Below the pieces are notes generated by a model. The model was not told the origin of the DNA, did no database searches, and saw only the letters and a program-made list of their open reading frames with translations. From Bordetella sp. H567 (GTDB taxonomy: Bacteria > Pseudomonadota > Gammaproteobacteria > Burkholderiales > Burkholderiaceae_B), in assembly GCF_001704295.1 (NCBI RefSeq), contig NZ_CP012334.1, forward strand, positions 2,864,084-2,928,083: a DNA stretch of 64,000 nt, in the 5' to 3' direction. The translations under genes were made by a program, and so were the position numbers. This document shows, in pieces, positions 1-64,000 of this stretch (within the stretch, counting starts at the first letter, position 1; every line of letters starts with the position of its first letter).

Positions 1-1171
1 TTATGACGAGCTCCAGCGTGCGCACATTGTTGATATCTTTCAGCGGATCGTCTTTCACCACGATCATGTCGGCCGTCTTGCCGACCTCGATAGTGCCCAG
101 TTCGTCACCGACGCCGCAGATGGCGGCGCCATGCCTGGTTGCCGCCTGCAGCGTTTGCCACGGCGACGCGCCGTTTCTGGTCCACAAGCCCATTTCCAGA
201 AGCGCCGCATCCTTCAATGGCCGGATATCGGAGCCCAAGGCCATTTTCACCCCCGCCTTGAGCGCCTTCTGGAACCACTCGGCGTGCACGGGCGCGGCCG
301 CCTCCGCGCGGCAGCATAGCGCATGGGACCAGCCACGGCCGGTGGCGAACATCGACTCCCATCTATTCGTGGCCTGACTCGGTGTCAATTGGCTGATGGC
401 CAGCGTCGGCACCAGCCAGACATCGTGCTTGAGCAGCAGTTCGATACATTCGTCGTCCATGATGTATCCATGCTCGATACTGTGCGCGCCCAGTCGTATC
501 GCCTCCTTGACGACGCCCGGATGCGTTGCGTGCGCCATGATCTTGAAGCCGCGGGTTTTGCAGATATCAAAGGCCGCCCGAAGCTCTTCGTCCAGGTAGA
601 AGGACTGCGTGTGCAGATCCCATTTGGGGCCAATGATCCCCCCGGACAAGTTCAACTTGATATGGTCGACGCCGTTTTTTATCCCCTCTCGTATTGCCTT
701 GACGAAACCATAGGGCCCATCGCATTCAAGCGCGTGGCCGGAAGTGAGAAAGTGTCCGCCCGTCGTGGTCAGGAAATAGCCGGCGGCGAACAAGCGCGGA
801 CCGACGAACTGGCCCGAATCGAAGGCATTGCGCCATGCCACGTCCATGTAGTTGTGCGAGCCGGCGCATCGAAACCCCATGATGCCGGAGTCGAACATTG
901 CCGATCGCAGCCTATGCCCGAACAATGCCGTTTGATCCGGCAAGGGCATCGTGGAAAGGGGATGGTAGTCTGGGTGTATGTGTACATCCCATAGCCCGGG
1001 CAGCAGGAAGGAACCTTCCAGGTCGGTCACGACATCCTGGTCCGCGGGTGTGAACGAATCGGTCTGCGATACCTGTGCGATCTTGCCCTCCTCTACCACC
1101 ACCACGCCATGCGGCCTGGGTTCGGGATTGACGCAATCGATGATCGTGGCGTTCTTGAATACGGTTCGCAT
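1..1171 (-). CDS. Amidohydrolase family protein, C-terminus beyond the window
   Basis: The reading frame is open from an ATG at 1171 down to base 1, so the stop codon lies outside the window; about 390 codons are present. It looks like a metal-dependent amidohydrolase of the imidazolonepropionase/prolidase-like group. Visible motifs in order are a DVHIH metal motif near residue 64, an HIKLN segment that would carry the bridging lysine, HATH, EHG and GSD, and near the end the ADMIVV segment typical of the closing beta domain. No signal peptide is seen, so it is probably cytoplasmic. A GGAAGAA stretch lies about 8 bases before the ATG. It diverges from a Bug-type receptor gene, which suggests that it hydrolyses whatever that receptor binds. 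The substrate cannot be told from the sequence. Confidence 0.85.
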   Translation of the reverse strand, partial: MRTVFKNATIIDCVNPEPRPHGVVVVEEGKIAQVSQTDSFTPADQDVVTDLEGSFLLPGLWDVHIHPDYHPLSTMPLPDQTALFGHRLRSAMFDSGIMGFRCAGSHNYMDVAWRNAFDSGQFVGPRLFAAGYFLTTTGGHFLTSGHALECDGPYGFVKAIREGIKNGVDHIKLNLSGGIIGPKWDLHTQSFYLDEELRAAFDICKTRGFKIMAHATHPGVVKEAIRLGAHSIEHGYIMDDECIELLLKHDVWLVPTLAISQLTPSQATNRWESMFATGRGWSHALCCRAEAAAPVHAEWFQKALKAGVKMALGSDIRPLKDAALLEMGLWTRNGASPWQTLQAATRHGAAICGVGDELGTIEVGKTADMIVVKDDPLKDINNVRTLELVI

Positions 1172-1439
1172 GGCGGGATTCTTCCAGCTTGGAGGTAATG
1201 ACCTTGGGATGGATCTGCGCATTGTGTCGCGGCATTGATTATTGACCCGCAACCCGCGGCTCGCCAATAGCCATGCCGGCAAATCCGGCGCGACGTTGCA
1301 GATAAACATGTGCCCTGGATCAATTGACGTATTTCCGGGGGGTGCCGTATTGCATTGTGATAAGCGCCATTGCCCGGCCCGCTACGCTGCAAGTAAATTG
1401 TCCTGCTTCATTCGACAAACAAAGCATCAAGGGGATCAA

Positions 1440-2381
1440 ATGAGATGTCGTTGGATGTGCGCCCTCATCACGGCGTGTTTGTCTTTGTGCGTCTCCGCCA
1501 GCCACGCTGCGGGTTATCCCGAACGTCCCATCACCATCGTCGTGCCATGGCCTCCCGGCGGGTTGACGGACAACCTTGGCCGAATGTTGGCGCAGAAGCT
1601 CACCTTGCGATTGGGCGTATCCGTCATCGTCGAGAATCGGCCCGGTGCCTCGGGTTTGATCGGCGCGGAATATGTCATGCGCGCGGCACCGGACGGCTAC
1701 ACGCTGGTGGTCACGTCGTCGGACAGCACCGTGAAGATGCTGCAAGCGCCCAACGCCGACCCCGTTGGCCAATTCACGTCCGTTGCGATGCTGGCGTCGG
1801 TGCCTGTCGCGCTGGCCGTGGGCCCCAAGTTCAAGGGAACCACGCTCAAGGACTACGTCGATGCCGCGAAGAAAAATCCTGGGGCGATCTCCTATGCATC
1901 GCTCGGGGAAGGAGGCGCCACCAACTACGGCATGGAAGCCTTCGCCAGGCAGGCGGGCATGCGCCTGATGCATATCCCTTACAAAGGAACGGCACCCGCC
2001 TTGACCGATCTGCTGAGCGGGCAGGTCGACTCCACCTTGCTTAGCGTGCAGACCCTGCGTCCTTACTTCCAGAACGGCCGGCTGCGCGGTCTGGCGGCCA
2101 CGGGCCGCGAGAGGTCGGCAGCCGTTCCGGACCTGCCCACGTTCGCCGAACAGGGCTATCCGAATTTCGAGATGTCCCTCTGGTATGGGATCAATGGTCC
2201 CAAGGGCATGCGGGAAGACGTCGTGCACAAGCTGAACGAGGCGATCCGTGCATCGCTCGCCGAGCCGGATTTCCGGAAGATGCTCCAGGAAGCCGCCGCC
2301 GAAACGCTGGCTGGATCACCACAGGACATGGACGAATTCATCAAGACGCAGGTGGTGCGGTGGAAGGAGATGATGAAGTGA
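1440..2381 (+). CDS. Bug-family tripartite tricarboxylate transporter substrate-binding protein
   Basis: This 313-aa protein is a periplasmic receptor of the Bug/TctC family. It has a Sec signal peptide ending near ASHAA, followed by the family start YPERPITIVVPWPPGG, then ENRPGASG and a central HIPYKG segment. Family members bind carboxylates or other small metabolites. The ATG at 1440 is chosen over an upstream in-frame start at 1242 because it places the signal peptide at the N-terminus and follows an AAGGGGA ribosome site. No TctA/TctB membrane genes are nearby, as is common for the very numerous Bug proteins of Bordetella. Its stop overlaps the start of the next gene, and it is divergent from the amidohydrolase. 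Confidence 0.93.
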   Translation: MRCRWMCALITACLSLCVSASHAAGYPERPITIVVPWPPGGLTDNLGRMLAQKLTLRLGVSVIVENRPGASGLIGAEYVMRAAPDGYTLVVTSSDSTVKMLQAPNADPVGQFTSVAMLASVPVALAVGPKFKGTTLKDYVDAAKKNPGAISYASLGEGGATNYGMEAFARQAGMRLMHIPYKGTAPALTDLLSGQVDSTLLSVQTLRPYFQNGRLRGLAATGRERSAAVPDLPTFAEQGYPNFEMSLWYGINGPKGMREDVVHKLNEAIRASLAEPDFRKMLQEAAAETLAGSPQDMDEFIKTQVVRWKEMMK

Positions 2382-2842
2382 CGGACCAGGCCGCCATCCA
2401 GGACCTCATCCTGCAGAATGCGCTCAAGGAGCTCGTCGTTGACTATTGGCGCGACGTCGATGCCAACGACGCAACCCGGGCGCTGGAGTATTACACCGAA
2501 GATTGCGTCTATCTGATGTGCGGCCACCGCATGGAAGGCCGCGCCGCAATCGGCGCGTACTACGAATATCGACGCCGGCGAGGCACGCCGCGCCTGGTGC
2601 GGCATCTCGTTGCCAATCTGCGCGCTCGCGCGGCTGGCGCGGATCGAGGCGTCGTCGAAGGATCCATGGTCGTCTACGCCGACGATGGACGGCCCGTATT
2701 GCCGTCGGCGCCTCCGATCCTGGTGGCGGATATTTCGGCGGACTGCGTACGCGGCATCGACACGAAGTGGCGATTCCAGCTGTTCAAGATCGTGCCGCTG
2801 TTTCAGGGAGGCGCGGATATGCTGGTCCCCCCTGCCGCCTGA
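2378..2842 (+). CDS. NTF2/SnoaL-like protein, possible small dehydratase or isomerase
   Basis: A 154-aa protein with the look of the NTF2-like (SnoaL, ring-hydroxylase beta-subunit-like) fold: an N-terminal helix pair (DYWRDVDANDATRALEYY), then YTEDCVYLMCG and a central MEGRAAIGAYYEYRRRR segment. The GTG start at 2378 overlaps the previous stop (GTGA) and sits 7 bases after AAGGAGA, so it is preferred to a GTG at 2360 without such a site. Translational coupling with the Bug receptor suggests a shared catabolic role. Members of the fold range from enzymes to binding proteins, so the activity is left open. Confidence 0.75.
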   Translation: MTDQAAIQDLILQNALKELVVDYWRDVDANDATRALEYYTEDCVYLMCGHRMEGRAAIGAYYEYRRRRGTPRLVRHLVANLRARAAGADRGVVEGSMVVYADDGRPVLPSAPPILVADISADCVRGIDTKWRFQLFKIVPLFQGGADMLVPPAA

Positions 2843-3033
2843 CCCCGCACTAGCCGCAACACTTTTTGCGCGCGTCGTGCCGTGGACATGCCGCCGGATG
2901 TAGTCCGAAGGTGGAAGCTACGCCCTCCGGAGGTGTCCGATCGGCCTAGAAACGGATCTAGGCCAGTAACGCCGCCATATCATTGACACCAGTCAGACCA
3001 AATAGAACACGTTTTGGAAGAGTTGGAGGAAAT

Positions 3034-4593
3034 ATGGCGATCCAATCTCTCATGCCGCCCCAGGACATCACGTGGACGCGCATGGCGTTTTCCCCGGACA
3101 TGGTGGACACCAACTTCGGCGACATGGCGTTCAGCCCGAAGTGGCGCTCCTCGCTGGCGGTCTACTACTACGTCGTGCCGGAAGAAGAGACGGCCGACAC
3201 CTATCCCAACTCCCGGCTGGTCTATCTGCGCCTGACCTGCAGCCTGACCGGCTGGAATCCATCGGAGGCGCTGCGCAACGCCCAGACGCAGGCGCAGCAA
3301 GCCGGCAACTGGGATGACCTGCAACGCACCCTGTGGGAAACGATCATCGCCAGCGGCTGGGCCGAGCAGTATTGGCCCTGCCTGGGCGCGATCATGCAGA
3401 TCGCCGTCTACCCGCATAACGCCGACGGCGTGGCACCGGACGACTATCCCTACTTCCTGGACTTCGAGCCCAAGAAGCGCGAACTCTACGAGACCGTGAC
3501 CGAGGGATCGGAGATGCTGTCCGCGTCCGCAAACACGACCAGCATCACCAAGGGCAATAGCTCCACCAACAGCCTGGAGATCGGCGCGAGCGCCGGCTTC
3601 AGCGTGGGCCCGTTCGGGGCGTCCGGAAGCGTCACGTCGACCTGGGCCGACACCACGGTGAACCAGAACACCACCGATACCTCGCGCGAAGCCCGCGAGA
3701 CGCTCAGCCGTACCACCTCCACCAGCCAGATGTACCAGCTTTTCAACGGCTATCACCTGGGCACCAACCGTGCACTGTTCGTCGTCGCGCCGCGGCCGCA
3801 CACCGTATCGAACTCGGCCCAGACGGAATTCAATCTTATCGACGGCGAGCGCAACCTGGAGGGCATCCAGGATGTCTTCCTGGTGGTTCACATGCCGCGC
3901 GCGCTGGACGGGTTGTGCATCCAGGCGGGCCTCGATACCGGCCATCAGGCGCCCGCGGTCGTGCCGTACTTCCTGGTCTCCTCCATGCAGAGACCCAACA
4001 CCGGCAATGGGAACTGGCCGCCGCCGGATCCCCTGCCGCCCACGCCGCCCGTACCCCCGACGCCAACGACGCCGTGGAAACAGCTGGTGGTCACGCGGCG
4101 CATCATCCAGAGCTGCGGGACTTTCGACGCCAACGGGAACCTGGCGCTGGAGCAGCTGCGCGAGCCGCTTCGTCCCCCCGTGGTGACCGGGGAGTTCTCG
4201 CTGCCCGACCGCGCCACGGTCGCATTGGCGCGCACGCAAAGCGGCTCGACCTCGCAGGAGGTACGCGCGCAAAGCCAGCGCGACCTGAATGTCGCCCAGA
4301 GCCAGGTCAGGCGCCAGATGCTGAACAACATCTCGTCGGGAAACTATCAACCCAGGCCCTTCGAGCAGACCGGCGTCTTCCGCTCGCTGGTGGCCGGCAT
4401 CGCCATGCAGGCCAACATTTCGCTGGCCGATGTCGCCAGCAAGGGCTTCCTGGACGCGGCCCACCTGCCCGACCTGCAACGCGCGAAAATCACGACGCTC
4501 TCGCAACTCTTCGCCACGACAGCCACGGACGCCACGGCGGGGGTGGCCCGCCAGGATGTCCTCGACCGCTTCCTGAAGACCACCAAGAACTGA
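3034..4593 (+). CDS. Unrecognised 519-aa protein coupled to Rhs; possible pore-forming partner
   Basis: I do not recognise a characterised family. The protein has no signal peptide. Residues 1-150 are rich in aromatic residues and read like a beta-structured domain. Residues about 154-235 are dominated by Ser, Thr, Asn and Gly (for example NTTSITKGNSSTNS, GFSVGPFGASGSVTSTW). Then comes an aromatic GYHLGTNRALF segment, a second compact domain, a proline linker at about 328-348 (PPDPLPPTPPVPPTPTTP) and a helical C-terminal domain of about 150 residues. Long Ser/Thr-rich stretches with alternating residues occur in membrane-insertion loops of aerolysin-like toxins, but that is only an analogy. 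The ATG at 3034 follows TTGGAGGA, better than the upstream in-frame start at 2983. It ends 9 bases before the Rhs gene, so the two are one operon. Confidence 0.8.
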   Translation: MAIQSLMPPQDITWTRMAFSPDMVDTNFGDMAFSPKWRSSLAVYYYVVPEEETADTYPNSRLVYLRLTCSLTGWNPSEALRNAQTQAQQAGNWDDLQRTLWETIIASGWAEQYWPCLGAIMQIAVYPHNADGVAPDDYPYFLDFEPKKRELYETVTEGSEMLSASANTTSITKGNSSTNSLEIGASAGFSVGPFGASGSVTSTWADTTVNQNTTDTSREARETLSRTTSTSQMYQLFNGYHLGTNRALFVVAPRPHTVSNSAQTEFNLIDGERNLEGIQDVFLVVHMPRALDGLCIQAGLDTGHQAPAVVPYFLVSSMQRPNTGNGNWPPPDPLPPTPPVPPTPTTPWKQLVVTRRIIQSCGTFDANGNLALEQLREPLRPPVVTGEFSLPDRATVALARTQSGSTSQEVRAQSQRDLNVAQSQVRRQMLNNISSGNYQPRPFEQTGVFRSLVAGIAMQANISLADVASKGFLDAAHLPDLQRAKITTLSQLFATTATDATAGVARQDVLDRFLKTTKN

Positions 4594-4602
4594 GCAGCGG
4601 CC

Positions 4603-7600
4603 ATGCCGGACCCGGACACCACGACGCCCGACACCACACCGGACTCCGGCGGTGCGGCGTCCGTGGCCACGGTCCGGCCCGATATGAATGACGACCAGGT
4701 CAAGGATGCGATCCGCAAGCGCTACATGGACCTTGCGGAGGACGCCGCGACGGTGCTGGCGGAAAATCCGCCGGACAAGCAGACCCTGAGCGACTTCAAG
4801 AAGCTGTTGAAATCGGCGCCGCTGCAGATCGACGTGCCCCAGGAGATGGCGGGCAGGTTCGCCAGCCTGCGGGACCAGGTCGTCGACGAAGTCGCGCCGG
4901 CGATCATGCCATCCGGCGACAGCAACCGGCTGTATGTGGTCAAGAGCCTGGACGCCACGCCACCGAAGGAAAACGTGGCGAAGGCCGCCGATCCGGTGAA
5001 GCTGTTCAACGGCGAGTTCGCCTACGCCATCGCCGATTTCGAGTTGAATGGCGCCGGGCAGAACTTCGTCTTCCAGCGCAGCTATTCGCAGCTGGTGGTC
5101 TACGAAGGACCATTGGGTTGCAACTGGGACCACAACTACAACCTCTGGCTGACCGTGCCGCCCGACCAGCTTTCCATCGTGCGCTCGAACGGCGCGCTGG
5201 GCATCGAGCTGTACACCTTGCACGAAGCCCATGGGTACTGGCTGCCGCCGGACGGCGTGGACGCCATCCTGCAGGCCGAGGGGGACTCCTTCACGCTGCG
5301 CCAGCCCGACGGCACGCGCATCCGTTATCGCCCCCATCCGACGCTGGGCCCCGCCATCCATGTGGTGGCACGCATCGAGGACCGCCACGGCAACTATCTG
5401 GGGTTCACCTATGAAGATGGACTGCTGGCGCATGCCGAGATCAACAGCGGCAGCCGCCAGGTCGATTTCACCTACGACAGCGGGAATCGCATCGTGGCGA
5501 TCGCCGACTTCACCGGCCGGACCTGGCGCTATGGCTACGACGACATCGGCAACCTGGTTACCGTCACCCTGCCGGCCACCGCGCCGCATCGCAGCGGGCC
5601 GACATCGGTGTACGACTACATCGGAACGGCCTGGGCCGACACCAGCCTGCAGCATGCCTTGACGGCGATTTTCGATGGCAACGGCCGTCCATTCCTGGAG
5701 AACGAGTACGGCACCCAGTTGGGTCGGGTCGATTACCGCCGGGTGATCCGCCAACGGCAAGGCGGCGGCGACATCCTGTTCGACTATGCCGACGTGATCG
5801 AGGATTTCAACCAGCCCTACGACGATCACGAGCGGCCGGCGCGCCAAACCATCGTGACGGAGCGCGACGGCCGCCAGCTGCGCTATCTGTTCAACCGCTT
5901 CGGCAATGCGCTCTACAAAGAGGAATACGCCGTCATCGGCGGCCTGCCCACGCTGATCGGCGCGCACTACCGCTACAACCGCGACGGCAACCAGATCGCC
6001 GCCGTCACGCCGATGGGCGTGACCACCCAGAGCCTGTTCGGCCGGGACTGGTACGAGCGCCTGCATCCGCGCGGCCAGGATTACCGGCCCGAGGCCGATG
6101 CGGATCTCACCGCCGAGGCGCGCCTGCAATTCGGCAATGTGCTTTCGGTGGTCAGACGCGGACGTTACCTGGGCTTCGCGCCCACGGGGCTCGCGCCGAG
6201 CCTGTGGTCCGCGGCGGCGCTACCCGACGTCTTCGCGACCGATGACGCCGACGCCATCCAGAAGTTCTCGTACGAGCCTGAATTCAACCGGCCGCTGACC
6301 GTCTCGGATGCACGCTACACCAGGAGCGCCAACCCGGCCTTCACCGAGGACGCGGACTACGACCGCACCCTGACCCGCTACGCCTACGCGCCCGGCAATG
6401 GCTTCCAGCACTTCCTGCTGCAGGCCGTGCATCGGCCCACGCCCACCCTGCCCGATGGATCGGCGGGCGCGGCGATCGTGGCCACGTTCGACCAGTACGA
6501 TGCCAACGGGCGCTTGCTGGAGGCCGCCAATGCGGCCGGACTGCGCACCCGCCATACTTACTTCAGTGCGGCCGATGGCCCGCTCGAAGGCCTGCTGAAA
6601 GCCACCACCGTCGATCCGCCGGGGGCCGCCCTGACAACGTCGGTGGACCGCGACCCGCTGGGCCGGGTGACGCGGGTCTACCGGCCGAAATTCACGCCAG
6701 GCGACGACCGCTTTGTCTCGGAGGCGGAATACAACGCGCTGGACCAGGTGACGCGCCGCACCAGCTCGCTCCCGGTGGGCGCCACCACGGCCTTCGCCTA
6801 CGACCGCGCGGGCAACCTCGTGCGCTCCGAGTTGGGCCTGAAGGATGAGAACCAGGCGCCATCGGGCGCCCTGGTCACGCTGAGCCGCTACGACGAGGAA
6901 CAGCATCTGGTCCGCCAGACCGTCGGCGACGATACCTTGTCCAAGCTGACCCGCGTGGTACACGACCGCGCGGGCAGGCCGTACCTGACCATCGCGCCCT
7001 CCGGCCGCCTGCGCAAGCTGGTTTACAACGAGCGGGCCATGGTCGCCCGCAGCATCGACGATTATGCGCACATCCATGCCGTAACGCGCAACGACTACGA
7101 CGCCGACGGGCGGGCGATACGCATCGTCAATCCGCGCGGGTTTGCCACGCGTTTCACCTTCGATGCCTTCGGGCGAGCCGTCCAGACCGAGGACGCCATG
7201 GGCAACGTCACGGTCCGCCGCTTCGACAAGCTGGGCGATCTTCTAGTCGAATGCACGCACGAAAAACAGCCCGACGGCAGCTTCCTGCTGCTCGCCCGCC
7301 GCCAGTTCAGCTATGACGAACTCGGACGGCGCATCACCGCCTCGGCCAGTCGCTACGACGATCCGCCTGCGGTCGCCGCGGCGGACGTGCGTACCGCCTT
7401 CCTGGATACCGCGCCCGGCACCCTGCTGACGATCCAGTACTACTACGACGGTGTCAACAACCTGGTGCGCGAGGTCGACCAGGACGGGCGCGTGTTCGTA
7501 TCGTCGTTCGACATCCTTGGCCGTCCCGTGCATCGCGTCGATCCGTACGGCAACGAATGGCGGCTGGCGTGGGACCAGGAAGCCAATCTGGTGCGCCTGG

Positions 7601-10578
7601 ATCGCCAGGAGCAGGTGAAAGACGCGAACGGCGTCGTCCTGGGCAGCCGCCACTACGCGGAAACCTGGGCCTACGACGAACTCAACCGTAGGGTCGCGCA
7701 CGCGACACCGACCGGTGTCGTGCGCCATGCCTACGATAGCCGTGGCGACAGCGTCGCGATCACCGATCCGCTGGGCAACGTCATTCGGAACGAGTACGAC
7801 GTCTTCGGGCGCTTGACCCGCAACCGGCAAATGGTCGCGTCCGTCCTGTCCCCGGACGCGCCACAGCCGGCGGACATGCGCTTTGCCTGGGACGCCGACG
7901 ACCACAAGGTCTCGCAAACGGACGCGCTGGGCCGCATCACGCGCTTCGTCCAGGACACCGCGGGACGCCTGGCCTCGACGGTCCTTCCCGATGGCAGCGC
8001 GGACCTGGCCCAGTACGACGCCGCCGGCAACATGATCGCCTATCGGGACCGCAACGGCGTCGTCCGATACTTTGCCTGGGATGCCCTGAACCGCAATACG
8101 TCCCTGCAGGTAGACCGTTCGGGGATGGCCCCCGGGCTGGAACTGGGCGGCGCCAGCGATCAACGCGCCGAGTTCGACGGCCTGGGCCGGATGCGACGCG
8201 CGACCAACGACTTCATCGACATCCGGCTGCGCCACGACTCCCTCGATCGTGTCCTGGAGGAGACCGTCACCTTTACCGGCGTGCCCGGCGCCGATCCGGC
8301 GCGCGCCTTCGTCATCCAGCGGGAGGTCTCCCATACCGGCGCGGTCCTGCGCCTGCGCTACCCCGCCGGCCGGGAACTCAGCTACGACCGCGATGTCCTG
8401 GACCGCGTCGTCGCCATCGCGCAGCAGCAACAGGGCACGGCCTGGCCGGGAGATCCCGCGACGGGCGCCGCGCCGCTGGCCAGCTTCGCCTATGCCGGGC
8501 TGCAACCCTCGCGTCTGGCTCGCGCCGAGGGGCCGACCACGGACTTCCGCGTCGATGCCGGCGGCCGCATCGACGAGGTCCGGCATACCGTCAACGGCGC
8601 GCCGCTGCTGACGGTGCAATACCTGCATGACGCCCTGGGCAATGTGCGCAACACGGTCGAGACGGGCCAGGACTTCGCCGCGCGGCTGGCGTACACCTAT
8701 GACACGCTCTCGCGCCTGGTCGACTGGCGTACCGCCCTGCCCGCCGCGCCGCTGGATATGCAGCCGCTGGAGCCGCCCGGCCAGCCGCTCGCGGATCCGC
8801 TGCCCGACCTGCAAGCCCCCATCGATGCACGCATCTTCGACCTGCCTGCCACGCCCGAGGGCGGCAGCTGGGACTATGACCTGGCGGGCAACCGGACGCG
8901 CAGCACCGCCGGCTCCGTCACCACGCCCTACGTCGTCAACGCGCTGGACCAGTACACGCAGTGGGGCAGCGCCGCGCGCCGCTACGACGGCAACGGAAAC
9001 CTGGTCGAGGACGAGTCGTGGTCGTATGTGTACGATTTCCGCAATCAGCTGGTCTCCGCCACGCGCAAGGCCGATCAGCGCAAGATCGAACGCTATTACG
9101 ACTGGCTGGGCCGTCTGCACGCGGAACGCCAGGCCGGGACATTGCGCCTGTTCCTGCGCGATGGCCAGGAACCGATCGAGGAATACGAGGGCGGCCAGCT
9201 GGCCCGCAGCACGGTGTGGGATCCCCTGCGCTCGGATGCGCTGATCGTGTCCGGCGGCGGCCGCGACAATTTCCTGATGTGCGATGCGCGGCACTCGGTA
9301 CGCTATCTGTTCGACAAGGCGGGCAAGCGAAACTTCTACATCTACGATCCTTTCGGGGTGCTGCTGCGCGCCATGGCGCCCGTCGACGACAACCCGTTCC
9401 GCTACGCCGGCAAGCGCGCGATCGACGAGACCGGCAAGCTGGATTTCGTTTTCCGCGCCTACGATCCCGCCACCGGGCGCTTCCTGCAGCGTGATCCCAA
9501 AGGACAGACCGACGGGCCCAATTTCTATGCTTTCGTGCGCAACAATCCGCTGGCCTTCTCCGACCCCCTGGGCCTGGAGAGCCGGCACGAATTCGCCGGT
9601 CCCACCGCCACGCTGGGTGCGGAATGGATGTTCCGCAACCCATCGGGCTTCACGCTCGCGGTGCCCAACAACTTCGACCGCGCCAAGATCCAGGCCTACA
9701 AGCAACGCATCCGCGATCCGCTGGATCGCGGCGTGGGCATGCGCTCGCCGCTGGCCGGCCTGAAAAGCAAGACGGACGATATCCGGGCCGCGAACGAGAC
9801 CTTGGCGGACCTGGCCGAAGTGCGGCTGCGCGACGAACAAGGCTTGCGGCCACCGAATGTCAACCTGGACCATACCGTCGAACTGCAGCACGTGATCCGC
9901 ACAGGCGCCCCGGGCGCCGAAACAGTGCGTCCCCAGGACCACCGCTGGCAGGATGCCAGCCTGAACAAGTCGCAGGGCGCGAGCGCCCGCCAGACCGACA
10001 TCCGCTCGCGTGCGCGTGGCGAGCCGTGGGACGTATCCGCCGGCGGCGTCGCCCGCGAGCGCGACCTGAACAAATTCTGGAACCGCGCCGGCTGGCGCGG
10101 CCTGAACCGTGCCTGGGGTGCCTATAACCTGGCCGGCGGCACCTACGCCTCGATTTCGAATCTGGGCGATGACATCCGCGAAGGCAACTGGTTCGCGGCC
10201 GGCCTGGACGGCAGCGGCTTTGTCTCCGGCAGCCTGGAAATCGGCGGCATGCTGGCCGGCTCCAACACCCTGCTGGCTGCGGGACGCTGGATAGGCGTGC
10301 CCGGTGCCGTCATCAGCTCCGGCGTGATCGGCGTGCGCATCGGCACCAATCTCTACAACAACTACGTCGACAAGGACAACGCCATGGACGCCGGCTCGTG
10401 GGTGGAAGAGCGCACCGGCTCGCGCGTGCTGGGCGCCTCCGCCGCCGCCGGCTGGGCGATCGGCAGCGCCGCCTATCATGCCCCCGAGGCCGCCTACGAC
10501 TATGCCAAGGAAACCTGGACCGTCGATCCCGACGAGGTGGATTGGGACAGGACGCTCAAGCCTTGGAAGTGGCTATGA
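4603..10578 (+). CDS. Rhs/YD-repeat protein with HNH-like C-terminal segment
   Basis: A 1991-aa Rhs protein. Residues 1-130 form a helical N-terminal part without signal peptide or PAAR motif. The Rhs core starts near DPVKLFNGEFAYAIADF, carries many YD-type repeats (RYDYDA..GN..), and closes near residue 1660 with RFLQRDP and NNPLAFSDPLGL. The 330-residue tail is variable: it has D1756-H1757, E1760-Q1762 and N1788..G1792, a spacing that recalls HNH/endonuclease VII-like toxin domains, then a Gly/Ala-rich hydrophobic stretch of about 120 residues and a Trp-rich end (LKPWKWL). Rhs proteins normally encapsulate such toxins for delivery. There is no VgrG, PAAR or small immunity gene beside it. 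The last 23 bases overlap the convergent kinase gene, so a downstream immunity gene is excluded at this position. Confidence 0.93.
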   Translation: MPDPDTTTPDTTPDSGGAASVATVRPDMNDDQVKDAIRKRYMDLAEDAATVLAENPPDKQTLSDFKKLLKSAPLQIDVPQEMAGRFASLRDQVVDEVAPAIMPSGDSNRLYVVKSLDATPPKENVAKAADPVKLFNGEFAYAIADFELNGAGQNFVFQRSYSQLVVYEGPLGCNWDHNYNLWLTVPPDQLSIVRSNGALGIELYTLHEAHGYWLPPDGVDAILQAEGDSFTLRQPDGTRIRYRPHPTLGPAIHVVARIEDRHGNYLGFTYEDGLLAHAEINSGSRQVDFTYDSGNRIVAIADFTGRTWRYGYDDIGNLVTVTLPATAPHRSGPTSVYDYIGTAWADTSLQHALTAIFDGNGRPFLENEYGTQLGRVDYRRVIRQRQGGGDILFDYADVIEDFNQPYDDHERPARQTIVTERDGRQLRYLFNRFGNALYKEEYAVIGGLPTLIGAHYRYNRDGNQIAAVTPMGVTTQSLFGRDWYERLHPRGQDYRPEADADLTAEARLQFGNVLSVVRRGRYLGFAPTGLAPSLWSAAALPDVFATDDADAIQKFSYEPEFNRPLTVSDARYTRSANPAFTEDADYDRTLTRYAYAPGNGFQHFLLQAVHRPTPTLPDGSAGAAIVATFDQYDANGRLLEAANAAGLRTRHTYFSAADGPLEGLLKATTVDPPGAALTTSVDRDPLGRVTRVYRPKFTPGDDRFVSEAEYNALDQVTRRTSSLPVGATTAFAYDRAGNLVRSELGLKDENQAPSGALVTLSRYDEEQHLVRQTVGDDTLSKLTRVVHDRAGRPYLTIAPSGRLRKLVYNERAMVARSIDDYAHIHAVTRNDYDADGRAIRIVNPRGFATRFTFDAFGRAVQTEDAMGNVTVRRFDKLGDLLVECTHEKQPDGSFLLLARRQFSYDELGRRITASASRYDDPPAVAAADVRTAFLDTAPGTLLTIQYYYDGVNNLVREVDQDGRVFVSSFDILGRPVHRVDPYGNEWRLAWDQEANLVRLDRQEQVKDANGVVLGSRHYAETWAYDELNRRVAHATPTGVVRHAYDSRGDSVAITDPLGNVIRNEYDVFGRLTRNRQMVASVLSPDAPQPADMRFAWDADDHKVSQTDALGRITRFVQDTAGRLASTVLPDGSADLAQYDAAGNMIAYRDRNGVVRYFAWDALNRNTSLQVDRSGMAPGLELGGASDQRAEFDGLGRMRRATNDFIDIRLRHDSLDRVLEETVTFTGVPGADPARAFVIQREVSHTGAVLRLRYPAGRELSYDRDVLDRVVAIAQQQQGTAWPGDPATGAAPLASFAYAGLQPSRLARAEGPTTDFRVDAGGRIDEVRHTVNGAPLLTVQYLHDALGNVRNTVETGQDFAARLAYTYDTLSRLVDWRTALPAAPLDMQPLEPPGQPLADPLPDLQAPIDARIFDLPATPEGGSWDYDLAGNRTRSTAGSVTTPYVVNALDQYTQWGSAARRYDGNGNLVEDESWSYVYDFRNQLVSATRKADQRKIERYYDWLGRLHAERQAGTLRLFLRDGQEPIEEYEGGQLARSTVWDPLRSDALIVSGGGRDNFLMCDARHSVRYLFDKAGKRNFYIYDPFGVLLRAMAPVDDNPFRYAGKRAIDETGKLDFVFRAYDPATGRFLQRDPKGQTDGPNFYAFVRNNPLAFSDPLGLESRHEFAGPTATLGAEWMFRNPSGFTLAVPNNFDRAKIQAYKQRIRDPLDRGVGMRSPLAGLKSKTDDIRAANETLADLAEVRLRDEQGLRPPNVNLDHTVELQHVIRTGAPGAETVRPQDHRWQDASLNKSQGASARQTDIRSRARGEPWDVSAGGVARERDLNKFWNRAGWRGLNRAWGAYNLAGGTYASISNLGDDIREGNWFAAGLDGSGFVSGSLEIGGMLAGSNTLLAAGRWIGVPGAVISSGVIGVRIGTNLYNNYVDKDNAMDAGSWVEERTGSRVLGASAAAGWAIGSAAYHAPEAAYDYAKETWTVDPDEVDWDRTLKPWKWL

Positions 10579-12931
10579 AGGGCTGGAGTGCGGCGGCGAT
10601 CGCGGCGGAATCATAAGGTTTGCGCAGTACGCCATCCGACGGGACATCCGCGGGCACCTCCTGCCCGGTTGCGTAGATGATGCGCGCATCGGCACGCCGC
10701 GCCTTGATCCTGGCAGCGAGCTCCACGCCTGACGTGCCTTGCAACCCCACATCGATCAACACCACTTCCGGCGCGTTCTTTTCCAGGACGGACAGCGCTT
10801 CCCCGGCGTTGCCCGCCGTCAGTACGACGTGGCCCAGCCCCCGGATCATCTCTCCGCCGATCTCCCGGATCTGTTCATCGTCGTCCACCAGGAGCACCGC
10901 GAGCGGCCGTCGCGACAATGGCGGCGCCGGCGCGCCTTCGGCGCGGTCCGGTTGCGCCGGCCTGGGATTGCGGCGTTGCCGATGGTTCGCCAGGACATGC
11001 CTGATCTTGCGCGCCAGGTCCTCGCGGGTATAGGGCTTGGTGATCAATTCGACGCCCTTGTCCAGGCGTCCGCCATGGACGATGGCGTTCTGCGTGTAGC
11101 CGGAGGTGAACAGGACCGCCATGTCCGGCAAGCGCTCCTGCGCCTTGCGCGCCAGGTCGGGGCTGCGTAGCTGGCCCGGCATGACGACATCGGTAAAGAG
11201 CAGGTCGATCTTGATACCGCTTTGCACGATCGCAAAAGCGCTTTCCCCGTCTGTCGCCTTCAAGACCTGGTAGCCGAGTCCGCGCAATAAATCGACCACC
11301 GTGGTGCAGACCTGTTCATCGTCCTCGGCCACCAATATCGTTTCCGATCCGCCGATCACGGTCGTGGGCAAGATTTCGGGCGGCACATCCTCTTTCTCGA
11401 AAGAACGCGGAAGGTACAGCCTTACCGTCGTCCCGTGGCCGACTTCGCTGTATAGCGTGACATGGCCGCCGGACTGCTTGACGAACCCATAGACCATGGA
11501 AAGGCCCAAGCCCGTCCCATGCCCTTCCGGCTTGGTCGAAAAGAAAGGCTCGACGGCTTGCGCCATGACCTCCGGCGTCATGCCGCAGCCGGTATCCGTC
11601 ACCGCGATCATGACGTACTGGCCCGCGCTGACTTCCGGGTGGCTGCGCGCGTAAGCGTCGTCCAGGTAGGCGTTGCCGATCTCGATCGTCAGCCTGCCCA
11701 CGCCGCTCATCGCGTCACGGGCATTGATCGCCAGATTCAGCATGGCGTTCTCGAGCTGTGCGCTATCGGCCATCGTGTGCCACACGCCGCCCGCGACGAT
11801 GGTCTCGATCTCGATGGCTTCGCCCAGGCTGCGGCGCAGCATATCGTCGAAGCCGCGCAGGAAGCGGCGGATGTTGATGACGCTGGGCACCAGGGGCTGC
11901 CGGCGGCCGAATGCCAGAAGGTGGCTCGCCAGCTTGGCGCCGCGATGCACGCCGGCCAGGGCATTGGCCAGGCGCTGCCGCGCCCGTTCGTTATTCGACA
12001 TATCCGCCGCGAGCAGTTGCAGATTGCCCCCGATGACCTGCAGCAGGTTGTTGAAATCGTGCGCCACGCCACCGGTGAGCTTGCCGATGGTTTCCAGCTT
12101 TTGCGCTTGCTGCAGGGCCCGTTGCGTGCGCTCGAGCGCTTCTTTCGCGGCCTGCTTTTCCGTGATGTCGCGGGTGATTTTCGCGAAGCCTACGTGGTTG
12201 TTGCTGGGATCGAAGATGGGGTCGATGACGACATGCGCGAAGAACCGCGTGCCGTCCTTGCGCACCCGCCAGGCTTCGCTTTCGTAGCGGCCTTCCTTGA
12301 GGGCGGTCCGCAGCGCATGTGCCGGAATACCTGCTTCCCTGTCTTCCGGGGTGTAGAAACGTGAAAAGTGGCTGCCCAGGATTTCCTCGCGCGCATACCC
12401 CTTGATCCGCTCCGCGCCGGCATTCCAGGTACTGACATGGCCGTCCTGGTCCAACATGTAGATCGCGTAGTCCACGACGCCGCGCATCAACAGCTGAAAC
12501 TGCTCTTCGCTTTGGCGCAGCGCTTCATCGGCCGCCGTCACATCGGCAAGATCGCGCGAGACGAAGGCAAAACCGATTATTTCGCCCTGCTCGTTGCGGA
12601 CGGGATCGATCGTGGTGTCGACCCGCAGGTGGGAGCCATCCCTGTGTCGAACCCAGCCATCGCGCCGCACGGACCCAGGGGGCGTTTCAGCGGCCAGTAC
12701 CGTCCTGAGATCTTCCCCTGGCGCAGCGGCGCTGGGGTAGAACACCGAGTAATGCTTGCCGATGACGTCCGAATCGGCCCATCCCGTCAGGTTCCGGGCG
12801 CCCAGATTCCAGCTGATCACGGTTCCCTCCGGGGAGACCATGTAAACGGCATAGCTGAGTATCGAATCTACAAGGCGCTGGGGGCAGGACGCGGGCCACG
12901 GCCGTTCTTCCGCGGCCTGTTGTTCGGACAT
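10556..12931 (-). CDS. Hybrid sensor histidine kinase, PAS-PAS-HisKA-HATPase-REC-REC
   Basis: A 791-aa cytoplasmic kinase without membrane helices. Order of domains: PAS at about 20-135, PAS at about 145-260, dimerisation domain with phospho-acceptor H291 in GGVAHDFNN, ATPase domain with N-box NLAINARDAM and G-boxes DTGCGM and GTGLGL, receiver 1 with D581 (LFTDVVMPG) and K632, receiver 2 with D727 (LIDVGLQG) and K771. The ATG at 12931 has GGAGA at good distance; a longer in-frame reading to 13069 would run into the upstream gene. It lies 20 bases after the DsbA-like gene, so the three minus-strand genes here may be one unit. The PAS domains imply cytoplasmic sensing of an unknown cue; two receivers suggest a phosphorelay or self-regulation. 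The 3' end overlaps the Rhs gene by 23 bases. Confidence 0.95.
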   Translation of the reverse strand: MSEQQAAEERPWPASCPQRLVDSILSYAVYMVSPEGTVISWNLGARNLTGWADSDVIGKHYSVFYPSAAAPGEDLRTVLAAETPPGSVRRDGWVRHRDGSHLRVDTTIDPVRNEQGEIIGFAFVSRDLADVTAADEALRQSEEQFQLLMRGVVDYAIYMLDQDGHVSTWNAGAERIKGYAREEILGSHFSRFYTPEDREAGIPAHALRTALKEGRYESEAWRVRKDGTRFFAHVVIDPIFDPSNNHVGFAKITRDITEKQAAKEALERTQRALQQAQKLETIGKLTGGVAHDFNNLLQVIGGNLQLLAADMSNNERARQRLANALAGVHRGAKLASHLLAFGRRQPLVPSVINIRRFLRGFDDMLRRSLGEAIEIETIVAGGVWHTMADSAQLENAMLNLAINARDAMSGVGRLTIEIGNAYLDDAYARSHPEVSAGQYVMIAVTDTGCGMTPEVMAQAVEPFFSTKPEGHGTGLGLSMVYGFVKQSGGHVTLYSEVGHGTTVRLYLPRSFEKEDVPPEILPTTVIGGSETILVAEDDEQVCTTVVDLLRGLGYQVLKATDGESAFAIVQSGIKIDLLFTDVVMPGQLRSPDLARKAQERLPDMAVLFTSGYTQNAIVHGGRLDKGVELITKPYTREDLARKIRHVLANHRQRRNPRPAQPDRAEGAPAPPLSRRPLAVLLVDDDEQIREIGGEMIRGLGHVVLTAGNAGEALSVLEKNAPEVVLIDVGLQGTSGVELAARIKARRADARIIYATGQEVPADVPSDGVLRKPYDSAAIAAALQPFIATSKA

Positions 12932-12951
12932 TGCGGGTCTCCATGCAGGGT

Positions 12952-13635
12952 TCAGCGGCCCATGGTAGCAGGATGCGCTCCCGGGCCACCGGCCGACACG
13001 GCCTGGGCCACCTGCTCGAAGTACTCGCGCGGGAAAAGCCCCGGAATCAGGCGACCCGCCACCCACCACGCCGGGGTGCCCCTGACGCCCAGCTTCCTGC
13101 CGAGCGCTTCCGCTTCGTCGACCAGTGCGAAACCCGCGCCGTTGTCCAGTGCAGCGCGCATTGCGGCAATATCGACACCCGCTTCAGCGGCGTGTTTCTC
13201 GACCACGCGCCTGTCGCCGAGGTCCTCTCCCAGTGCGAAATGCGCGCCGAAGAGCGCCTTTTCGAGCGCGGGAAAAGACCGCGGCGCGTGGCGGCGCGTC
13301 CATTCGGCGGCGGCCAGCGCCATGCGGGTATTGGGTAAGCGATCCGGCCATGTCAGAGGCAAGCCAGCCGCGCGGTCCTCCTCTTCTATACGCTCGTACA
13401 TCGGTCCGCTGCGTTCGCCCACCGCGCGGCCACCCGCCGGGATATCCGGATGCGCCAGGAACGGCAGGCTCACCACGTCGAAGCCGTGTTTTTCAAAGAT
13501 GGTGTCGCGCTGCTGGCCGACATAGCAGAACGGGCACAACAAGTCGTACCAGTGATACACGCGCCGCGCCGCACTCGACGCATCGTCCACGGTCAATTTC
13601 TCGTTTGACTGCACTGCGTCACGGATATCGGCCAT
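12952..13635 (-). CDS. DsbA/FrnE-like thiol oxidoreductase family protein
   Basis: A 227-aa protein with a thioredoxin-fold start (VYHWYDLLCPFCYVG) carrying a CPFC motif, and a late RGTPAWWVAGRLIPG segment with the cis-Pro that completes the active site. It lacks a signal peptide, so it belongs to the cytoplasmic DsbA-like group (FrnE/2-hydroxychromene-2-carboxylate isomerase relatives) rather than periplasmic DsbA. The start at 13635 follows AGGGA and removes a 29-residue low-complexity extension of the longer frame. It is 29 bases downstream of a LysR gene and 20 bases upstream of the hybrid kinase. Either thiol-disulfide exchange or glutathione-dependent isomerisation is possible. Confidence 0.85.
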   Translation of the reverse strand: MADIRDAVQSNEKLTVDDASSAARRVYHWYDLLCPFCYVGQQRDTIFEKHGFDVVSLPFLAHPDIPAGGRAVGERSGPMYERIEEEDRAAGLPLTWPDRLPNTRMALAAAEWTRRHAPRSFPALEKALFGAHFALGEDLGDRRVVEKHAAEAGVDIAAMRAALDNGAGFALVDEAEALGRKLGVRGTPAWWVAGRLIPGLFPREYFEQVAQAVSAGGPGAHPATMGR

Positions 13636-13664
13636 CGTCCACTGTCCCTTGGAAAGGTAAACCG

Positions 13665-14591
13665 TCAGCCGCCCTCGCCGCTTATGGGCGGCGGCTGATA
13701 ATGGGACTGCAACAGGCCCCATATTTCGTCCACGACGCCCTGCCCCGCACCCCGGGACAGCCGATACAAGGATACCGGAACATCCACGGTCGGCAGTTCC
13801 GGACCTAGCGTGACCAGTGCCCCAGTCGCCAGCTCACGCGCGATCAACCGTTCCGGCAGCCACGCCATGCCCATGCCGGCCAGGGCCATCTCCTTGATGC
13901 CGGCAACGAAGCCGGATTCCTGCACCATGCGAACCTGGTACCGCGCCATCAGGGGGGGCAGGCAATGCCGGTAAAGGATGGTGCCCATGAAGCTCTGGGC
14001 CGGATAGCCCAGCAGCCGGACGGCGCGGCGCGCATGCGGCCGGTGCACGGCCGCGCCGGCGGGCGTGGCGGCACTGACGGCGATCAGCCGTTCGTGGCCG
14101 AGGTGCAGGCACTCGCTGTGCGGCATCGATTCCAGCAGCGGCGTATCGGCTTCCAGGCATAGCAGCAGCTGGGCCTGCCCGGACGCGAAACGGGCGATGC
14201 TCTCGCCGCGGTCCTGGGAATCGACGCCCAGCTCCAAGCCCGGCACGTGGCGCTGCACCACGCGCAGCAGGCCCGGAAGCCAGGTAATCGTCAGGGTGTG
14301 TTGCGCTGCAACCAGGACGCGACGCTGCCCGTGGTACTCCGCCTGGATGCGGTTGCGCAGCTCGGTGGCCTGCATCAAGAGCGCGCGGAATTCGTGCGTG
14401 TATCGCTCGCCCAGCGGGGTCAGCCGCAATCCCGCGCTGCTCCTGTCGATGAGCTGGACGCCCAGCCAGTCTTCCAGCATCTGGATACGCCGGGAAAAGG
14501 CCGGCTGCGTGATATTGCGCATCGCGGCGGCGCGAGAGAACGTCCCTGCCTGCAGCAGGGCGAGGAAATCTTCCAGCCAGATGAGCTTCAT
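13665..14591 (-). CDS. LysR-type transcriptional regulator
   Basis: A 308-aa LysR-type regulator with an N-terminal winged helix-turn-helix (FLALLQAGTFSRAAAMRNIT then QPAFSRRIQMLEDWLG) and a periplasmic-binding-protein-like effector domain. It is divergent from the D-cysteine desulfhydrase/ABC transporter operon, with a perfect inverted repeat (14620-14640) between them, so control of that operon and of itself is likely. The ligand would be the transported amino acid or a breakdown product; this is inference from position. Confidence 0.93.
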   Translation of the reverse strand: MKLIWLEDFLALLQAGTFSRAAAMRNITQPAFSRRIQMLEDWLGVQLIDRSSAGLRLTPLGERYTHEFRALLMQATELRNRIQAEYHGQRRVLVAAQHTLTITWLPGLLRVVQRHVPGLELGVDSQDRGESIARFASGQAQLLLCLEADTPLLESMPHSECLHLGHERLIAVSAATPAGAAVHRPHARRAVRLLGYPAQSFMGTILYRHCLPPLMARYQVRMVQESGFVAGIKEMALAGMGMAWLPERLIARELATGALVTLGPELPTVDVPVSLYRLSRGAGQGVVDEIWGLLQSHYQPPPISGEGG

Positions 14592-14619
14592 GTGGGGGCG
14601 CGCGTTGGGGGGCGGGCAT

Positions 14620-14640
14620 CTTATGCAAAAAAAGCATAAG
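14620..14640. promoter_or_regulatory. Perfect dyad, probable LysR operator
   Basis: CTTATGC, seven A bases, then GCATAAG: a perfect 7+7 inverted repeat containing the T-N11-A core expected of LysR sites. It lies 29 bases before the LysR start and about 80 bases before the divergent enzyme gene. A related half site GCATTAG follows at 14655-14661, as in two-part LysR recognition and activation sites. Confidence 0.65.
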
Positions 14641-14721
14641 AGTCGGAAAATATAGCATTAGGCGGGCCGGCGGGCCCTCCGGTAATCTCGATCTTCCCTT
14701 TTCCCTTTTCGCACACGAGCC

Positions 14722-15753
14722 ATGATGCATCTTGCCGCCTACCCGCGCGTTCGCCTGGGACACTTCCCGACCCCGCTGGAACCCTTGCCCAATCTGTCAC
14801 GCCATCTGGGCGGACCGAACCTCTACATCAAGCGCGACGACTGCACCGGGCTGGCCACGGGCGGCAACAAAACGCGCAAGCTGGAGTTCCTGGTGGCCGA
14901 GGCCCTGGCCCAGGGCGCCGACACGCTGATCACGCAGGGCGCGGTGCAATCCAATCATGCTCGCCAGACCGTCGCCGCGGCGGCCCGCTTCGGCCTGCAA
15001 TGCAAGATCCTGCTGGAATCGCGCGTGACCGACGGCGGCGAGGACTACGAGGAATCCGGCAACGTGATGCTGGACCGCCTGATGGGCGGCGAAATCGTCG
15101 CGCGCCTGCCGGCCGGCACCAATATGCAGAAGGCCATGGAAGACCTGGCCGCGCAGCTGCGCGAGCGCGGCAGCAAGCCCTATGTCATCCCCGGCGGCGG
15201 ATCCAATCCCGTCGGCGCCCTCGGTTACGTGGCCTGCGCCCAGGAGCTGCTGACCCAGTCCTTCGAAATGGGCCTGCGTCTGGATTGCGTCGTGCACGCC
15301 ACGGGTAGCGCCGGCACCCAGGCCGGCCTGGTGACGGGGCTGGCGGCCAGCAACAGCGGCATTCCCGTCATGGGCATCAGCGTGCGGGCGGCGCAGCAAC
15401 AGCAGGAAGAAAACGTGTGGAAGCTGGTCCAGGCCACGCGCGACTATATGGGTCTGCCGACGGACTCGGTACGCCGTGAGGCGGTGGCAGTGGACGCCGG
15501 CCACGTGGGCGGCGGCTACGGCGTGCCGACCCCCGGCATGATAGAGGCGGTGCGCCTGGCCGCGGAACTGGAAGGCATCCTGCTGGACCCGGTGTATTCC
15601 GGCAAGGGCATGGCTGGCTTGATCGCGCAGATCCGCGCCGGCAAGTTCAGCGACGACCAGAACGTCGTCTTCGTGCACACGGGTGGATCGGCCGCGCTGT
15701 TCGCGTACCGCTCCACGTTCGACGCGGCCGGCAGCGCACGCGCGAACGCCTGA
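14722..15753 (+). CDS. D-cysteine desulfhydrase family PLP enzyme
   Basis: A 343-aa fold-type II PLP enzyme of the D-cysteine desulfhydrase / ACC deaminase / L-cysteate sulfo-lyase family. The PLP lysine lies in ATGGNKTRKLEF, the substrate loop in QGAVQSNHARQ, the phosphate loop around ATGSAGTQAGL. Length is normal for the family. It would release ammonia and pyruvate (plus sulfide or sulfite) from a D- or sulfonated amino acid. It heads a seven-gene run with a PotABCD-like importer and two hydrolases, which suggests that the imported compound is cleaved to give the amino acid used here. Two adjacent ATGs (14722, 14725) are possible starts. The exact substrate cannot be assigned from the sequence. 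Confidence 0.85.
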   Translation: MMHLAAYPRVRLGHFPTPLEPLPNLSRHLGGPNLYIKRDDCTGLATGGNKTRKLEFLVAEALAQGADTLITQGAVQSNHARQTVAAAARFGLQCKILLESRVTDGGEDYEESGNVMLDRLMGGEIVARLPAGTNMQKAMEDLAAQLRERGSKPYVIPGGGSNPVGALGYVACAQELLTQSFEMGLRLDCVVHATGSAGTQAGLVTGLAASNSGIPVMGISVRAAQQQQEENVWKLVQATRDYMGLPTDSVRREAVAVDAGHVGGGYGVPTPGMIEAVRLAAELEGILLDPVYSGKGMAGLIAQIRAGKFSDDQNVVFVHTGGSAALFAYRSTFDAAGSARANA

Positions 15754-15764
15754 ACGGACGTCTT

Positions 15765-15789
15765 CCCCCGCCTGGATTGCCGGCGGGGG
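15765..15789 (+). terminator. GC hairpin between desulfhydrase and transporter genes
   Basis: CCCCCGCC pairs with GGCGGGGG across a 9-base loop directly after the desulfhydrase stop. No T-run follows, so it may act as a partial terminator or mRNA-stabilising stem rather than a full terminator. Confidence 0.4.
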
Positions 15790-15828
15790 CTCGTCTAGTC
15801 AGGGCCATAAACGACAAGGGGAAGTACC

Positions 15829-16920
15829 ATGACTGAAAAAGCGAATGCCGTGCAACCGCCTTCGCGCGCACGTCGGACATTGCTGAAGGCCGGTGCGGCC
15901 ACGGTCGGCGTGGCCTTGGGCGCGCCGCTGGCGCGCGCGCAGGATCGCGGCAAGGTGATCGTGCGCAGCCTGGGCGGCGCCTACGATGCGGCCATGAAGA
16001 AGGCCTTGCATATGCCTTTCACCGAGGCCACGGGTATCGCCGTCGTGCTCCAGACGGCCAGCGCCGGCCAGGTGCGCGCCATGGTGCAATCCGGCCGTGG
16101 CGGCCTGGACGTGGTGGACATCGGCCTGCCGAGCATGGTGGCCTTCGATGCCGACGGCATCCTGCAGCCGCTGGCTTATGACCGCATGACCTACACCCGG
16201 CCACAGGACATCTACGACGCGGTACGCAAGCCCAACTACGTCGGCACCCTGTATTTCGCCACGGTGCTGGTCTACAACACGCAGGTCTATACGAAGGAGC
16301 ACCATCCCACCACCTGGGCGCAGTTCTGGGATCTGAAGGGGTGGCCGGGCCCGCGCACCATGGCCAGCCAATCGGCGGGCTCGGTGCCGCTGGAGTTCGC
16401 GATGCTGGCAGCCGGCAAACCCATGGACAAGATCTATCCGATCGACCTCAACGAAGCGTACGCCTCGTTGTCCAAGGTCAAGCCCGGCGTGGTCAAGTGG
16501 TGGGAGACGGGCGCGATTTCCGCTCAATTGCTGGAACGCAAGGAAGCCGTGCTCGGCGCGGTATGGAACGGGCGCGCCCAGGACCTGATCGACAAGGGCG
16601 CGCCATTGGCCATCGAATGGAACCAGGCACGCCGCGAAGTACAGGGCCTGGGGGTGGTCAAGGGTGCGCCCAACGCGGCGAACGCGCAGAAATACATCGA
16701 CTTCGCGCTGCAGCCCAAGGTGCAGGCGGAGCTGACCCGTTACATCGCCTACGGCCCGACGAACCGCGCCGCGCTGCCGCTGGTCAAGCCCGAGGACGCG
16801 CAGAAGCTGCCTAGCGTGCCGGAACACTACGACCATTCCTTCGACATGGATTACGCGTGGTGGCAGGCCAACCTTCCCGAAGTCGGGAAGCGTTGGCAGG
16901 CCTGGGTCTTGCAGGGCTGA
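15829..16920 (+). CDS. ABC transporter periplasmic substrate-binding protein, PotD-like, Tat signal
   Basis: A 363-aa extracytoplasmic binding protein of the spermidine/putrescine-type (PotD/IdcP, family 1) group. The N-terminus carries a twin-arginine signal (SRARRTLLKAG, hydrophobic stretch, ARAQD cleavage region), so it is probably exported folded. The mature part starts KVIVRSLGGAYD, typical of this group. An AAGGGGA-like site precedes the ATG. It is followed directly by the ATPase and two permease genes, giving a complete importer. The ligand is not evident; polyamine-type systems of this kind in Bordetella often transport opine-like or amino-acid derivatives. Confidence 0.92.
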   Translation: MTEKANAVQPPSRARRTLLKAGAATVGVALGAPLARAQDRGKVIVRSLGGAYDAAMKKALHMPFTEATGIAVVLQTASAGQVRAMVQSGRGGLDVVDIGLPSMVAFDADGILQPLAYDRMTYTRPQDIYDAVRKPNYVGTLYFATVLVYNTQVYTKEHHPTTWAQFWDLKGWPGPRTMASQSAGSVPLEFAMLAAGKPMDKIYPIDLNEAYASLSKVKPGVVKWWETGAISAQLLERKEAVLGAVWNGRAQDLIDKGAPLAIEWNQARREVQGLGVVKGAPNAANAQKYIDFALQPKVQAELTRYIAYGPTNRAALPLVKPEDAQKLPSVPEHYDHSFDMDYAWWQANLPEVGKRWQAWVLQG

Positions 16921-16937
16921 GCGCGCGCCAGGACACG

Positions 16938-18104
16938 ATGATGCAGAACACTCAATTGCCGCCCTCGACCACGAGCGCGGCGCAAACGGACGCGCGGACG
17001 CGCATCGGCGCGGGCCTGTCGCTGCGCGCCGTCCACAAGCAATACGGTGCATCCACGGTCGTGCACGGCGTGGACATGGAAATCCAGCCAGGCGAGTTCG
17101 TGACGCTGCTGGGCGCCAGCGGTTCCGGCAAGACCACCACGCTGATGATGATCGCCGGATTCACCGACCCCACGTCGGGCGAAATCCTGATCGACGGCAA
17201 ATCGGTGAACGGCATCGCCCCGGCGCGCCGCAACCTGGGCGTAGTCTTCCAGAACTACTCGCTGTTTCCGCACCTGACCGTGCGTCAGAACATTGCCTTT
17301 CCGCTGGAAATGCGCGGATTGGCGCGCGCCGAGCGCGAGCGCCTGGTGCGCCAGGCGCTGGACATGGTGCATTTGCCGGACAAGGCCGGCAGCTATCCGC
17401 GCCAATTGTCCGGCGGACAGCAACAGCGCGTGGCGCTGGCGCGCGCGCTGGTTTTCGGACCGCCGGTCCTGCTGATGGACGAACCGCTGGGCGCCCTGGA
17501 TAAGAAGCTGCGCGAGCACATGCAGCTGGAGATCAAGCGCATCCAGAACGAATTGGGCGCGACGGTGGTCTACGTGACGCACGACCAGGAAGAAGCGCTG
17601 ACCATGTCGGACCGCATCGCCGTGATGCAGGACGGACGTATCGTGCAGATCGGCCGCCCCGCGGATTTGTACGACCGTCCCGCGACGCGGTGGGTGGCGA
17701 ACTTCGTCGGCCAGTCCAATTTCATTGAAACGCGCGTGCTGGGGGCAAGCCCGGACGGTGTCGTCAGCATTCGCCTGCCCGACGGCGGCACGGCGTCTGT
17801 GCGCGGCGCGTCATCCCTGCAAACCGGCGCCGCCGCCACCCTGGTGCTGCGGCCGGAGAAACTGCGCGTGGGACCGGCCGGCCAGGCCGATGGCCTGGAG
17901 AACCGCCTGTCCGGCACCGTGGCCGAGGTCATATACCTGGGCCACGCCACCCGCCGTACCGTGCGCATGGCGGACGGCGCGACATTGCAGGTCCAGGAGG
18001 CCAATCGCAGCGGCTCCACGCCGTTCGAGCCCGGACAGCAAGTCCAGGTGCAATGGGCGCGCGAGGACGGCTGGCTGCTGGCCGGCAAGGCGAGGCCGGC
18101 ATGA
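16938..18104 (+). CDS. ABC transporter ATP-binding protein, PotA-like
   Basis: A 388-aa ATPase. Walker A is GASGSGKT, the signature is LSGGQQQRVALARAL, Walker B is LLMDEPLGALD, and the switch histidine is in YVTHDQEEA. A C-terminal TOBE domain follows (LRPEKLRVGP). The ATG at 16938 is 17 bases after the previous stop with AGGA nearby; a longer in-frame start at 16857 lies inside the binding-protein gene. The stop overlaps an ATG at 18101, which could be the start of the permease. Confidence 0.94.
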   Translation: MMQNTQLPPSTTSAAQTDARTRIGAGLSLRAVHKQYGASTVVHGVDMEIQPGEFVTLLGASGSGKTTTLMMIAGFTDPTSGEILIDGKSVNGIAPARRNLGVVFQNYSLFPHLTVRQNIAFPLEMRGLARAERERLVRQALDMVHLPDKAGSYPRQLSGGQQQRVALARALVFGPPVLLMDEPLGALDKKLREHMQLEIKRIQNELGATVVYVTHDQEEALTMSDRIAVMQDGRIVQIGRPADLYDRPATRWVANFVGQSNFIETRVLGASPDGVVSIRLPDGGTASVRGASSLQTGAAATLVLRPEKLRVGPAGQADGLENRLSGTVAEVIYLGHATRRTVRMADGATLQVQEANRSGSTPFEPGQQVQVQWAREDGWLLAGKARPA

Positions 18105-18117
18105 GCGCAGCCGCACG

Positions 18118-18173
18118 GCCGCCCGAAGGCGGCGCTCCCTCCCGTGGGGAGGCAGTCGCGCAGCGACAGGAGG
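18118..18173 (+). repeat. REP-like element with three consecutive hairpins
   Basis: Three perfect stems lie end to end: GCCGCC/GGCGGC (18118-18133), CCTCCC/GGGAGG (18138-18152) and TCGC/GCGA (18156-18166). They are followed by AGGAGGAAGG, which is the ribosome site of the permease. The sequence resembles the GC-rich intergenic repeats I know from Bordetella and Achromobacter. It fills the 77 bases between the ATPase and permease genes. Confidence 0.6.
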
Positions 18174-18181
18174 AAGGCGGC

Positions 18182-19051
18182 ATGGCGCCCGCGGCACCGC
18201 CGGAGACGGATGCGCGCCGAGGTCGCCCCTGGCTGCTGCTTGCCCCGGCCCTGCTGTTCCTGGCGGTTTTCTTCGTTTATCCCATACTCGGCATGCTGGG
18301 GCGCAGCCTGAGCAGCACGCATCACGATATCGGCCTGGCCAACTACGGCCGCCTGATGGCGGAACCGGTCTGGCTGCAGATTATCTGGATCACCTTCCAG
18401 ATCGCGTTGCTGACCACGATCAGTACGCTGCTGCTGGGGTATCCGCTAGCCTATTTGCTGTCGGCGCTGCGGCCGCGCACCGCCGGCCTGCTGATGATCC
18501 TGGTGATCGTGCCGTATTTCACCAGCATCCTGGTGCGCACCTATGCGTGGATGGTGCTGCTGGGTACCGACGGCATCGTCAACCGGCTGCTGGTCAGCCT
18601 GGGCGTCATCGATGCGCCGCTGTCGCTGATGTACAACCGCTTCGCGGTACTGGTGGGCATGACCTATGTGCTGCTGCCCTACATGGTGCTGGCACTCTAT
18701 AGCGTGATGCGCGGCATCGATAGTTCGCTGCTGCGGGCCGCCCATAGCCTGGGCGCGAGCCGGCGCTCTGCCTTCGTGCGGATATTCCTGCCGCTGAGCC
18801 TGCCGGGCGTGGCCGCCGGCGGACTGATCGTGTTCATCCTGAGCCTGGGTTTCTTCATTACGCCGGCGCTGATGGGCAGCGACCGCGACGCGATGATCTC
18901 CATGATCATCCAGCAGCAGGTGGAAACCTATTTCGACTGGCCATTCGCCTCGACGCTGGCCACGGTGCTGCTGGCGCTGACGCTGGTGGCGTTTTTCGTG
19001 TACGAGCGCGTGGTCGGCATGGAACATCTTTTCAGGGCGAAACAGCGATGA
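18182..19051 (+). CDS. ABC transporter permease, PotB-like
   Basis: A 289-aa inner-membrane permease with six predicted helices, beginning RPWLLLAPALLFLAVFF, and an EAA-type loop (LLRAAHSLGASRRSAFVRI). The start at 18182 is preferred because GGAGG lies 8 bases upstream. The alternative ATG at 18101 overlaps the ATPase stop (ATGA) and would add 27 low-complexity residues encoded by the repeat element. The stop overlaps the next permease start (ATGA). Confidence 0.9.
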   Translation: MAPAAPPETDARRGRPWLLLAPALLFLAVFFVYPILGMLGRSLSSTHHDIGLANYGRLMAEPVWLQIIWITFQIALLTTISTLLLGYPLAYLLSALRPRTAGLLMILVIVPYFTSILVRTYAWMVLLGTDGIVNRLLVSLGVIDAPLSLMYNRFAVLVGMTYVLLPYMVLALYSVMRGIDSSLLRAAHSLGASRRSAFVRIFLPLSLPGVAAGGLIVFILSLGFFITPALMGSDRDAMISMIIQQQVETYFDWPFASTLATVLLALTLVAFFVYERVVGMEHLFRAKQR

Positions 19052-19830
19052 GGGAACGCATGCCCGGCTGGTTCATCAGGATACTCGGCGCGCTGGTGCT
19101 GGTTTTCCTGGTGCTGCCTATCCTGATTATCTTTCCCCTGGCGGCCAGCCCGTCGGACTACCTGTCCTTTCCGCCGACGGGCGTGTCGTGGCGTTGGTTC
19201 CACGCCGTGTTGTCCGATCCGGGATGGACGGCATCCCTGCGGCTGAGCCTGGGTGTGGCGCTCGTCTCCACGCTGTGCGCCGTGCTGCTGGCGCTGGCCG
19301 TGGCGCTGGCACTGGTACGCACGGACTTCCGTGGCAAGCGGCTGGTCTATGCGCTGGTGCTGCTGCCCATGATCGTGCCGCATATCATCACGTCCATCGC
19401 GGTGTATTTCTTTTTCTCGTCCGTCGGCATACCGGCGCTGGCGGGCATGATCATCGGGCACGTCGCGTTGGCCATTCCGGTGGCCACGATCATTTTGTCG
19501 GCCACGCTGCAAGCCTTCGACATGCGGCTGGAGCAGGCCGCGCAAAGCCTGGGCGCGAGCCGGCTGGTGGCGCTGCGGCGCATTACCTTGCCTTTGATCG
19601 CACCTGGCATCGCGGCCGCGGCCATCTTCGCTTTCCTGAGCTCGTTCGACGAACTGCTGGTGGCCCTGTTCCTGTCCTCGCCGGAGCAGCAGACCCTGCC
19701 GGTACGGATCTGGAATGCCGTGCAGTTCCAGCTGGACCCGACCATCGCGGCCGTCAGCGCCCTGCTGATCCTCTTTTCCGCCGTCGCGCTGGCCGCCGGC
19801 AATTTCCTGCAACGCAAGGAGCAAGCATGA
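19048..19830 (+). CDS. ABC transporter permease, PotC-like
   Basis: A 260-aa permease with six helices and the EAA loop (RLEQAAQSLGASRLVALRRI). It overlaps both neighbours by ATGA, indicating coupled translation with the PotB-like permease and the M24-like hydrolase. Together with the binding protein and ATPase it completes the importer. Confidence 0.94.
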   Translation: MRERMPGWFIRILGALVLVFLVLPILIIFPLAASPSDYLSFPPTGVSWRWFHAVLSDPGWTASLRLSLGVALVSTLCAVLLALAVALALVRTDFRGKRLVYALVLLPMIVPHIITSIAVYFFFSSVGIPALAGMIIGHVALAIPVATIILSATLQAFDMRLEQAAQSLGASRLVALRRITLPLIAPGIAAAAIFAFLSSFDELLVALFLSSPEQQTLPVRIWNAVQFQLDPTIAAVSALLILFSAVALAAGNFLQRKEQA

Positions 19831-20966
19831 CCGCCGCCATCCCGCTTTTCGATCGCGCCGAGTTTCTCGCTCGCCTGGAAAAGTTGCGGCGGGTGATGCG
19901 CGAGCGATCCGTCGACGTCATGCTGCTCGACGATATCGAGATCCTGGCCTATTTCACCGGCTACGAACGGTCCATCAGCTATTACCGCGCCTGCCTGGTG
20001 CCGTTGGAAGGCGAACCGCTGATGGTGCTGCGCAGCCTGGATGCGGCCCCATTCCTGGAAACCGCCTGGTTCGAGCAGCACGTGGGCTACGCCGACGCGG
20101 AAGATCCGGTCACGCTGCTGGTCGCGGAAATCGCCCGCCGCTGGGGCGCCGGCGCGCGCATGGGGGTGGACTTCGGCAGCCATGGCATGACCGTGGACGT
20201 CTATCGCCGGTTGCAGGCGGCCCTGCCCCGCGCCACGTTCGTGGACATGACCAACGTGCCGTGGGAACTGCGCCTGATCAAGTCGCCGCTGGAGATCCGC
20301 CACATCGAACAAGCCAGCGCCATCGCCGACCAGACGATGCGCGAAATGGCCGAGCGCGCCCGCCCCGGCATGAGCGGCCGCGACCTGGCGGCCTACGCCG
20401 CAGGCCGCTATATCGAACTGGGCGCCCTGCCCGGCCACGTCGGCCCGATCACCTATGGCAAGGGCTGGGGGTTCCTGCACGGGCACCTGCACGATACGCC
20501 GATGCAGGAGGGCGACGTTCTGCACATTGAACTGGTGCCGCGGTTCCGCGGCTACAGCGCGCGGCTGATGCGCAGCGTGGTCATGGGCACGCCCACCGCC
20601 GAACAGCGCGAAACCGCACAGCGGCTGGCGGCGCTGCAGGACACCCAGATCGCCGCCATGGTCCCGGGTGCCTCGGCGCGCGAGGTCGATGCCATGCTGC
20701 GCGACGGCGTGGTGCGCGCCGGCTTGCGCGATACCTATGACAACATCACCGGCTATACGCTGGGCTACTACTCGCAGCAGCCGGTGCGCTCCAGCGACTT
20801 CACGCGCGTCTTCGGGCCGCACGCCGACTGGACGCTGGAGGCCGGGATGGTGTTCCACATGTACACCTCGGCCAAGGGGTTGGCGTTCAGCGAGACCGTG
20901 CTGGTGGATGCCGGCGGCCCGCGCCGACTGACACGGCTGGAACGCAAGCTGTACGCAACGGAATAA
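19827..20966 (+). CDS. M24 (pita-bread fold) hydrolase lacking most metal ligands, ectoine-hydrolase-like
   Basis: A 379-aa protein with the two-domain layout of Xaa-Pro aminopeptidase/creatinase proteins: a creatinase-like N-terminal domain to about 150 and a pita-bread domain after it (LIKSPLEIRHIEQA). The five usual metal ligands are mostly missing: the first Asp position is E235 (LHIEL), the second Asp is A245 (GYSARLMRS), the His is Y310/T311 (TGYTLGYY), the first Glu is Y346 (FHMYTSA); only E356 (FSETVLV) remains. This pattern and the GY.LGY...GMVFHM wording resemble metal-free members such as creatinase and ectoine hydrolase DoeA. It may therefore open a C-N bond in a small imported compound rather than cleave peptides. 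It overlaps the permease gene and is 5 bases before the M20 gene. Confidence 0.85.
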   Translation: MTAAIPLFDRAEFLARLEKLRRVMRERSVDVMLLDDIEILAYFTGYERSISYYRACLVPLEGEPLMVLRSLDAAPFLETAWFEQHVGYADAEDPVTLLVAEIARRWGAGARMGVDFGSHGMTVDVYRRLQAALPRATFVDMTNVPWELRLIKSPLEIRHIEQASAIADQTMREMAERARPGMSGRDLAAYAAGRYIELGALPGHVGPITYGKGWGFLHGHLHDTPMQEGDVLHIELVPRFRGYSARLMRSVVMGTPTAEQRETAQRLAALQDTQIAAMVPGASAREVDAMLRDGVVRAGLRDTYDNITGYTLGYYSQQPVRSSDFTRVFGPHADWTLEAGMVFHMYTSAKGLAFSETVLVDAGGPRRLTRLERKLYATE

Positions 20967-20971
20967 TCGCC

Positions 20972-22192
20972 ATGGACCATGCCGCACTGATTGCCGCGCT
21001 GGACGAAAAAGCCAGCCTCGATTTCCTGGCCAGGATGATCCGCTTCAAGAGCTACAGCGCCACGCCCGGCGAGCGCGAGCTGGCGGAATTCATGGTCAAC
21101 AGCATGCGCGGCCTCGGCCTGGAAGCGGAACTGACGCCGGTGCCGGGCGGCCGCGTCAACGCCATCGGCCGCTGGCGCGGCACCGGCCAGGGCCCTGGCG
21201 CCAGCCTGCTCTTCAATGGCCATCTGGATACCAATCCCGCCACGGAAGGCTGGACTGTCGATCCCTGGGGCGGGCTCTACGACGACGCCTTCATCTACGG
21301 CATCGGCGTATCCAATATGAAGGCGGGCGATGCCGCCTACTATTGCGCCGTCAAGACGCTGCTCGACCAGGGCGTGCGCCTGTCCGGCGATGTGGTGCTG
21401 ACCTATGTGGTGGGGGAACTGCAAGGCGGTATCGGCACCGTGGCGGCCATCGAACAGGGCGTGGCCGCGGACTACTTCATCAATGCCGAACCCACCGACG
21501 TGCAGGCACTGACCATGCACGCCGGGTCCTTTGTTTTCGTGATCGAAATCACGGGCATCACCCGGCACCTGTCCAAGCGCGAGGAAGCGGCCGACGCCAT
21601 CGCCGCGGGCTGCTGGCTGGTGCCGCGCATCAATGCGATGACTTTTTCCGGCGCGGCCGGACCCGAGCACCGTTCCATCAACCGCGCCAATGTCGGCGTC
21701 ATGCGGGGCGGCCTGGGACGCGAGATGCTGGAGTGGCGAGCCCCGCAGGTGGCGGACTTCGTGCGTATCCAGGGATCGGCGCGCTATGCGCCGGGCCAGA
21801 CGGAGGACGGCGTCATGGCCGATCTGCGCGCCCTGCTGGATGAAATGGAAAACGCCTTTCCCGGTATACGCGCCGGCGTATCGATCAACCGCAGCGATAA
21901 CCGGCCGACCATGCTGCCCTTCGAAGTCGACCCGGCGTCGCGCATCGTGCGGGCGGTGAACGACGCCTACCGCACCGTGCGCCACGCGGAACAGCCGACC
22001 GGCGCGCTGCGTCCGCCCGCCTTCTACGGTACCGACGCGGCGCACTTCCACCAGCGCCTGGGCATGCAGGGCATCGTCTGCGGCCCCGGCGGCAAGTACA
22101 ACACCATGCCCGACGAACGGGTGGATATCCCGGACTACCTGGATGCCATCCGGGTCTACATGCTGGCCATCCTGGATATCTGCGGCCGGTGA
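20972..22192 (+). CDS. M20-family deacylase/peptidase homologue with altered metal site
   Basis: A 406-aa ArgE/DapE/CPG2-like protein. The first metal motif is intact (NGHLDT, H84 and D86), the catalytic Glu may be E149, E173 (NAEPTD) and H199 in the dimerisation domain are present. The bridging Asp is N115 (VSNMKAG), the residue after the catalytic Glu is L150 (GELQGG), and the C-terminal His is N377 (GPGGKYNTMPDE). These comparisons are from memory of the family, not an alignment. The protein may bind one metal or have another chemistry. It closes the seven-gene run with the M24-like hydrolase; a two-step hydrolysis of the imported substrate is plausible. Confidence 0.85.
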   Translation: MDHAALIAALDEKASLDFLARMIRFKSYSATPGERELAEFMVNSMRGLGLEAELTPVPGGRVNAIGRWRGTGQGPGASLLFNGHLDTNPATEGWTVDPWGGLYDDAFIYGIGVSNMKAGDAAYYCAVKTLLDQGVRLSGDVVLTYVVGELQGGIGTVAAIEQGVAADYFINAEPTDVQALTMHAGSFVFVIEITGITRHLSKREEAADAIAAGCWLVPRINAMTFSGAAGPEHRSINRANVGVMRGGLGREMLEWRAPQVADFVRIQGSARYAPGQTEDGVMADLRALLDEMENAFPGIRAGVSINRSDNRPTMLPFEVDPASRIVRAVNDAYRTVRHAEQPTGALRPPAFYGTDAAHFHQRLGMQGIVCGPGGKYNTMPDERVDIPDYLDAIRVYMLAILDICGR

Positions 22193-22313
22193 CACAGGGG
22201 CACGGCGGCCGGTGCCGCATGGCGGTAGCCGGTAAAAGCCGGGCCGCCGGCGGGCAGGACCCGCGCCGGGCGCCGAATATACTTCCCGATATCCCAATCC
22301 CCGGAGCAGACGC

Positions 22314-23219
22314 GTGGACCGGCTACACGCCATGAAGACCTTCGTCACCGTGGTCGAAAGCGGTGGCTTCACTGCAGCCGCGCGCAAGCTCGATGTGTCG
22401 CTGTCGGTCGTCAGCCGCGTGGTCACCGAGCTGGAAGCGCATCTGGGCGTGCGCCTGCTGACGCGCACCACGCGCGTGGTGCGTCCCACCGAAACCGGTG
22501 CCGCGTACTTCGAGGACTGCAAGCGCATCCTGGGCGAAATCGAGGAAGCCGAGCTGACGGCCACGGGCACGCATTCCTCGCCGCGCGGCCATCTCGTGGT
22601 GACGGCACCCGTATTGTTCGGCGCGCGCCACGTCACGCCCATCGTCGTCGAATACCTGCGGCGCTACCCCGAAGTCGACGTCCAGTGCGTGCTCGTGGAC
22701 CGCAATGTCAACTTCATCGACGAAGGCGTGGATGTCGGCGTGCGCATCGGCGAACTGCCCAGCTCGTCGCTGCAGGCGATATCGGTGGGCCATGTACGGC
22801 GCATCGTGTGCGCCGCGCCCTCGTACCTGCAACAGCAGGGCATGCCGCAGGCACCGGAAGACCTGTCCGCGCACACGCTGATCCAGACCACCGGCGTCAG
22901 TACGCTGCCCGAATGGCGCTTCATGCGGCAAGGCGAGCTGAAGCCGCTGCGCTTCACGCCCCGGCTGGCCACCTCGACCAACGATTCCGCCATTTCCGCC
23001 GCGGTGGCGGGACTGGGCCTGGCGCGCGTCCTGTCGTACCAGGTGGCGGCCGAGCTTCGGGATGGCACGCTGCGCGTGGTGCTGGCCGACCACGAGCCGC
23101 CGCCGGTACCTGTCCATGTGATCCACCGCGAAGGCCGTCACGCGATGCTGAAGGTGCGCGCCTTCCTGGACTTGGCCATCGACCGGCTGCGTGGCGATGC
23201 CTCGCTGAACTATTGCTGA
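22314..23219 (+). CDS. LysR-type transcriptional regulator
   Basis: A 301-aa LysR regulator of the DsdC/AaeR-like subgroup ([41 protein letters not shown]). The GTG at 22314 follows GGAG at 7 bases and gives the standard subgroup N-terminus; an ATG at 22332 would cut it. It is followed by a GST gene and a PNPOx-like gene in the same direction. The target is not evident because no divergent gene is present. Confidence 0.92.
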
Positions 23220-23328
23220 ATCCAGAATAATCCTTTCGAGCTGGCGCCGTTTTTTCGGCGGTACGGCCGCCCTATGCTGCGATGAAGGCACGGCATTACG
23301 TGCAGAACCCGCAACCGAGGACGACGCC

Positions 23329-23940
23329 ATGAAGCTCTACCACCATCCGCTTTCCGGCCATGCGCACCGCGCCCGCCTGTTCATTTCGCTGCTGGGCCAA
23401 GCCGCCGAGTTGATTGACGTCGACCTGGCCAGCCGCGCGCACAAGCAGCCGGATTTCCTGAAACTCAATCCGTTCGGACAATTGCCGGTGCTGGTGGACG
23501 GCGACGTGGTGGTGCCGGATTCCAACGCGATCCTGGTCTATCTGAGCAAGAAACTGGGGCGGACCGATTGGCTGCCCGAAACACCGGCCGAGGCCGCCGC
23601 CGTGCAGCGATGGCTGTCGGTCGCCGCCGGCGATATCGCCTTCGGCCCCGCCGCGGCGCGCCTGGTCACGGTATTCGGCGCCAAGCTGGACGCCGAAGCC
23701 GCCATCGCCCGCGCCCACGTGGTGCTGCGACGCATGGAAGACGCGCTGGCGGGCCAGCCATGGATCGCGGCCCCCCAGCCGACCATCGCCGACGTGGCGC
23801 TATACAGCTACACGGCGCGCGCGCCGGAAGGCTATGTCGACCTGAAGGAGTATGCCAACGTGCGGCAATGGCTGGCGCGCGTGGAAGCGCTGCCCGGCTT
23901 CGTGGCCTTCCAGCGCACGCCGGTGGGGCTGGCTGACTGA
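23329..23940 (+). CDS. Glutathione S-transferase family protein
   Basis: A 203-aa protein with thioredoxin-like N-terminal domain ([40 protein letters not shown]) and an all-helical C-terminal domain with [11 protein letters not shown]9 is at the usual catalytic position. It probably conjugates or reduces electrophiles with glutathione. It lies 109 bases after the LysR gene. Confidence 0.92.
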
Positions 23941-24042
23941 GCCTGCCGCTACGCGCCAGCTCCCTACCCCGCCACGACACGCAAGGCGACGCCTGTCCCC
24001 GCCTGTCCCGGCGCGGCAATCGCCCGATCAAAAGGAACCATC

Positions 24043-25080
24043 ATGCCCACCCTTCCCTGGCACGCCGGCGAACTGGCCCTGCAATCGCGCACCGGCGCCT
24101 TGGCCAAGATGGACGATGTCGGCCGCCGTGTCATCCGGGACTACATGCCGGACCAGCATCGCGAGTTCTTCGCGCAGCTGCCGTTCGTCGTGCTGGGCGC
24201 CGTGTCGCCCGACGGCCGTGCCTGGGCCACGCTGCGCGCCGGCCTGCCGGGCTTTCTGGATTCCCCGCAGCCGCGTCGCCTGGACCTGGCCATCGCCCGC
24301 GAAGCCGCCGACCCGGCCGATGCGGGGCTGGCCGACGGCAGCGCGATCGGTTTGCTGGGTATCGACCTGGCCACGCGCCGGCGCAACCGGATGAACGGCG
24401 TACTGCGCCATGACGCGGGACACATTTCGCATATCGACGTGACGCAGAGCTTCGGCAACTGCCCACGCTACATCCAGCAGCGTACCGTCGCCTTCACACG
24501 CGATCCCGGCGAACAGCCGGCCATCGCGCCGCGGACGCTCCATGCACTGGACGAGCGCGCCCGCGCGCTGGTGGCCAATGCCGATGCGTTTTTCGTGGCG
24601 TCGTATGTGGATCTTCCCGGGCAAGGCCGCCAGGTGGATGTATCGCACCGCGGCGGCAAGCCGGGGTTCGTGCGCATCGACGCCGATGGCGGGATGACCA
24701 TCCCCGACTTCCCCGGCAACCTGTTCTTCAATACGCTGGGCAACATCATGATCAACCCCGTGGCCGGCATCACGTTCGTGGATTTCGACACCGGCGAGCT
24801 GCTGCAGATGAGCGGCCGCGCCGACCTCACCCTGGATGCGCCGGAGGTCGCCGCATTCCAGGGCGCGGAACGGCTGTGGCGCTTTATCCCCGAGGTCATC
24901 GTGCGACGCGAGCAGGCACTGCCCCTGCGTTGGACACCCAAGGAAAACGGCGCGGCGCCCAGCGCGCTACTGACGGGCGACTGGAAGCAAGCCGCCGACC
25001 GCATGCACGCCGAAGCATCCGGCACGTATCAGGCCGGTTCGGCGGCGCCCGCCCAGGCACGCGCCTTCCGCACCAGGTAG
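24043..25080 (+). CDS. Pyridoxamine-phosphate-oxidase-like flavin-binding protein
   Basis: A 345-aa protein with a split-barrel flavin-binding domain repeated in relaxed form: first half around VVLGAVSPDGRAWATLRAG, second half around FFVASYVDLPGQGRQVDVSHRGG and FPGNLFFNTLGNIMINP. This architecture often occurs fused to a ferredoxin-reductase module; here the reductase part is absent and the protein stands alone. It probably binds FMN or FAD. The GST gene precedes it by about 100 bases. The last 52 bases overlap the convergent LysR gene. Confidence 0.82.
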   Translation: MPTLPWHAGELALQSRTGALAKMDDVGRRVIRDYMPDQHREFFAQLPFVVLGAVSPDGRAWATLRAGLPGFLDSPQPRRLDLAIAREAADPADAGLADGSAIGLLGIDLATRRRNRMNGVLRHDAGHISHIDVTQSFGNCPRYIQQRTVAFTRDPGEQPAIAPRTLHALDERARALVANADAFFVASYVDLPGQGRQVDVSHRGGKPGFVRIDADGGMTIPDFPGNLFFNTLGNIMINPVAGITFVDFDTGELLQMSGRADLTLDAPEVAAFQGAERLWRFIPEVIVRREQALPLRWTPKENGAAPSALLTGDWKQAADRMHAEASGTYQAGSAAPAQARAFRTR

Positions 25081-25940
25081 TCGGCCAGCGTGCGCGACGC
25101 CAGGGTTTGATAGCGGTCCGGCATGCGCAGCAGGAACATGCGCGTGCCGAAGACGCTCAGGCGCCAGTCCGGCAGCGCGGTGACGACACGTCCTTCCACC
25201 ACGTCCTGTTCGACGACGTAATCCGGCACCAGCCCCACGCCCAGCCCGGCCAGGATGGCTTCCCGCAGGAACTGGAAGTTCTCGGAGGCCAACGTGGGAT
25301 GCAGCGTCAGCTCGCGCCGTTCTTCCCCCTGGTAGGCCGACACGCGCAGGTCGCGGCCCGCGACCGCCGAGGTGATCAGCGGGATGTCGCCCAGCTGTTC
25401 CAGGCGCGAGGGCATGGCGTGGGCTCCCGCGTACGCCATGGATGCGCAGAGTACGTAGCGTACTCGCGCGAGTTCCACCGCGACCATCTGCTGCGGCGGC
25501 TCGGACATGACGCGCACGGCCATGTCCACCTCCTCGCGCAGCAGATCGTCCACGCGGTTGTCGAACAGCAGGTCCAGCGCGATATCGGGATAGCCGCGCT
25601 TGAACTCGATCAGCCAATCCGACATGACCATGTGGCCAAAACCCGTCGGCAAGCTCAGCCGCAGCGAACCGTGCAGGCCCTTGCCCAACATGGCGATCGA
25701 TTCCCGGGCGGCCAGCAGTTCGTTGCGGATCACGCGTCCGTGCTGGTAAAGACGCTCGCCCGCCTCGGTCAGCTCGACCCGGCGGGTGGTGCGCCGCATC
25801 AGCTGCATGCCGACGGCCTTCTCCAGCTGCGTCAGGTGGTAGCTGACGTTGGCACGGCTCATTTTGAGATGGCGCGCGGCCAGGCTGAGATTCCCCGCTT
25901 CGACGATGTCGACAAAGAGCGTGAGCGACTGGGCGTCCAT
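25029..25940 (-). CDS. LysR-type transcriptional regulator
   Basis: A 303-aa LysR regulator (SLTLFVDIVEAGNLSLAARH, MSRANVSYHLTQLEKAVGMQL). It diverges from the acyl-CoA dehydrogenase gene with a near-ideal dyad between them, so it likely controls that gene. Its 3' end overlaps the PNPOx-like gene tail to tail. Confidence 0.93.
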   Translation of the reverse strand: MDAQSLTLFVDIVEAGNLSLAARHLKMSRANVSYHLTQLEKAVGMQLMRRTTRRVELTEAGERLYQHGRVIRNELLAARESIAMLGKGLHGSLRLSLPTGFGHMVMSDWLIEFKRGYPDIALDLLFDNRVDDLLREEVDMAVRVMSEPPQQMVAVELARVRYVLCASMAYAGAHAMPSRLEQLGDIPLITSAVAGRDLRVSAYQGEERRELTLHPTLASENFQFLREAILAGLGVGLVPDYVVEQDVVEGRVVTALPDWRLSVFGTRMFLLRMPDRYQTLASRTLADYLVRKARAWAGAAEPA

Positions 25941-25954
25941 GTACCGGCGTATCC

Positions 25955-25970
25955 GTCAAAAATATTTGAC
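25955..25970. promoter_or_regulatory. Perfect dyad, probable LysR operator for the acyl-CoA dehydrogenase
   Basis: GTCAAA-AATA-TTTGAC is a perfect 6+6 inverted repeat, 15 bases before the LysR start and about 80 bases before the dehydrogenase. A half site TTGTCAA follows at about 25991-25997, as expected for an activation site. It also superficially resembles an FNR box, but the half-site spacing and its position fit LysR better. Confidence 0.55.
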
Positions 25971-26048
25971 AGACTGTTCATATCCTTGGGGATTGTCAAG
26001 CCGTATGGATAAGAAAATAATAGGCGCGACTATCCGGAGGGAAACGCC

Positions 26049-27209
26049 ATGCCGCTCGATCAAGAGACTTTTCAATTGCTCAAGGACAGCGTGCAGCGCT
26101 TCGTCCTGGAACGGCTGATGCCGGCCGAGGACGCCGTCGAGGAACAGGACGAGGTGCCGGCCGACATCGTGAGCGACATGAAGGAACTGGGCCTGTTCGG
26201 CCTATCCATTCCGGAGGAATACGGCGGCATCGGGCTCACCATGGCCCAGGAGTGCGAGGTTGCCTATGAACTGGGGCACACTGCCCTCGCCTTTCGGTCG
26301 GTTGTCGGCACCAATATCGGCATCGGGTCGCAGGGCATCCTGATGGACGGCACGGCGCAACAGAAAGCCGAATACCTGCCACGCATCGCCAGTGGCGAAC
26401 TGATCGTCTCGTTCGCGTTGACCGAACCGGACGCCGGCTCGGACGCGGCATCGATCAAGACCCGCGGCGCCAGGGACGGCGACGACTATCTGCTCAATGG
26501 CACCAAGCGCTTCATCACCAACGCGCCGCGCGCCGGCGCGTTCACCTTGATGGCGCGCACGGAAGGCCCCGGCGCCGCCGGCATTACCGCCTTCATCGTG
26601 CCGGCCGGGCTGCCGGGCCTGACCCTGGGCAAGCCCGACCGCAAGATGGGCCAGCGCGGCACCAAGACCTGCGACGTCAACCTGGACAATGTGCGCGTGC
26701 CGGCCGCCAACATCATCGGCGGCGAACCGGGCAAGGGCTTCAAGACGGCGATGAAGGTGCTGGACCGCGGGCGCCTGCACATTTCCGCGGTGGCGTGCGG
26801 CATGGCCGCGCGCATCCTCCGCGAAAGCGTCGCCTACGCCCAGCAGCGCAAGCAGTTCGGGCAGCGCATCGGCGATTTCCAGCTTGTCCAGGCCATGCTG
26901 GCCGACAGCCAGGCCGAGATGCTGGCCGCCTGGTCACTGGTGCAGTCGGTGGCGCGGCGCTACGACGCCAAGCCCTTCGGCGCCACGGACCCGGAAGTCA
27001 GCATGCAGGCCGCGTGCGCCAAGCTGTTCAGCACGGAAATGGTGGGCCGGGTCGCCGACCGCGGCGTGCAGATCCACGGCGGCGCCGGCTACATCAATGA
27101 ATACAAGGTCGAACGCTTCTACCGCGACGTGCGCCTGCTGCGCCTGTACGAGGGCACCACGCAGATTCAGCAGCTGGTCATCGGCAAGCAGCTGATGAAG
27201 CAGGCCTGA
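26049..27209 (+). CDS. Acyl-CoA dehydrogenase
   Basis: A 386-aa flavoprotein of normal family length. FAD and acyl-CoA signatures are visible: SFALTEPDAGSDAASI, GQRGTKTCDVNLDNVRVP, QRKQFGQRIGDFQ and QIHGGAGYINEYKVERFYRD, with the catalytic Glu in LYEGTTQIQ. It oxidises an acyl-CoA to the enoyl-CoA and passes electrons to ETF. A GGAGGG site precedes the ATG. No other beta-oxidation genes are adjacent, so chain length is unknown. Confidence 0.95.
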   Translation: MPLDQETFQLLKDSVQRFVLERLMPAEDAVEEQDEVPADIVSDMKELGLFGLSIPEEYGGIGLTMAQECEVAYELGHTALAFRSVVGTNIGIGSQGILMDGTAQQKAEYLPRIASGELIVSFALTEPDAGSDAASIKTRGARDGDDYLLNGTKRFITNAPRAGAFTLMARTEGPGAAGITAFIVPAGLPGLTLGKPDRKMGQRGTKTCDVNLDNVRVPAANIIGGEPGKGFKTAMKVLDRGRLHISAVACGMAARILRESVAYAQQRKQFGQRIGDFQLVQAMLADSQAEMLAAWSLVQSVARRYDAKPFGATDPEVSMQAACAKLFSTEMVGRVADRGVQIHGGAGYINEYKVERFYRDVRLLRLYEGTTQIQQLVIGKQLMKQA

Positions 27210-27227
27210 CCGCGCCTTGCGGCGCGG
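27210..27227. terminator. Hairpin between convergent genes
   Basis: CCGCGCC-TTGC-GGCGCGG, a perfect 7-bp stem with a 4-base loop, directly after the dehydrogenase stop and before the convergent dehydratase end. No T-run on either side, so the terminator role rests on position and stem strength. Confidence 0.5.
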
Positions 27228-27269
27228 CCGGCATGGTGCGGCGGCTCAAGTCCTTACCGGCTTGCCGGC

Positions 27270-28433
27270 CTACTGGTCAATGACGAATCCATCGAAGTGC
27301 GGGCGCATGCTGATGGGTTTGGACAGCGGCGGCCGGATGCGCTGGGCGTCGGGCAGCAGGCACATCCCCAGGCCGGGCCGCGTGGGGATATCGACGAAGC
27401 CGTTGTCGGGCCGCGGTACCTCGTCCACCACGTTGCTGCCCAGGTGTTCCGGCCGGCTCTCGAAGATCCCGGCTTCGAAGCCCGTGGCGTATTCCTGGAT
27501 GGCGAAGTTGGGGATCGCCGCGGCCAGTTGCAGGCATGCCGCCAGCCCGATAGGCGACAAGGGATTGTGCGGCACCACCTGAACATGATGGGCCTCGGCC
27601 ATGGCGGCAACCTTGCGTCCGCCGGTGATGCCGCCGCACAGGCACAAGTCCACGCGCGCGAATTCGACGGCATTGCGCGCCAGCAAGGACTGGAATTCAT
27701 AGATGGTGGCGAAGCGCTCGCCCGTCGCGATGGGCACGCGCACCTTCTCCGCGACGCGGGCCATGGCTTCGGGGCCCTCCGGCCGGATGGGGTCCTCCAC
27801 GAACATGGGGTGCGTGTGCTCGATCGCGTCGATGAAGGTGATTGCTTCGGCAGGCGTCAGGCGGCGGTGCAGCTCGATCAGCAGGTCCACTCGGTCGCCC
27901 ACCACTTCGCGCATGCGTTCGACATTGTCGACGGCGTCGCGCATCTTCTTGATGTGGGTCTTGAACCACACCTGGTCATTGCCTTCGTCCAGGAAGGGAT
28001 TCAAGTGGCCGAAGGCATTGAAGCCCGCCTCCATCTTGGCCTGGCATTCCACCAGGATCTTCTCGATCGAGCTCTCGTAGACGTGGCCGTAGATGCGCGC
28101 TTTCTTGCGCACCGCGCCGCCCAGCAGTTCGTAGATCGGGACCCCAAGCGCCTGGCCCTTGATGTCCCAGAGGGCGATATCGATCGCGGAAATAGCGGCA
28201 TTGATCGCCAGCCCCTGGAAATAGCTGAAACGGTGCATCACGTTCCAGTGATGCTCGATGTCGAAGGCCGGCTTGCCTTCCAGGTATTCGGCGAAACGCT
28301 TGATCGCCGCGCCGGCGGCCTCGATATGGCCCCAGGTGCCCGCTTCGCCGATGCCGACCAGGCCGGAATCCGTCTCCACGCGCGCGAACATGAATTGGCC
28401 CACATGCAGGGGCTGAACGTGCTTGATCTTCAT
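27270..28433 (-). CDS. Mandelate racemase/muconate lactonizing (enolase superfamily) enzyme, sugar-acid dehydratase-like
   Basis: A 387-aa enolase-superfamily protein. The barrel carries LLIELHRRLTP, FVEDPIRPEGP and TGERFATIYEFQ with the metal-binding acidic residues, and VPHNPLSPIG near the end, the layout of galactonate/mannonate-type dehydratases. The usual KxK on the second strand is not obvious (GFNAFGHLNPF). ATG 28433 is chosen because GGAGAGG is at the proper distance; an ATG two codons upstream is too close. It follows a Bug receptor gene by 28 bases, so the receptor probably feeds its substrate, likely a sugar acid or hydroxy acid. Confidence 0.88.
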   Translation of the reverse strand: MKIKHVQPLHVGQFMFARVETDSGLVGIGEAGTWGHIEAAGAAIKRFAEYLEGKPAFDIEHHWNVMHRFSYFQGLAINAAISAIDIALWDIKGQALGVPIYELLGGAVRKKARIYGHVYESSIEKILVECQAKMEAGFNAFGHLNPFLDEGNDQVWFKTHIKKMRDAVDNVERMREVVGDRVDLLIELHRRLTPAEAITFIDAIEHTHPMFVEDPIRPEGPEAMARVAEKVRVPIATGERFATIYEFQSLLARNAVEFARVDLCLCGGITGGRKVAAMAEAHHVQVVPHNPLSPIGLAACLQLAAAIPNFAIQEYATGFEAGIFESRPEHLGSNVVDEVPRPDNGFVDIPTRPGLGMCLLPDAQRIRPPLSKPISMRPHFDGFVIDQ

Positions 28434-28461
28434 AACCATCCTCTCCAGAAAGCGATCACCA

Positions 28462-29469
28462 TCACGGTTGTTTTGCCTGCGGCGCGTTGGCGTGCAGCAT
28501 GGCGCTCCAGCGTTGCGTTTCGGCCAGCACCCTTTCCTTGGCCACCGCGGAGGTTCCGCCCAACGGCACCCCGCCCGCGCCGTCCAGGCGGGCCAGGAAG
28601 TCCGGGTCGTGCAGGGCCTGATTGACGCCCTTGGCGATGCCGTCCAGGATCGCCTTCGGCGTTCCCGCCGGCGCGGCCAACCCGAACCAGTTGCTGATCT
28701 CGAAGCCGGGCAAACCGGCCTCGGTGGCGGTGGGTACGTCGGGCAAGGCGGAAATCCGCTGGGACCGCGCCACGGCCAGGGCGCGCAGCCGTCCATCCTT
28801 GATCATTGGCGCCACCGTGGGCGCCGCGGTGATCAGCATCTGAATCTGTCCGCCCAGCAGGTCCTGCAGCGCGGGCCCGGATCCCCGGTAAGGCACGTGC
28901 AGGATCTCCGCGCCGGTCAGCTGGCGAAACAGTTCGCCGGCCAGATGCGGCCCGCTGCCGACACCACCGGAACCATAGGTGATCTTCCCGGGATGGGACT
29001 TGGCATACGCGATGAACTGCTTCAGGTCGCGGGCCGGTACATTGCTGTTGATCACCAGCACGAAGGGTGTTTCGGCGACGAGGACCGCGGGCTCCAGGGA
29101 TTGCACCGGGTCGAAGGTCAGGCCTGGTACGAGTTCCTTCACCACCGTTGAGGTGATCTCGTTCATGAACAGCATGTGTCCGTCGGGCCGGGCGCGCGCG
29201 ACAGAGGACATCGCGATGGTGCCGCTGGCCCCGGGCCGATTTTCCACGACGAAGGTACCGCCCATGGTCTGGGCCAGTTTCACGCTGAGCAGGCGCGCGA
29301 CCGCATCGGTGGCGCCGCCAGGCGAATAAGGCACCACGATCGATACGGGCCGATCGCCCGGGTAGGCCGATTCGGCGTGTGCGCCGAGCGGCGCGAGCGC
29401 CAGGGCGGCTATGGCCAGGACGCCCGACACGGTTGTTCCGCGGGCGCGGACGAGTCGCTTGAATGACAT
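28462..29469 (-). CDS. Bug-family tripartite tricarboxylate transporter substrate-binding protein
   Basis: A 335-aa periplasmic receptor. Signal peptide ends near GAHAES; the mature part starts YPGDRPVSIVVPYSPGG and contains ENRPGASG and HVPYRGSGPAL. A strong AAGGAGGAG precedes the ATG. Operon with the enolase-superfamily dehydratase; divergent from a LysR gene. No membrane subunits are nearby. Confidence 0.94.
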   Translation of the reverse strand: MSFKRLVRARGTTVSGVLAIAALALAPLGAHAESAYPGDRPVSIVVPYSPGGATDAVARLLSVKLAQTMGGTFVVENRPGASGTIAMSSVARARPDGHMLFMNEITSTVVKELVPGLTFDPVQSLEPAVLVAETPFVLVINSNVPARDLKQFIAYAKSHPGKITYGSGGVGSGPHLAGELFRQLTGAEILHVPYRGSGPALQDLLGGQIQMLITAAPTVAPMIKDGRLRALAVARSQRISALPDVPTATEAGLPGFEISNWFGLAAPAGTPKAILDGIAKGVNQALHDPDFLARLDGAGGVPLGGTSAVAKERVLAETQRWSAMLHANAPQAKQP

Positions 29470-29605
29470 TGGTCTCCTCCTTATTGCCGTCGTCGCGGGC
29501 CGCGCGGTGGCGGGCCCGGCGATGGCGTGTTCGAGGAATCGACTTTAGAGCGACTAGAATCGGAACGATCGACCGGAAAGTTATTCCATTATTTCGTTTG
29601 GATTA

Positions 29606-30565
29606 ATGATGAGTTCGCCCGCCGTCCTCTCCGAAATGAGTTTTTTCTGCCAGATCGCGCGCAGTCCCAGCCTGGCCGCCGCGGCGCGCGAAATGGGCTT
29701 GAGCGCGCCCGCGGTCACCAAACGGTTGGCCCAGATGGAAGCCCGCCTGGAGGTGCAGCTGCTGACGCGCACGACGCGAAGGATGCAGCTGACCGAAGAA
29801 GGCGAAATCTATCTGATGCACGCGCGCCGCATCCTGGCCGACATCGACGACATGGAGCGCCACGTGTCGAATGCGCGCCGCATTCCCAAGGGACTGCTGC
29901 GGGTCAACGCCACGCTGGGCTTCGGGCGCAATCACGTTGCGCCCTTGTTGTCGCGGTTCCGCAAGCGCTATCCGGGCGTGGAGGTGCAGCTGCAGCTGAC
30001 CGTCGCGCCCCCTCCCCTGACCGACGGCTCTTATGACGTATGCGTGCACTTCGGCGAGCCGCCGGATGCGCGCGTCATCGCCCGGCCCATCGCCGCCAAC
30101 CGCCGCATCCTGTGCGCGGCGCCTTCCTATCTGGAGGAATACGGGGAACCCAAGACCCTGGCGGATCTGCCCAAGCACACGTGCATCGACATCCGGCATG
30201 GCGAGGAAACGCATGGCGTCTGGCGCTTCCTGCTAGGCCGCAAGACCAGCACGGTCAAGGTGAACGTGCCCATGAGCACCAACGACGGCGAAATCGCGGT
30301 GCGCTGGGCGATCGAGGGCCACGGCATCATCCTGCGGGCGGAATGGGACGTCGCCCGGCATGTCGCGGCGAGCCGCCTGCGGCAGGTGCTGTCGCGGTAT
30401 CGCACCTATCCGGCCGATATCTATGCCGTGTATCCCTCGCGGCACCAGTACGCCGGCCGGGTAATCGCCTTTGTGGACTTCCTTCAGGAGGCCTTCGCGG
30501 GCAGGGTCCCGGGCGCGTCGTGGCCGCACGGCGGCCCGGGATTGCAAGAACGCGCCCAGGCCTGA
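29606..30565 (+). CDS. LysR-type transcriptional regulator
   Basis: A 319-aa LysR regulator (FFCQIARSPSLAAAAREMGL, APAVTKRLAQMEARLEVQLL). It is divergent from the Bug receptor/dehydratase operon and most likely regulates it. Two ATGs in a row (29606, 29609) are possible starts. Its end is 20 bases from the convergent next gene. Confidence 0.93.
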   Translation: MMSSPAVLSEMSFFCQIARSPSLAAAAREMGLSAPAVTKRLAQMEARLEVQLLTRTTRRMQLTEEGEIYLMHARRILADIDDMERHVSNARRIPKGLLRVNATLGFGRNHVAPLLSRFRKRYPGVEVQLQLTVAPPPLTDGSYDVCVHFGEPPDARVIARPIAANRRILCAAPSYLEEYGEPKTLADLPKHTCIDIRHGEETHGVWRFLLGRKTSTVKVNVPMSTNDGEIAVRWAIEGHGIILRAEWDVARHVAASRLRQVLSRYRTYPADIYAVYPSRHQYAGRVIAFVDFLQEAFAGRVPGASWPHGGPGLQERAQA

Positions 30566-30585
30566 CGGACCGGGCGCACGGCGGC

Positions 30586-33099
30586 TCAGCGCCGGAACCT
30601 GCCGCCGCCGAAGCGTTCACCGCCCCCGCCGAAACGATCGCCGCCGCCCCAGCCCGAGCCATTGAAGCCCCGGTTGCCCCAGCCGCGGTCCTGCATCGCG
30701 GCATCGTCGTAGCGCCCACTGGTGTAGTTGTCCGCCGTGGAGCGCGCCTGCTGCTGCTGGTTCAGGTAGGTTCGGTTGGCGGCATCGGTATTGCCGGCCG
30801 TCATCGGCTGCCAGCCCGAGGACGAGTGCTGCTGCCAGCCGTCGTCCGTATGGCGATACACGTTGCCGTTGTGGTCGCCATAGACATTGCCATCGTCCCA
30901 GCCCACCGTATTGCCGGTACGGCTGCTGTGCGTCACGCCCTCATTGTTGTAGCTGGTGACGCCCTTGCCCGCTTCGCCGCTGGCCGTCCGGGAGCTGGCC
31001 GTCGTCCGGCCGGTATTATCGTTCGTGTGGATGTTCTGCTGCCCCGCCGCCCAGGTGCCGTTATCGGCATTGCCCACCACGCCGCCGCGCGATGCGCCCG
31101 CCGTGCCGTTGACCGGATTGTTGTAGGCGCCGCGGTAGCCCGACGCATAATTGCCGGTCTGCCAGTTGTAGGCGGCGCCGTGCGTGCCTTCGAAGCTACG
31201 GCCCGTCGCGGGGTTGTAGCCTTCCGCGTGGGTGCCTTGCCACTGCGTGCCGGTCCAGCCGTTCCAGCCCGTTGCATGCGTGACCACGCCGGTCCCGCCC
31301 CAATGGCCGTACACGTCCACGCTGTTGACGTTCACGCCCCGCCAGTACGGCGCGCCCCAATAGGGCCCCCAGTACGGCGCGGGAGCGCCCCAGACGGAGC
31401 CCGCCGCGAAGCCGAAGGCAAAACCGACGGCGGTATCGAAGGCCGCGTTATAGCCGTAGGTGGGCGGATAGCCGACGTAGACAGGCCCCGCCACGTAGGC
31501 GGGATACACATATCCCGTGCCATAGACCACCGTTCCGTCGGGGGCGACCATCACGCCCATGTAGCCAGGGGTATAGCCGTAGACCACCGACGTCGGCGTG
31601 GCGCCGTACACCCGGACGTAGGTGACGTAGTGCAGCGCAGACGACACCGGGATGGTGTAGATCGCCGGCGCCACATGGTCGGCCACGCGCCACGGGCCGG
31701 CCGACGAGGAGGCCGTGAACCAGATGCCGTTGTACAGCGCGTAGTAGCCCGCGCCGTCGACGCGAAAGACCGGCGTCTGGCTATTCGCGGCGTATTGGAC
31801 CTGCGTGCCGGGGATGTCGACGAAGTCAGGCGGGCCATTCAGGTACGCCACGGTCAACGCCGCCTTGTCGCGCGCGGCGGTGGCGGTTTGCGGAATGGTG
31901 GCCGCGATCACGGACTCCCTGGCCTGCGGCGTACCGGGCACCGAGGCCAGCACGCCCGCCGACGGGTCATGCGGGTCGATGCGCCCGAAATCGCGCGGCA
32001 GCTGCTTGCCCGGCACATACGCCCACGGCCCGTCTAGCTGCGAGGCGCTGAACCAGCGGCCCGAGACCAGGATGTAATAGCGGTTGTTAGACGGGTTCAT
32101 GAACACCGCATGGTCGGCGTTGGTCATCGACAGCAGGCCGGTGCCTTGCACCGGCGCGAACTCCGGCGCGCCGCTGGTAATGACCAGTTCCGCGGGGCCC
32201 GTCTGCACCAGCACCCGGGGCACGACGGTGGACGGCTGGCCGTCGCGCGGCAGCATGGGGTCTGGCTTGTCCGCGTGCGAGCTGGCCTGGGCGGCCGACA
32301 ACAGCGGCTGCGAAGGACTGTCCAGACGCTGCCAGGGGCCGGTGGCGGCGGACGCCTGGAACCAATGTCCCGTCACGTTCAAATAGAAGTAGCCGGCTGA
32401 ATCGGCCAGCATGAGCGCCCGCGTATTGGCCACGCGTTGCCAGCCTTCGGCGCCCTGGACCCTGTACAGCGAAGGGGGGCCGTCGACCAGCACCAGGATG
32501 GTAGGCACCGAACGGAAAATGATGGCAGGCGGCGTGTTCTTGACGGGTACCGACGGCAGCGAGGCCAGCTTCTGCGACACCGCGTAGCTGGTCTGCAACG
32601 CCTCCAGGCGCGTCGTCATGCTGGGCGGAATGTGGGATTCCAGCACGCCCCGCAGTTGCGTGGCGTTCTGCGGCGCCGGGGGCAGGTCTATCTTCTCGAT
32701 GCGGATGCGGTCTACATACACCAGACCGGCCGGCTTGTTCACGTCGGCACGCGCGGAAAACTGCACCACGCCATACGTGGGACTGCCATTGGCCTGACCG
32801 ACGGCCACGGCCATGCGGCCGCCGATCTGGTCGCCGTTCCAGCTATCGATCTGCGGCTGATACAGCTGGACGTGCATGCCGTTGGCAGCGTCCAAGGTAC
32901 GGGGCCACTGCAAGGCACGGTTCGCGGCCTGCAAGGATGCCTGTTGGGCCTGCACGTTGTCCGATGGGGCGGCGCCGGCTTGCACGCCGGCCGCCTGGGC
33001 AGCCGGCGCACCGGCGGGCTGGGCGCCGCACACGGCCGGCAGGGTTGCACAAATCAAGCTCGCCATGGCGAGGGCGCGGCGATGGATGCCGGAATTCAT
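30586..33099 (-). CDS. Secreted repeat protein with three GxWF..GPW repeats and Gly/Asn-rich tail
   Basis: An 837-aa protein with a signal peptide (ALAMASLICATLPAVCGAQ). Residues about 201-258, 304-362 and 416-472 are three diverged repeats of about 58 residues, each with a V-x-G-P/A-P-x-F opening and a closing Y-x-L-x-x-G-x-W-F-x-A-S...GPW. After these come Tyr/Pro/Gly-rich stretches (YGYTPGYMG, YWGPYWGAPYW) and a Gly/Asn/Ser/Thr-rich tail ending GGGGERFGGGRFRR. Similar proteins are automatically named carbohydrate-binding or autotransporter-like; I know no demonstrated function. The start at 33099 follows AAGGAG and exposes the signal peptide. It is probably periplasmic or outer-surface, and single in its operon. 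Confidence 0.85.
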   Translation of the reverse strand: MNSGIHRRALAMASLICATLPAVCGAQPAGAPAAQAAGVQAGAAPSDNVQAQQASLQAANRALQWPRTLDAANGMHVQLYQPQIDSWNGDQIGGRMAVAVGQANGSPTYGVVQFSARADVNKPAGLVYVDRIRIEKIDLPPAPQNATQLRGVLESHIPPSMTTRLEALQTSYAVSQKLASLPSVPVKNTPPAIIFRSVPTILVLVDGPPSLYRVQGAEGWQRVANTRALMLADSAGYFYLNVTGHWFQASAATGPWQRLDSPSQPLLSAAQASSHADKPDPMLPRDGQPSTVVPRVLVQTGPAELVITSGAPEFAPVQGTGLLSMTNADHAVFMNPSNNRYYILVSGRWFSASQLDGPWAYVPGKQLPRDFGRIDPHDPSAGVLASVPGTPQARESVIAATIPQTATAARDKAALTVAYLNGPPDFVDIPGTQVQYAANSQTPVFRVDGAGYYALYNGIWFTASSSAGPWRVADHVAPAIYTIPVSSALHYVTYVRVYGATPTSVVYGYTPGYMGVMVAPDGTVVYGTGYVYPAYVAGPVYVGYPPTYGYNAAFDTAVGFAFGFAAGSVWGAPAPYWGPYWGAPYWRGVNVNSVDVYGHWGGTGVVTHATGWNGWTGTQWQGTHAEGYNPATGRSFEGTHGAAYNWQTGNYASGYRGAYNNPVNGTAGASRGGVVGNADNGTWAAGQQNIHTNDNTGRTTASSRTASGEAGKGVTSYNNEGVTHSSRTGNTVGWDDGNVYGDHNGNVYRHTDDGWQQHSSSGWQPMTAGNTDAANRTYLNQQQQARSTADNYTSGRYDDAAMQDRGWGNRGFNGSGWGGGDRFGGGGERFGGGRFRR

Positions 33100-33476
33100 G
33101 GATATGCTCCTTCGAGGGAATTCGGATACAAGCCGCGCGGGGTGGCCGCCACGTGATGGCCGCCTCGTTCGGGGGCGCTGGGCGGTTATACCCAAGTCGG
33201 CGCCCGCGCACAACGTCGGCGTCATCGTGCGGTGCTGTTCCATGGATACCGCGGGACGGTAAATCATTGGCGGCCGGCCAGTTGCCGCCGACGCGGCCGG
33301 ATGGCGCCGGATTCATTACTCCCGGCCGCCGGTTGCGGCCCTGCTTGCCGCGATCGGACGGGCTTGACCCATGTCAAGGTCCGCGTCTGCATATCGCACG
33401 AAGATCAAGGGACGACTCCCGTGACGGGGCGAACCCTATAAGCCCCGGGTGAACCCATATCCAAGTGAGAACGGAC
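33100..33476. other. Gene-free region between repeat protein and universal stress gene
   Basis: The only stretch above 300 bases without a gene. It holds the promoter region of the divergent repeat-protein gene and, at 33364-33377, an FNR-type box for the stress-protein gene. Short frames in it have no ribosome site and no family features. Confidence 0.6.
33364..33377 (+). promoter_or_regulatory. FNR/ANR-type box upstream of double universal stress gene
   Basis: TTGAC-CCAT-GTCAA. A class II arrangement would start transcription near 33412, 65 bases before the ATG. Confidence 0.7.
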
Positions 33477-34313
33477 ATGCTCAAACGCATCGCATTGCAC
33501 GTCGAGAAAGACCAGGCCTGTCCCGCTCGCACCGCGACCGCCGTGGCCTTGGCACAGCGGTTCCAGGCGGAGCTGTTGGGCATCTACATCAACTTTCCAT
33601 GGCCGCGGGAGTTCTTCGATGAGAGCATCGTCCCCAACGGCATCTACGAAGTCGTGCTGCAACAGCGCGCGCAGGAGCGCGCCCAATGCCACGCCGAATT
33701 CGATCGCTGCGTTGCCGACGCAGGGATCGCGACGCAATGGCGCACGCCGGAAGGCCGCCCGGAAGAAATCCTGGCGTCGCACGCCAGATGCGCCGACTTG
33801 CTGGTGCTGAGCCAGGCGAAGAACACGGAAACGGATTCGATCGTCGACCCCTACGTGATCGAGACCATCGTCCTGACCGCAGGCCGCCCGGTGCTGGCCG
33901 TGCCCTATGCCGGCGAGTACACCGGCATCGGCAACCGCATCCTGGTCTGCTGGGACGGCGGCCGCGAAGCGGCACGCGCCCTTGCCGACGCCGCGCCTTT
34001 CCTGGCTCAGACCCAGGACATCTTCGTCCTGACGCTCAATCCCGAATCCGAGGCCATACGAATGCGCGAAACCGCCCCCGACGACCTGCAGGCCTGGTTC
34101 CGCGCCCAAGGCTATGCGCAGCCGACCCTGGTGCGGCGCGAGACCGGAAGGCTGGGGATGGGAGCGGCGATCCTGAATGCCGCGTCCGATCACGGCTGCG
34201 ACCTGGTCGTGATGGGCCTGTACGGTCACAGCCGCGCGCGGGAATGGGTGCTGGGCGGCGCGTCACGCGACATCCTGCAGGCGATGACCGTGCCGGTCCT
34301 GTTCTCGCATTGA
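33477..34313 (+). CDS. Universal stress protein with two UspA domains
   Basis: A 278-aa tandem UspA protein. Domain 1 starts MLKRIALHVEKDQ, domain 2 includes RILVCWDGGREAARAL and ends LVVMGLYGHSRAREWVLGGASRDIL, with the G-2x-G-9x-GS-like nucleotide loop. The ATG at 33477 is preferred to the GTG at 33465 because it gives the standard UspA start. Tandem Usp genes near cbb3 oxidase genes are a known low-oxygen response feature. The FNR-type box upstream supports this. Confidence 0.92.
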   Translation: MLKRIALHVEKDQACPARTATAVALAQRFQAELLGIYINFPWPREFFDESIVPNGIYEVVLQQRAQERAQCHAEFDRCVADAGIATQWRTPEGRPEEILASHARCADLLVLSQAKNTETDSIVDPYVIETIVLTAGRPVLAVPYAGEYTGIGNRILVCWDGGREAARALADAAPFLAQTQDIFVLTLNPESEAIRMRETAPDDLQAWFRAQGYAQPTLVRRETGRLGMGAAILNAASDHGCDLVVMGLYGHSRAREWVLGGASRDILQAMTVPVLFSH

Positions 34314-34393
34314 TGTCGGCCGGCTTCATCGCGAACGCGGCGGCGGCCGCCGCGCCGCCCCTGCCTTTCCCGCAGGGCGGTAGCGGCCGGTGC

Positions 34394-34407
34394 TTGACCC
34401 AGGTCAA
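34394..34407 (+). promoter_or_regulatory. FNR/ANR-type box upstream of the CcoI-like gene
   Basis: TTGAC-CCAG-GTCAA. It ends 35 bases before the ATG; a class II start 41 bases from its centre would fall on the ATG itself (leaderless mRNA). Confidence 0.7.
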
Positions 34408-34442
34408 GACGCGCTCGCGGCGGCCGCCGTACGCTGCACGCC

Positions 34443-35435
34443 ATGCGCCCCTACTCCATCTTCTCCGTGCCCGCCGGGCTGAACGCCGCCGACCGCCAGG
34501 CGCGCCGCCACGCGCTCTTGCGGCTGGGCCTGGCCTGGCTGGTCATGATGCAGGTCATGATGCTGGCCTGGCCGGCCTACGTCCGCCACGACGGCCTGCC
34601 GGCCCGCAACCTGGCGACCCTGGACTGGGCCATCGGCCTGATGAACTGGACCAGCCTGGTGCTGACCGTGCCGGTGCTGGCCTATTCCGCCTGGCCCTTG
34701 TGGCGCGGGGCCGCCCTGCGTCTATGGCAGGGGCGGGTCGGCATGGACCTGCCCGTGGCCATCGGCATGGCCGCTGCCTTCGTGCCCAGCGTCCATGCGA
34801 CCATCGCCGGTGCCGGCGACGTGTATTTCGATTCCGTCACGATGTTCGTCGCATTCCTGCTTACCGCCCGCTACCTGGCGCTCTGTGCGCGGCAATCCTG
34901 CGCCGGCGGCCGCCGTGACCGCCTGCGCCGCGCGCGCGCCCTGCTGACGCTGTATGCGGACCGCCGCGCGGCGGTTTTCAGCGCGGTGCAGCTGGCGGCC
35001 ACCTTCGCGACAGGCCTGATGTGGATCTGGATCGACCCGGGCCGCTTCCTGTCCGTGACCGTCGCGATGCTGGTGATCAGCTGCCCCTGCGCGATGTCGA
35101 TGTCCGTGCCGGCGGTGATGGCCAGCGCGGATGCGGCATTGGGTGCCCTGCCCCGCGCCGGCGAAGCCGACACGCGCGCCATCCTGGCGATCGCCGCGCG
35201 CAAGGCCACGCAGAACCTGTACGGCAGCGCCGCCTTCCACCTGCTGATGATGCCGCTGGCGGCCTTCGGCTGGGTCACGCCCTGGCTGGCGGCGATCACG
35301 ATGCTGGTGTCCTCGGTAGCGGTGGCCATGAATGCCTGGAGCCTGCGGCGGGGTTATCTCGATACCCACGAACGCGCACCGCATGGCGCTGCGGGTTGCC
35401 ACGCGCCCACGGCGGCGAACGCCGAAACGCCATGA
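34443..35435 (+). CDS. CcoI/FixI-like P1B ATPase reduced to its membrane domain
   Basis: A 330-aa membrane protein that follows the transmembrane part of the CcoI/FixI copper ATPase closely: LGLAWLVMMQVMML at 28-41, GMDLPVAIGMAAAFV at 100-114, YFDSVTMFVAFLLTARYLAL at 128-147, WIDPGRF at 196-202, the copper motif C214-P215-C216 in VISCPCAMSM, and a final pair including FHLLMMPLAAFGWVTPWLAA. The actuator domain (TGE) between the second helix pair and the next, the phosphorylation/nucleotide domain (DKTGT) after CPC, and the N-terminal metal-binding domain are all absent. Full CcoI is about 800 residues. The frame is unbroken, the stop overlaps ccoS by ATGA, and an FNR-type box is upstream, so it is probably expressed. 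It cannot pump by ATP hydrolysis; a copper channel or assembly-factor role is possible. Confidence 0.88.
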   Translation: MRPYSIFSVPAGLNAADRQARRHALLRLGLAWLVMMQVMMLAWPAYVRHDGLPARNLATLDWAIGLMNWTSLVLTVPVLAYSAWPLWRGAALRLWQGRVGMDLPVAIGMAAAFVPSVHATIAGAGDVYFDSVTMFVAFLLTARYLALCARQSCAGGRRDRLRRARALLTLYADRRAAVFSAVQLAATFATGLMWIWIDPGRFLSVTVAMLVISCPCAMSMSVPAVMASADAALGALPRAGEADTRAILAIAARKATQNLYGSAAFHLLMMPLAAFGWVTPWLAAITMLVSSVAVAMNAWSLRRGYLDTHERAPHGAAGCHAPTAANAETP

Positions 35436-35569
35436 CCATCCTGCTGTTGCTGCTGCCCCTGTCGCTGGTGTTCGTGGCGGCCATCGGCGGGTTTCTCGCC
35501 TGGGCCGTGCTGACGGGGCAATACGACGACACCGACGGACCGGCCGGCCGACTGCCGGACGACGACTGA
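35432..35569 (+). CDS. ccoS: CcoS, cbb3 oxidase assembly protein
   Basis: A 45-aa single-helix protein (MTILLLLLPLSLVFVAAIGG) with a short acidic tail (GQYDDTDGPAGRLPDDD), typical of CcoS. It overlaps the CcoI-like gene by ATGA. CcoS is needed for cofactor insertion into the cbb3-type oxidase. Confidence 0.88.
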   Translation: MTILLLLLPLSLVFVAAIGGFLAWAVLTGQYDDTDGPAGRLPDDD

Positions 35570-35692
35570 GGCCGGGCGCGCCGGCTGCCGGACGGCGGCC
35601 CGCTCGGACGGCCCCCCGCCGCGGGAGAACTGACGTCGCCGCACAACACCTTGGATCGTCCGCGCCGGCGCCGCGCTTATTCCTGCATCCCT

Positions 35693-35706
35693 TTGATCCG
35701 CGTCAA
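35693..35706 (+). promoter_or_regulatory. FNR/ANR-type box of the ccoNOQP operon
   Basis: TTGAT-CCGC-GTCAA, 57 bases before the chosen ccoN ATG; predicted start of transcription near 35741 leaves a 23-base leader containing GGGGAG. Confidence 0.75.
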
Positions 35707-35763
35707 GGGCTCCGGTGGCCGTCCACACCATGATGGCCCCACATGCATATGGGGAGCACATCG

Positions 35764-37299
<1,536 letters not shown>

Positions 37300-37309
37300 A
37301 GAGCCCACC

Positions 37310-37969
37310 ATGACGACTCGTAAACACGCTTTCTTCTCGCACCAGACCCTGGAAAAGAACATCGGGCTGATGATCATCGCCACCATCGTCGTCGTATCGA
37401 TGGCCGGTCTGGTGCAGATCATCCCACTGTTCTACCAGCATTCCACGACGCAGGCCGAGCCCGGCATCGAGCCCTACAGCCCGCTGCGGCTGATGGGACG
37501 CGACATCTATATCCGCGAAGGCTGCGTCGGCTGCCACTCGCAGCAGGTGCGCATGCTGCAGTCCGAGGTCCAGCGCTATGGCCCGTACTCCACGGCGGGC
37601 GAGTCGGTCTTCGACCATCCTTTCCTGTGGGGTTCCAAGCGTACGGGACCGGACCTGGCGCGCATCGGCGAACGCTATTCGGACGCCTGGCACCGCGAAC
37701 ATCTGCGCGACCCGCGCGCCGTCGTGCCGGAATCCAACATGCCCGCCTATCCCTGGTTGCGGACCACGTCGCTGGCCGGACAGAACGTGGCCGACCGCAT
37801 GCGCGCACTGCGCCAGCTGGGGGTGCCGTATACCGACCAGAACATCGCCGACGGGCCCAAGGCCCTGGAGGGCAAGAACGAGGAAGACGCGCTCGTGGCC
37901 TATCTGCAGGGCCTGGGCCTGGCCGCGCGCAAGGGCGCTCCGGCGCCGGCCACGCGCAAGGGAGACTGA
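37310..37969 (+). CDS. ccoO: Cytochrome cbb3 oxidase monoheme subunit II
   Basis: A 219-aa membrane-anchored c-type cytochrome. One N-terminal helix ([22 protein letters not shown]) and one heme site, C72-V-G-C-H76, followed by SQQVRML; a Met ligand lies in [10 protein letters not shown]. Transfers electrons from CcoP to CcoN. It starts 10 bases after ccoN. Confidence 0.97.
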
Positions 37970-37972
37970 ATC

Positions 37973-38149
37973 ATGGCTTATCTGACCGCTATCGTGACCG
38001 CCGTTTCCATGGCGACGTTCCTGGGCATCATCGTGTGGGCGTGGTCCCGGGGACGCCAGCCCGCCAACCGCGATTCCGCCCTGCTTCCCTTCGCGCTGCC
38101 GGAGGAATACACCGCCCCCGGCGCCGGCAAAGGACGCATCCATGAGTGA
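37973..38149 (+). CDS. ccoQ: Cytochrome cbb3 oxidase small subunit
   Basis: A 58-aa single-helix protein (MAYLTAIVTAVSMATFLGII then VWAWSRGRQP) with the CcoQ look. It stabilises CcoP in the complex. The end overlaps ccoP by 8 bases. Confidence 0.9.
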   Translation: MAYLTAIVTAVSMATFLGIIVWAWSRGRQPANRDSALLPFALPEEYTAPGAGKGRIHE

Positions 38150-39122
38150 CTTCACCACGCCCGTCTGGGGCTATTTCGTCGGCATCGTCGCCTCGGCCGG
38201 CATCGTGTGGTGCCTGTGGCTGCTGTACACCCAGCGCCGCTGGCTGGGCAAGGCGCCGGCGAACCAGCCGGTCGATACCGGCCACGTCTGGGACGGCGAC
38301 CTGACCGAGTTGAACAATCCCGTCCCGCGCTGGTGGACCGTCATGTACCTGCTGATGTGCGTGTTCGCCGTGGGCTACCTTGTGCTGTTTCCCGGCCTGG
38401 GGCAGTACACCGGCACGCTGGGCTACAGCAGCGCCGATGACCTGCGGCGGCAGCAGGACGCGCAGGAAGCAGCTACCCGCCCCTTGTACGCCCGCTACGA
38501 AGCCATGCCCGTGGCGGACATCGCGCGCGATACGCGCGCCCAGGAAATCGGCCAGCGCCTGTTCCTGAACAACTGCGCGCAGTGCCATGGTTCCGATGCC
38601 AAGGGGGCCCCGGGATTCCCCAACCTGACCGATGGCGACTGGCTGTACGGCGGCTCGCCCGATACCATCCTGCAGACCATCACGCACGGCCGCCATGGCG
38701 TCATGCCGGCGTGGACCGGCGTGATCGATGCCCGCACGGCATCCGATATCGCGGACTACGTGCGCTCGCTTTCCGGCTTGGGCGTGGACCGGTCGCGGGT
38801 GTTCAGCGGCAAGGACGCGTTCGGCACGTACTGCGTGGCCTGCCACGGCGTGGATGCCAAGGGCAACCAGGCGCTGGGCGCGCCCAACCTGACGGACAAC
38901 GTCTGGCTGTACGGCAGTTCGCAGCGCACCATCGAGGTCACCATCCTCAACGGCCGGGACAACCGCATGCCCGCGCAGGAAGGGGTCCTCACGTCGGCGC
39001 AGATCCGCATCCTGACCGCATGGGTGTGGCGGCAGTCGCACGCGGACGGCGACGCGGACGCCCCCGCGAATGGCGCGACCGGCGCCAACGCCGGCAATGC
39101 CCTGGCGTCGGGCAAGCCATGA
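38142..39122 (+). CDS. ccoP: Cytochrome cbb3 oxidase diheme subunit III
   Basis: A 326-aa protein with two N-terminal helices and two heme c sites, C145-A-Q-C-H149 and C231-V-A-C-H235, with Met ligands in HGVMPAW and NRMPAQEG. Accepts electrons from the quinol-oxidising chain and passes them to CcoO. Overlaps ccoQ by 8 bases and ccoG by ATGA. Confidence 0.97.
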   Translation: MSDFTTPVWGYFVGIVASAGIVWCLWLLYTQRRWLGKAPANQPVDTGHVWDGDLTELNNPVPRWWTVMYLLMCVFAVGYLVLFPGLGQYTGTLGYSSADDLRRQQDAQEAATRPLYARYEAMPVADIARDTRAQEIGQRLFLNNCAQCHGSDAKGAPGFPNLTDGDWLYGGSPDTILQTITHGRHGVMPAWTGVIDARTASDIADYVRSLSGLGVDRSRVFSGKDAFGTYCVACHGVDAKGNQALGAPNLTDNVWLYGSSQRTIEVTILNGRDNRMPAQEGVLTSAQIRILTAWVWRQSHADGDADAPANGATGANAGNALASGKP

Positions 39123-40498
39123 TCGAGGCCGAAGTCAAAATCTACGCGCGGGCGGTGACGGGCACCTTCGCCCGCTGGCGCATCGCCTTCGTCTTCCTGA
39201 CCCAGGCGCTGTTCTACGGGTTGCCGTGGCTGCAATGGGACGGACGCCAGGCCGTGCTGTTCGACCTGGGCGCGCGACGCTTCTACCTGTTCGGTCTGGT
39301 GCTCTGGCCCCAGGACGTGGTCTACCTGGCGGTGCTGCTGGTCATCTCGGCACTGGCGCTGTTCCTGTTCACCGCGCTGGCGGGACGCCTGTTCTGCGGC
39401 TACGCCTGTCCGCAGACCGTCTATTCCGAGATCTTCGCCTGGATAGAGCGCAAGGTGGAAGGCGACCGCGCGGCGCGCCAGCGGCTGGACCAGGCGCCCT
39501 GGACGGCGCGCAAGCTGCGGCTGAAGGCCACCAAGCATGTACTGTGGCTGGCCATCGCATGGTGGACGGGAAGCACCTTCATCGGCTATTTCGCACCCAT
39601 CCGGCAGCTGGCGCACGATCTGTTCACGCTGCAGCTGGGGCCGTGGCAATGGTTCTGGATCGTGTTCTACAGCCTGGCGACCTGGGGCAATGCCGGCTTC
39701 CTGCGCGAATCGGTATGCAAGTACATGTGCCCCTACGCGCGCTTCCAGAGCGTCATGGTCGACCAGGACACCCTTGTCGTGACCTACGACAAGGGGCGCG
39801 GCGAACCGCGCGGCGGCCGTTCGCGCCAGGCGGACCCGGCATCGCTGGGACTGGGCGATTGCGTCGACTGCCACTGGTGCGTACAGGTCTGCCCCACCGG
39901 TATCGACATCCGCAACGGCCTGCAGTACCTGTGCATCGGCTGTGGCGCCTGCGTGGACGCCTGCAACGACGTCATGAAGAAAATGCACTATGCGCCGGGG
40001 CTGATCCGCTACGCCTCCGAGCGCGCCGTGACGGACCGCCTTTCCCGCCGTGCCGCCCTGCGTCGGCTGCTGCGTCCGCGCACGCTGGCGTACGGGACGC
40101 TGCTGGGCGCCCTGGCGATCGGCCTGATGGGCGCGCTATGGCTGCGCCAGCCGCTGCGCATGGACGTCATCCGCGACCGCGGCGTGCTGGGCCGCGAGGT
40201 CGCCGGGGGCATGATCGAGAATGTCTACCGCCTGCAGTTCATGAACACCTCGGACACGCCGCTGGACGTGGCCCTGTCGGCGGAGGGCATGGAGGGCATC
40301 GTCGTTGCGCTGCCCTCCGGCGCGGCGAGCGTCCATGTCAATGCCCTGGACAACAAGGTCGTCGCCGCGGTGGCCCGGGCTCCCGCGCGCGATGCCGCGG
40401 CGGGGGCGCACAAGATCGTGATTCACGCCCTGGGCACCGGTCCCAATGGCGCCGTCTTGCGCACGGACGAAGCCGCGAGTTTCTTCATTCCCCAGTGA
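39119..40498 (+). CDS. ccoG: CcoG, ferredoxin-type Cu(II) reductase for cbb3 assembly
   Basis: A 459-aa membrane protein with N-terminal helices, an LFCGYACPQTVYSEIF motif, a CPYARFQSVM segment, and two 4Fe-4S binding clusters (CVDCHWCVQVCPTGID, then CIGCGACVDACNDV). The C-terminal domain is a periplasmic Ig-like fold. CcoG reduces copper for CuB insertion. It overlaps ccoP by ATGA. Confidence 0.96.
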   Translation: MIEAEVKIYARAVTGTFARWRIAFVFLTQALFYGLPWLQWDGRQAVLFDLGARRFYLFGLVLWPQDVVYLAVLLVISALALFLFTALAGRLFCGYACPQTVYSEIFAWIERKVEGDRAARQRLDQAPWTARKLRLKATKHVLWLAIAWWTGSTFIGYFAPIRQLAHDLFTLQLGPWQWFWIVFYSLATWGNAGFLRESVCKYMCPYARFQSVMVDQDTLVVTYDKGRGEPRGGRSRQADPASLGLGDCVDCHWCVQVCPTGIDIRNGLQYLCIGCGACVDACNDVMKKMHYAPGLIRYASERAVTDRLSRRAALRRLLRPRTLAYGTLLGALAIGLMGALWLRQPLRMDVIRDRGVLGREVAGGMIENVYRLQFMNTSDTPLDVALSAEGMEGIVVALPSGAASVHVNALDNKVVAAVARAPARDAAAGAHKIVIHALGTGPNGAVLRTDEAASFFIPQ

Positions 40499-40554
40499 GA
40501 GCGCCGGGCACCGCGCCCGGATTCTCGCGCCTACCCTGCCTGGAGCGGACCACC

Positions 40555-40812
40555 ATGACCCAGCCCCTAGTCCCCCCTTCCCGCCCCTGGTATCGCGAAC
40601 CGTGGCCCTGGATACTGATGGCCGGGCCCGCGGCGGCCCTGGTGGCCTGCATGTTCACGGTGTATCTGGCGGTGGTGCGTCATGCGGACGCGCCCATCAT
40701 GGAGGGCGCCACGCGGGAAGGACTGGTGGTGCGCCGGGTTCCCGCCGCGCCCGCCGCGGCGCCGCCTGGAGCGCCGGCGCGCAACGCGCCGGACACCCTC
40801 GGTAAAGAATAA
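40555..40812 (+). CDS. Short FixH/CcoH-like membrane protein
   Basis: An 85-aa protein with one helix (WILMAGPAAALVACMFTVYL) after PWYREPWP, the start shared by CcoH/FixH proteins. At 85 residues it lacks most of the periplasmic domain of standard CcoH (about 150-170); the remainder is a Pro/Ala tail. It lies after ccoG, where FixH proteins usually are. Stabilises cbb3 assembly in other bacteria. Confidence 0.8.
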   Translation: MTQPLVPPSRPWYREPWPWILMAGPAAALVACMFTVYLAVVRHADAPIMEGATREGLVVRRVPAAPAAAPPGAPARNAPDTLGKE

Positions 40813-40870
40813 TGGCGCTGAATGGAAAGCAGGAAAGCCTTGAAGGACAGCGGAAAACCGGTTGAAAGCC

Positions 40871-41512
40871 CTACATCAACAGGCCGTTTTCCGCCGCATA
40901 GCGCGCCAGTTCGGCGTTGCTGCGCAGGCCCATCTTTTCCAGGATGCGCGCACGGTAGGTGGTGACCGTCTTCGGGCTGAGATGCAGCACCTCGGCAATG
41001 CGCGCAAGGCTTTCGCCCTTGGCGATCATCTTCAGCACTTCCAGCTCGCGATTCGACAGCGCCTCGTGGCTTCCCGCGCTGCCGCCGCCCATCATGACGG
41101 CGAAGCGCTCCATCAACGAGGGGCTGACGTATTTGCCGCCCGCGGCTGCCTTGCGCACGGCCTCGATCAAGGTCGACGTCGGGCTGTCCTTGGTCAGGTA
41201 GCCCGCCGCGCCCAGTTTCAATGCCCGCACGGCGTAGATGTCCTCGGCGTAGGTGCTGAGCACCAGGACCGCCAGCCCGGGCTTTTCCGCGCGCAGCGAT
41301 TGCAGCAGATCCAGGCCGTTCTTGCCCGGCATCGCGATGTCGATCAGGGCGACATCGAAATGCCGCGCCTTTACTTGTTCCAGCGCTTGCAGCGCGTTTT
41401 CCGCTTCGCCCACGACGCGGATGTCGGTGGCCGAACTAAGCATCAGGCGCACGCCATTGCGCACGACGGTATGGTCGTCCACCAGCAGGACGTCTATGAA
41501 TTCACTGGCCAT
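40871..41512 (-). CDS. NarL/FixJ-family response regulator
   Basis: A 213-aa regulator with receiver (phospho-acceptor D58 in ALIDIAMPGKNG, K110-region TKDSPTS) and LuxR-type HTH at about 150-205 (LSNRELEVLKMIAKGES, HLSPKTVTTYRARIL). The ATG at 41512 follows GGAAG at 6-7 bases; an ATG two codons earlier is too close. It overlaps the HisKA_3 kinase gene and is the output of the four-gene relay. Its convergent neighbour is the cco cluster. Confidence 0.94.
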   Translation of the reverse strand: MASEFIDVLLVDDHTVVRNGVRLMLSSATDIRVVGEAENALQALEQVKARHFDVALIDIAMPGKNGLDLLQSLRAEKPGLAVLVLSTYAEDIYAVRALKLGAAGYLTKDSPTSTLIEAVRKAAAGGKYVSPSLMERFAVMMGGGSAGSHEALSNRELEVLKMIAKGESLARIAEVLHLSPKTVTTYRARILEKMGLRSNAELARYAAENGLLM

Positions 41513-42992
41513 CGACATCTTCCAAAGGCAGTCTGAGCGCCACGCGTGTCCCCTTGCCGGCCACGCTGGATACGGTCAATTGCCCACCGAAATGGCGGGT
41601 ACGTTCCTGCATGCCCTGGATGCCCCAGGAATGCCGATTCGCCGGCTGCTCGGCGGCAAAGCCCTTGCCGTCGTCGCAGATTTCCACCATGACCACGCCA
41701 TCCTTCGCCGCGGCGTGCACCGACACCAGCGACGCCTCGGCGTGGCGCACGACATTGGTCAAGGACTCCTGAACGATGCGAAACAGCATGGTGCTGCGAT
41801 CCGCATCGACCGGCGCGGCGGCGGCCGTGGGCGCGATGATGCAGTCACATACCAGCCCGAAACGGGCCTCCACCTGGCTGGCATACCACGCGATGGCATC
41901 CCACACGCCGAGCTGGTCCAGCACGCTGGGCCGCAGGTCGTTGATGACGCGCCGGACCGCCTGGATGGCGTCCTCGGTGAGCCGCGCGGCCTCCACCAGC
42001 AGCGGATCGGGCGTCCCGCCGGCCTTCGCGACACGTTCGGCGGACACGGACACGTACGCCTTGATGCCCGTGAGCAGGCCGCCCAATTCGTCGTGGATCT
42101 CCTGGGCGATACGCTTGCGCTCGCTTTCCTTGATGCTTTCCTGGTGCGCGGCCAGCCGGCGCAGGGCCTCGCGCGATTCGCGCAGGGTTTCCTCGGCCAG
42201 CTTGTCCTGCGTGATATCGATCAGGATGCCCTGCAGGAACAGCTTGCGGCCGGCCGGATCGCGCACCACTTCGGCCTCGTCGCGGAACCAGCGTTCCCGG
42301 CCGTCCTTGCCGACCAGCCGGTATTCCAGGCGCATGGGACCGCCGTCGACCATGCGGCGATGAATCGCCGCCTCGGCGCGACGACGGTCCGCCGGATGAA
42401 TGGTGGCCAGGCGCAAGGAAGGATCGGCCAGCCATTCCTCGGCCGTGTAGCCCAGCGTGCGCACCTGCGGACTGACGTAACGGAAACCACCCGCCTCACC
42501 CAGTTCGCGGACATAGGTGATCGTTTGCGTCTGCTCGACCAGGGTGCGGAACATCGCCTCGGCCTGCCGCTTATCCTCCAGCATCCGCTGCCCTCGCAGC
42601 ATGCGCTCGATGGCCGCGGGCAAGGCCTGCAGGTAATGGCGGTCCTGGTCCTTGTAGAGGTAGTCGCGCGCCCCATGGCGCATCATCTCGACGGCGACGG
42701 CGGCGCTTTCTTCGCCGGTCAGCGCCAGCACCGGGATCGGCACTTCACCGGCGTCGTCCGAGAGTTCCGCCAGGAATTCCAGGCCGGTCCTGTCGGGCAG
42801 CCGGTAATCCAGCAGCACGGCATCGAAGTCCTCCGAGCGCAAGCGAGCCAGGGCCTCCGCCGCTGTCTCGGATTCGGCCACGTCGAAACGGTGGACCGGG
42901 TCCGCCGCCAGGGCGCGGCGGCACGCCATGCGGTCCACCACATCGTCTTCGACGAGCAGGATACGGATCGGGGACCCGCTAAGGGAGTTCAC
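41502..42992 (-). CDS. REC-PAS-HisKA_3 hybrid histidine kinase
   Basis: A 496-aa protein, N-terminal receiver with D62 (LLDYRLPDRTG), one PAS domain with PAC (about 145-265; GRERWFRDEAEVV) and a NarX-type dimerisation domain with phospho-acceptor H300 (RIAQEIHDELGG), ending in an ATPase domain (CDDGKGF, GIQGMQER). This is the natural partner of the NarL-type regulator encoded after it. The GTG at 42992 overlaps the CheY-like gene; a TTG at 43034 is less likely. Confidence 0.92.
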   Translation of the reverse strand: MNSLSGSPIRILLVEDDVVDRMACRRALAADPVHRFDVAESETAAEALARLRSEDFDAVLLDYRLPDRTGLEFLAELSDDAGEVPIPVLALTGEESAAVAVEMMRHGARDYLYKDQDRHYLQALPAAIERMLRGQRMLEDKRQAEAMFRTLVEQTQTITYVRELGEAGGFRYVSPQVRTLGYTAEEWLADPSLRLATIHPADRRRAEAAIHRRMVDGGPMRLEYRLVGKDGRERWFRDEAEVVRDPAGRKLFLQGILIDITQDKLAEETLRESREALRRLAAHQESIKESERKRIAQEIHDELGGLLTGIKAYVSVSAERVAKAGGTPDPLLVEAARLTEDAIQAVRRVINDLRPSVLDQLGVWDAIAWYASQVEARFGLVCDCIIAPTAAAAPVDADRSTMLFRIVQESLTNVVRHAEASLVSVHAAAKDGVVMVEICDDGKGFAAEQPANRHSWGIQGMQERTRHFGGQLTVSSVAGKGTRVALRLPLEDVDGQ

Positions 42993-43392
42993 TGATCGTC
43001 CAGTAAAGGTCGATGGAGCGCATGACGTCGACAAACTGGCGGTAATCCACCGGTTTGGCGATATAGCCCGCCACGCTCATGTTGAAGCTGTTTATCTTGT
43101 CCTGCTGTTCTTCCGACGTCGTCAAGACGATCACCGGCAGGCGCCGCAACTGTTCATCCTTCTTGATCACATGCAGGAACTCGATGCCGTTCATCACCGG
43201 CATATTCAGATCCAGCAGGATGATGCAAGGCACGTCGTTGGCGGGATCGCGCAGATAGGCGATGGCCTCTTCGCCGTTCTCGCAGCGGACCAGCGGATTC
43301 GCGACGCTGATTTCCTTGAGGGCGCGCTTGACCGTCATGGCATCCACGGTATCGTCCTCGACCAGCAGTATGGGCGTTGTCGAAGTTTTCAT
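42979..43392 (-). CDS. Single-domain CheY-like response regulator
   Basis: A 137-aa receiver only, with D13-D14, phospho-acceptor D61 (IILLDLNMPVMNG), T-box VLTTSEE and K113-region AKPVDYRQF, of the Rcp1-like group. It overlaps both the FixL-like kinase (ATGA) and the hybrid kinase, so it probably carries phosphate between the two. Confidence 0.93.
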   Translation of the reverse strand: MKTSTTPILLVEDDTVDAMTVKRALKEISVANPLVRCENGEEAIAYLRDPANDVPCIILLDLNMPVMNGIEFLHVIKKDEQLRRLPVIVLTTSEEQQDKINSFNMSVAGYIAKPVDYRQFVDVMRSIDLYWTISELP

Positions 43393-44882
43393 GGGCTGAT
43401 ACCCCGCTCAGTCCGCGCCTGTGTGTTATCCGAAGCGGGGAGCGTGAAATAGAACGTGGTTCCGGCACCCACCACCGATTGCAGGGTGACGTCGGAGCCG
43501 TACATTTCGAGGATCTTCTTGACCAAGGTCAGGCCGACGCCCGTGCTTTCGATACGGTCGCGCGGCGCCAGCGTCTGGAACAACTGGAAAATGCGTTCGT
43601 GGTGGCGCTCTTCTATGCCGGGGCCATTGTCCGCCACGGAAAAGCGCCAGCGTTCCCCTGCCGGCTCGCATCCGATGCGTACGATGCCCTGGGGCTTGTC
43701 CATGTATTTGATCGCATTGGAAATCAGGTTCTGGAAAACCTGCTGCATGCGCGTGCGTTCGGCGACCACGACAGGCAGCGGATCGTCGATGCTTACCTGG
43801 ATGTGCCCGGGGGGCGCCAGCAGGTCGATGATCTCCCGCACCAGCAGATCCAGGTCCACGGGTACGCGGGCCTCCTTGATGCGTCCGATCCGCGAATACT
43901 CCAGGATGCCGTCTATCAGGCCGCTCATGCGATGTACCCGGCCGGCGAGCAGCCGCAGGTGCTCGCGCCCCTCGTCGTCCAGCTTGTCCGCGTAGTCGGC
44001 CATCAGCCAGCTCGCCAGGGAGCTGATGCCGCGCAGCGGTGCCTTCAGGTCGTGCGAAACGATATAGGCGAAATTGGTCAGCTCCTCGTTTGCGCTCGTC
44101 ACCTCGCGCAGCAACTGCGCGTACTCGGCTTCGGAGCGCTTGCGTTCGGTGATGTCGCGCACCATGCCGGTGAACATGCGACGGTCGCCCACCCGCATTT
44201 CGGCGACGGCCAGGTCCATGGGAAACACCGTGCCATCCTTGCGCATGCCTACGACCTCGCGACCGATGCCGATGATCTTTTTCTCGCCAGTGCGCAGGTA
44301 GTGATCCAGGTAGCCGTCATGCATCTCCTGGTAAGGACTGGGCATCAGCATGGACACATTCCGCCCCAGCACTTCGGCTTCGGTATAGCCGAAGATGCGC
44401 ACGGCCGCGGGGTTGAAGCGTTCGATGCTGCCTCGTTCGTCGATGGTCACGATGGCATCGACGGCCGTGTCGAAGACTGCCCGCAGCCGGGCCTCGTTGT
44501 CCCGCACGGCCTGCTCCGCCTGCTTGCGGGGCCGGATGTCGCGGATGCTGATCATGAACAGGGGCAGGCCCCAGTGCGTGGTCAGGGGGGAAACACAGAC
44601 CTCCACGGGGAACGCCGTGCCGTCCGCCCGCCGCCCGGAGACTTCAAGGAATTCGGCGTCGGTGGCGTGGGCACGGCCCTCGCCCTGCCCGTCCACGCGC
44701 AAGTCTGGCAACAGGTCCGACAGGTGCAGGCCTGCCAGGCCGTCGGCCTCGTGGCCAAACAGGCGGGCGGTGGCGTCGTTGCCCATCGCGAGGCGACCCT
44801 GGGCGTCCGAGATAACGATCGCTTCCTTCGCGGATCGAATCAGCCAATCCAGCGTCTGGCTTTCCAGTATGTGGTCTTTCAT
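43389..44882 (-). CDS. FixL-like heme-PAS sensor histidine kinase
   Basis: A 497-aa cytoplasmic kinase: PAS 1 at about 8-118, PAS 2 at about 130-247, dimerisation domain with phospho-acceptor H277 (FAYIVSHDLKAPLRG) and a phytochrome-like ATPase domain (NLISNAIKYM, DNGPGI, GVGLTLVKKILEM). PAS 2 matches the heme domain of Bradyrhizobium FixL from memory: proximal His as H188 in MHDGYL, distal Arg as R208 in GIGREVVG, Ile/Leu pocket residues I203 and L224. The position equal to FixL R206 is H194. An oxygen-sensing role is likely. It heads the four-gene minus-strand operon. No strong ribosome site was seen; the start gives complete PAS 1. Confidence 0.9.
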   Translation of the reverse strand: MKDHILESQTLDWLIRSAKEAIVISDAQGRLAMGNDATARLFGHEADGLAGLHLSDLLPDLRVDGQGEGRAHATDAEFLEVSGRRADGTAFPVEVCVSPLTTHWGLPLFMISIRDIRPRKQAEQAVRDNEARLRAVFDTAVDAIVTIDERGSIERFNPAAVRIFGYTEAEVLGRNVSMLMPSPYQEMHDGYLDHYLRTGEKKIIGIGREVVGMRKDGTVFPMDLAVAEMRVGDRRMFTGMVRDITERKRSEAEYAQLLREVTSANEELTNFAYIVSHDLKAPLRGISSLASWLMADYADKLDDEGREHLRLLAGRVHRMSGLIDGILEYSRIGRIKEARVPVDLDLLVREIIDLLAPPGHIQVSIDDPLPVVVAERTRMQQVFQNLISNAIKYMDKPQGIVRIGCEPAGERWRFSVADNGPGIEERHHERIFQLFQTLAPRDRIESTGVGLTLVKKILEMYGSDVTLQSVVGAGTTFYFTLPASDNTQARTERGISP

Positions 44883-45070
44883 GCGATGGCGCGCGGCGGC
44901 CGGAATGAATGGATGGCGGAGGCGGCATCCGCATCGCGGCGCCGTTCGGACTTGCGTTCGATCCCGCGATTTTAAGCGAGCGCACACATTTCCGTGGCCC
45001 TTTTTGGGTTTCCATGAGCGGCCCGGGCACTCGGGCCCGGGCACGCATGGATACGCATCTTGCCCGTCAC

Positions 45071-45814
45071 TCAATGCATATGCAGGCCGCCGTTGATGGC
45101 CAAATTGGCGCCGGTGATATAGGCCGCGTCGTCGGACGCGATAAACACCGCCAGGGCCGCGACTTCCTCCGGCCGGCCCAGGCGCCTCAGGGGAATCAAA
45201 GGCAGCACCTTGGTCTCCAGGACGTTGGGCGGCATGCTGGTCACCATCCTGGTCGCCAGGTAGCCCGGGGAAATCGTATTGACGGTGACCCCGTGGGTGG
45301 CCATCTCCAGGGCCAGGGACATGGTGAAACCATGGATGCCCGCCTTGGCGGCGGCATAATTCGCTTGCCCGAACTGCCCACGCTGCCCATTGACGGACGA
45401 GATGTTGATGATCCGCCCCCAGCGCTTGGCCAGCATGCCTTCCAGGACGGGCTTGGTCATGTTGAATACCGAGTCCAGGTCGGTACGCAGGACACGGTCC
45501 CAATCGGCGTGCGTCATCTTCCGCACGCTCGCGTCTTTCGTGATGCCAGCGTTATTGACGAGGATGTCCACGGTCCCGACTTCCGCCTGGATGCGCTGCA
45601 CACAGGCCAGGCAGTTGTCGTAATCGGAGACGTCGGCGGGGTAGGCGGCGATGTCCATGCCCATGCGCCGGTGCTTGTCCAGCCAGTCCGATATATCGCG
45701 ATTCGCGGGCGAGGCCGTGACGACGATGCGGTGGTTTGCCTGATGGAACCGGGCCACCATGGCCTCGCCCAGCCCACCCATTCCACCTGTAATCAAAACG
45801 ATTCTTTGCGGCAT
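45071..45814 (-). CDS. phbB: Acetoacetyl-CoA reductase
   Basis: A 247-aa short-chain dehydrogenase of the PhbB/FabG group: nucleotide site VLITGGMGGLGEAM, NNAGITKDASVRKM, catalytic Ser in NISSVNGQRGQFG, Y-x-x-x-K in NYAAAKAGI. Reduces acetoacetyl-CoA to (R)-3-hydroxybutyryl-CoA with NADPH. The QRGQFGQ segment is typical of PhbB. ATG 45814 follows GGGAGG. Divergent from a PHB synthase with an FNR-type box between. Confidence 0.93.
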   Translation of the reverse strand: MPQRIVLITGGMGGLGEAMVARFHQANHRIVVTASPANRDISDWLDKHRRMGMDIAAYPADVSDYDNCLACVQRIQAEVGTVDILVNNAGITKDASVRKMTHADWDRVLRTDLDSVFNMTKPVLEGMLAKRWGRIINISSVNGQRGQFGQANYAAAKAGIHGFTMSLALEMATHGVTVNTISPGYLATRMVTSMPPNVLETKVLPLIPLRRLGRPEEVAALAVFIASDDAAYITGANLAINGGLHMH

Positions 45815-45910
45815 CCCGGCGCCCTCCCTGGTTCGCCGGGCCCGAACGGGGCGCACCCGGCCGATGATGAATGCAGTCTTCCCAGACTAGGCGTTTGCGC
45901 GGTTCCGGTA

Positions 45911-45924
45911 TTGACGCGCGTCAA
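45911..45924. promoter_or_regulatory. FNR/ANR-type box between phbB and phaC
   Basis: TTGAC-GCGC-GTCAA, a perfect palindrome. A class II start near 45959 fits phaC on the plus strand; it could also drive phbB, 97 bases away. Confidence 0.75.
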
Positions 45925-46010
45925 GGTCGCATCGGCTTGCGTTACATCAATACATCCTTTCGCCACTGTCCTAGCATCCCTGCATGATCCCAGTCTCACA
46001 AGGTGGCGCG

Positions 46011-47816
46011 ATGTCCAGGCACTTCGACGCGATGAAGGAACCGGCGATGAGCAGCGCCGCGGCGGGAAAAAATGCGCAGCCCGTGGCGTCCGGTCCGCCG
46101 CCGCAATGCGCCCCGCTGCCACCCGAGCCACCCTGGCATGGCCTGGACCGTCTCAGCCTGGCCGCGATCGCCCGCAATGCGGGTGGGGTCTCTCCGATCG
46201 GCATTTATCTCGACTGGCTCGATTGGGCCATGCACTTGGCCGTTTCCCCGGGCAAGCAGCTCTCCCTCCTGCAGAGCGCGCAGCTTTCCCCGGAACAAGC
46301 CGCCGCGCGATACCAGGCCCGCCACCACAAACCCGATCCGCGTTTCCGCCACCCGGATTGGACGAACTGGCCGTACAGCGTATGGCGCACGGCGTTCCAA
46401 CGCATGGAGGGCGGCTGGGACGCGGCGACCCATGATGTCCGCGGCGTGTCGACACAGCACGCGAAAGTAATGAATTTCATCGGCCGGCAAGTGCTGGACA
46501 TACTGTCGCCCAGCAACTTCTGGTTCACCAACCCCGAGGTGATGGAAACGGTCGTGCAGACCCATGGGTTGAATCTGCTGCAAGGCGCCCGACGCCTGCA
46601 CGCGGATGCCTGGGACCTGTTGTCGAATTGCGCCCCCGGCACATCGGCGGAAAACCGCCAGGTTTTCCGGGTCGGCAAGGACGTCGCCGCCACGCCCGGT
46701 GTCGTGGTTTACCGCAATGCGCTTTTCGAGCTCATCCGGTATGCGCCGCGCACGCGTCAAGCCTGGCGCGAACCCGTCGTGATCGTGCCGTCGTGGCTGC
46801 TGAAGTACTACATCCTGGACCTGTCCCCGCACAATTCTCTGGTGCGATATCTGGTGGATCAGGGCCATACCGTCTTCGCGGTGTCCTGGAAGAATCCGCG
46901 CGACGAAGCGCGCGATTGGGGGCTGCCCGAGTATCTGCACGACGGCTTGTTCACCGCGCTTCGGCATGCGTCGCAGGAATGCGGCGGCTGCGCGGTCCAT
47001 GGGGTGGGCTACTGCCTGGGCGGCACGCTGCTGTCCATCGGCGCCGCGGCGCTGGCGCGCCGCCACGAACGCCGTCCGCTGCTGCGCAGCGTCACCTTGC
47101 TGGCCGCGCAGACGGACTTCGAAGAGCCGGGAGAACTCGGCCTGTTCCTGAGTCCCAGCGGGGTCGCCTGCCTGGATGCCCTGATGTGGCAGCAAGGCTA
47201 CCTGGACGGCAAGCAGCTCGCCGGCGTGTTCCAGATATTGAACTCGCGCGACCTGATCTGGTCGCGCCTGGTCAGGGATTACCTGCTGGGACGACAACTG
47301 CAGATCAACGATCTGATGACGTGGAATGCCGACACCACGCGCCTTCCCTACAAGATGCACAGCCAGACCCTGCACGAGCTGTATCTGGACAATGATCTGG
47401 CGGCCGGCCGCCTGTGCGTGGACGGAGAACCGGTCGCCTTGGCCGATATCCGGTCGCCGATGTATGTCGTCGCCACGGAGCGCGACCATATCTCGCCCTG
47501 GGAATCGGTCTACAAGCTTCACCTTCTGAACCACCGGGACCTGACGTTCGTACTGTGCTCCGGGGGACACAACGTCGGAATCGTCAGCGAACCGGGCCGG
47601 CCGCACCATTATTTCCGGTGGCGGCTGCGGCATCGCGGGGAACGCTACCGGCCCCCGGGCGAATGGCAGGCACACGCCGACAAGGTCGACGGATCCTGGT
47701 GGCCGCACTGGCAGGCATGGCTGGCCAGGCATTCCAGCGCCAAGGGCGCGCCGCCGGCCTTTCCGCCGGATACCGCCTTGTGCGATGCGCCCGGAACCTA
47801 TGTGTACGAGCACTGA
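46011..47816 (+). CDS. phaC: Class I poly(3-hydroxybutyrate) synthase
   Basis: A 601-aa PhaC with the family lipase-like box VGYCLGGTL (Cys nucleophile), catalytic Asp in VATERDHISPW and His in SGGHNVGIV. Polymerises hydroxybutyryl-CoA to PHB granules. The start is uncertain: 46011 follows AAGGTGG; ATG 45984 and 46047 are alternatives. The divergent phbB makes its substrate. Storage under oxygen limitation would consume NADPH and acetyl-CoA. Confidence 0.93.
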   Translation: MSRHFDAMKEPAMSSAAAGKNAQPVASGPPPQCAPLPPEPPWHGLDRLSLAAIARNAGGVSPIGIYLDWLDWAMHLAVSPGKQLSLLQSAQLSPEQAAARYQARHHKPDPRFRHPDWTNWPYSVWRTAFQRMEGGWDAATHDVRGVSTQHAKVMNFIGRQVLDILSPSNFWFTNPEVMETVVQTHGLNLLQGARRLHADAWDLLSNCAPGTSAENRQVFRVGKDVAATPGVVVYRNALFELIRYAPRTRQAWREPVVIVPSWLLKYYILDLSPHNSLVRYLVDQGHTVFAVSWKNPRDEARDWGLPEYLHDGLFTALRHASQECGGCAVHGVGYCLGGTLLSIGAAALARRHERRPLLRSVTLLAAQTDFEEPGELGLFLSPSGVACLDALMWQQGYLDGKQLAGVFQILNSRDLIWSRLVRDYLLGRQLQINDLMTWNADTTRLPYKMHSQTLHELYLDNDLAAGRLCVDGEPVALADIRSPMYVVATERDHISPWESVYKLHLLNHRDLTFVLCSGGHNVGIVSEPGRPHHYFRWRLRHRGERYRPPGEWQAHADKVDGSWWPHWQAWLARHSSAKGAPPAFPPDTALCDAPGTYVYEH

Positions 47817-47848
47817 GCCTGTGACATCGGCCCTCCAGGACGAGGGCG

Positions 47849-47864
47849 CGTAACAGCCGTTACG
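47849..47864. promoter_or_regulatory. Inverted repeat just upstream of an FNR-type box
   Basis: CGTAAC-AGCC-GTTACG, perfect 6+6 dyad 15 bases before the FNR-type box at 47879. It could be a second operator; no known consensus is matched. Confidence 0.4.
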
Positions 47865-47878
47865 GGACGGGATGCCAT

Positions 47879-47892
47879 TTGACGCAGATCAA
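47879..47892 (+). promoter_or_regulatory. FNR/ANR-type box of the small-protein and Usp operon
   Basis: TTGAC-GCAG-ATCAA. The predicted start near 47927 leaves an 18-base leader, with a CACACT at the -10 position (47915-47920). Confidence 0.7.
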
Positions 47893-47944
47893 GAACGCAT
47901 GGCGACGCACATCACACACTGCTTTCTGCACTTGGGAGAACATC

Positions 47945-48133
47945 ATGAAAGCAGAACCGTATGACGTCACGCGGATGGCCGCGCAACTCATCCAATTCGT
48001 CCTGGCCGCCGGGCTCGATATCGAAGATTCGATACGGACGCTGGAAACCGCGGAGCGGCTGCTGCGCGAGACCAGCGACCGGGCACGCCGGCAAGATCCG
48101 GAAGCGGGCCGCGACCAGCCGTCGCTACATTGA
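47945..48133 (+). CDS. Small 62-aa protein, unknown function
   Basis: MKAEPYDVTRMAAQLIQFVL, then helical sequence ending in a basic/acidic tail. No membrane segment or motif is recognised. GGGAG precedes the ATG, and the predicted FNR-dependent transcript starts 18 bases upstream. It lies directly ahead of a universal stress gene (17 bases), so the two are co-expressed. The DNA-binding or adaptor role of similar small proteins is not shown here. Confidence 0.7.
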   Translation: MKAEPYDVTRMAAQLIQFVLAAGLDIEDSIRTLETAERLLRETSDRARRQDPEAGRDQPSLH

Positions 48134-48150
48134 CCATAAAGAGAAAACCC

Positions 48151-48576
48151 ATGACCAGCATACTCGTCCCGATGGACGGATCCGACAACGCGATCCGCGC
48201 CCTGAACTACGTGATCGACCACGCCAAAGCCTATGCGCCCCTGACGGTACAGCTGCTCAACGTCCAGATCCCTATCCTGTCGGGCAACGTACGCTTGTTC
48301 ATCGACGCCGCGACCGTCCGGCGCTACCACGACGAAGAAGGCGAAGCCGCGCTGGCGAAGGCCAGGCCGTTTCTGGAGCGAGCGGGCATACCCTATAACT
48401 CCCATATCAAGGTGGGGCATGTGGCGGAGACGATCGCATCGATGGCCGACGAGCACAAATGCGACCAGATCGTGATGGGTACGCGCGGGCTCGGTGCCGC
48501 ATCGGGAATGTGGCTGGGCTCCGTCACCAGGAAAACGCTGAGCCTGGCGCATGTTCCGGTGACCGTGGTGAAGTAG
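48151..48576 (+). CDS. Universal stress protein (UspA family)
   Basis: A 141-aa single-domain Usp: MTSILVPMDGSDNAIRAL at the start, IVMGTRGLGAASGMWLGSVT nucleotide loop, ending VPVTVVK. The ATG at 48151 is preferred over an in-frame TTG at 48130. Second of the two-gene FNR-linked operon. Confidence 0.93.
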   Translation: MTSILVPMDGSDNAIRALNYVIDHAKAYAPLTVQLLNVQIPILSGNVRLFIDAATVRRYHDEEGEAALAKARPFLERAGIPYNSHIKVGHVAETIASMADEHKCDQIVMGTRGLGAASGMWLGSVTRKTLSLAHVPVTVVK

Positions 48577-48650
48577 AAGACGGCACCTCGAACAGCGCGG
48601 GCCGTGCGCGGCGTGACGCAGCATCGCGCCGCCGCGTGCTTGCCGCAGGC

Positions 48651-51377
48651 TCAGCGCACGTACACCGGATCTACCGCCAGCGGCTGCACGGGCCCGATGT
48701 CGGCACTGTTCAGCGCCAGGCGGATCAGGACTTCCGATCCCATGCCCTGCGATTGCGCGCCAAAGCCGCAGCGCCGCGCCAGTTCCAGCATGGCGACGTT
48801 GTCGCCCATGACCGTTCCCCACAGCGATCCCATCCCGCGCCCGGCGCAATAGCGGATCAGGCGCGTCAGCAAAAGCGTACCGAGACCGCGGTTCTTCAGG
48901 TCGGATCGCACCATCAGGGCAAACTCGGCGGACTCCAGGTCGGGATCCGCGATCGCCCGGGCCTCGCCCAACACGCAGGCCGCCCCGTCGGCGTCCTTGC
49001 GGATCGCCAGGAAAGCCATCTCGCGGTCGTAATCCAGTTGCACCATGCGGGCCAGCTCACGGTGCTGCAGCTGGCCGATCATGCCAAAAAAACGGCGCCT
49101 CACGTCGTCCGGCGTCAACGCGGTGAAAAAGCGGGCGTACCGTGCCTCGTCGTCCGGACGGGCCGGCCTGATCAGGATGGTGGAATCGCCCCAGGGCATG
49201 CGCTCTTCCAGTGCCGCCGGATACGGCAGGATGGACAGGCGGTCGGTGGCCAGGCCGGCATGCCGGGCGACGCCGACGCGCGCGTCGACGGCGACCACGC
49301 CGCCGGCGTCGGCCAATAGCGGATTGATGTCCAGGCTGACGATCTCCGGGATATCGCACATCAGCCGCGACACCTGCATCAGCACCCGGTAGAGGGCCAC
49401 GTGGTCGATGGCGGGCTGGTCCCGATACCCGGCCAGCAGCGCCGCCACGCGCGTACGCGCCACCATGTCGCGGGCCAGCGGCTCGTTCAGCGGGACCAGT
49501 CCCACCGCGCGGTCCGCCACGACCTCCACCGCCGTGCCGCCGTGGCCAAACAGGACGATGGGGCCGAATACCGCGTCCACCGAGGCGCCGACGATCAGCT
49601 CGTGCGCATGCGGCCGGCGCAGCATCTTCTGGACGATGAAGCCTTCGATCGACGCGTCGGGCCGCAACTGGCCGGTCCGCCGCACGATGGCCCGGACAGC
49701 GCCCCGGACCTGGTCCGCGGTTTCGAGGTCCAGCGCCACGCCGCCGGCGTCGGATTTGTGCGATATCGCCGAAGACAGGATCTTCACCGCCACGGGATAG
49801 CCCAGCGCCGCCGCGCAGGCAACCGCCTGTTCGGCGTCGGCCGCGATGCGGGTCTCCAGCACGGGTATCCCGTAGGCGGCCAGGACCGCCTTGGCCTCGC
49901 TGTCCGCCAGCATGGTCCGGCCGGCAGCGAGCACGCCCGCGACGATGGCGCGGACCTGCTCGGGATTGCCTGTCGTTTCACCGCCGTCCGACGAGGGCGT
50001 CTCCAGCAGCAGCGCCTGGTTGCGCTGGTACTCCACGACGTACAGGAACGCGTCCACGGCTTGTTCGGGCGTGTCGTAGGTGGGAATGCCGGCCCGGCGG
50101 AAGCGTTTGCGCGCATGGGATACGGCGTCGCCGCCCAGCCAGGACGCGAACACATTGCGTGGCGCGGCCACGATAGCGGACTGCAGGGCCGCCGCGATGT
50201 CCTCGCTGGGCACGATGGCGGTGGGCGCATGCAGGAACAGCACGGCATCGCTGCCGCGATCGCGCAGCAGGATATCCATCGCCTCCACGTAACGGCTTAC
50301 CGGTGCGTCGCCCACGATATCCACGGGATTGGCGTGCGACCAGGTCGCGGGGAGCACGGCATTCAACGCGTCCAGGGTGGCGGGGTCCAGCGGCGCCAGC
50401 GTACCGCCGCCGCGCACCAGCGCATCGGTCGCCATGACGCCGGCGCCTCCACCGTTGGTCATGATGGCCAGGCGGTCGCCGCGCAAGGGGCGCGCGCGCG
50501 CCAGCGTTTCGACGGCACCGAACAGCTCGTCCGTGGTGTCCACGCGCAGCATGCCGGCGCGGCGTATCGCGGCGTCGTAGACAATGTCCGAACCGGCCAG
50601 CGCGCCGGTATGCGTGGCCGCGGCGCGCGCGCCTTCGGCCGCCCGGCCCGCCTTGACCACGACGACGGGCTTGTTGCGCGCCGCGCGCCGCGCCGCCGAC
50701 ATGAATTTGCGGGCCGCGGTCACCGACTCGACATACAGCAGGATGGCACGGGCGTCCCCGCAATCGGACAGGTAGTCCAGCACATCGCCAAGATCGACGT
50801 CCGCGCTATCGCCCAGCGTGATGAAATGCGAAAAACCGATATTGCGGCTGTTCGACCAGTCCAGCACCGCGGTGGCCAACGCACCGGACTGCGAGACGAA
50901 GGCCAGCCGCCCGCGCAACGCCATGGCGGGCGCGAAACTGGCGTTCAGGCCCAGCCCCGGGATCAGGACTCCCAGGCAATTGGGACCGAGTATGCGCAGC
51001 AAGTGCGGCCGCGCCGCGGCCAGCATCGCCGCCCGCAAGGCGCCTCCCGCGACCGTTGCCGCGGACAGGCCGGCGCTCAAGACCACCGCGGCCTTCGTGC
51101 CCTTGGCTCCCAGCTCGGCGATCAGTCCGGGGACTGTCGCGGCCGGCGTGCAGATGACCGCGAGATCAGGAGCGGCCGGGAGGCTCGCGATATCGGGATA
51201 ACACGGGATGCCGCGCACGACGCAGTGCTTGGGATTGACGGCATAGATCTTGCCCGCGTAGCCCGCCGCCCGGACATTGGACAGCACGTGGGCGCCGACG
51301 GCACAGGGCCGCTCCGAGGCGCCGACGATCGCCACCGACGCGGGCTGGAACAAGGCCCTTAGATTCCTGATGCTCAT
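48651..51377 (-). CDS. ADP-forming acyl-CoA synthetase fused to GNAT acetyltransferase
   Basis: A 908-aa fusion. The N-terminal part is a CoA-binding/succinyl-CoA-ligase-like module (ASVAIVGASERP, LRILGPNCLGVL), followed by a ligase domain (MTNGGGAGVMATDALV), an ATP-grasp-like domain (YPVAVKILSSAISHKSDAGG, GASVDAVFGPIVLFGHGG) and a C-terminal GNAT acetyltransferase (LMVRSDLKNRGLGTLLLTRL). This is the Pat/YfiQ architecture of protein lysine acetyltransferases and ADP-forming acetate-CoA ligases. The long in-frame N-terminal extension to 51890 overlaps the alcohol dehydrogenase and is rejected. Divergent from the dehydrogenase with an FNR-type box between. Confidence 0.93.
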   Translation of the reverse strand: MSIRNLRALFQPASVAIVGASERPCAVGAHVLSNVRAAGYAGKIYAVNPKHCVVRGIPCYPDIASLPAAPDLAVICTPAATVPGLIAELGAKGTKAAVVLSAGLSAATVAGGALRAAMLAAARPHLLRILGPNCLGVLIPGLGLNASFAPAMALRGRLAFVSQSGALATAVLDWSNSRNIGFSHFITLGDSADVDLGDVLDYLSDCGDARAILLYVESVTAARKFMSAARRAARNKPVVVVKAGRAAEGARAAATHTGALAGSDIVYDAAIRRAGMLRVDTTDELFGAVETLARARPLRGDRLAIMTNGGGAGVMATDALVRGGGTLAPLDPATLDALNAVLPATWSHANPVDIVGDAPVSRYVEAMDILLRDRGSDAVLFLHAPTAIVPSEDIAAALQSAIVAAPRNVFASWLGGDAVSHARKRFRRAGIPTYDTPEQAVDAFLYVVEYQRNQALLLETPSSDGGETTGNPEQVRAIVAGVLAAGRTMLADSEAKAVLAAYGIPVLETRIAADAEQAVACAAALGYPVAVKILSSAISHKSDAGGVALDLETADQVRGAVRAIVRRTGQLRPDASIEGFIVQKMLRRPHAHELIVGASVDAVFGPIVLFGHGGTAVEVVADRAVGLVPLNEPLARDMVARTRVAALLAGYRDQPAIDHVALYRVLMQVSRLMCDIPEIVSLDINPLLADAGGVVAVDARVGVARHAGLATDRLSILPYPAALEERMPWGDSTILIRPARPDDEARYARFFTALTPDDVRRRFFGMIGQLQHRELARMVQLDYDREMAFLAIRKDADGAACVLGEARAIADPDLESAEFALMVRSDLKNRGLGTLLLTRLIRYCAGRGMGSLWGTVMGDNVAMLELARRCGFGAQSQGMGSEVLIRLALNSADIGPVQPLAVDPVYVR

Positions 51378-51486
51378 CTTCGTCTTCCCGCAAACAGTCC
51401 ATGCCGGCGCGCGGCGACATCGCCGATGCCATCCGCGCGGATCGACCCACGCAGGTAGACCTTCCTCCATCCGGCGACATGGCGTG

Positions 51487-51500
51487 TTGATCCACGTCAA
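51487..51500. promoter_or_regulatory. FNR/ANR-type box between the synthetase and alcohol dehydrogenase
   Basis: TTGAT-CCAC-GTCAA. Predicted plus-strand start near 51535 with TACATT at 51522-51527 as -10, and 24 bases of leader to the dehydrogenase ATG. Confidence 0.75.
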
Positions 51501-51558
51501 CGCGGCCGCTGCCACGGCCGCTACATTTGGATCCAATGGCCACATCGAAGGAGGCGCC

Positions 51559-52542
51559 ATGGATGCGATGGTCTTGCACAAGCCAGGCCAGGCTCTCACG
51601 CTCGAAACGCGGGCGCTGCCCCACCCGGCCCCAGGCCAGGTCCGTATCCGCGTCGAGGCCTGCGGCATCTGCCGCACCGACCTGCACGTCGTGGACGGCG
51701 AGCTGCCCGACCCTGCCTTGCCCATCGTTCCCGGACACGAGATCGTGGGTATCGTCGAAGCGCTCGGCACGGAGCGGCCGGGCCTGGTTCCCGGCATGCG
51801 CGTGGGGGTGTCCTGGCTGGCGCATACCTGCGGCCATTGCCCATACTGCGGCAGCGGCCGCGAGAACCTGTGCGATACGCCGCTGTTCACGGGCTATACG
51901 CGCGACGGCGGATTCGCCACGCACGTCCTGGCCGATGCCGGCTTCGTGTTTCCACTGGCGGGCTTCAGCGATCCGGTCGCGGCGGCACCCTTGATGTGCG
52001 CCGGCCTGATCGGATGGCGATCGCTGCGCGCTGCCGGCGATGCCCGGCGCATCGGCCTGTACGGATTTGGCGCCGCCGCGCATATCCTGGCCCAGGTCTG
52101 CCGCTGGCAGGGACGATCGGTGTATGCCTTCACCCGACCCGGCGATGAGGCGGCGCAGGCCCTTGCGCATACGCTGGGGGCGGTCTGGACGGGCGGAGCC
52201 GACCAGCGGCCGCCCGTCGCCTTGGATGCGGCGATCATCTTCGCGCCCGTGGGCGCGCTGGTGCCGGCCGCACTGGCGGCCGTGCACAAGGGCGGACGGG
52301 TGGTTTGCGGTGGCATACACATGAGCGACATCCCGGGCTTTCCTTACCGGCTGCTGTGGGAAGAGCGGCAAATCGTGTCCGTGGCCAACCTGACGCGTCG
52401 CGATGGCGAGGAGTTCCTGGGCGTCGCCGCCGCCGCCCAGGTCCAGACGCATACCAAGGCCTATCCGCTTTCGCACGCCAACGAGGCACTTGCGGACCTG
52501 CGCGAAGGCAGGCTGGCGGGCGCGGCCGTGCTGGTGCCTTGA
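51559..52542 (+). CDS. Zinc-dependent alcohol dehydrogenase family protein
   Basis: A 327-aa MDR dehydrogenase: catalytic zinc site ACGICRTDLHVVDGE and VPGHEIVGIV, structural zinc cysteines in CGHCPYCGSGRENLC, nucleotide fold around LYGFGAAAHI. An AAGGAGG precedes the ATG. Ethanol or aldehyde interconversion as electron sink in oxygen limitation would fit the FNR-type box and the divergent acyl-CoA synthetase. Confidence 0.93.
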   Translation: MDAMVLHKPGQALTLETRALPHPAPGQVRIRVEACGICRTDLHVVDGELPDPALPIVPGHEIVGIVEALGTERPGLVPGMRVGVSWLAHTCGHCPYCGSGRENLCDTPLFTGYTRDGGFATHVLADAGFVFPLAGFSDPVAAAPLMCAGLIGWRSLRAAGDARRIGLYGFGAAAHILAQVCRWQGRSVYAFTRPGDEAAQALAHTLGAVWTGGADQRPPVALDAAIIFAPVGALVPAALAAVHKGGRVVCGGIHMSDIPGFPYRLLWEERQIVSVANLTRRDGEEFLGVAAAAQVQTHTKAYPLSHANEALADLREGRLAGAAVLVP

Positions 52543-52575
52543 CGTCCGCCCGGCAGCGCGCGGGCCTCAGGGCGC

Positions 52576-53088
52576 TTACAACGCATCGTCTCCGCGCGCG
52601 GTGACCCCGGTACCGGACTGCCCGACGCGGCCAGGACCGGCATCGTTAGGCCGGACCAGCAGCACGGGAGCGGGCGAGGTCCGCGCCACGGATTCGGCAT
52701 CGCTCCCCATCAGCACGCGATTGACGCCGCGCCGGCCATGGGTGCCCATGACGATCAGATCGGCTTTCCAGCTGCGGGCATGGGCGACGATGAGCTCGGA
52801 TACCCGGTGACCATCGCATTCCACCAGGTGGCAATCGCACGGCACGCCCTGGTGTTCAAGACGCTTGCGCGCGGCCGCCAGGATGCGATGGCCGGCACGC
52901 ACCATGGCCGGCAGTACCTGTTCCAGATACACCCGCGGACGCTCGAAGCCGTTGGCATACACGAGCGGATCGACGATATGCAGCAAACGGATCTCGGCGC
53001 GGCAAAGGGACGCCAGCCGCGCGGCGTGCTCCAGCGCCTTGTCGCTCGTCTCGCTGCCGTCCACCGGAACCAATATTTTCGTGTACAT
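52576..53088 (-). CDS. Universal stress protein (UspA family)
   Basis: A 170-aa Usp: MYTKILVPVDGSETSDKAL, then LIVMGTHGRRGVNRVLMGSDAESV and VLLVRP. The ATG at 53088 follows GGGGGAA; upstream in-frame codons to 53127 lie in the intergenic region. Divergent from the ATPase gene with a shared FNR-type box. Confidence 0.93.
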   Translation of the reverse strand: MYTKILVPVDGSETSDKALEHAARLASLCRAEIRLLHIVDPLVYANGFERPRVYLEQVLPAMVRAGHRILAAARKRLEHQGVPCDCHLVECDGHRVSELIVAHARSWKADLIVMGTHGRRGVNRVLMGSDAESVARTSPAPVLLVRPNDAGPGRVGQSGTGVTARGDDAL

Positions 53089-53178
53089 GAGATTCCCCCG
53101 TGCGCCGGCGCGGCCCCGCCTTCGCACGGCGGGACGCCAAGGTTTGTGTCCACTCTACCGCTAGCGGCGAAGGTGTCC

Positions 53179-53192
53179 TTGACGTGCGTCAA
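53179..53192. promoter_or_regulatory. FNR/ANR-type box between Usp and P-type ATPase
   Basis: TTGAC-GTGC-GTCAA. A class II start near 53227 lies after an in-frame ATG at 53221, so the ATG at 53272 is the ATPase start. Confidence 0.7.
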
Positions 53193-53271
53193 GAGTCGCC
53201 TCACCATCGCGCTGGCCAGCATGAACGCCGCACCATCGCCTCGGCCCGATATACGCGACACAAGGACAACC

Positions 53272-56028
53272 ATGCGCGACGTCGTTTCCCCACAAGCGGT
53301 CGCCGTACCGGCGGCACCCTGGCATGCCTTGCCGCGCCGCAACGTGGCGGACCGGATCGGCGCAACCCGGGAAGGACTGACCAGCACCCAGGCCGCGGAA
53401 CGCCTTCGCCTGCATGGCGCCAATCGCCTCGGCGCGCCGCCGCGGCCCGGCGTGGTCCGGCGCTTCCTGGCCCAGATCAACAGCTTCTTCATCTACGTGC
53501 TGCTGGCCTGTGCGGGCGGCACGCTGGCACTGGGCGATTATGTCGATACATCTGTCATCCTGGCCGTTGTATTGGTGAACGCCGTCGCCGGCCTCTTGCA
53601 GGAACAGCGGGCGGAGACTGCCTTGGCCGCCATACGCAACATGCTGGCGCCCACTGCATCGGTACAACGGGACGGCCAACGCCTTACCGTGCCCGCGGTG
53701 GACCTGGTGCAAGGAGACATCATCCATCTTGAGGGCGGCGACAAGGTCCCGGCGGATGCCCGCCTGTTGCGCGCACATGGGCTGTTGATCCAGGAAGCAC
53801 CCCTGACGGGAGAATCCGCGCCCGTGGAAAAAAGCGTCGGGCGGGTACCGGAGACCGCGCCGCTGGCCGAGCGCACCTGCATGGCGTATGCGGGCACGCT
53901 GATCGTGGGCGGATCGGCGACCGCCATGGTCGTCGCCTGCGGCGTGCGCACCGAGCTCGGCCGCATCAGCGATATGGTGGCGGGCACGGAGCCCACCCGT
54001 ACGCCCTTGCTGCGCAAGATGGACCGCTTCACCCGGACGGTCACCGCCGCGGTGCTGGCGGTGGACGGGGCGATCATCGCAATCGACGTCATGCTGCGTG
54101 GAAGAACGGCGGACGAGGCACTGCTGCGCGGCATCGGCATCGCGGTGGCGGCCATTCCCGAAGGACTTCCCGCCGTCCTTGCCGTGACCCTGGCCATCGG
54201 CGTGCGGCATATGGCTGTCCACCAGGCCATCATCCGCCATCTGCCCGCGGTCGAGGCGCTGGGGGCAGTCACCACCATCTGTTCCGACAAGACGGGAACG
54301 ATGACGAGAAACGAGATGACGGTGCAAGCCGTCGGGACAGCGGACGCGACCTACGAGGTTACCGGCAGCGGGTACGCGCCGGCGGGACAGGTTCTTTTCG
54401 CGGGAGAACCCATGGACTCGGGATCCAGTGCGGTACTGTCCGCGCTCGCGCAGGCCTGCGCCCTGTGCGTGGACGCGTCGACGCAGGAACGGGACGGCCA
54501 GTGGACGGTGTCGGGAGACCCCATGGAGGGGGCACTGATCGTCCTGGCCGGCAAGATCCACCGCGACGCCGGCGCCCTGGCGGGCCGCATGCCGCGTATC
54601 GACGAAGTTCCTTTCGACTCGCGCAGCCGCTACATGGCCACGTTGCATCGAAGCGGCGCCGGGACGGCGGCGCTCTATGTCAAGGGTGCACCGGAGCGCA
54701 TCGTCGCGATGTGCTCGACGCAGCGCACCGAGGCAGGCGATGCACCGCTGGATCCGGCGCACTGGCACACCCTCACGCAGGCCATGGCGTCCCAGGGCCA
54801 CCGGGTCATCGCGGTGGCGACGCGCGACATGGGCATGGCCACCAGGCTGTCCGTGGGCGGCGCGGAAAGCGGCCTGACCCTCCTGGGCTTGCTCGGCCTG
54901 GTGGACCCACCGCGGCCGGACGCCATCACCGCCGTGCAGGAATGCCGCCATGCGGGCATCGCGGTAAAGATGATTACCGGCGACCATCCTGAAACCGCCC
55001 GTTGGGTGGCACGGCGGCTGCATCTGGCCTGGCACGAGAACGTCATCACGGGCGCCCGCCTGGACCGCCTTTCGGACGAGGCGCTGCGCGAGCTCATATC
55101 GGTAACGGATGTATTCGCGCGCACCACGCCAGAACACAAGCTGCGGCTGGTGACCGCGCTGCAGGCGCATGGGGAAATCGTGGCGATGACAGGCGATGGC
55201 GTGAACGACGCGCCCGCGCTCAAGCGTGCCGACGTAGGCGTCGCCATGGGTCGCAAGGGAACGGAAGCTGCCAAGGAGTCGGCCTCCATCGTCCTGCTGA
55301 ATGACGACTTCGCCTCCATTGTCGCCGCGGTGCGCGAAGGGCGTACCGTCTACGACAACGTCGCGAAGGCAATCGCCTGGACCTTGCCTACCCATGGCGG
55401 CCAGGCGCTCTTCGTCGCCGCGGCCATCCTGCTGGGCATCACGCTGCCCATCACGCCGACGCAGATCCTCTGGGTGAACACGGCGACCTCCGCCACCCTG
55501 GCGCTGACGCTGGCATTCGAACCGGCCGAAGCTGGCATCATGCGCCGCCCCCCACGCCCGCCGCACGCGCCCTTGCTTACCGGGCGCGTGGCGTGGCGGG
55601 TCGCGATCGTCTCGCTGCTCTTCATGGCGGCAGCGTTCTCCATGTACGAATGGGCGTTATGGCGAGGCCTGGAAACCGAGCGGGCTCAAACCATCGTCGT
55701 CAATACGATCGTCGCCATGGACGTCTTTTACCTGTTCAGCGTTCGTTTCCTGGAGACCGCCTCGTTGACATGGATCGGTGTGCGGGGCACGCCGGCGGTG
55801 CTATGGGGCGTAGGCACCACCCTCCTGCTGCAATTGGCCATGACTTACCTGCCCGCCATGCAGTCTCTTTTTCATACGCGTGCCCTGTCATTCATCGACA
55901 ACGCGGCCGTGCTTGGGATCGGCGTGCTGTTCTTCCTGGTACTGGAAGCGGAAAAACGGCTGCACGCGTTTTATTCCTCTTCCCTGTGCGGCACCAGTAT
56001 CACCGGGCATTCTGACAGCCGTACGTAG
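53272..56028 (+). CDS. P2-type cation-transporting ATPase
   Basis: A 918-aa HAD-family P-type ATPase: TGES at 179-182, AAIPEGLPAVLAVTLAIG in helix 4, D339 in CSDKTGTMT, nucleotide motif VKGAPERI, hinge MTGDGVNDAPALKRADVG, and a C-terminal six-helix part. The helix-6 region NTATSATLALTLAFEP lacks the Asp of calcium pumps, so the ion is not clear. AAGGA precedes the ATG at 53272. The 3' end overlaps the convergent Usp gene by 58 bases. Confidence 0.94.
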   Translation: MRDVVSPQAVAVPAAPWHALPRRNVADRIGATREGLTSTQAAERLRLHGANRLGAPPRPGVVRRFLAQINSFFIYVLLACAGGTLALGDYVDTSVILAVVLVNAVAGLLQEQRAETALAAIRNMLAPTASVQRDGQRLTVPAVDLVQGDIIHLEGGDKVPADARLLRAHGLLIQEAPLTGESAPVEKSVGRVPETAPLAERTCMAYAGTLIVGGSATAMVVACGVRTELGRISDMVAGTEPTRTPLLRKMDRFTRTVTAAVLAVDGAIIAIDVMLRGRTADEALLRGIGIAVAAIPEGLPAVLAVTLAIGVRHMAVHQAIIRHLPAVEALGAVTTICSDKTGTMTRNEMTVQAVGTADATYEVTGSGYAPAGQVLFAGEPMDSGSSAVLSALAQACALCVDASTQERDGQWTVSGDPMEGALIVLAGKIHRDAGALAGRMPRIDEVPFDSRSRYMATLHRSGAGTAALYVKGAPERIVAMCSTQRTEAGDAPLDPAHWHTLTQAMASQGHRVIAVATRDMGMATRLSVGGAESGLTLLGLLGLVDPPRPDAITAVQECRHAGIAVKMITGDHPETARWVARRLHLAWHENVITGARLDRLSDEALRELISVTDVFARTTPEHKLRLVTALQAHGEIVAMTGDGVNDAPALKRADVGVAMGRKGTEAAKESASIVLLNDDFASIVAAVREGRTVYDNVAKAIAWTLPTHGGQALFVAAAILLGITLPITPTQILWVNTATSATLALTLAFEPAEAGIMRRPPRPPHAPLLTGRVAWRVAIVSLLFMAAAFSMYEWALWRGLETERAQTIVVNTIVAMDVFYLFSVRFLETASLTWIGVRGTPAVLWGVGTTLLLQLAMTYLPAMQSLFHTRALSFIDNAAVLGIGVLFFLVLEAEKRLHAFYSSSLCGTSITGHSDSRT

Positions 56029-56426
56029 CTTTCGGCGACGCTTCCGATCATCAAGCGCTGGAAGCCGCGGCGTCCATGGGTGCCCATGACAACCAGGTCA
56101 ACGTGGGTCTCGCGGGCCGTGGCATCGATCTGTTCCGCGATCGTGCCGCTCAGCGCGCCTGCGTCCACCAGCTTGACATCGCCTGCGACCCCGGCGTCGC
56201 GCAGCTTCGTGCGCACCTTGTCCAATACGGACTGCCCTTCTTCCACCATGGCGGCATGGAAAGGCGCCACGTCGATGAAGGCAGACGTATAGACGGAGCT
56301 GGGGTATTCGATGATATAGACCCCCAGCAGCCGCGCATGCAGGGATTTCGCCAGCGAGACCGCGTGGTCGAGTGCGCGTTCGGATGTCAGGCTGCCGTCG
56401 ACGGCGACCAGGATGTGTCGATACAT
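55971..56426 (-). CDS. Universal stress protein (UspA family)
   Basis: A 151-aa Usp: MYRHILVAVDGSLTSERAL, LVVMGTHGRRGFQRLMIGSVAES and CPVILVP. Divergent from the 167-aa gene with a shared FNR-type box 51 bases away. Confidence 0.94.
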   Translation of the reverse strand: MYRHILVAVDGSLTSERALDHAVSLAKSLHARLLGVYIIEYPSSVYTSAFIDVAPFHAAMVEEGQSVLDKVRTKLRDAGVAGDVKLVDAGALSGTIAEQIDATARETHVDLVVMGTHGRRGFQRLMIGSVAESYVRLSECPVILVPHREEE

Positions 56427-56476
56427 GGTGTTCTCCAGAAGTCAGCCCACTCTACCGGCGCCCCGTGGTTCGCGTC

Positions 56477-56490
56477 TTGATATGGGTCAA
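56477..56490. promoter_or_regulatory. FNR/ANR-type box between Usp and 167-aa gene
   Basis: TTGAT-ATGG-GTCAA. It lies between the divergent stress gene and the unknown gene; either could be controlled. Confidence 0.65.
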
Positions 56491-56610
56491 TGGCGTCCCT
56501 CGGGACGAGCAGCGGCCTTCTTCCGGACACGGGCCCGCTGTATCGCCGGCGGACCCTTGCCCATGGCATGCGGCTTGCTCGACCGGCGAGCCGCTGACAC
56601 CGAGGACACC

Positions 56611-57114
56611 ATGCACGCCACCAACCCACCCCAGCACGCCCCCTTCTTCCTTGCTCCCGCCGACGCCGAACAAGCTCTTGCGCTGGTGATGCCCTCCATC
56701 GAGGCCGCGTTGCGCAATCCCACCGTCGGAGAAAGCGGCATCCTGTACATCGTCATCATGAATCCCGCCCTGCGGCCGTGGGAGGCGACGTTCGAGGACG
56801 CCATCCTGCTTGAGCATGCCGTGGGCGACCGGGATAGCTGGGATGCCGACTATGCCGCCTACGCGCGCGCCAAGGCCCGTACCACCTGGCGCCTGGGGCG
56901 CGACACGCACGGGCTGGAGACGGTATCGCCGCATCTCTTGCGCGCCGGCGACGCCGGTGTATGGGGCAGCGCGATCGTGGACGGCATCGTCGTCGCCACC
57001 AGCGGCGCGAACCCCTGGTATGACGAGGCGTTTTCCGGCGCGATCGCCTATGCGTTGCGGGCGGTCGCCAAGGCCCGAGCCCTGAAGCAGGCACCTTCGC
57101 TGCGGCTGGGCTGA
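56611..57114 (+). CDS. Unrecognised 167-aa protein in the FNR-linked island
   Basis: No family recognised. It contains an IEAALRNPTVGESGILYIVI segment, then a helical middle and AIVDGIVVATSGANPWYDEA with a helical end. The last part recalls the GlcG/HbpS fold loosely, not enough for a call. GAGGA precedes the ATG. It follows an FNR-type box and precedes topoisomerase IB. Confidence 0.75.
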   Translation: MHATNPPQHAPFFLAPADAEQALALVMPSIEAALRNPTVGESGILYIVIMNPALRPWEATFEDAILLEHAVGDRDSWDADYAAYARAKARTTWRLGRDTHGLETVSPHLLRAGDAGVWGSAIVDGIVVATSGANPWYDEAFSGAIAYALRAVAKARALKQAPSLRLG

Positions 57115-57186
57115 ACGCCAGGCATGGGGCTTGCTCCGGCAGGCTGCCTTGCCGCTTGGGGGCAAGCCGCCCTGATGGAACGCGCC

Positions 57187-58368
57187 ATGTTGCTTGCTCC
57201 GCCCGAATCCCGCACCGCGCCGTCCCGGAACGCCGCTCCCGATACCACCGTGGATGCCACCGTGGCGCAGGATGGATGCTGCGCGATCGCGGGCCTGATC
57301 TATGTCGACGACCGCGGGCCTGGCATTACGCGCCAGCTGAACGGGGACGTCTACGAGTATTTCGACGCGCGGGGCAAGCGCATCCGCGATCCCAACGTCA
57401 TCGCGCGCATCAACGCGCTGGTCATTCCGCCTGCCTACACCGACGTGTGGATATGCCCCGATCCGTCGGGCCATATCCAGGCCACGGGCCGCGATGCCCG
57501 GGGCCGCAAGCAATACCGCTATCACGCGTCCTGGCATGCGGTGCGCGACGCCAACAAGTATGAGCAGTTGCCGGCGTTCGCGATGGCCCTGCCCCGCATC
57601 CGCCGCAAGGTAGAGCGCGACCTCGGCCGACCGGGCCTGACGCATGACAAGGTGGTCGCGGTGGTGGTTCGCCTGCTGGAAACCACGTTCATCCGCATCG
57701 GTTCGCCGGCCTACGCCCGCGCGAACGGCTCCTATGGCCTGACCACGCTGCGCCGCCGCCACACGACGATCGCCGGCAGCCGCATCCGCTTCCGTTTCAA
57801 GGGCAAGAGCGGCATCGAGCATGACGTCACGGTGAACGACCGCCGCATCGCCGCCGTGGTGAAACGCTGCATGGAAATCACCGGGCACGAGCTGTTCACC
57901 TACCGCGAAGAAGACGGCAAGGTGCGCGTCGTGGACTCGGGTTGCGTGAACGACTACCTGCGCCAGGCCGGCCAGGCCGATTTCACCGCGAAGCACTACC
58001 GCACCTGGGCGGGATCCGTGTTGGCGCTGGCGGAACTGAGCAAGCGTCCCTGGGCCACGCAGACCGAGGCCAAGCGCAACCTGGTGGACGTGGTCAAGGC
58101 GGTGGCCCAGCGCCTGGGCAATACACCCGCGGTTTGCCGCAAATGCTATATCCATCCGCGCGTCATCGATGCCTACCTGGCCGGAGAGCTGCCCGCGCAC
58201 AGCGCGGCCCCGGCCGCGCCGCGCGGACTGGACGCCGACGAACGGCGCCTGCTGCACTTCCTGTCCGGCGACGCGGCGCGCGCGGAGAAGACCGCCGCGG
58301 CCGCCCGGCGCGCTACGCTGGGTGGGCGTGCGCGCCCTTCCTCACCAACGATAGAAATTCGCGGTTGA
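57187..58368 (+). CDS. DNA topoisomerase IB
   Basis: A eukaryote-like (poxvirus-type) bacterial type IB topoisomerase. N-terminal domain around GLIYVDDRGPGITR, DNA-contact residues in QYRYHASWHAVRD and KYEQLPAFA, Arg in LLETTFIRIGSPAY, GKSGIEHDV, and the active-site Tyr in CRKCYIHPRVIDAYL. It relaxes supercoils via a 3'-phosphotyrosine. The start is uncertain: 57187 follows GGAA; ATGs at 57175 and 57124 are alternatives. The 3' end overlaps the convergent PfpI-like gene by 56 bases. Confidence 0.93.
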   Translation: MLLAPPESRTAPSRNAAPDTTVDATVAQDGCCAIAGLIYVDDRGPGITRQLNGDVYEYFDARGKRIRDPNVIARINALVIPPAYTDVWICPDPSGHIQATGRDARGRKQYRYHASWHAVRDANKYEQLPAFAMALPRIRRKVERDLGRPGLTHDKVVAVVVRLLETTFIRIGSPAYARANGSYGLTTLRRRHTTIAGSRIRFRFKGKSGIEHDVTVNDRRIAAVVKRCMEITGHELFTYREEDGKVRVVDSGCVNDYLRQAGQADFTAKHYRTWAGSVLALAELSKRPWATQTEAKRNLVDVVKAVAQRLGNTPAVCRKCYIHPRVIDAYLAGELPAHSAAPAAPRGLDADERRLLHFLSGDAARAEKTAAAARRATLGGRARPSSPTIEIRG

Positions 58369-58879
58369 AGGCGGGCAGGTCGTCGGGCTTACGGCTGCTG
58401 ACCCAGTTGCGGTCCACCACCACTTCCTTGTCCACCCACGTCGCACCCGCATTGCGCAGGTCGTCCTGCAGCGAAGGCCAGCTGGTCAAGGTACGGCCAC
58501 GCGTCAGACCGGCCGACACCAGCAGCCACGGTCCGTGGCAGATCACGCCCACGGGCTTGCCGGCCGCGTCCATGCGGCGAACGAAATCCTGGGCCTTGGG
58601 ATGCCGCCGGATCTCGTCGGCATTGACCACGCCGCCCGGTAGCATGACTGCGTCAAAGTTGTCCGGCTCGGCGTCCGCGTCGGTGAACGTCAAGTCCACC
58701 TTTACCGTCTCGCCCTTGTCCGTGTGCCTGAAGCCCTGGATAGGCTCGAGCGTGTTGGACACGATCACCGCGCGGCCGCCCGCGGCCGCGATCGCCTTGC
58801 AGGGCTCCAGCAATTCCGCCTGTTCGAAGCCATCGACCGCCAGGATCGCGACCGAAACGTCTTTCAATTCCTCTGCCAT
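58313..58879 (-). CDS. PfpI/DJ-1-family class I glutamine-amidotransferase-like protein
   Basis: A 188-aa protein with VAILAVDGFEQAEL, the nucleophile elbow GVICHGPWLLVSAG (Cys) and NADEIRRHPKAQDFV, typical of PfpI/YhbO-like proteins. Acts against glycation or protein damage in relatives. Single gene; a methyltransferase gene diverges upstream. Confidence 0.94.
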   Translation of the reverse strand: MAEELKDVSVAILAVDGFEQAELLEPCKAIAAAGGRAVIVSNTLEPIQGFRHTDKGETVKVDLTFTDADAEPDNFDAVMLPGGVVNADEIRRHPKAQDFVRRMDAAGKPVGVICHGPWLLVSAGLTRGRTLTSWPSLQDDLRNAGATWVDKEVVVDRNWVSSRKPDDLPAFNREFLSLVRKGAHAHPA

Positions 58880-58996
58880 TGCACACTCCTATTCAAGGGT
58901 TGTTTCAGACCGCCGGCGGCGCCGGCGATGGTGTATCGCAGCAAGCGGGATGCCGCGAGAAACGCCGACGTGGATGCGGTCATCAAGGAGACCAAC

Positions 58997-59614
58997 ATGA
59001 AGGATTTCGAATCGCTTTACCAGCAGTCGCCGGATCCCTGGCAAGTGCGCACATCGTGGTACGAGCAGCGCAAGCGCGCCTTGCTGGTCGCTTGTCTGCC
59101 GCACGCCCGTTATGGCCGCGTCCTGGAGCTGGGTTGCGGTAACGGCGAAACGACCCGGCTGCTGGCGCCGCGCTGCGACACGCTGATTGCGGTCGACGAA
59201 TCCCCAACGGCGATTCGCCTATGCGAACAGGCCCTGAAGCAGGACGGCTTGACCAATGTGCACGCGTACGTCGCCCGATTGCCGGACGAGTGGCCGCTGC
59301 GTGAGGGCGAAACCTGCGACCTGGTCGTGGTGTCGGAGCTGGCCTATTACTTCGCCGAGCCGCACCTGAGCCGCCTCCTTGAGCGCTGCCGCGCCGCGCT
59401 CGCGCCTCGTGGCGAATGGGTGATGTGCGACTACACGAAAGACCTGGACGGCCGGCCGCAGCCGACGCCCGCGCTTCATACGCGCGTGGATGGGCTGACG
59501 GGTATGACCAGGATCATCCACCATGAGGATGAGCACTTTCACCTGGATATCTGGCGCGATGCCGGCGCCCATGGCGGCCCAGTGCCTGTCAACGCCAAAG
59601 GAAGCCTCGCATGA
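58997..59614 (+). CDS. SAM-dependent methyltransferase, NodS-like
   Basis: A 205-aa class I methyltransferase: start MKDFESLYQQSPDPWQVRTS, SAM motif VLELGCGNGETTRLLA, LIAVDESPTAI, DLVVVSELAYYF. The short start and layout match NodS/SAM methyltransferases of the Burkholderiales. AAGGAG precedes the ATG. Substrate unknown. Confidence 0.92.
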   Translation: MKDFESLYQQSPDPWQVRTSWYEQRKRALLVACLPHARYGRVLELGCGNGETTRLLAPRCDTLIAVDESPTAIRLCEQALKQDGLTNVHAYVARLPDEWPLREGETCDLVVVSELAYYFAEPHLSRLLERCRAALAPRGEWVMCDYTKDLDGRPQPTPALHTRVDGLTGMTRIIHHEDEHFHLDIWRDAGAHGGPVPVNAKGSLA

Positions 59615-59666
59615 GTACGCAGCCGGGGGCATGGCAAGGCGCGAAGCGCAGCCGCGGTCGTGGCCG

Positions 59667-60641
59667 CTATTGCGCCAAGCGCAGGCCGCGCTCGCGTACC
59701 AGGGTTTCAATGGCGCGCCGCTGCTGATCGATGAAGGTAGCGAAGGCGGGGCCATGCTGCGTATCCATCGTGATGCCCAGCTCCCGGAACTGCTGGCTGA
59801 CCTCCGGATCCTGAGCCACGCGCGCGAATTCGCGGGCGAGCCGGTCGACGATCGCCGGCGGCGTCCCCCTGGGCACGAAAACCCCATGCCAGGACTCGAA
59901 GCGGAAACCCGTCACGCCGGACTGCGCCAGCGTCGGAGTGTCCGGAAAAGCGGGCGAACGGTCTCCCGTGACGCCCAGCAAATCCAGCTTGCCGCCCTTG
60001 ACCAGCGGCGTGGCCGCGCCGTCGATCATCACGTCCACCTGCCCGGACGCCACGTCCGTCAGCGCGGGGGCGCTGCCCTTGTAGGGAATCTGCAGCAGCT
60101 CGATGCCCGCCGCGCCGCGCAGCATTTCCATGGCCAGCTGGCTGGGCGTGCCGTTGCCGCCGGTGGCATAGGCCATCTTGCCTGGATGGGCCTTGGCATA
60201 GGCGATGAAATCCTCCGCTGTCTTGAAGCCGTACTTGCGATTGGCGACCAGCAGCAGGGAAACACTGGTCAGGCGCGAGACGGGCATGAAGTCGCGCTGG
60301 GCGTCGTAGGGCAGATTCGGCATGGAAAGCCGGTTGATCGCGTGCGTGGCGATATCGCCCAGCAACAGCGTGTAGCCATCGGGATCCGCCTTGGCGGCCA
60401 GGGCCGCGCCGATCGACCCGCCCGCGCCGGGGCGGTTGTCCACGATCACGGTCTGCCCTAGCGCCTCGCCCAGCTTGCGCGCGAAAACGCGGCCGATGAC
60501 ATCGGCGTTGCCCCCTGCCGGATAGGGCACGATCAGGCGTATGGGCTTTTCCGCGGGCCAGCCCGCCGCCTGGCCGGGCATGCCGCACAGGGTGCAAAAG
60601 AGCGCCAGCGCGCCGGCCAGCGCGGCCTTGATACGCATCAT
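59667..60641 (-). CDS. Bug-family tripartite tricarboxylate transporter substrate-binding protein
   Basis: A 324-aa receptor: signal peptide ending near GQAAG, PAEKPIRLIVPYPAGGNADV, DNRPGAGGSIG, LQIPYKGSAPALTDV. Translation likely starts at one of the ATGs 60641/60638 after GGGAGA. It follows the sulfatase gene by 98 bases in the same direction. Confidence 0.94.
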   Translation of the reverse strand: MMRIKAALAGALALFCTLCGMPGQAAGWPAEKPIRLIVPYPAGGNADVIGRVFARKLGEALGQTVIVDNRPGAGGSIGAALAAKADPDGYTLLLGDIATHAINRLSMPNLPYDAQRDFMPVSRLTSVSLLLVANRKYGFKTAEDFIAYAKAHPGKMAYATGGNGTPSQLAMEMLRGAAGIELLQIPYKGSAPALTDVASGQVDVMIDGAATPLVKGGKLDLLGVTGDRSPAFPDTPTLAQSGVTGFRFESWHGVFVPRGTPPAIVDRLAREFARVAQDPEVSQQFRELGITMDTQHGPAFATFIDQQRRAIETLVRERGLRLAQ

Positions 60642-60739
60642 GATGTCCGTCTCCCTCTTCATCGTTGTTGTCGTTCGGTACTGCCCGTGCCGGGCCGCAT
60701 GCGGAATCCCGGTTCTTCCACCTCCTCCGACCGGCGCAA

Positions 60740-62215
60740 TCAGCCCGGCGATCCCACCGGTCGCGAGGGATCGCTCAGCGGCGGTTGCGGGTAATGCAGG
60801 CCTCGCTGGCCGCCGAACTGGCGATCGGCGCGCGACGCCACGCCACCGGCGGCGATACCGACGAGGCGGCCATCCGATATCCACGCCTCGTCGACGCCCC
60901 ACGCCCGCGATACCAGCACGTCCTCCAGCCGGCGCTGGACGTTCGCATACGCCGCGGCGCCCGCCAGGTCCTGGCACTCACGAGGGTCTTCCTGCAGATC
61001 GAAGAGCTGCACCACATTACCGGTGGGATACCAGATCAGCTTGTACCGGCCATCGTGCGCCATGCGCGTGGCAAGCGCGTTCTCCTTGCATTCGCCGTAG
61101 AGAAAATCGCGCCGCCGCTCGCCGACCATCGGCAGGCCTTCGACCGTGTCCGGAATGGGCAAGCCGGCCAGCGACAGCAAGGTCGGCATGATGTCCTGCA
61201 GGCCGACCAGCCGCTCGTCGACGTGATCGGCGGGCACGCGCCCATCGCCGGCGGCGCCGACCAGGATCATCGGCACTTGGGCCGATCCCTCGTAGAACAG
61301 GCGCTTGGCCCACAGCCCGAAGTCGCCCAGCATATCGCCATGGTCGCCACTGACCAGAATGATGGTGTCGTCCAGCAGTCCTTCTTCGCGCAGCGTGCCG
61401 ACCAGCACACGCAGTTGATGGTCGATCTGCGTGCATAGCGCATAAAACGCACGGCGTATGGCTTGCAGCTCGGGCGCCACGGCCCGGATCGGCCAGTAAT
61501 CCCGGATGGTTTGCAGGGCCGGCGGCAACCGCTCCTGCGCCCAGGCAGCCTGCGCGGGCAGGTCGATGCGCTCGCGCTCGTACAGGTGCAGGTACGCGGC
61601 CAGGGGCACCAGCGGGGGGTGCGGATGCGTGTAGGACACATGCCAGAACGCGGGGCGCCGAGGATCCCGCCGCTTGATCATCCTGGCGGCTTCACGCGTG
61701 GTCCAGTTGGTGACGTGCAGGCGCTCGGCCAAATGCCAGGGGCGGTGCAGGTAGTCGTTGTTGTTCATGCCGTGCAGGTATTGCTCGCCGGCCACCCCCT
61801 GTTCGGCCAGGAACATGTCGTAGTCGTCCACGGCCCCCAGCTGCGGGCGCCCCTCTTCGGCCAACAGGATGTCGTCAAAGCCGATGCGGTCGCGTTGGGG
61901 ATAGACATGCATCTTCCCTACCGCGTAGGCCTGGTAGCCGCCATCCCGGAAGGACTGCGCCAGCGTCGGAAGCGCGGGCATCTCCAGGGCCGGCGCGAAG
62001 TTGCGGTCACCGTGACCGCGCGGCGAAGTCCCCGTCATCACGGTGCGGCGCGCCGGGATGCAAATGGGACATTCGGAATACGCGCGCGGATAGCGGGTGC
62101 CCAGCCGGGCCAGGTGATCCAGCGTCGGGGTCTGGATCACCGGATGACCCGCGCTACCCAGCAAGGCGCCGGGCCACTGATCGACCATCACAAACAGCAC
62201 ATTGGGTCTGGACAT
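60740..62215 (-). CDS. Sulfatase-family hydrolase (aryl/choline sulfatase or phosphonate monoesterase-like)
   Basis: A 491-aa alkaline-phosphatase-superfamily sulfatase. Metal Asp D12 (FVMVDQW), formylglycine site C52-I-P-A-R56 (CIPARRTVMTG), VGKMHVYP, and SGDHGDMLGDFGLW. The Cys must be matured by a formylglycine-generating enzyme, not encoded here. No signal peptide, so cytoplasmic. First gene of a minus-strand pair with a Bug receptor; divergent LysR is the likely regulator. Likely role: release of sulfate or phosphonate ester from an imported compound. Confidence 0.93.
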   Translation of the reverse strand: MSRPNVLFVMVDQWPGALLGSAGHPVIQTPTLDHLARLGTRYPRAYSECPICIPARRTVMTGTSPRGHGDRNFAPALEMPALPTLAQSFRDGGYQAYAVGKMHVYPQRDRIGFDDILLAEEGRPQLGAVDDYDMFLAEQGVAGEQYLHGMNNNDYLHRPWHLAERLHVTNWTTREAARMIKRRDPRRPAFWHVSYTHPHPPLVPLAAYLHLYERERIDLPAQAAWAQERLPPALQTIRDYWPIRAVAPELQAIRRAFYALCTQIDHQLRVLVGTLREEGLLDDTIILVSGDHGDMLGDFGLWAKRLFYEGSAQVPMILVGAAGDGRVPADHVDERLVGLQDIMPTLLSLAGLPIPDTVEGLPMVGERRRDFLYGECKENALATRMAHDGRYKLIWYPTGNVVQLFDLQEDPRECQDLAGAAAYANVQRRLEDVLVSRAWGVDEAWISDGRLVGIAAGGVASRADRQFGGQRGLHYPQPPLSDPSRPVGSPG

Positions 62216-62303
62216 GCGCCTCCTGCCTGTCGGGACTACGGAATGGGGAGCAGTCTAGACCTGCCTGGGCCGCACGGGCAGGGGTATATCCGGAACAGCA
62301 GAT

Positions 62304-62319
62304 ATAATTTTTCTATTAT
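62304..62319. promoter_or_regulatory. AT-rich dyad between sulfatase and LysR genes
   Basis: ATAAT-TTTTCT-ATTAT, 18 bases before the LysR ATG in an otherwise GC-rich divergent region; possibly a LysR site or overlapping -10 elements. Confidence 0.35.
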
Positions 62320-62336
62320 GTCCGCCGCCACGGCCC

Positions 62337-63260
62337 ATGCCTACCCTCACCCTTGAACAATGGCGTCTGTTCATCCAGATCGCCGACCAGGGCAGCCTGA
62401 CCAAGGTGGCCGCGCTGCGCGGCGGCGCCCAGTCCGCGATCAGCCGCCAGTTGTCCGTCATCGAAAGGCAATGCGGCGGCCGGCTGTTTCATCGCACGGG
62501 GCGTGGCGTGGAACTGACCGAGGCCGGGCGGCAGCTGTACCCGCGCGTACTGGCCTGGCTGGAGGAAGGCGATGCCCTGGGCCGCGACATGGCGCTGGCG
62601 GTGGACCAACCCGCGGGCATCGTGCGCGTCGGCGTGCTGTCCTCGATCGACCACGACTATTTGTCCCGCGCCTACGAGCAGATCAGCCGCCTGCATCCTC
62701 ACATCCGCCTGCGCATCCGTGACGGCGTGGGCGCCGCCGTCAGCGAATGGCTGGATAGCGGTGAGGTCGATATCGGCATCCTGCCCCGCGGCGGCCGCGA
62801 GCACCGCCGCCGCGAAAGCACCCTGTTCAGCGTCCGGCACCTGCTGGTGTCCGCGCCTGGCAATCGCCTGACGCGCGAGCGCACCGTGCCGTTCGCCCAG
62901 CTGCAGGGGCTGCCGCTGGTCCTGGCCGGCGCGCCCAGCGCGTTCCGCCGGCAGATGGATCAGCTGGCGCGGCGCATGGACGTGGCGCTGAACGTGGCCA
63001 TGGAGTGCGATTCGCTGCAGATCCAGAAGCACATGGTTCTACGCAGCGGCCTGTACGCCGTATTGGCGGAACACGCCGTCATGCGCGAATGCGCGGCCGG
63101 CCAACTCCAGGGCGCGCTGATCGTCAAGCCGACCATCCAGCGCACCATTACGCTCGCCTTGTCGGAGGTCAGGCCGCTGACCCTGGCCTGCCGAGAGGTG
63201 GCGCGGATCCTCCGGGGCTGCCTGGACGAGCTGGCGCTCGCGGTCCGGGCAGCAAGCTGA
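62337..63260 (+). CDS. LysR-type transcriptional regulator
   Basis: A 307-aa LysR regulator (QWRLFIQIADQGSLTKVAAL, QSAISRQLSVIERQCGGRLF). It is divergent from the sulfatase-Bug operon and probably controls it. Confidence 0.93.
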   Translation: MPTLTLEQWRLFIQIADQGSLTKVAALRGGAQSAISRQLSVIERQCGGRLFHRTGRGVELTEAGRQLYPRVLAWLEEGDALGRDMALAVDQPAGIVRVGVLSSIDHDYLSRAYEQISRLHPHIRLRIRDGVGAAVSEWLDSGEVDIGILPRGGREHRRRESTLFSVRHLLVSAPGNRLTRERTVPFAQLQGLPLVLAGAPSAFRRQMDQLARRMDVALNVAMECDSLQIQKHMVLRSGLYAVLAEHAVMRECAAGQLQGALIVKPTIQRTITLALSEVRPLTLACREVARILRGCLDELALAVRAAS

Positions 63261-63282
63261 CGGCTCGGCATGCAGGCGCGGT

Positions 63283-64000
63283 TCAGGCAGGCGGCGCCTT
63301 GTCGTTGCCGCGGGCGCCGCGGCGCGGCGCGAGCGACCGGGCCCAGCTATCCAGTTGCTTGTCCTTCGCCGTCAATTGCGCCGACAGGGCGTCGAGCTGA
63401 CGCAGGAGATCGGCTTCGCGCTTGGCGGCCGCCGCTTCGCTTGCGTGCACGGCCGCCTGCCCGGCTTCCAGCCGCGCCATGGCCGCCGACAGCTCCGCGC
63501 GTAGCACGGTTTCGCCGCGCAGCGCCTGGCGCAGCTCGTTCTGCAGGCCGGCGATCCGGGTTTGCGTTTCGCCGCGCTCCTGTTCGGCCGATTGCCGTTC
63601 CCGTTCCGCGGCCTGCCTTTCGCGTTCCGCCCCTTCCCTTTCCCGTTCCGCGGCTTGCCGGTCGCGTTCGGCCCCTTGCCGCGCGCGGTCCACTTCGGCG
63701 GTCAGGCGCTTGGTGGCCTGCCGCTCGGCATCCAGTTCGTTCAGCCAGCGGCGCTCCTGGGCCGCATGCCGCGCCTGCGTTTCGGCCAGCGCGTCGGCGT
63801 GGCGCGCTTGCAAGTCGACGACCTGGGCGCGCAAGGCCTCGGCGTCGCCGCGAGCCTGCGTGAGCGCTTCGCGCGCCGATGCCAGTTGCTGCTGCTCGGC
63901 TTGCAATCGGGCGGCCGCCGAATAGGCCGTGTCCTGCGCCGCGACCAGTTGCTCCCGCAGCGCCTGCAGGCCGAGCTCCAGGTCGGCTTCACGCGCTTGC
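63283..64000 (-). CDS. Coiled-coil protein, N-terminus beyond the window
   Basis: The frame is open from the right edge to a stop at 63283, so the start lies outside; about 238 codons are present. Almost the whole visible part is heptad coiled coil rich in Ala, Glu, Arg and Gln, with an AERER seven-residue repeat in the middle and a basic end (RSLAPRRGARGNDKAPPA). Proteins with an N-terminal KfrA-like DNA-binding domain have such tails, but that domain is not in view. Confidence 0.8.
   Translation of the reverse strand, partial: QAREADLELGLQALREQLVAAQDTAYSAAARLQAEQQQLASAREALTQARGDAEALRAQVVDLQARHADALAETQARHAAQERRWLNELDAERQATKRLTAEVDRARQGAERDRQAAEREREGAERERQAAERERQSAEQERGETQTRIAGLQNELRQALRGETVLRAELSAAMARLEAGQAAVHASEAAAAKREADLLRQLDALSAQLTAKDKQLDSWARSLAPRRGARGNDKAPPA
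63581..63685 (-). repeat. Five imperfect 21-bp tandem repeats inside the coiled-coil gene
   Basis: Units begin at 63581, 63602, 63623, 63644 and 63665, each close to CGTTCCGCGGCCTGCC plus five bases. In the coding strand they give the seven-residue AERER-type repeat. This is a likely source of length variation in the coil. Confidence 0.7.

Follow-up and report, generated by a model that had tools for sequence, protein, structure and literature searches.

The closest described relative of the protein analyzed here is CcoI/FixI, the CopA2-type P1B ATPase of cbb3 oxidase biogenesis. The copper chaperones of oxidase assembly Sco/SenC, PCuAC, and CtaG/Cox11 are periplasmic or membrane-anchored proteins with folds unrelated to that of CcoI. 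According to the cited passages of a study of Rhodobacter capsulatus, CcoI has two membrane copper sites, the CPC motif and an Asn-Met-Ser set (NMS motif), its movement of Cu needs ATP hydrolysis, and neither added Cu nor extra CopA replaces it (PMC8475189). In passages of a review, it is described as puzzling that the CuB center of cbb3, which is filled from the periplasmic side, strictly depends on the exporter CcoI; that added Cu cannot stand in for this ATPase is taken as a sign that copper must be routed through the cytoplasm (PMC7558416). As far as the cited sections go, a study of Caulobacter from 2025 covered Alphaproteobacteria, relying on Pfam architectures in which the ATPase domains are required (PMC12617631), and a survey of betaproteobacterial copper proteins left out the ATPases that serve oxidases (PMC6769254). 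Our searches of open-access full texts turned up no description of a CcoI that lacks its ATPase domains. To our knowledge, the protein described below would be the first case of a P-type ATPase maintained by selection after the loss of all of its cytosolic domains.

We analyzed a 64-kb stretch of the Bordetella sp. H567 genome (64,000 nucleotides, here called the window), which contains one unbroken open reading frame (ORF) with an ATG start that encodes a 330-amino-acid homologue of CcoI lacking the ATPase engine, here called the short form (Table 1). The only Pfam match of this protein above the cut-off was to the end part of E1-E2_ATPase (profile positions 106 to 174 of 181, protein residues 163 to 229), which is the stretch with the CPC helix. 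The sole other row, DUF1509, fell below its own cut-off, and the Pfam scan matched no Hydrolase/P-domain or metal-binding family. The NCBIfam Cu-ATPase model TIGR01511 matched in pieces, with 63 bits against a cut-off of 397. In an alignment of 79 short and 45 full-length rows, the median number of residues before the first membrane helix was 31 in the short form and 201 in full-length CcoI, that of the loop between the fourth and fifth helices was 21 versus 126 (the actuator domain), and that of the linker between the sixth and seventh helices was 35 versus 293 (the P and N domains). DKTG occurs in none of the 79 short rows and CPC, in the sixth membrane helix, in all 79; the letters TGE occur in 8 of the 79, at whatever place in the sequence. 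By this alignment, the N-terminal metal-binding region (PF12156/CxxC), the actuator domain, and the DKTGT phosphorylation motif with its P/N domain are each judged absent from the short form. The structure prediction for the H567 protein contains eight long helices, and the eight-helix P1B membrane fold is thus predicted to be retained; Foldseek searches with this model gave modest E values, with one match at an E value of ≤0.001 and a TM-score of about 0.45. The preliminary description of this DNA had reported membrane helices and CPC kept, three cytosolic parts gone, and one unbroken 330-codon frame, and the alignment to CcoI and structure prediction that it proposed as checks bear out this anatomy. 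Since the ATP site is missing, this anatomy excludes ATP-driven transport by the short chain alone.

The short rows exclude one locus at a contig end (L088), and repeats were collapsed from 79 to 74 rows for the copper-site counts given below. For the full-length rows, three of 29 candidates (L030 to L034 and L092 to L115) were left out as being 780 amino acids or less, and 19 rows from other genomes, some of which start late, were added; collapsing repeats reduced the 45 rows to 42. The uncollapsed rows underlie the tree, the loop medians, and the motif and composition counts.

Table 1. Features of the window, with positions counted from its first nucleotide
Feature	Position	Strand	Basis or remark
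Universal stress protein gene	33465-34313	+	PF00582; directly upstream of short ccoI
FNR-type box TTGACCCAGGTCAA	34394-34407	.	49 bp upstream of short ccoI ATG
Short ccoI (engine-less CcoI homologue)	34443-35435	+	ORF, profile searches, alignment, predicted structure; residues CPC 214-216, His266, Met287, Ser290
ccoS, 45 aa	35432-35569	+	TIGR00847 and PF03597; start overlaps stop of short ccoI
Second FNR-type box TTGATCCGCGTCAA	35693-35706	.	Ahead of ccoN
ccoN, catalytic subunit, presumed copper (CuB) receiver	35743-37299	+	TIGR00780, 759.7 bits
ccoO	37310-37969	+	TIGR00781
ccoQ-like small protein, 58 aa	37973-38149	+	Position and ORF only
ccoP	38142-39122	+	TIGR00782
ccoG, homologue of cupric reductase CcoG	39119-40498	+	TIGR02745, 481.7 bits
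PAS histidine kinase	41502-43034		FNR-box-bearing region
PAS histidine kinase	43389-45503		FNR-box-bearing region
phaC	45984-47816		FNR-box-bearing region
Alcohol dehydrogenase-like ORF	51277-52542		FNR-box-bearing region
P2-type cation ATPase	53251-56025 (scanned)		FNR-box-bearing region

The gene order and the FNR-type box upstream of the short ccoI that the preliminary description had noted are both present, with ccoS and ccoNOQP downstream, and in relatives we found the box, ccoS, and ccoN in the same arrangement. In named genomes (80 loci listed of 564 confirmed), ccoN lies 3' of the short ccoI on the same strand in all 55 named short-form loci listed (L088, at its contig end, was left out), and a ccoS-like small ORF lies 3' of the short ccoI in the same number (55 of 55; phmmer E value of <1e-3 against a small set of candidate ORFs). 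In many Achromobacter loci, ccoS goes undetected by plain tblastn. With both genes downstream in every named locus listed, chance does not explain the presence of the short form at this place. An FNR-type box was found within 350 bp upstream of the short ccoI in 48 of 54 named loci listed, against a background of 89 of 1,733 tiles that itself includes the same boxes. The box lies at −48 to −52 in all 26 box-bearing loci among the 30 rows listed, so that its position is conserved in relatives. In Cupriavidus, Ralstonia, and Pigmentiphaga, this position is occupied by the gene for full-length CcoI, which indicates that the short form is a replacement in place. One genus-mate (G004; L126, 3013 to 5705) departs from the usual same-strand order, with the short ccoI and ccoS divergent from ccoN.

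A tblastn search of the 80 loci listed (E value, 1e-4) did not recover the gene directly upstream in H567. Since it was not found beside the short ccoI elsewhere, the universal stress protein is probably not a partner, and we ruled out this ATP-binding protein as a substitute engine. Across the window, we counted eight FNR-type boxes (TTGAY-N4-RTCAA; 33364, 34394, 35693, 45911, 47879, 51487, 53179, and 56477), and the region around them is perhaps a low-oxygen regulon region.

To follow the short form beyond this locus, as the preliminary description had proposed, we scored 200 sampled genomes of the family and found the short form in 134, a full-length form in 14, and undecided pieces at contig ends in 2 (G087 and G209). 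All 134 short-form genomes contain ccoN sequence, intact or not, including two without an HMM match to ccoN in which ccoN sequence adjoins the short ccoI. Counted from the oxidase side, 151 of the 200 genomes have a ccoN match at an E value of ≤1e-100 (the curated cut-off is exceeded in 148), and these comprise 132 with the short form, 15 with a full-length CcoI (13 by search plus G155 and G170 on inspection, with CcoI proteins of 753 and 767 amino acids), and 4 in which the contig ends upstream of ccoN (G096, G131, G165, and G179). The short form is the usual CcoI in most sampled ccoN-bearing members of the family. One genome that is 66% complete (G078) has a full-length form without a ccoN match. 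We saw no genome with both forms among the 200 at an E value of ≤1e-15 with up to 10 candidates scored per genome, a search that a weak full form, as in G155 and G170, would escape. In a set of 61 genomes (H567 and 60 relatives), 24, including H567, have a match at an E value of ≤5.5e-73 in an open frame of 312 to 370 amino acids, and none of these 24 has a second match below 1e-15 when all candidates are scored; in the other families of the order in this set, good matches are split, in frames of about 750 to 950 amino acids. PF12156, the N-terminal domain of many CcoI proteins, was found in 7 of the 200 genomes, all of them with the full form.

The 80 named loci listed comprise 56 of the short type (L036 to L091), from Achromobacter, Bordetella, Pusillimonas, Pollutimonas, Paenalcaligenes, Advenella, Castellaniella, Pelistega, Zwartia, Sheuella, and other or uncultured relatives. 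The remaining 24 are of the full-length type and come mostly from Cupriavidus, Ralstonia, and Pigmentiphaga (one, L098, is frame-broken and another, L099, is cut by a contig end). To look for short forms outside the family, we scanned 369 genomes of the class with a profile, scoring at most 6 candidates per genome. Of these genomes, 157 had a match, and only H567 itself exceeded 150 bits; matches in short frames came from G285 and G513, at contig ends, the contigs of G522 and G579 end close by, and matches in frames of 574 to 640 amino acids came from G258, G322, G409, and G410. No place in a plasmid collection covered 80% of the short CcoI query. Two further variants were seen. In G209 (L128, 3532 to 4263), a still shorter version aligns to residues 5 to 294 with about 46 residues missing (around 124 to 170), and it may be an artifact of the contig end in a fragmented genome. 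In G030 (L125, genus g26), a full-length 827-amino-acid CcoI with the Asn site lies beside its own ccoN, while at least eight of its genus-mates have the short form; the G030 protein is either a retained ancestor or part of a whole cluster that was reacquired.

The preliminary description had itself named two ways in which its reading could fail, a deletion made in sequencing or assembly and a separate full CcoI elsewhere with this gene decaying in relatives, and we encountered neither. The first is ruled out, as H567 is assembled as one 5.53-Mb contig and the same form recurs in 134 of the 200 family genomes. As to the second, we found no separate full CcoI in the H567 genome, in which PF12156 is absent and the four other PF00122 ATPases are CopA-like (807 amino acids), ZntA-like (with CPC and no YN), KdpB-like, and P2-type, the ZntA-like and KdpB-like labels being ours, from motifs and position. 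That the short form is a decaying ccoI remnant or an artifact of assembly is hardly credible. One genome does look like decay: in G118 (L127), the short ccoI is split into two parts separated by about 1 kb, and the matches to ccoN and ccoP are broken up as well, so that its cco cluster seems, from the sequence, to be decaying together. However, the recurrence of the short form across the family, its invariant residues, the conserved position of the FNR box, and the low ratios of nonsynonymous to synonymous change described below are all at odds with decay, as is the way in which the gene is lost. Of five genus-mates of H567, four have neither ccoN nor the short form, and both genes are present in the fifth, which argues that loss of the short form follows loss of ccoN.

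In a FastTree phylogeny of 297 shared columns, rooted by our choice on one full-length CcoI, the short forms make up one clade (local support, 0.83), and its sister group contains 24 full-length CcoI proteins of Pigmentiphaga, Cupriavidus, Ralstonia, and G030 (joint support, 1.0). The remaining full-length CcoI proteins fall outside both groups. The tree places the descent of the short form within CcoI, and a single origin with one loss is probably the history, being the simplest reading of a clade whose support is moderate. For 120 Achromobacter pairs, the ratio of nonsynonymous to synonymous change (dN/dS; Nei-Gojobori method, own script) had a median of 0.14 (range, 0.05 to 0.32) in the short ccoI and was 0.066 in ccoN in the Achromobacter comparison; by this measure, the short forms are under purifying selection. 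The short CcoI descends from a known family, yet its sequence is without the features that define a P-type ATPase.

CPC, Met287, and Ser290 do not vary among the 74 distinct short rows, and the Asn of the second site is replaced by His266 in all 74, whereas it is Asn in all 42 full-length rows. Aligned in this way, the short form does not have the NMS motif as such, with Met and Ser kept and Asn changed to His. We equate Met101 and positions 146 and 173 of the short form with Met148, Glu205, and Asp337 of LpCopA, the cytosolic entry, and we count position 130 among the residues presumed equivalent to its entry and exit sites. Met101 is found in all 74 short rows, position 146 is Glu in 66, Ala in 7 (H567 included), and Asp in 1, position 173 is Asp in 57 and Asn in 17, and position 130 is Asp in 63 and Glu in 11. 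Residue 146 (window positions 34878 to 34880) is Ala in H567, B. petrii, and a few others and Glu in most short and full-length forms, so that, as aligned, Ala146 is a further change within the short clade. Both groups have a clear consensus in 141 columns, of which 30 differ; in the short form, Met or His is gained at 7 of these 30 and Met is lost at one. The gains at 212, 218, 220, and 269 are near CPC or His266 in the sequence, and, counted over the shared columns, Met, His, and Cys together average 27.8 in the short form versus 19.8 in the full form (uncollapsed rows). As the rows are related, these gains are not independent events and fall on the branch between the two groups.

The short CcoI could be purely a scaffold for CcoN assembly that handles no copper, with CPC as a structural relic; changes that are exclusive to the short form and not in ligands, such as Gln183 (74 of 74 short rows versus 0 of 42 full-length rows), could mark a new protein interface, and ccoS and ccoN adjoin the gene in every named locus listed. 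Against this, an invariant CPC, Met287, and Ser290 together with a new His exactly at the second copper site are hard to account for without metal, and we consider a pure scaffold improbable. The invariant ligands, the His in the copper site, and the Met and His gains around CPC favor a role in copper handling over a mere scaffold. A passive Cu(I) channel or exchanger, through which Cu(I) would move down its electrochemical gradient, possibly inward and so opposite to the ancestral pump, would fit a pump path whose residues are largely kept at its entry, core, and exit, the enrichment in Met, His, and Cys, and a predicted fold as in copper pumps. It is generally understood, however, that Cu+ leaving the cell would have to move against the membrane potential and out of a cytosol with very little free copper, and an ungated copper leak would be toxic, so that such a channel, though somewhat more plausible than a scaffold, is still unlikely.

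An engine might also be supplied by another protein. The short form could pair with a full-length P1B ATPase such as CopA as the source of ATP-driven motion, and a TIGR01511 match at an E value of ≤1e-60 is present in 133 of the 134 short-form genomes (the exception, G198, is 78% complete). The same match occurs in 188 of the 200 genomes and includes ZntA-like pumps at that level, so that this nearly universal association carries little information on a Cu ATPase as the partner. Sco/SenC is likewise uninformative as a distinguishing partner, as it is present in all 134 short-form genomes and in 191 of the 200 overall. No gene for an ATPase domain was found among the conserved neighbors tested, and it is general knowledge that conformational coupling in P-type pumps runs within one chain. 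Pairing with an engine in trans is accordingly less probable than either of the two alternatives above.

We then considered whether the oxidase is the sole one in any host of the short form. In 5 of 20 short-form genomes tested (G027, G085, G009, G103, and G029), ccoN is the only COX1 match; bd oxidase is present in G009, G103, and G029 and absent from G027 and G085, in which cbb3 is the sole terminal oxidase recognized by the COX1 and bd families. In both G027 and G085, the short form is the only match to the short CcoI query, and there is one TIGR01511 ATPase in each; that of G027 has no MMQVMM-type motif and has an N-terminal motif that we take to be of the CopA type. Barring an unrecognized oxidase or pump, cbb3 in G027 and G085 must therefore assemble with the engine-less form, and assembly of the cbb3 oxidase without a CcoI pump is very likely. 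In the cited part of one report, Taylorella is described as having cbb3 as its one terminal oxidase and as growing microaerophilically (PMC3250509). In passages of another, a B. bronchiseptica strain with cco as its only oxidase could not be made, though cco was highly transcribed (PMC11257404). If B. bronchiseptica carries the short form, that result, as far as those passages describe it, weakens a role in copper relay or assembly, with other causes also possible.

Taken together, the sequence comparisons make it highly probable that the short CcoI is a genuine, functional cbb3 assembly factor. How it would work is less certain, and we see about even chances that it is an ATP-independent membrane relay of Cu(I) for the CuB center of CcoN. 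In such a relay, copper would be supplied by other proteins (CopA-type export with Sco or PCuAC chaperones and the CcoG reductase), the short CcoI would take up Cu(I) and hold it within the membrane, and Cu(I) would then reach the CuB site while CcoN is being assembled, through an exchange of ligands driven by the affinity of the receiver and not by ATP. A purely periplasmic relay would have no need of the cytosolic entry residues, and as these are mostly kept, a path through the membrane fits better. The ATP hydrolysis that R. capsulatus CcoI needs, according to the passages cited, weakens the relay reading (PMC8475189). The finding in the same passages that R. capsulatus CcoI is replaced by neither Cu nor CopA hints, by analogy, that full-length CcoI may also act in handing copper over, a role that would persist in the short form, and this is opposite to the cytoplasm-routing reading in the cited part of the review (PMC7558416). 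More tentatively, and with slightly less confidence than in the relay itself, we suggest that a former ATPase underwent a single, ancient conversion to an ATP-independent Cu(I) conductor or insertase that metallates CuB and has taken the place of the pump in most of the family; this protein would be the membrane half alone, with its site apparently rebuilt as Cys-Cys-His/Met/Ser.

If the short form is such a conductor or insertase, then cbb3 can be assembled without the need for CcoI to pump copper out of the cytosol. The retained, altered membrane half itself suggests that a cbb3 oxidase can be built without an ATP-burning pump. A natural engine-less CcoI separates the pump from the other roles of CcoI, in at least two hosts apparently without another terminal oxidase, and makes the question of pump versus other role directly testable.

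The short form resembles CcoI/FixI in its locus, its ccoS neighbor, its eight membrane helices, its CPC motif, its grouping in the tree, and an MMQVMM-type motif in the first helix (77 of 79 short rows and 38 of 45 full-length rows, by a loose pattern). It differs from CcoI/FixI in being without the N-terminal metal-binding region, the actuator domain, and the DKTGT/ATP domain and in having a His for the second-site Asn and extra Met and His residues near CPC. Unlike the short form, the CopA-like gene of the H567 genome (2296406 to 2298829), of the CopA1-type exporters, is full-length, has its engine, and has no MMQVMM-type motif. In its proposed job, bringing copper to an oxidase without ATP, the short form would be like Sco/SenC, PCuAC, and CtaG/Cox11, and it would be unlike them in that the proposed holder of the copper is an eight-helix membrane protein derived from a pump.
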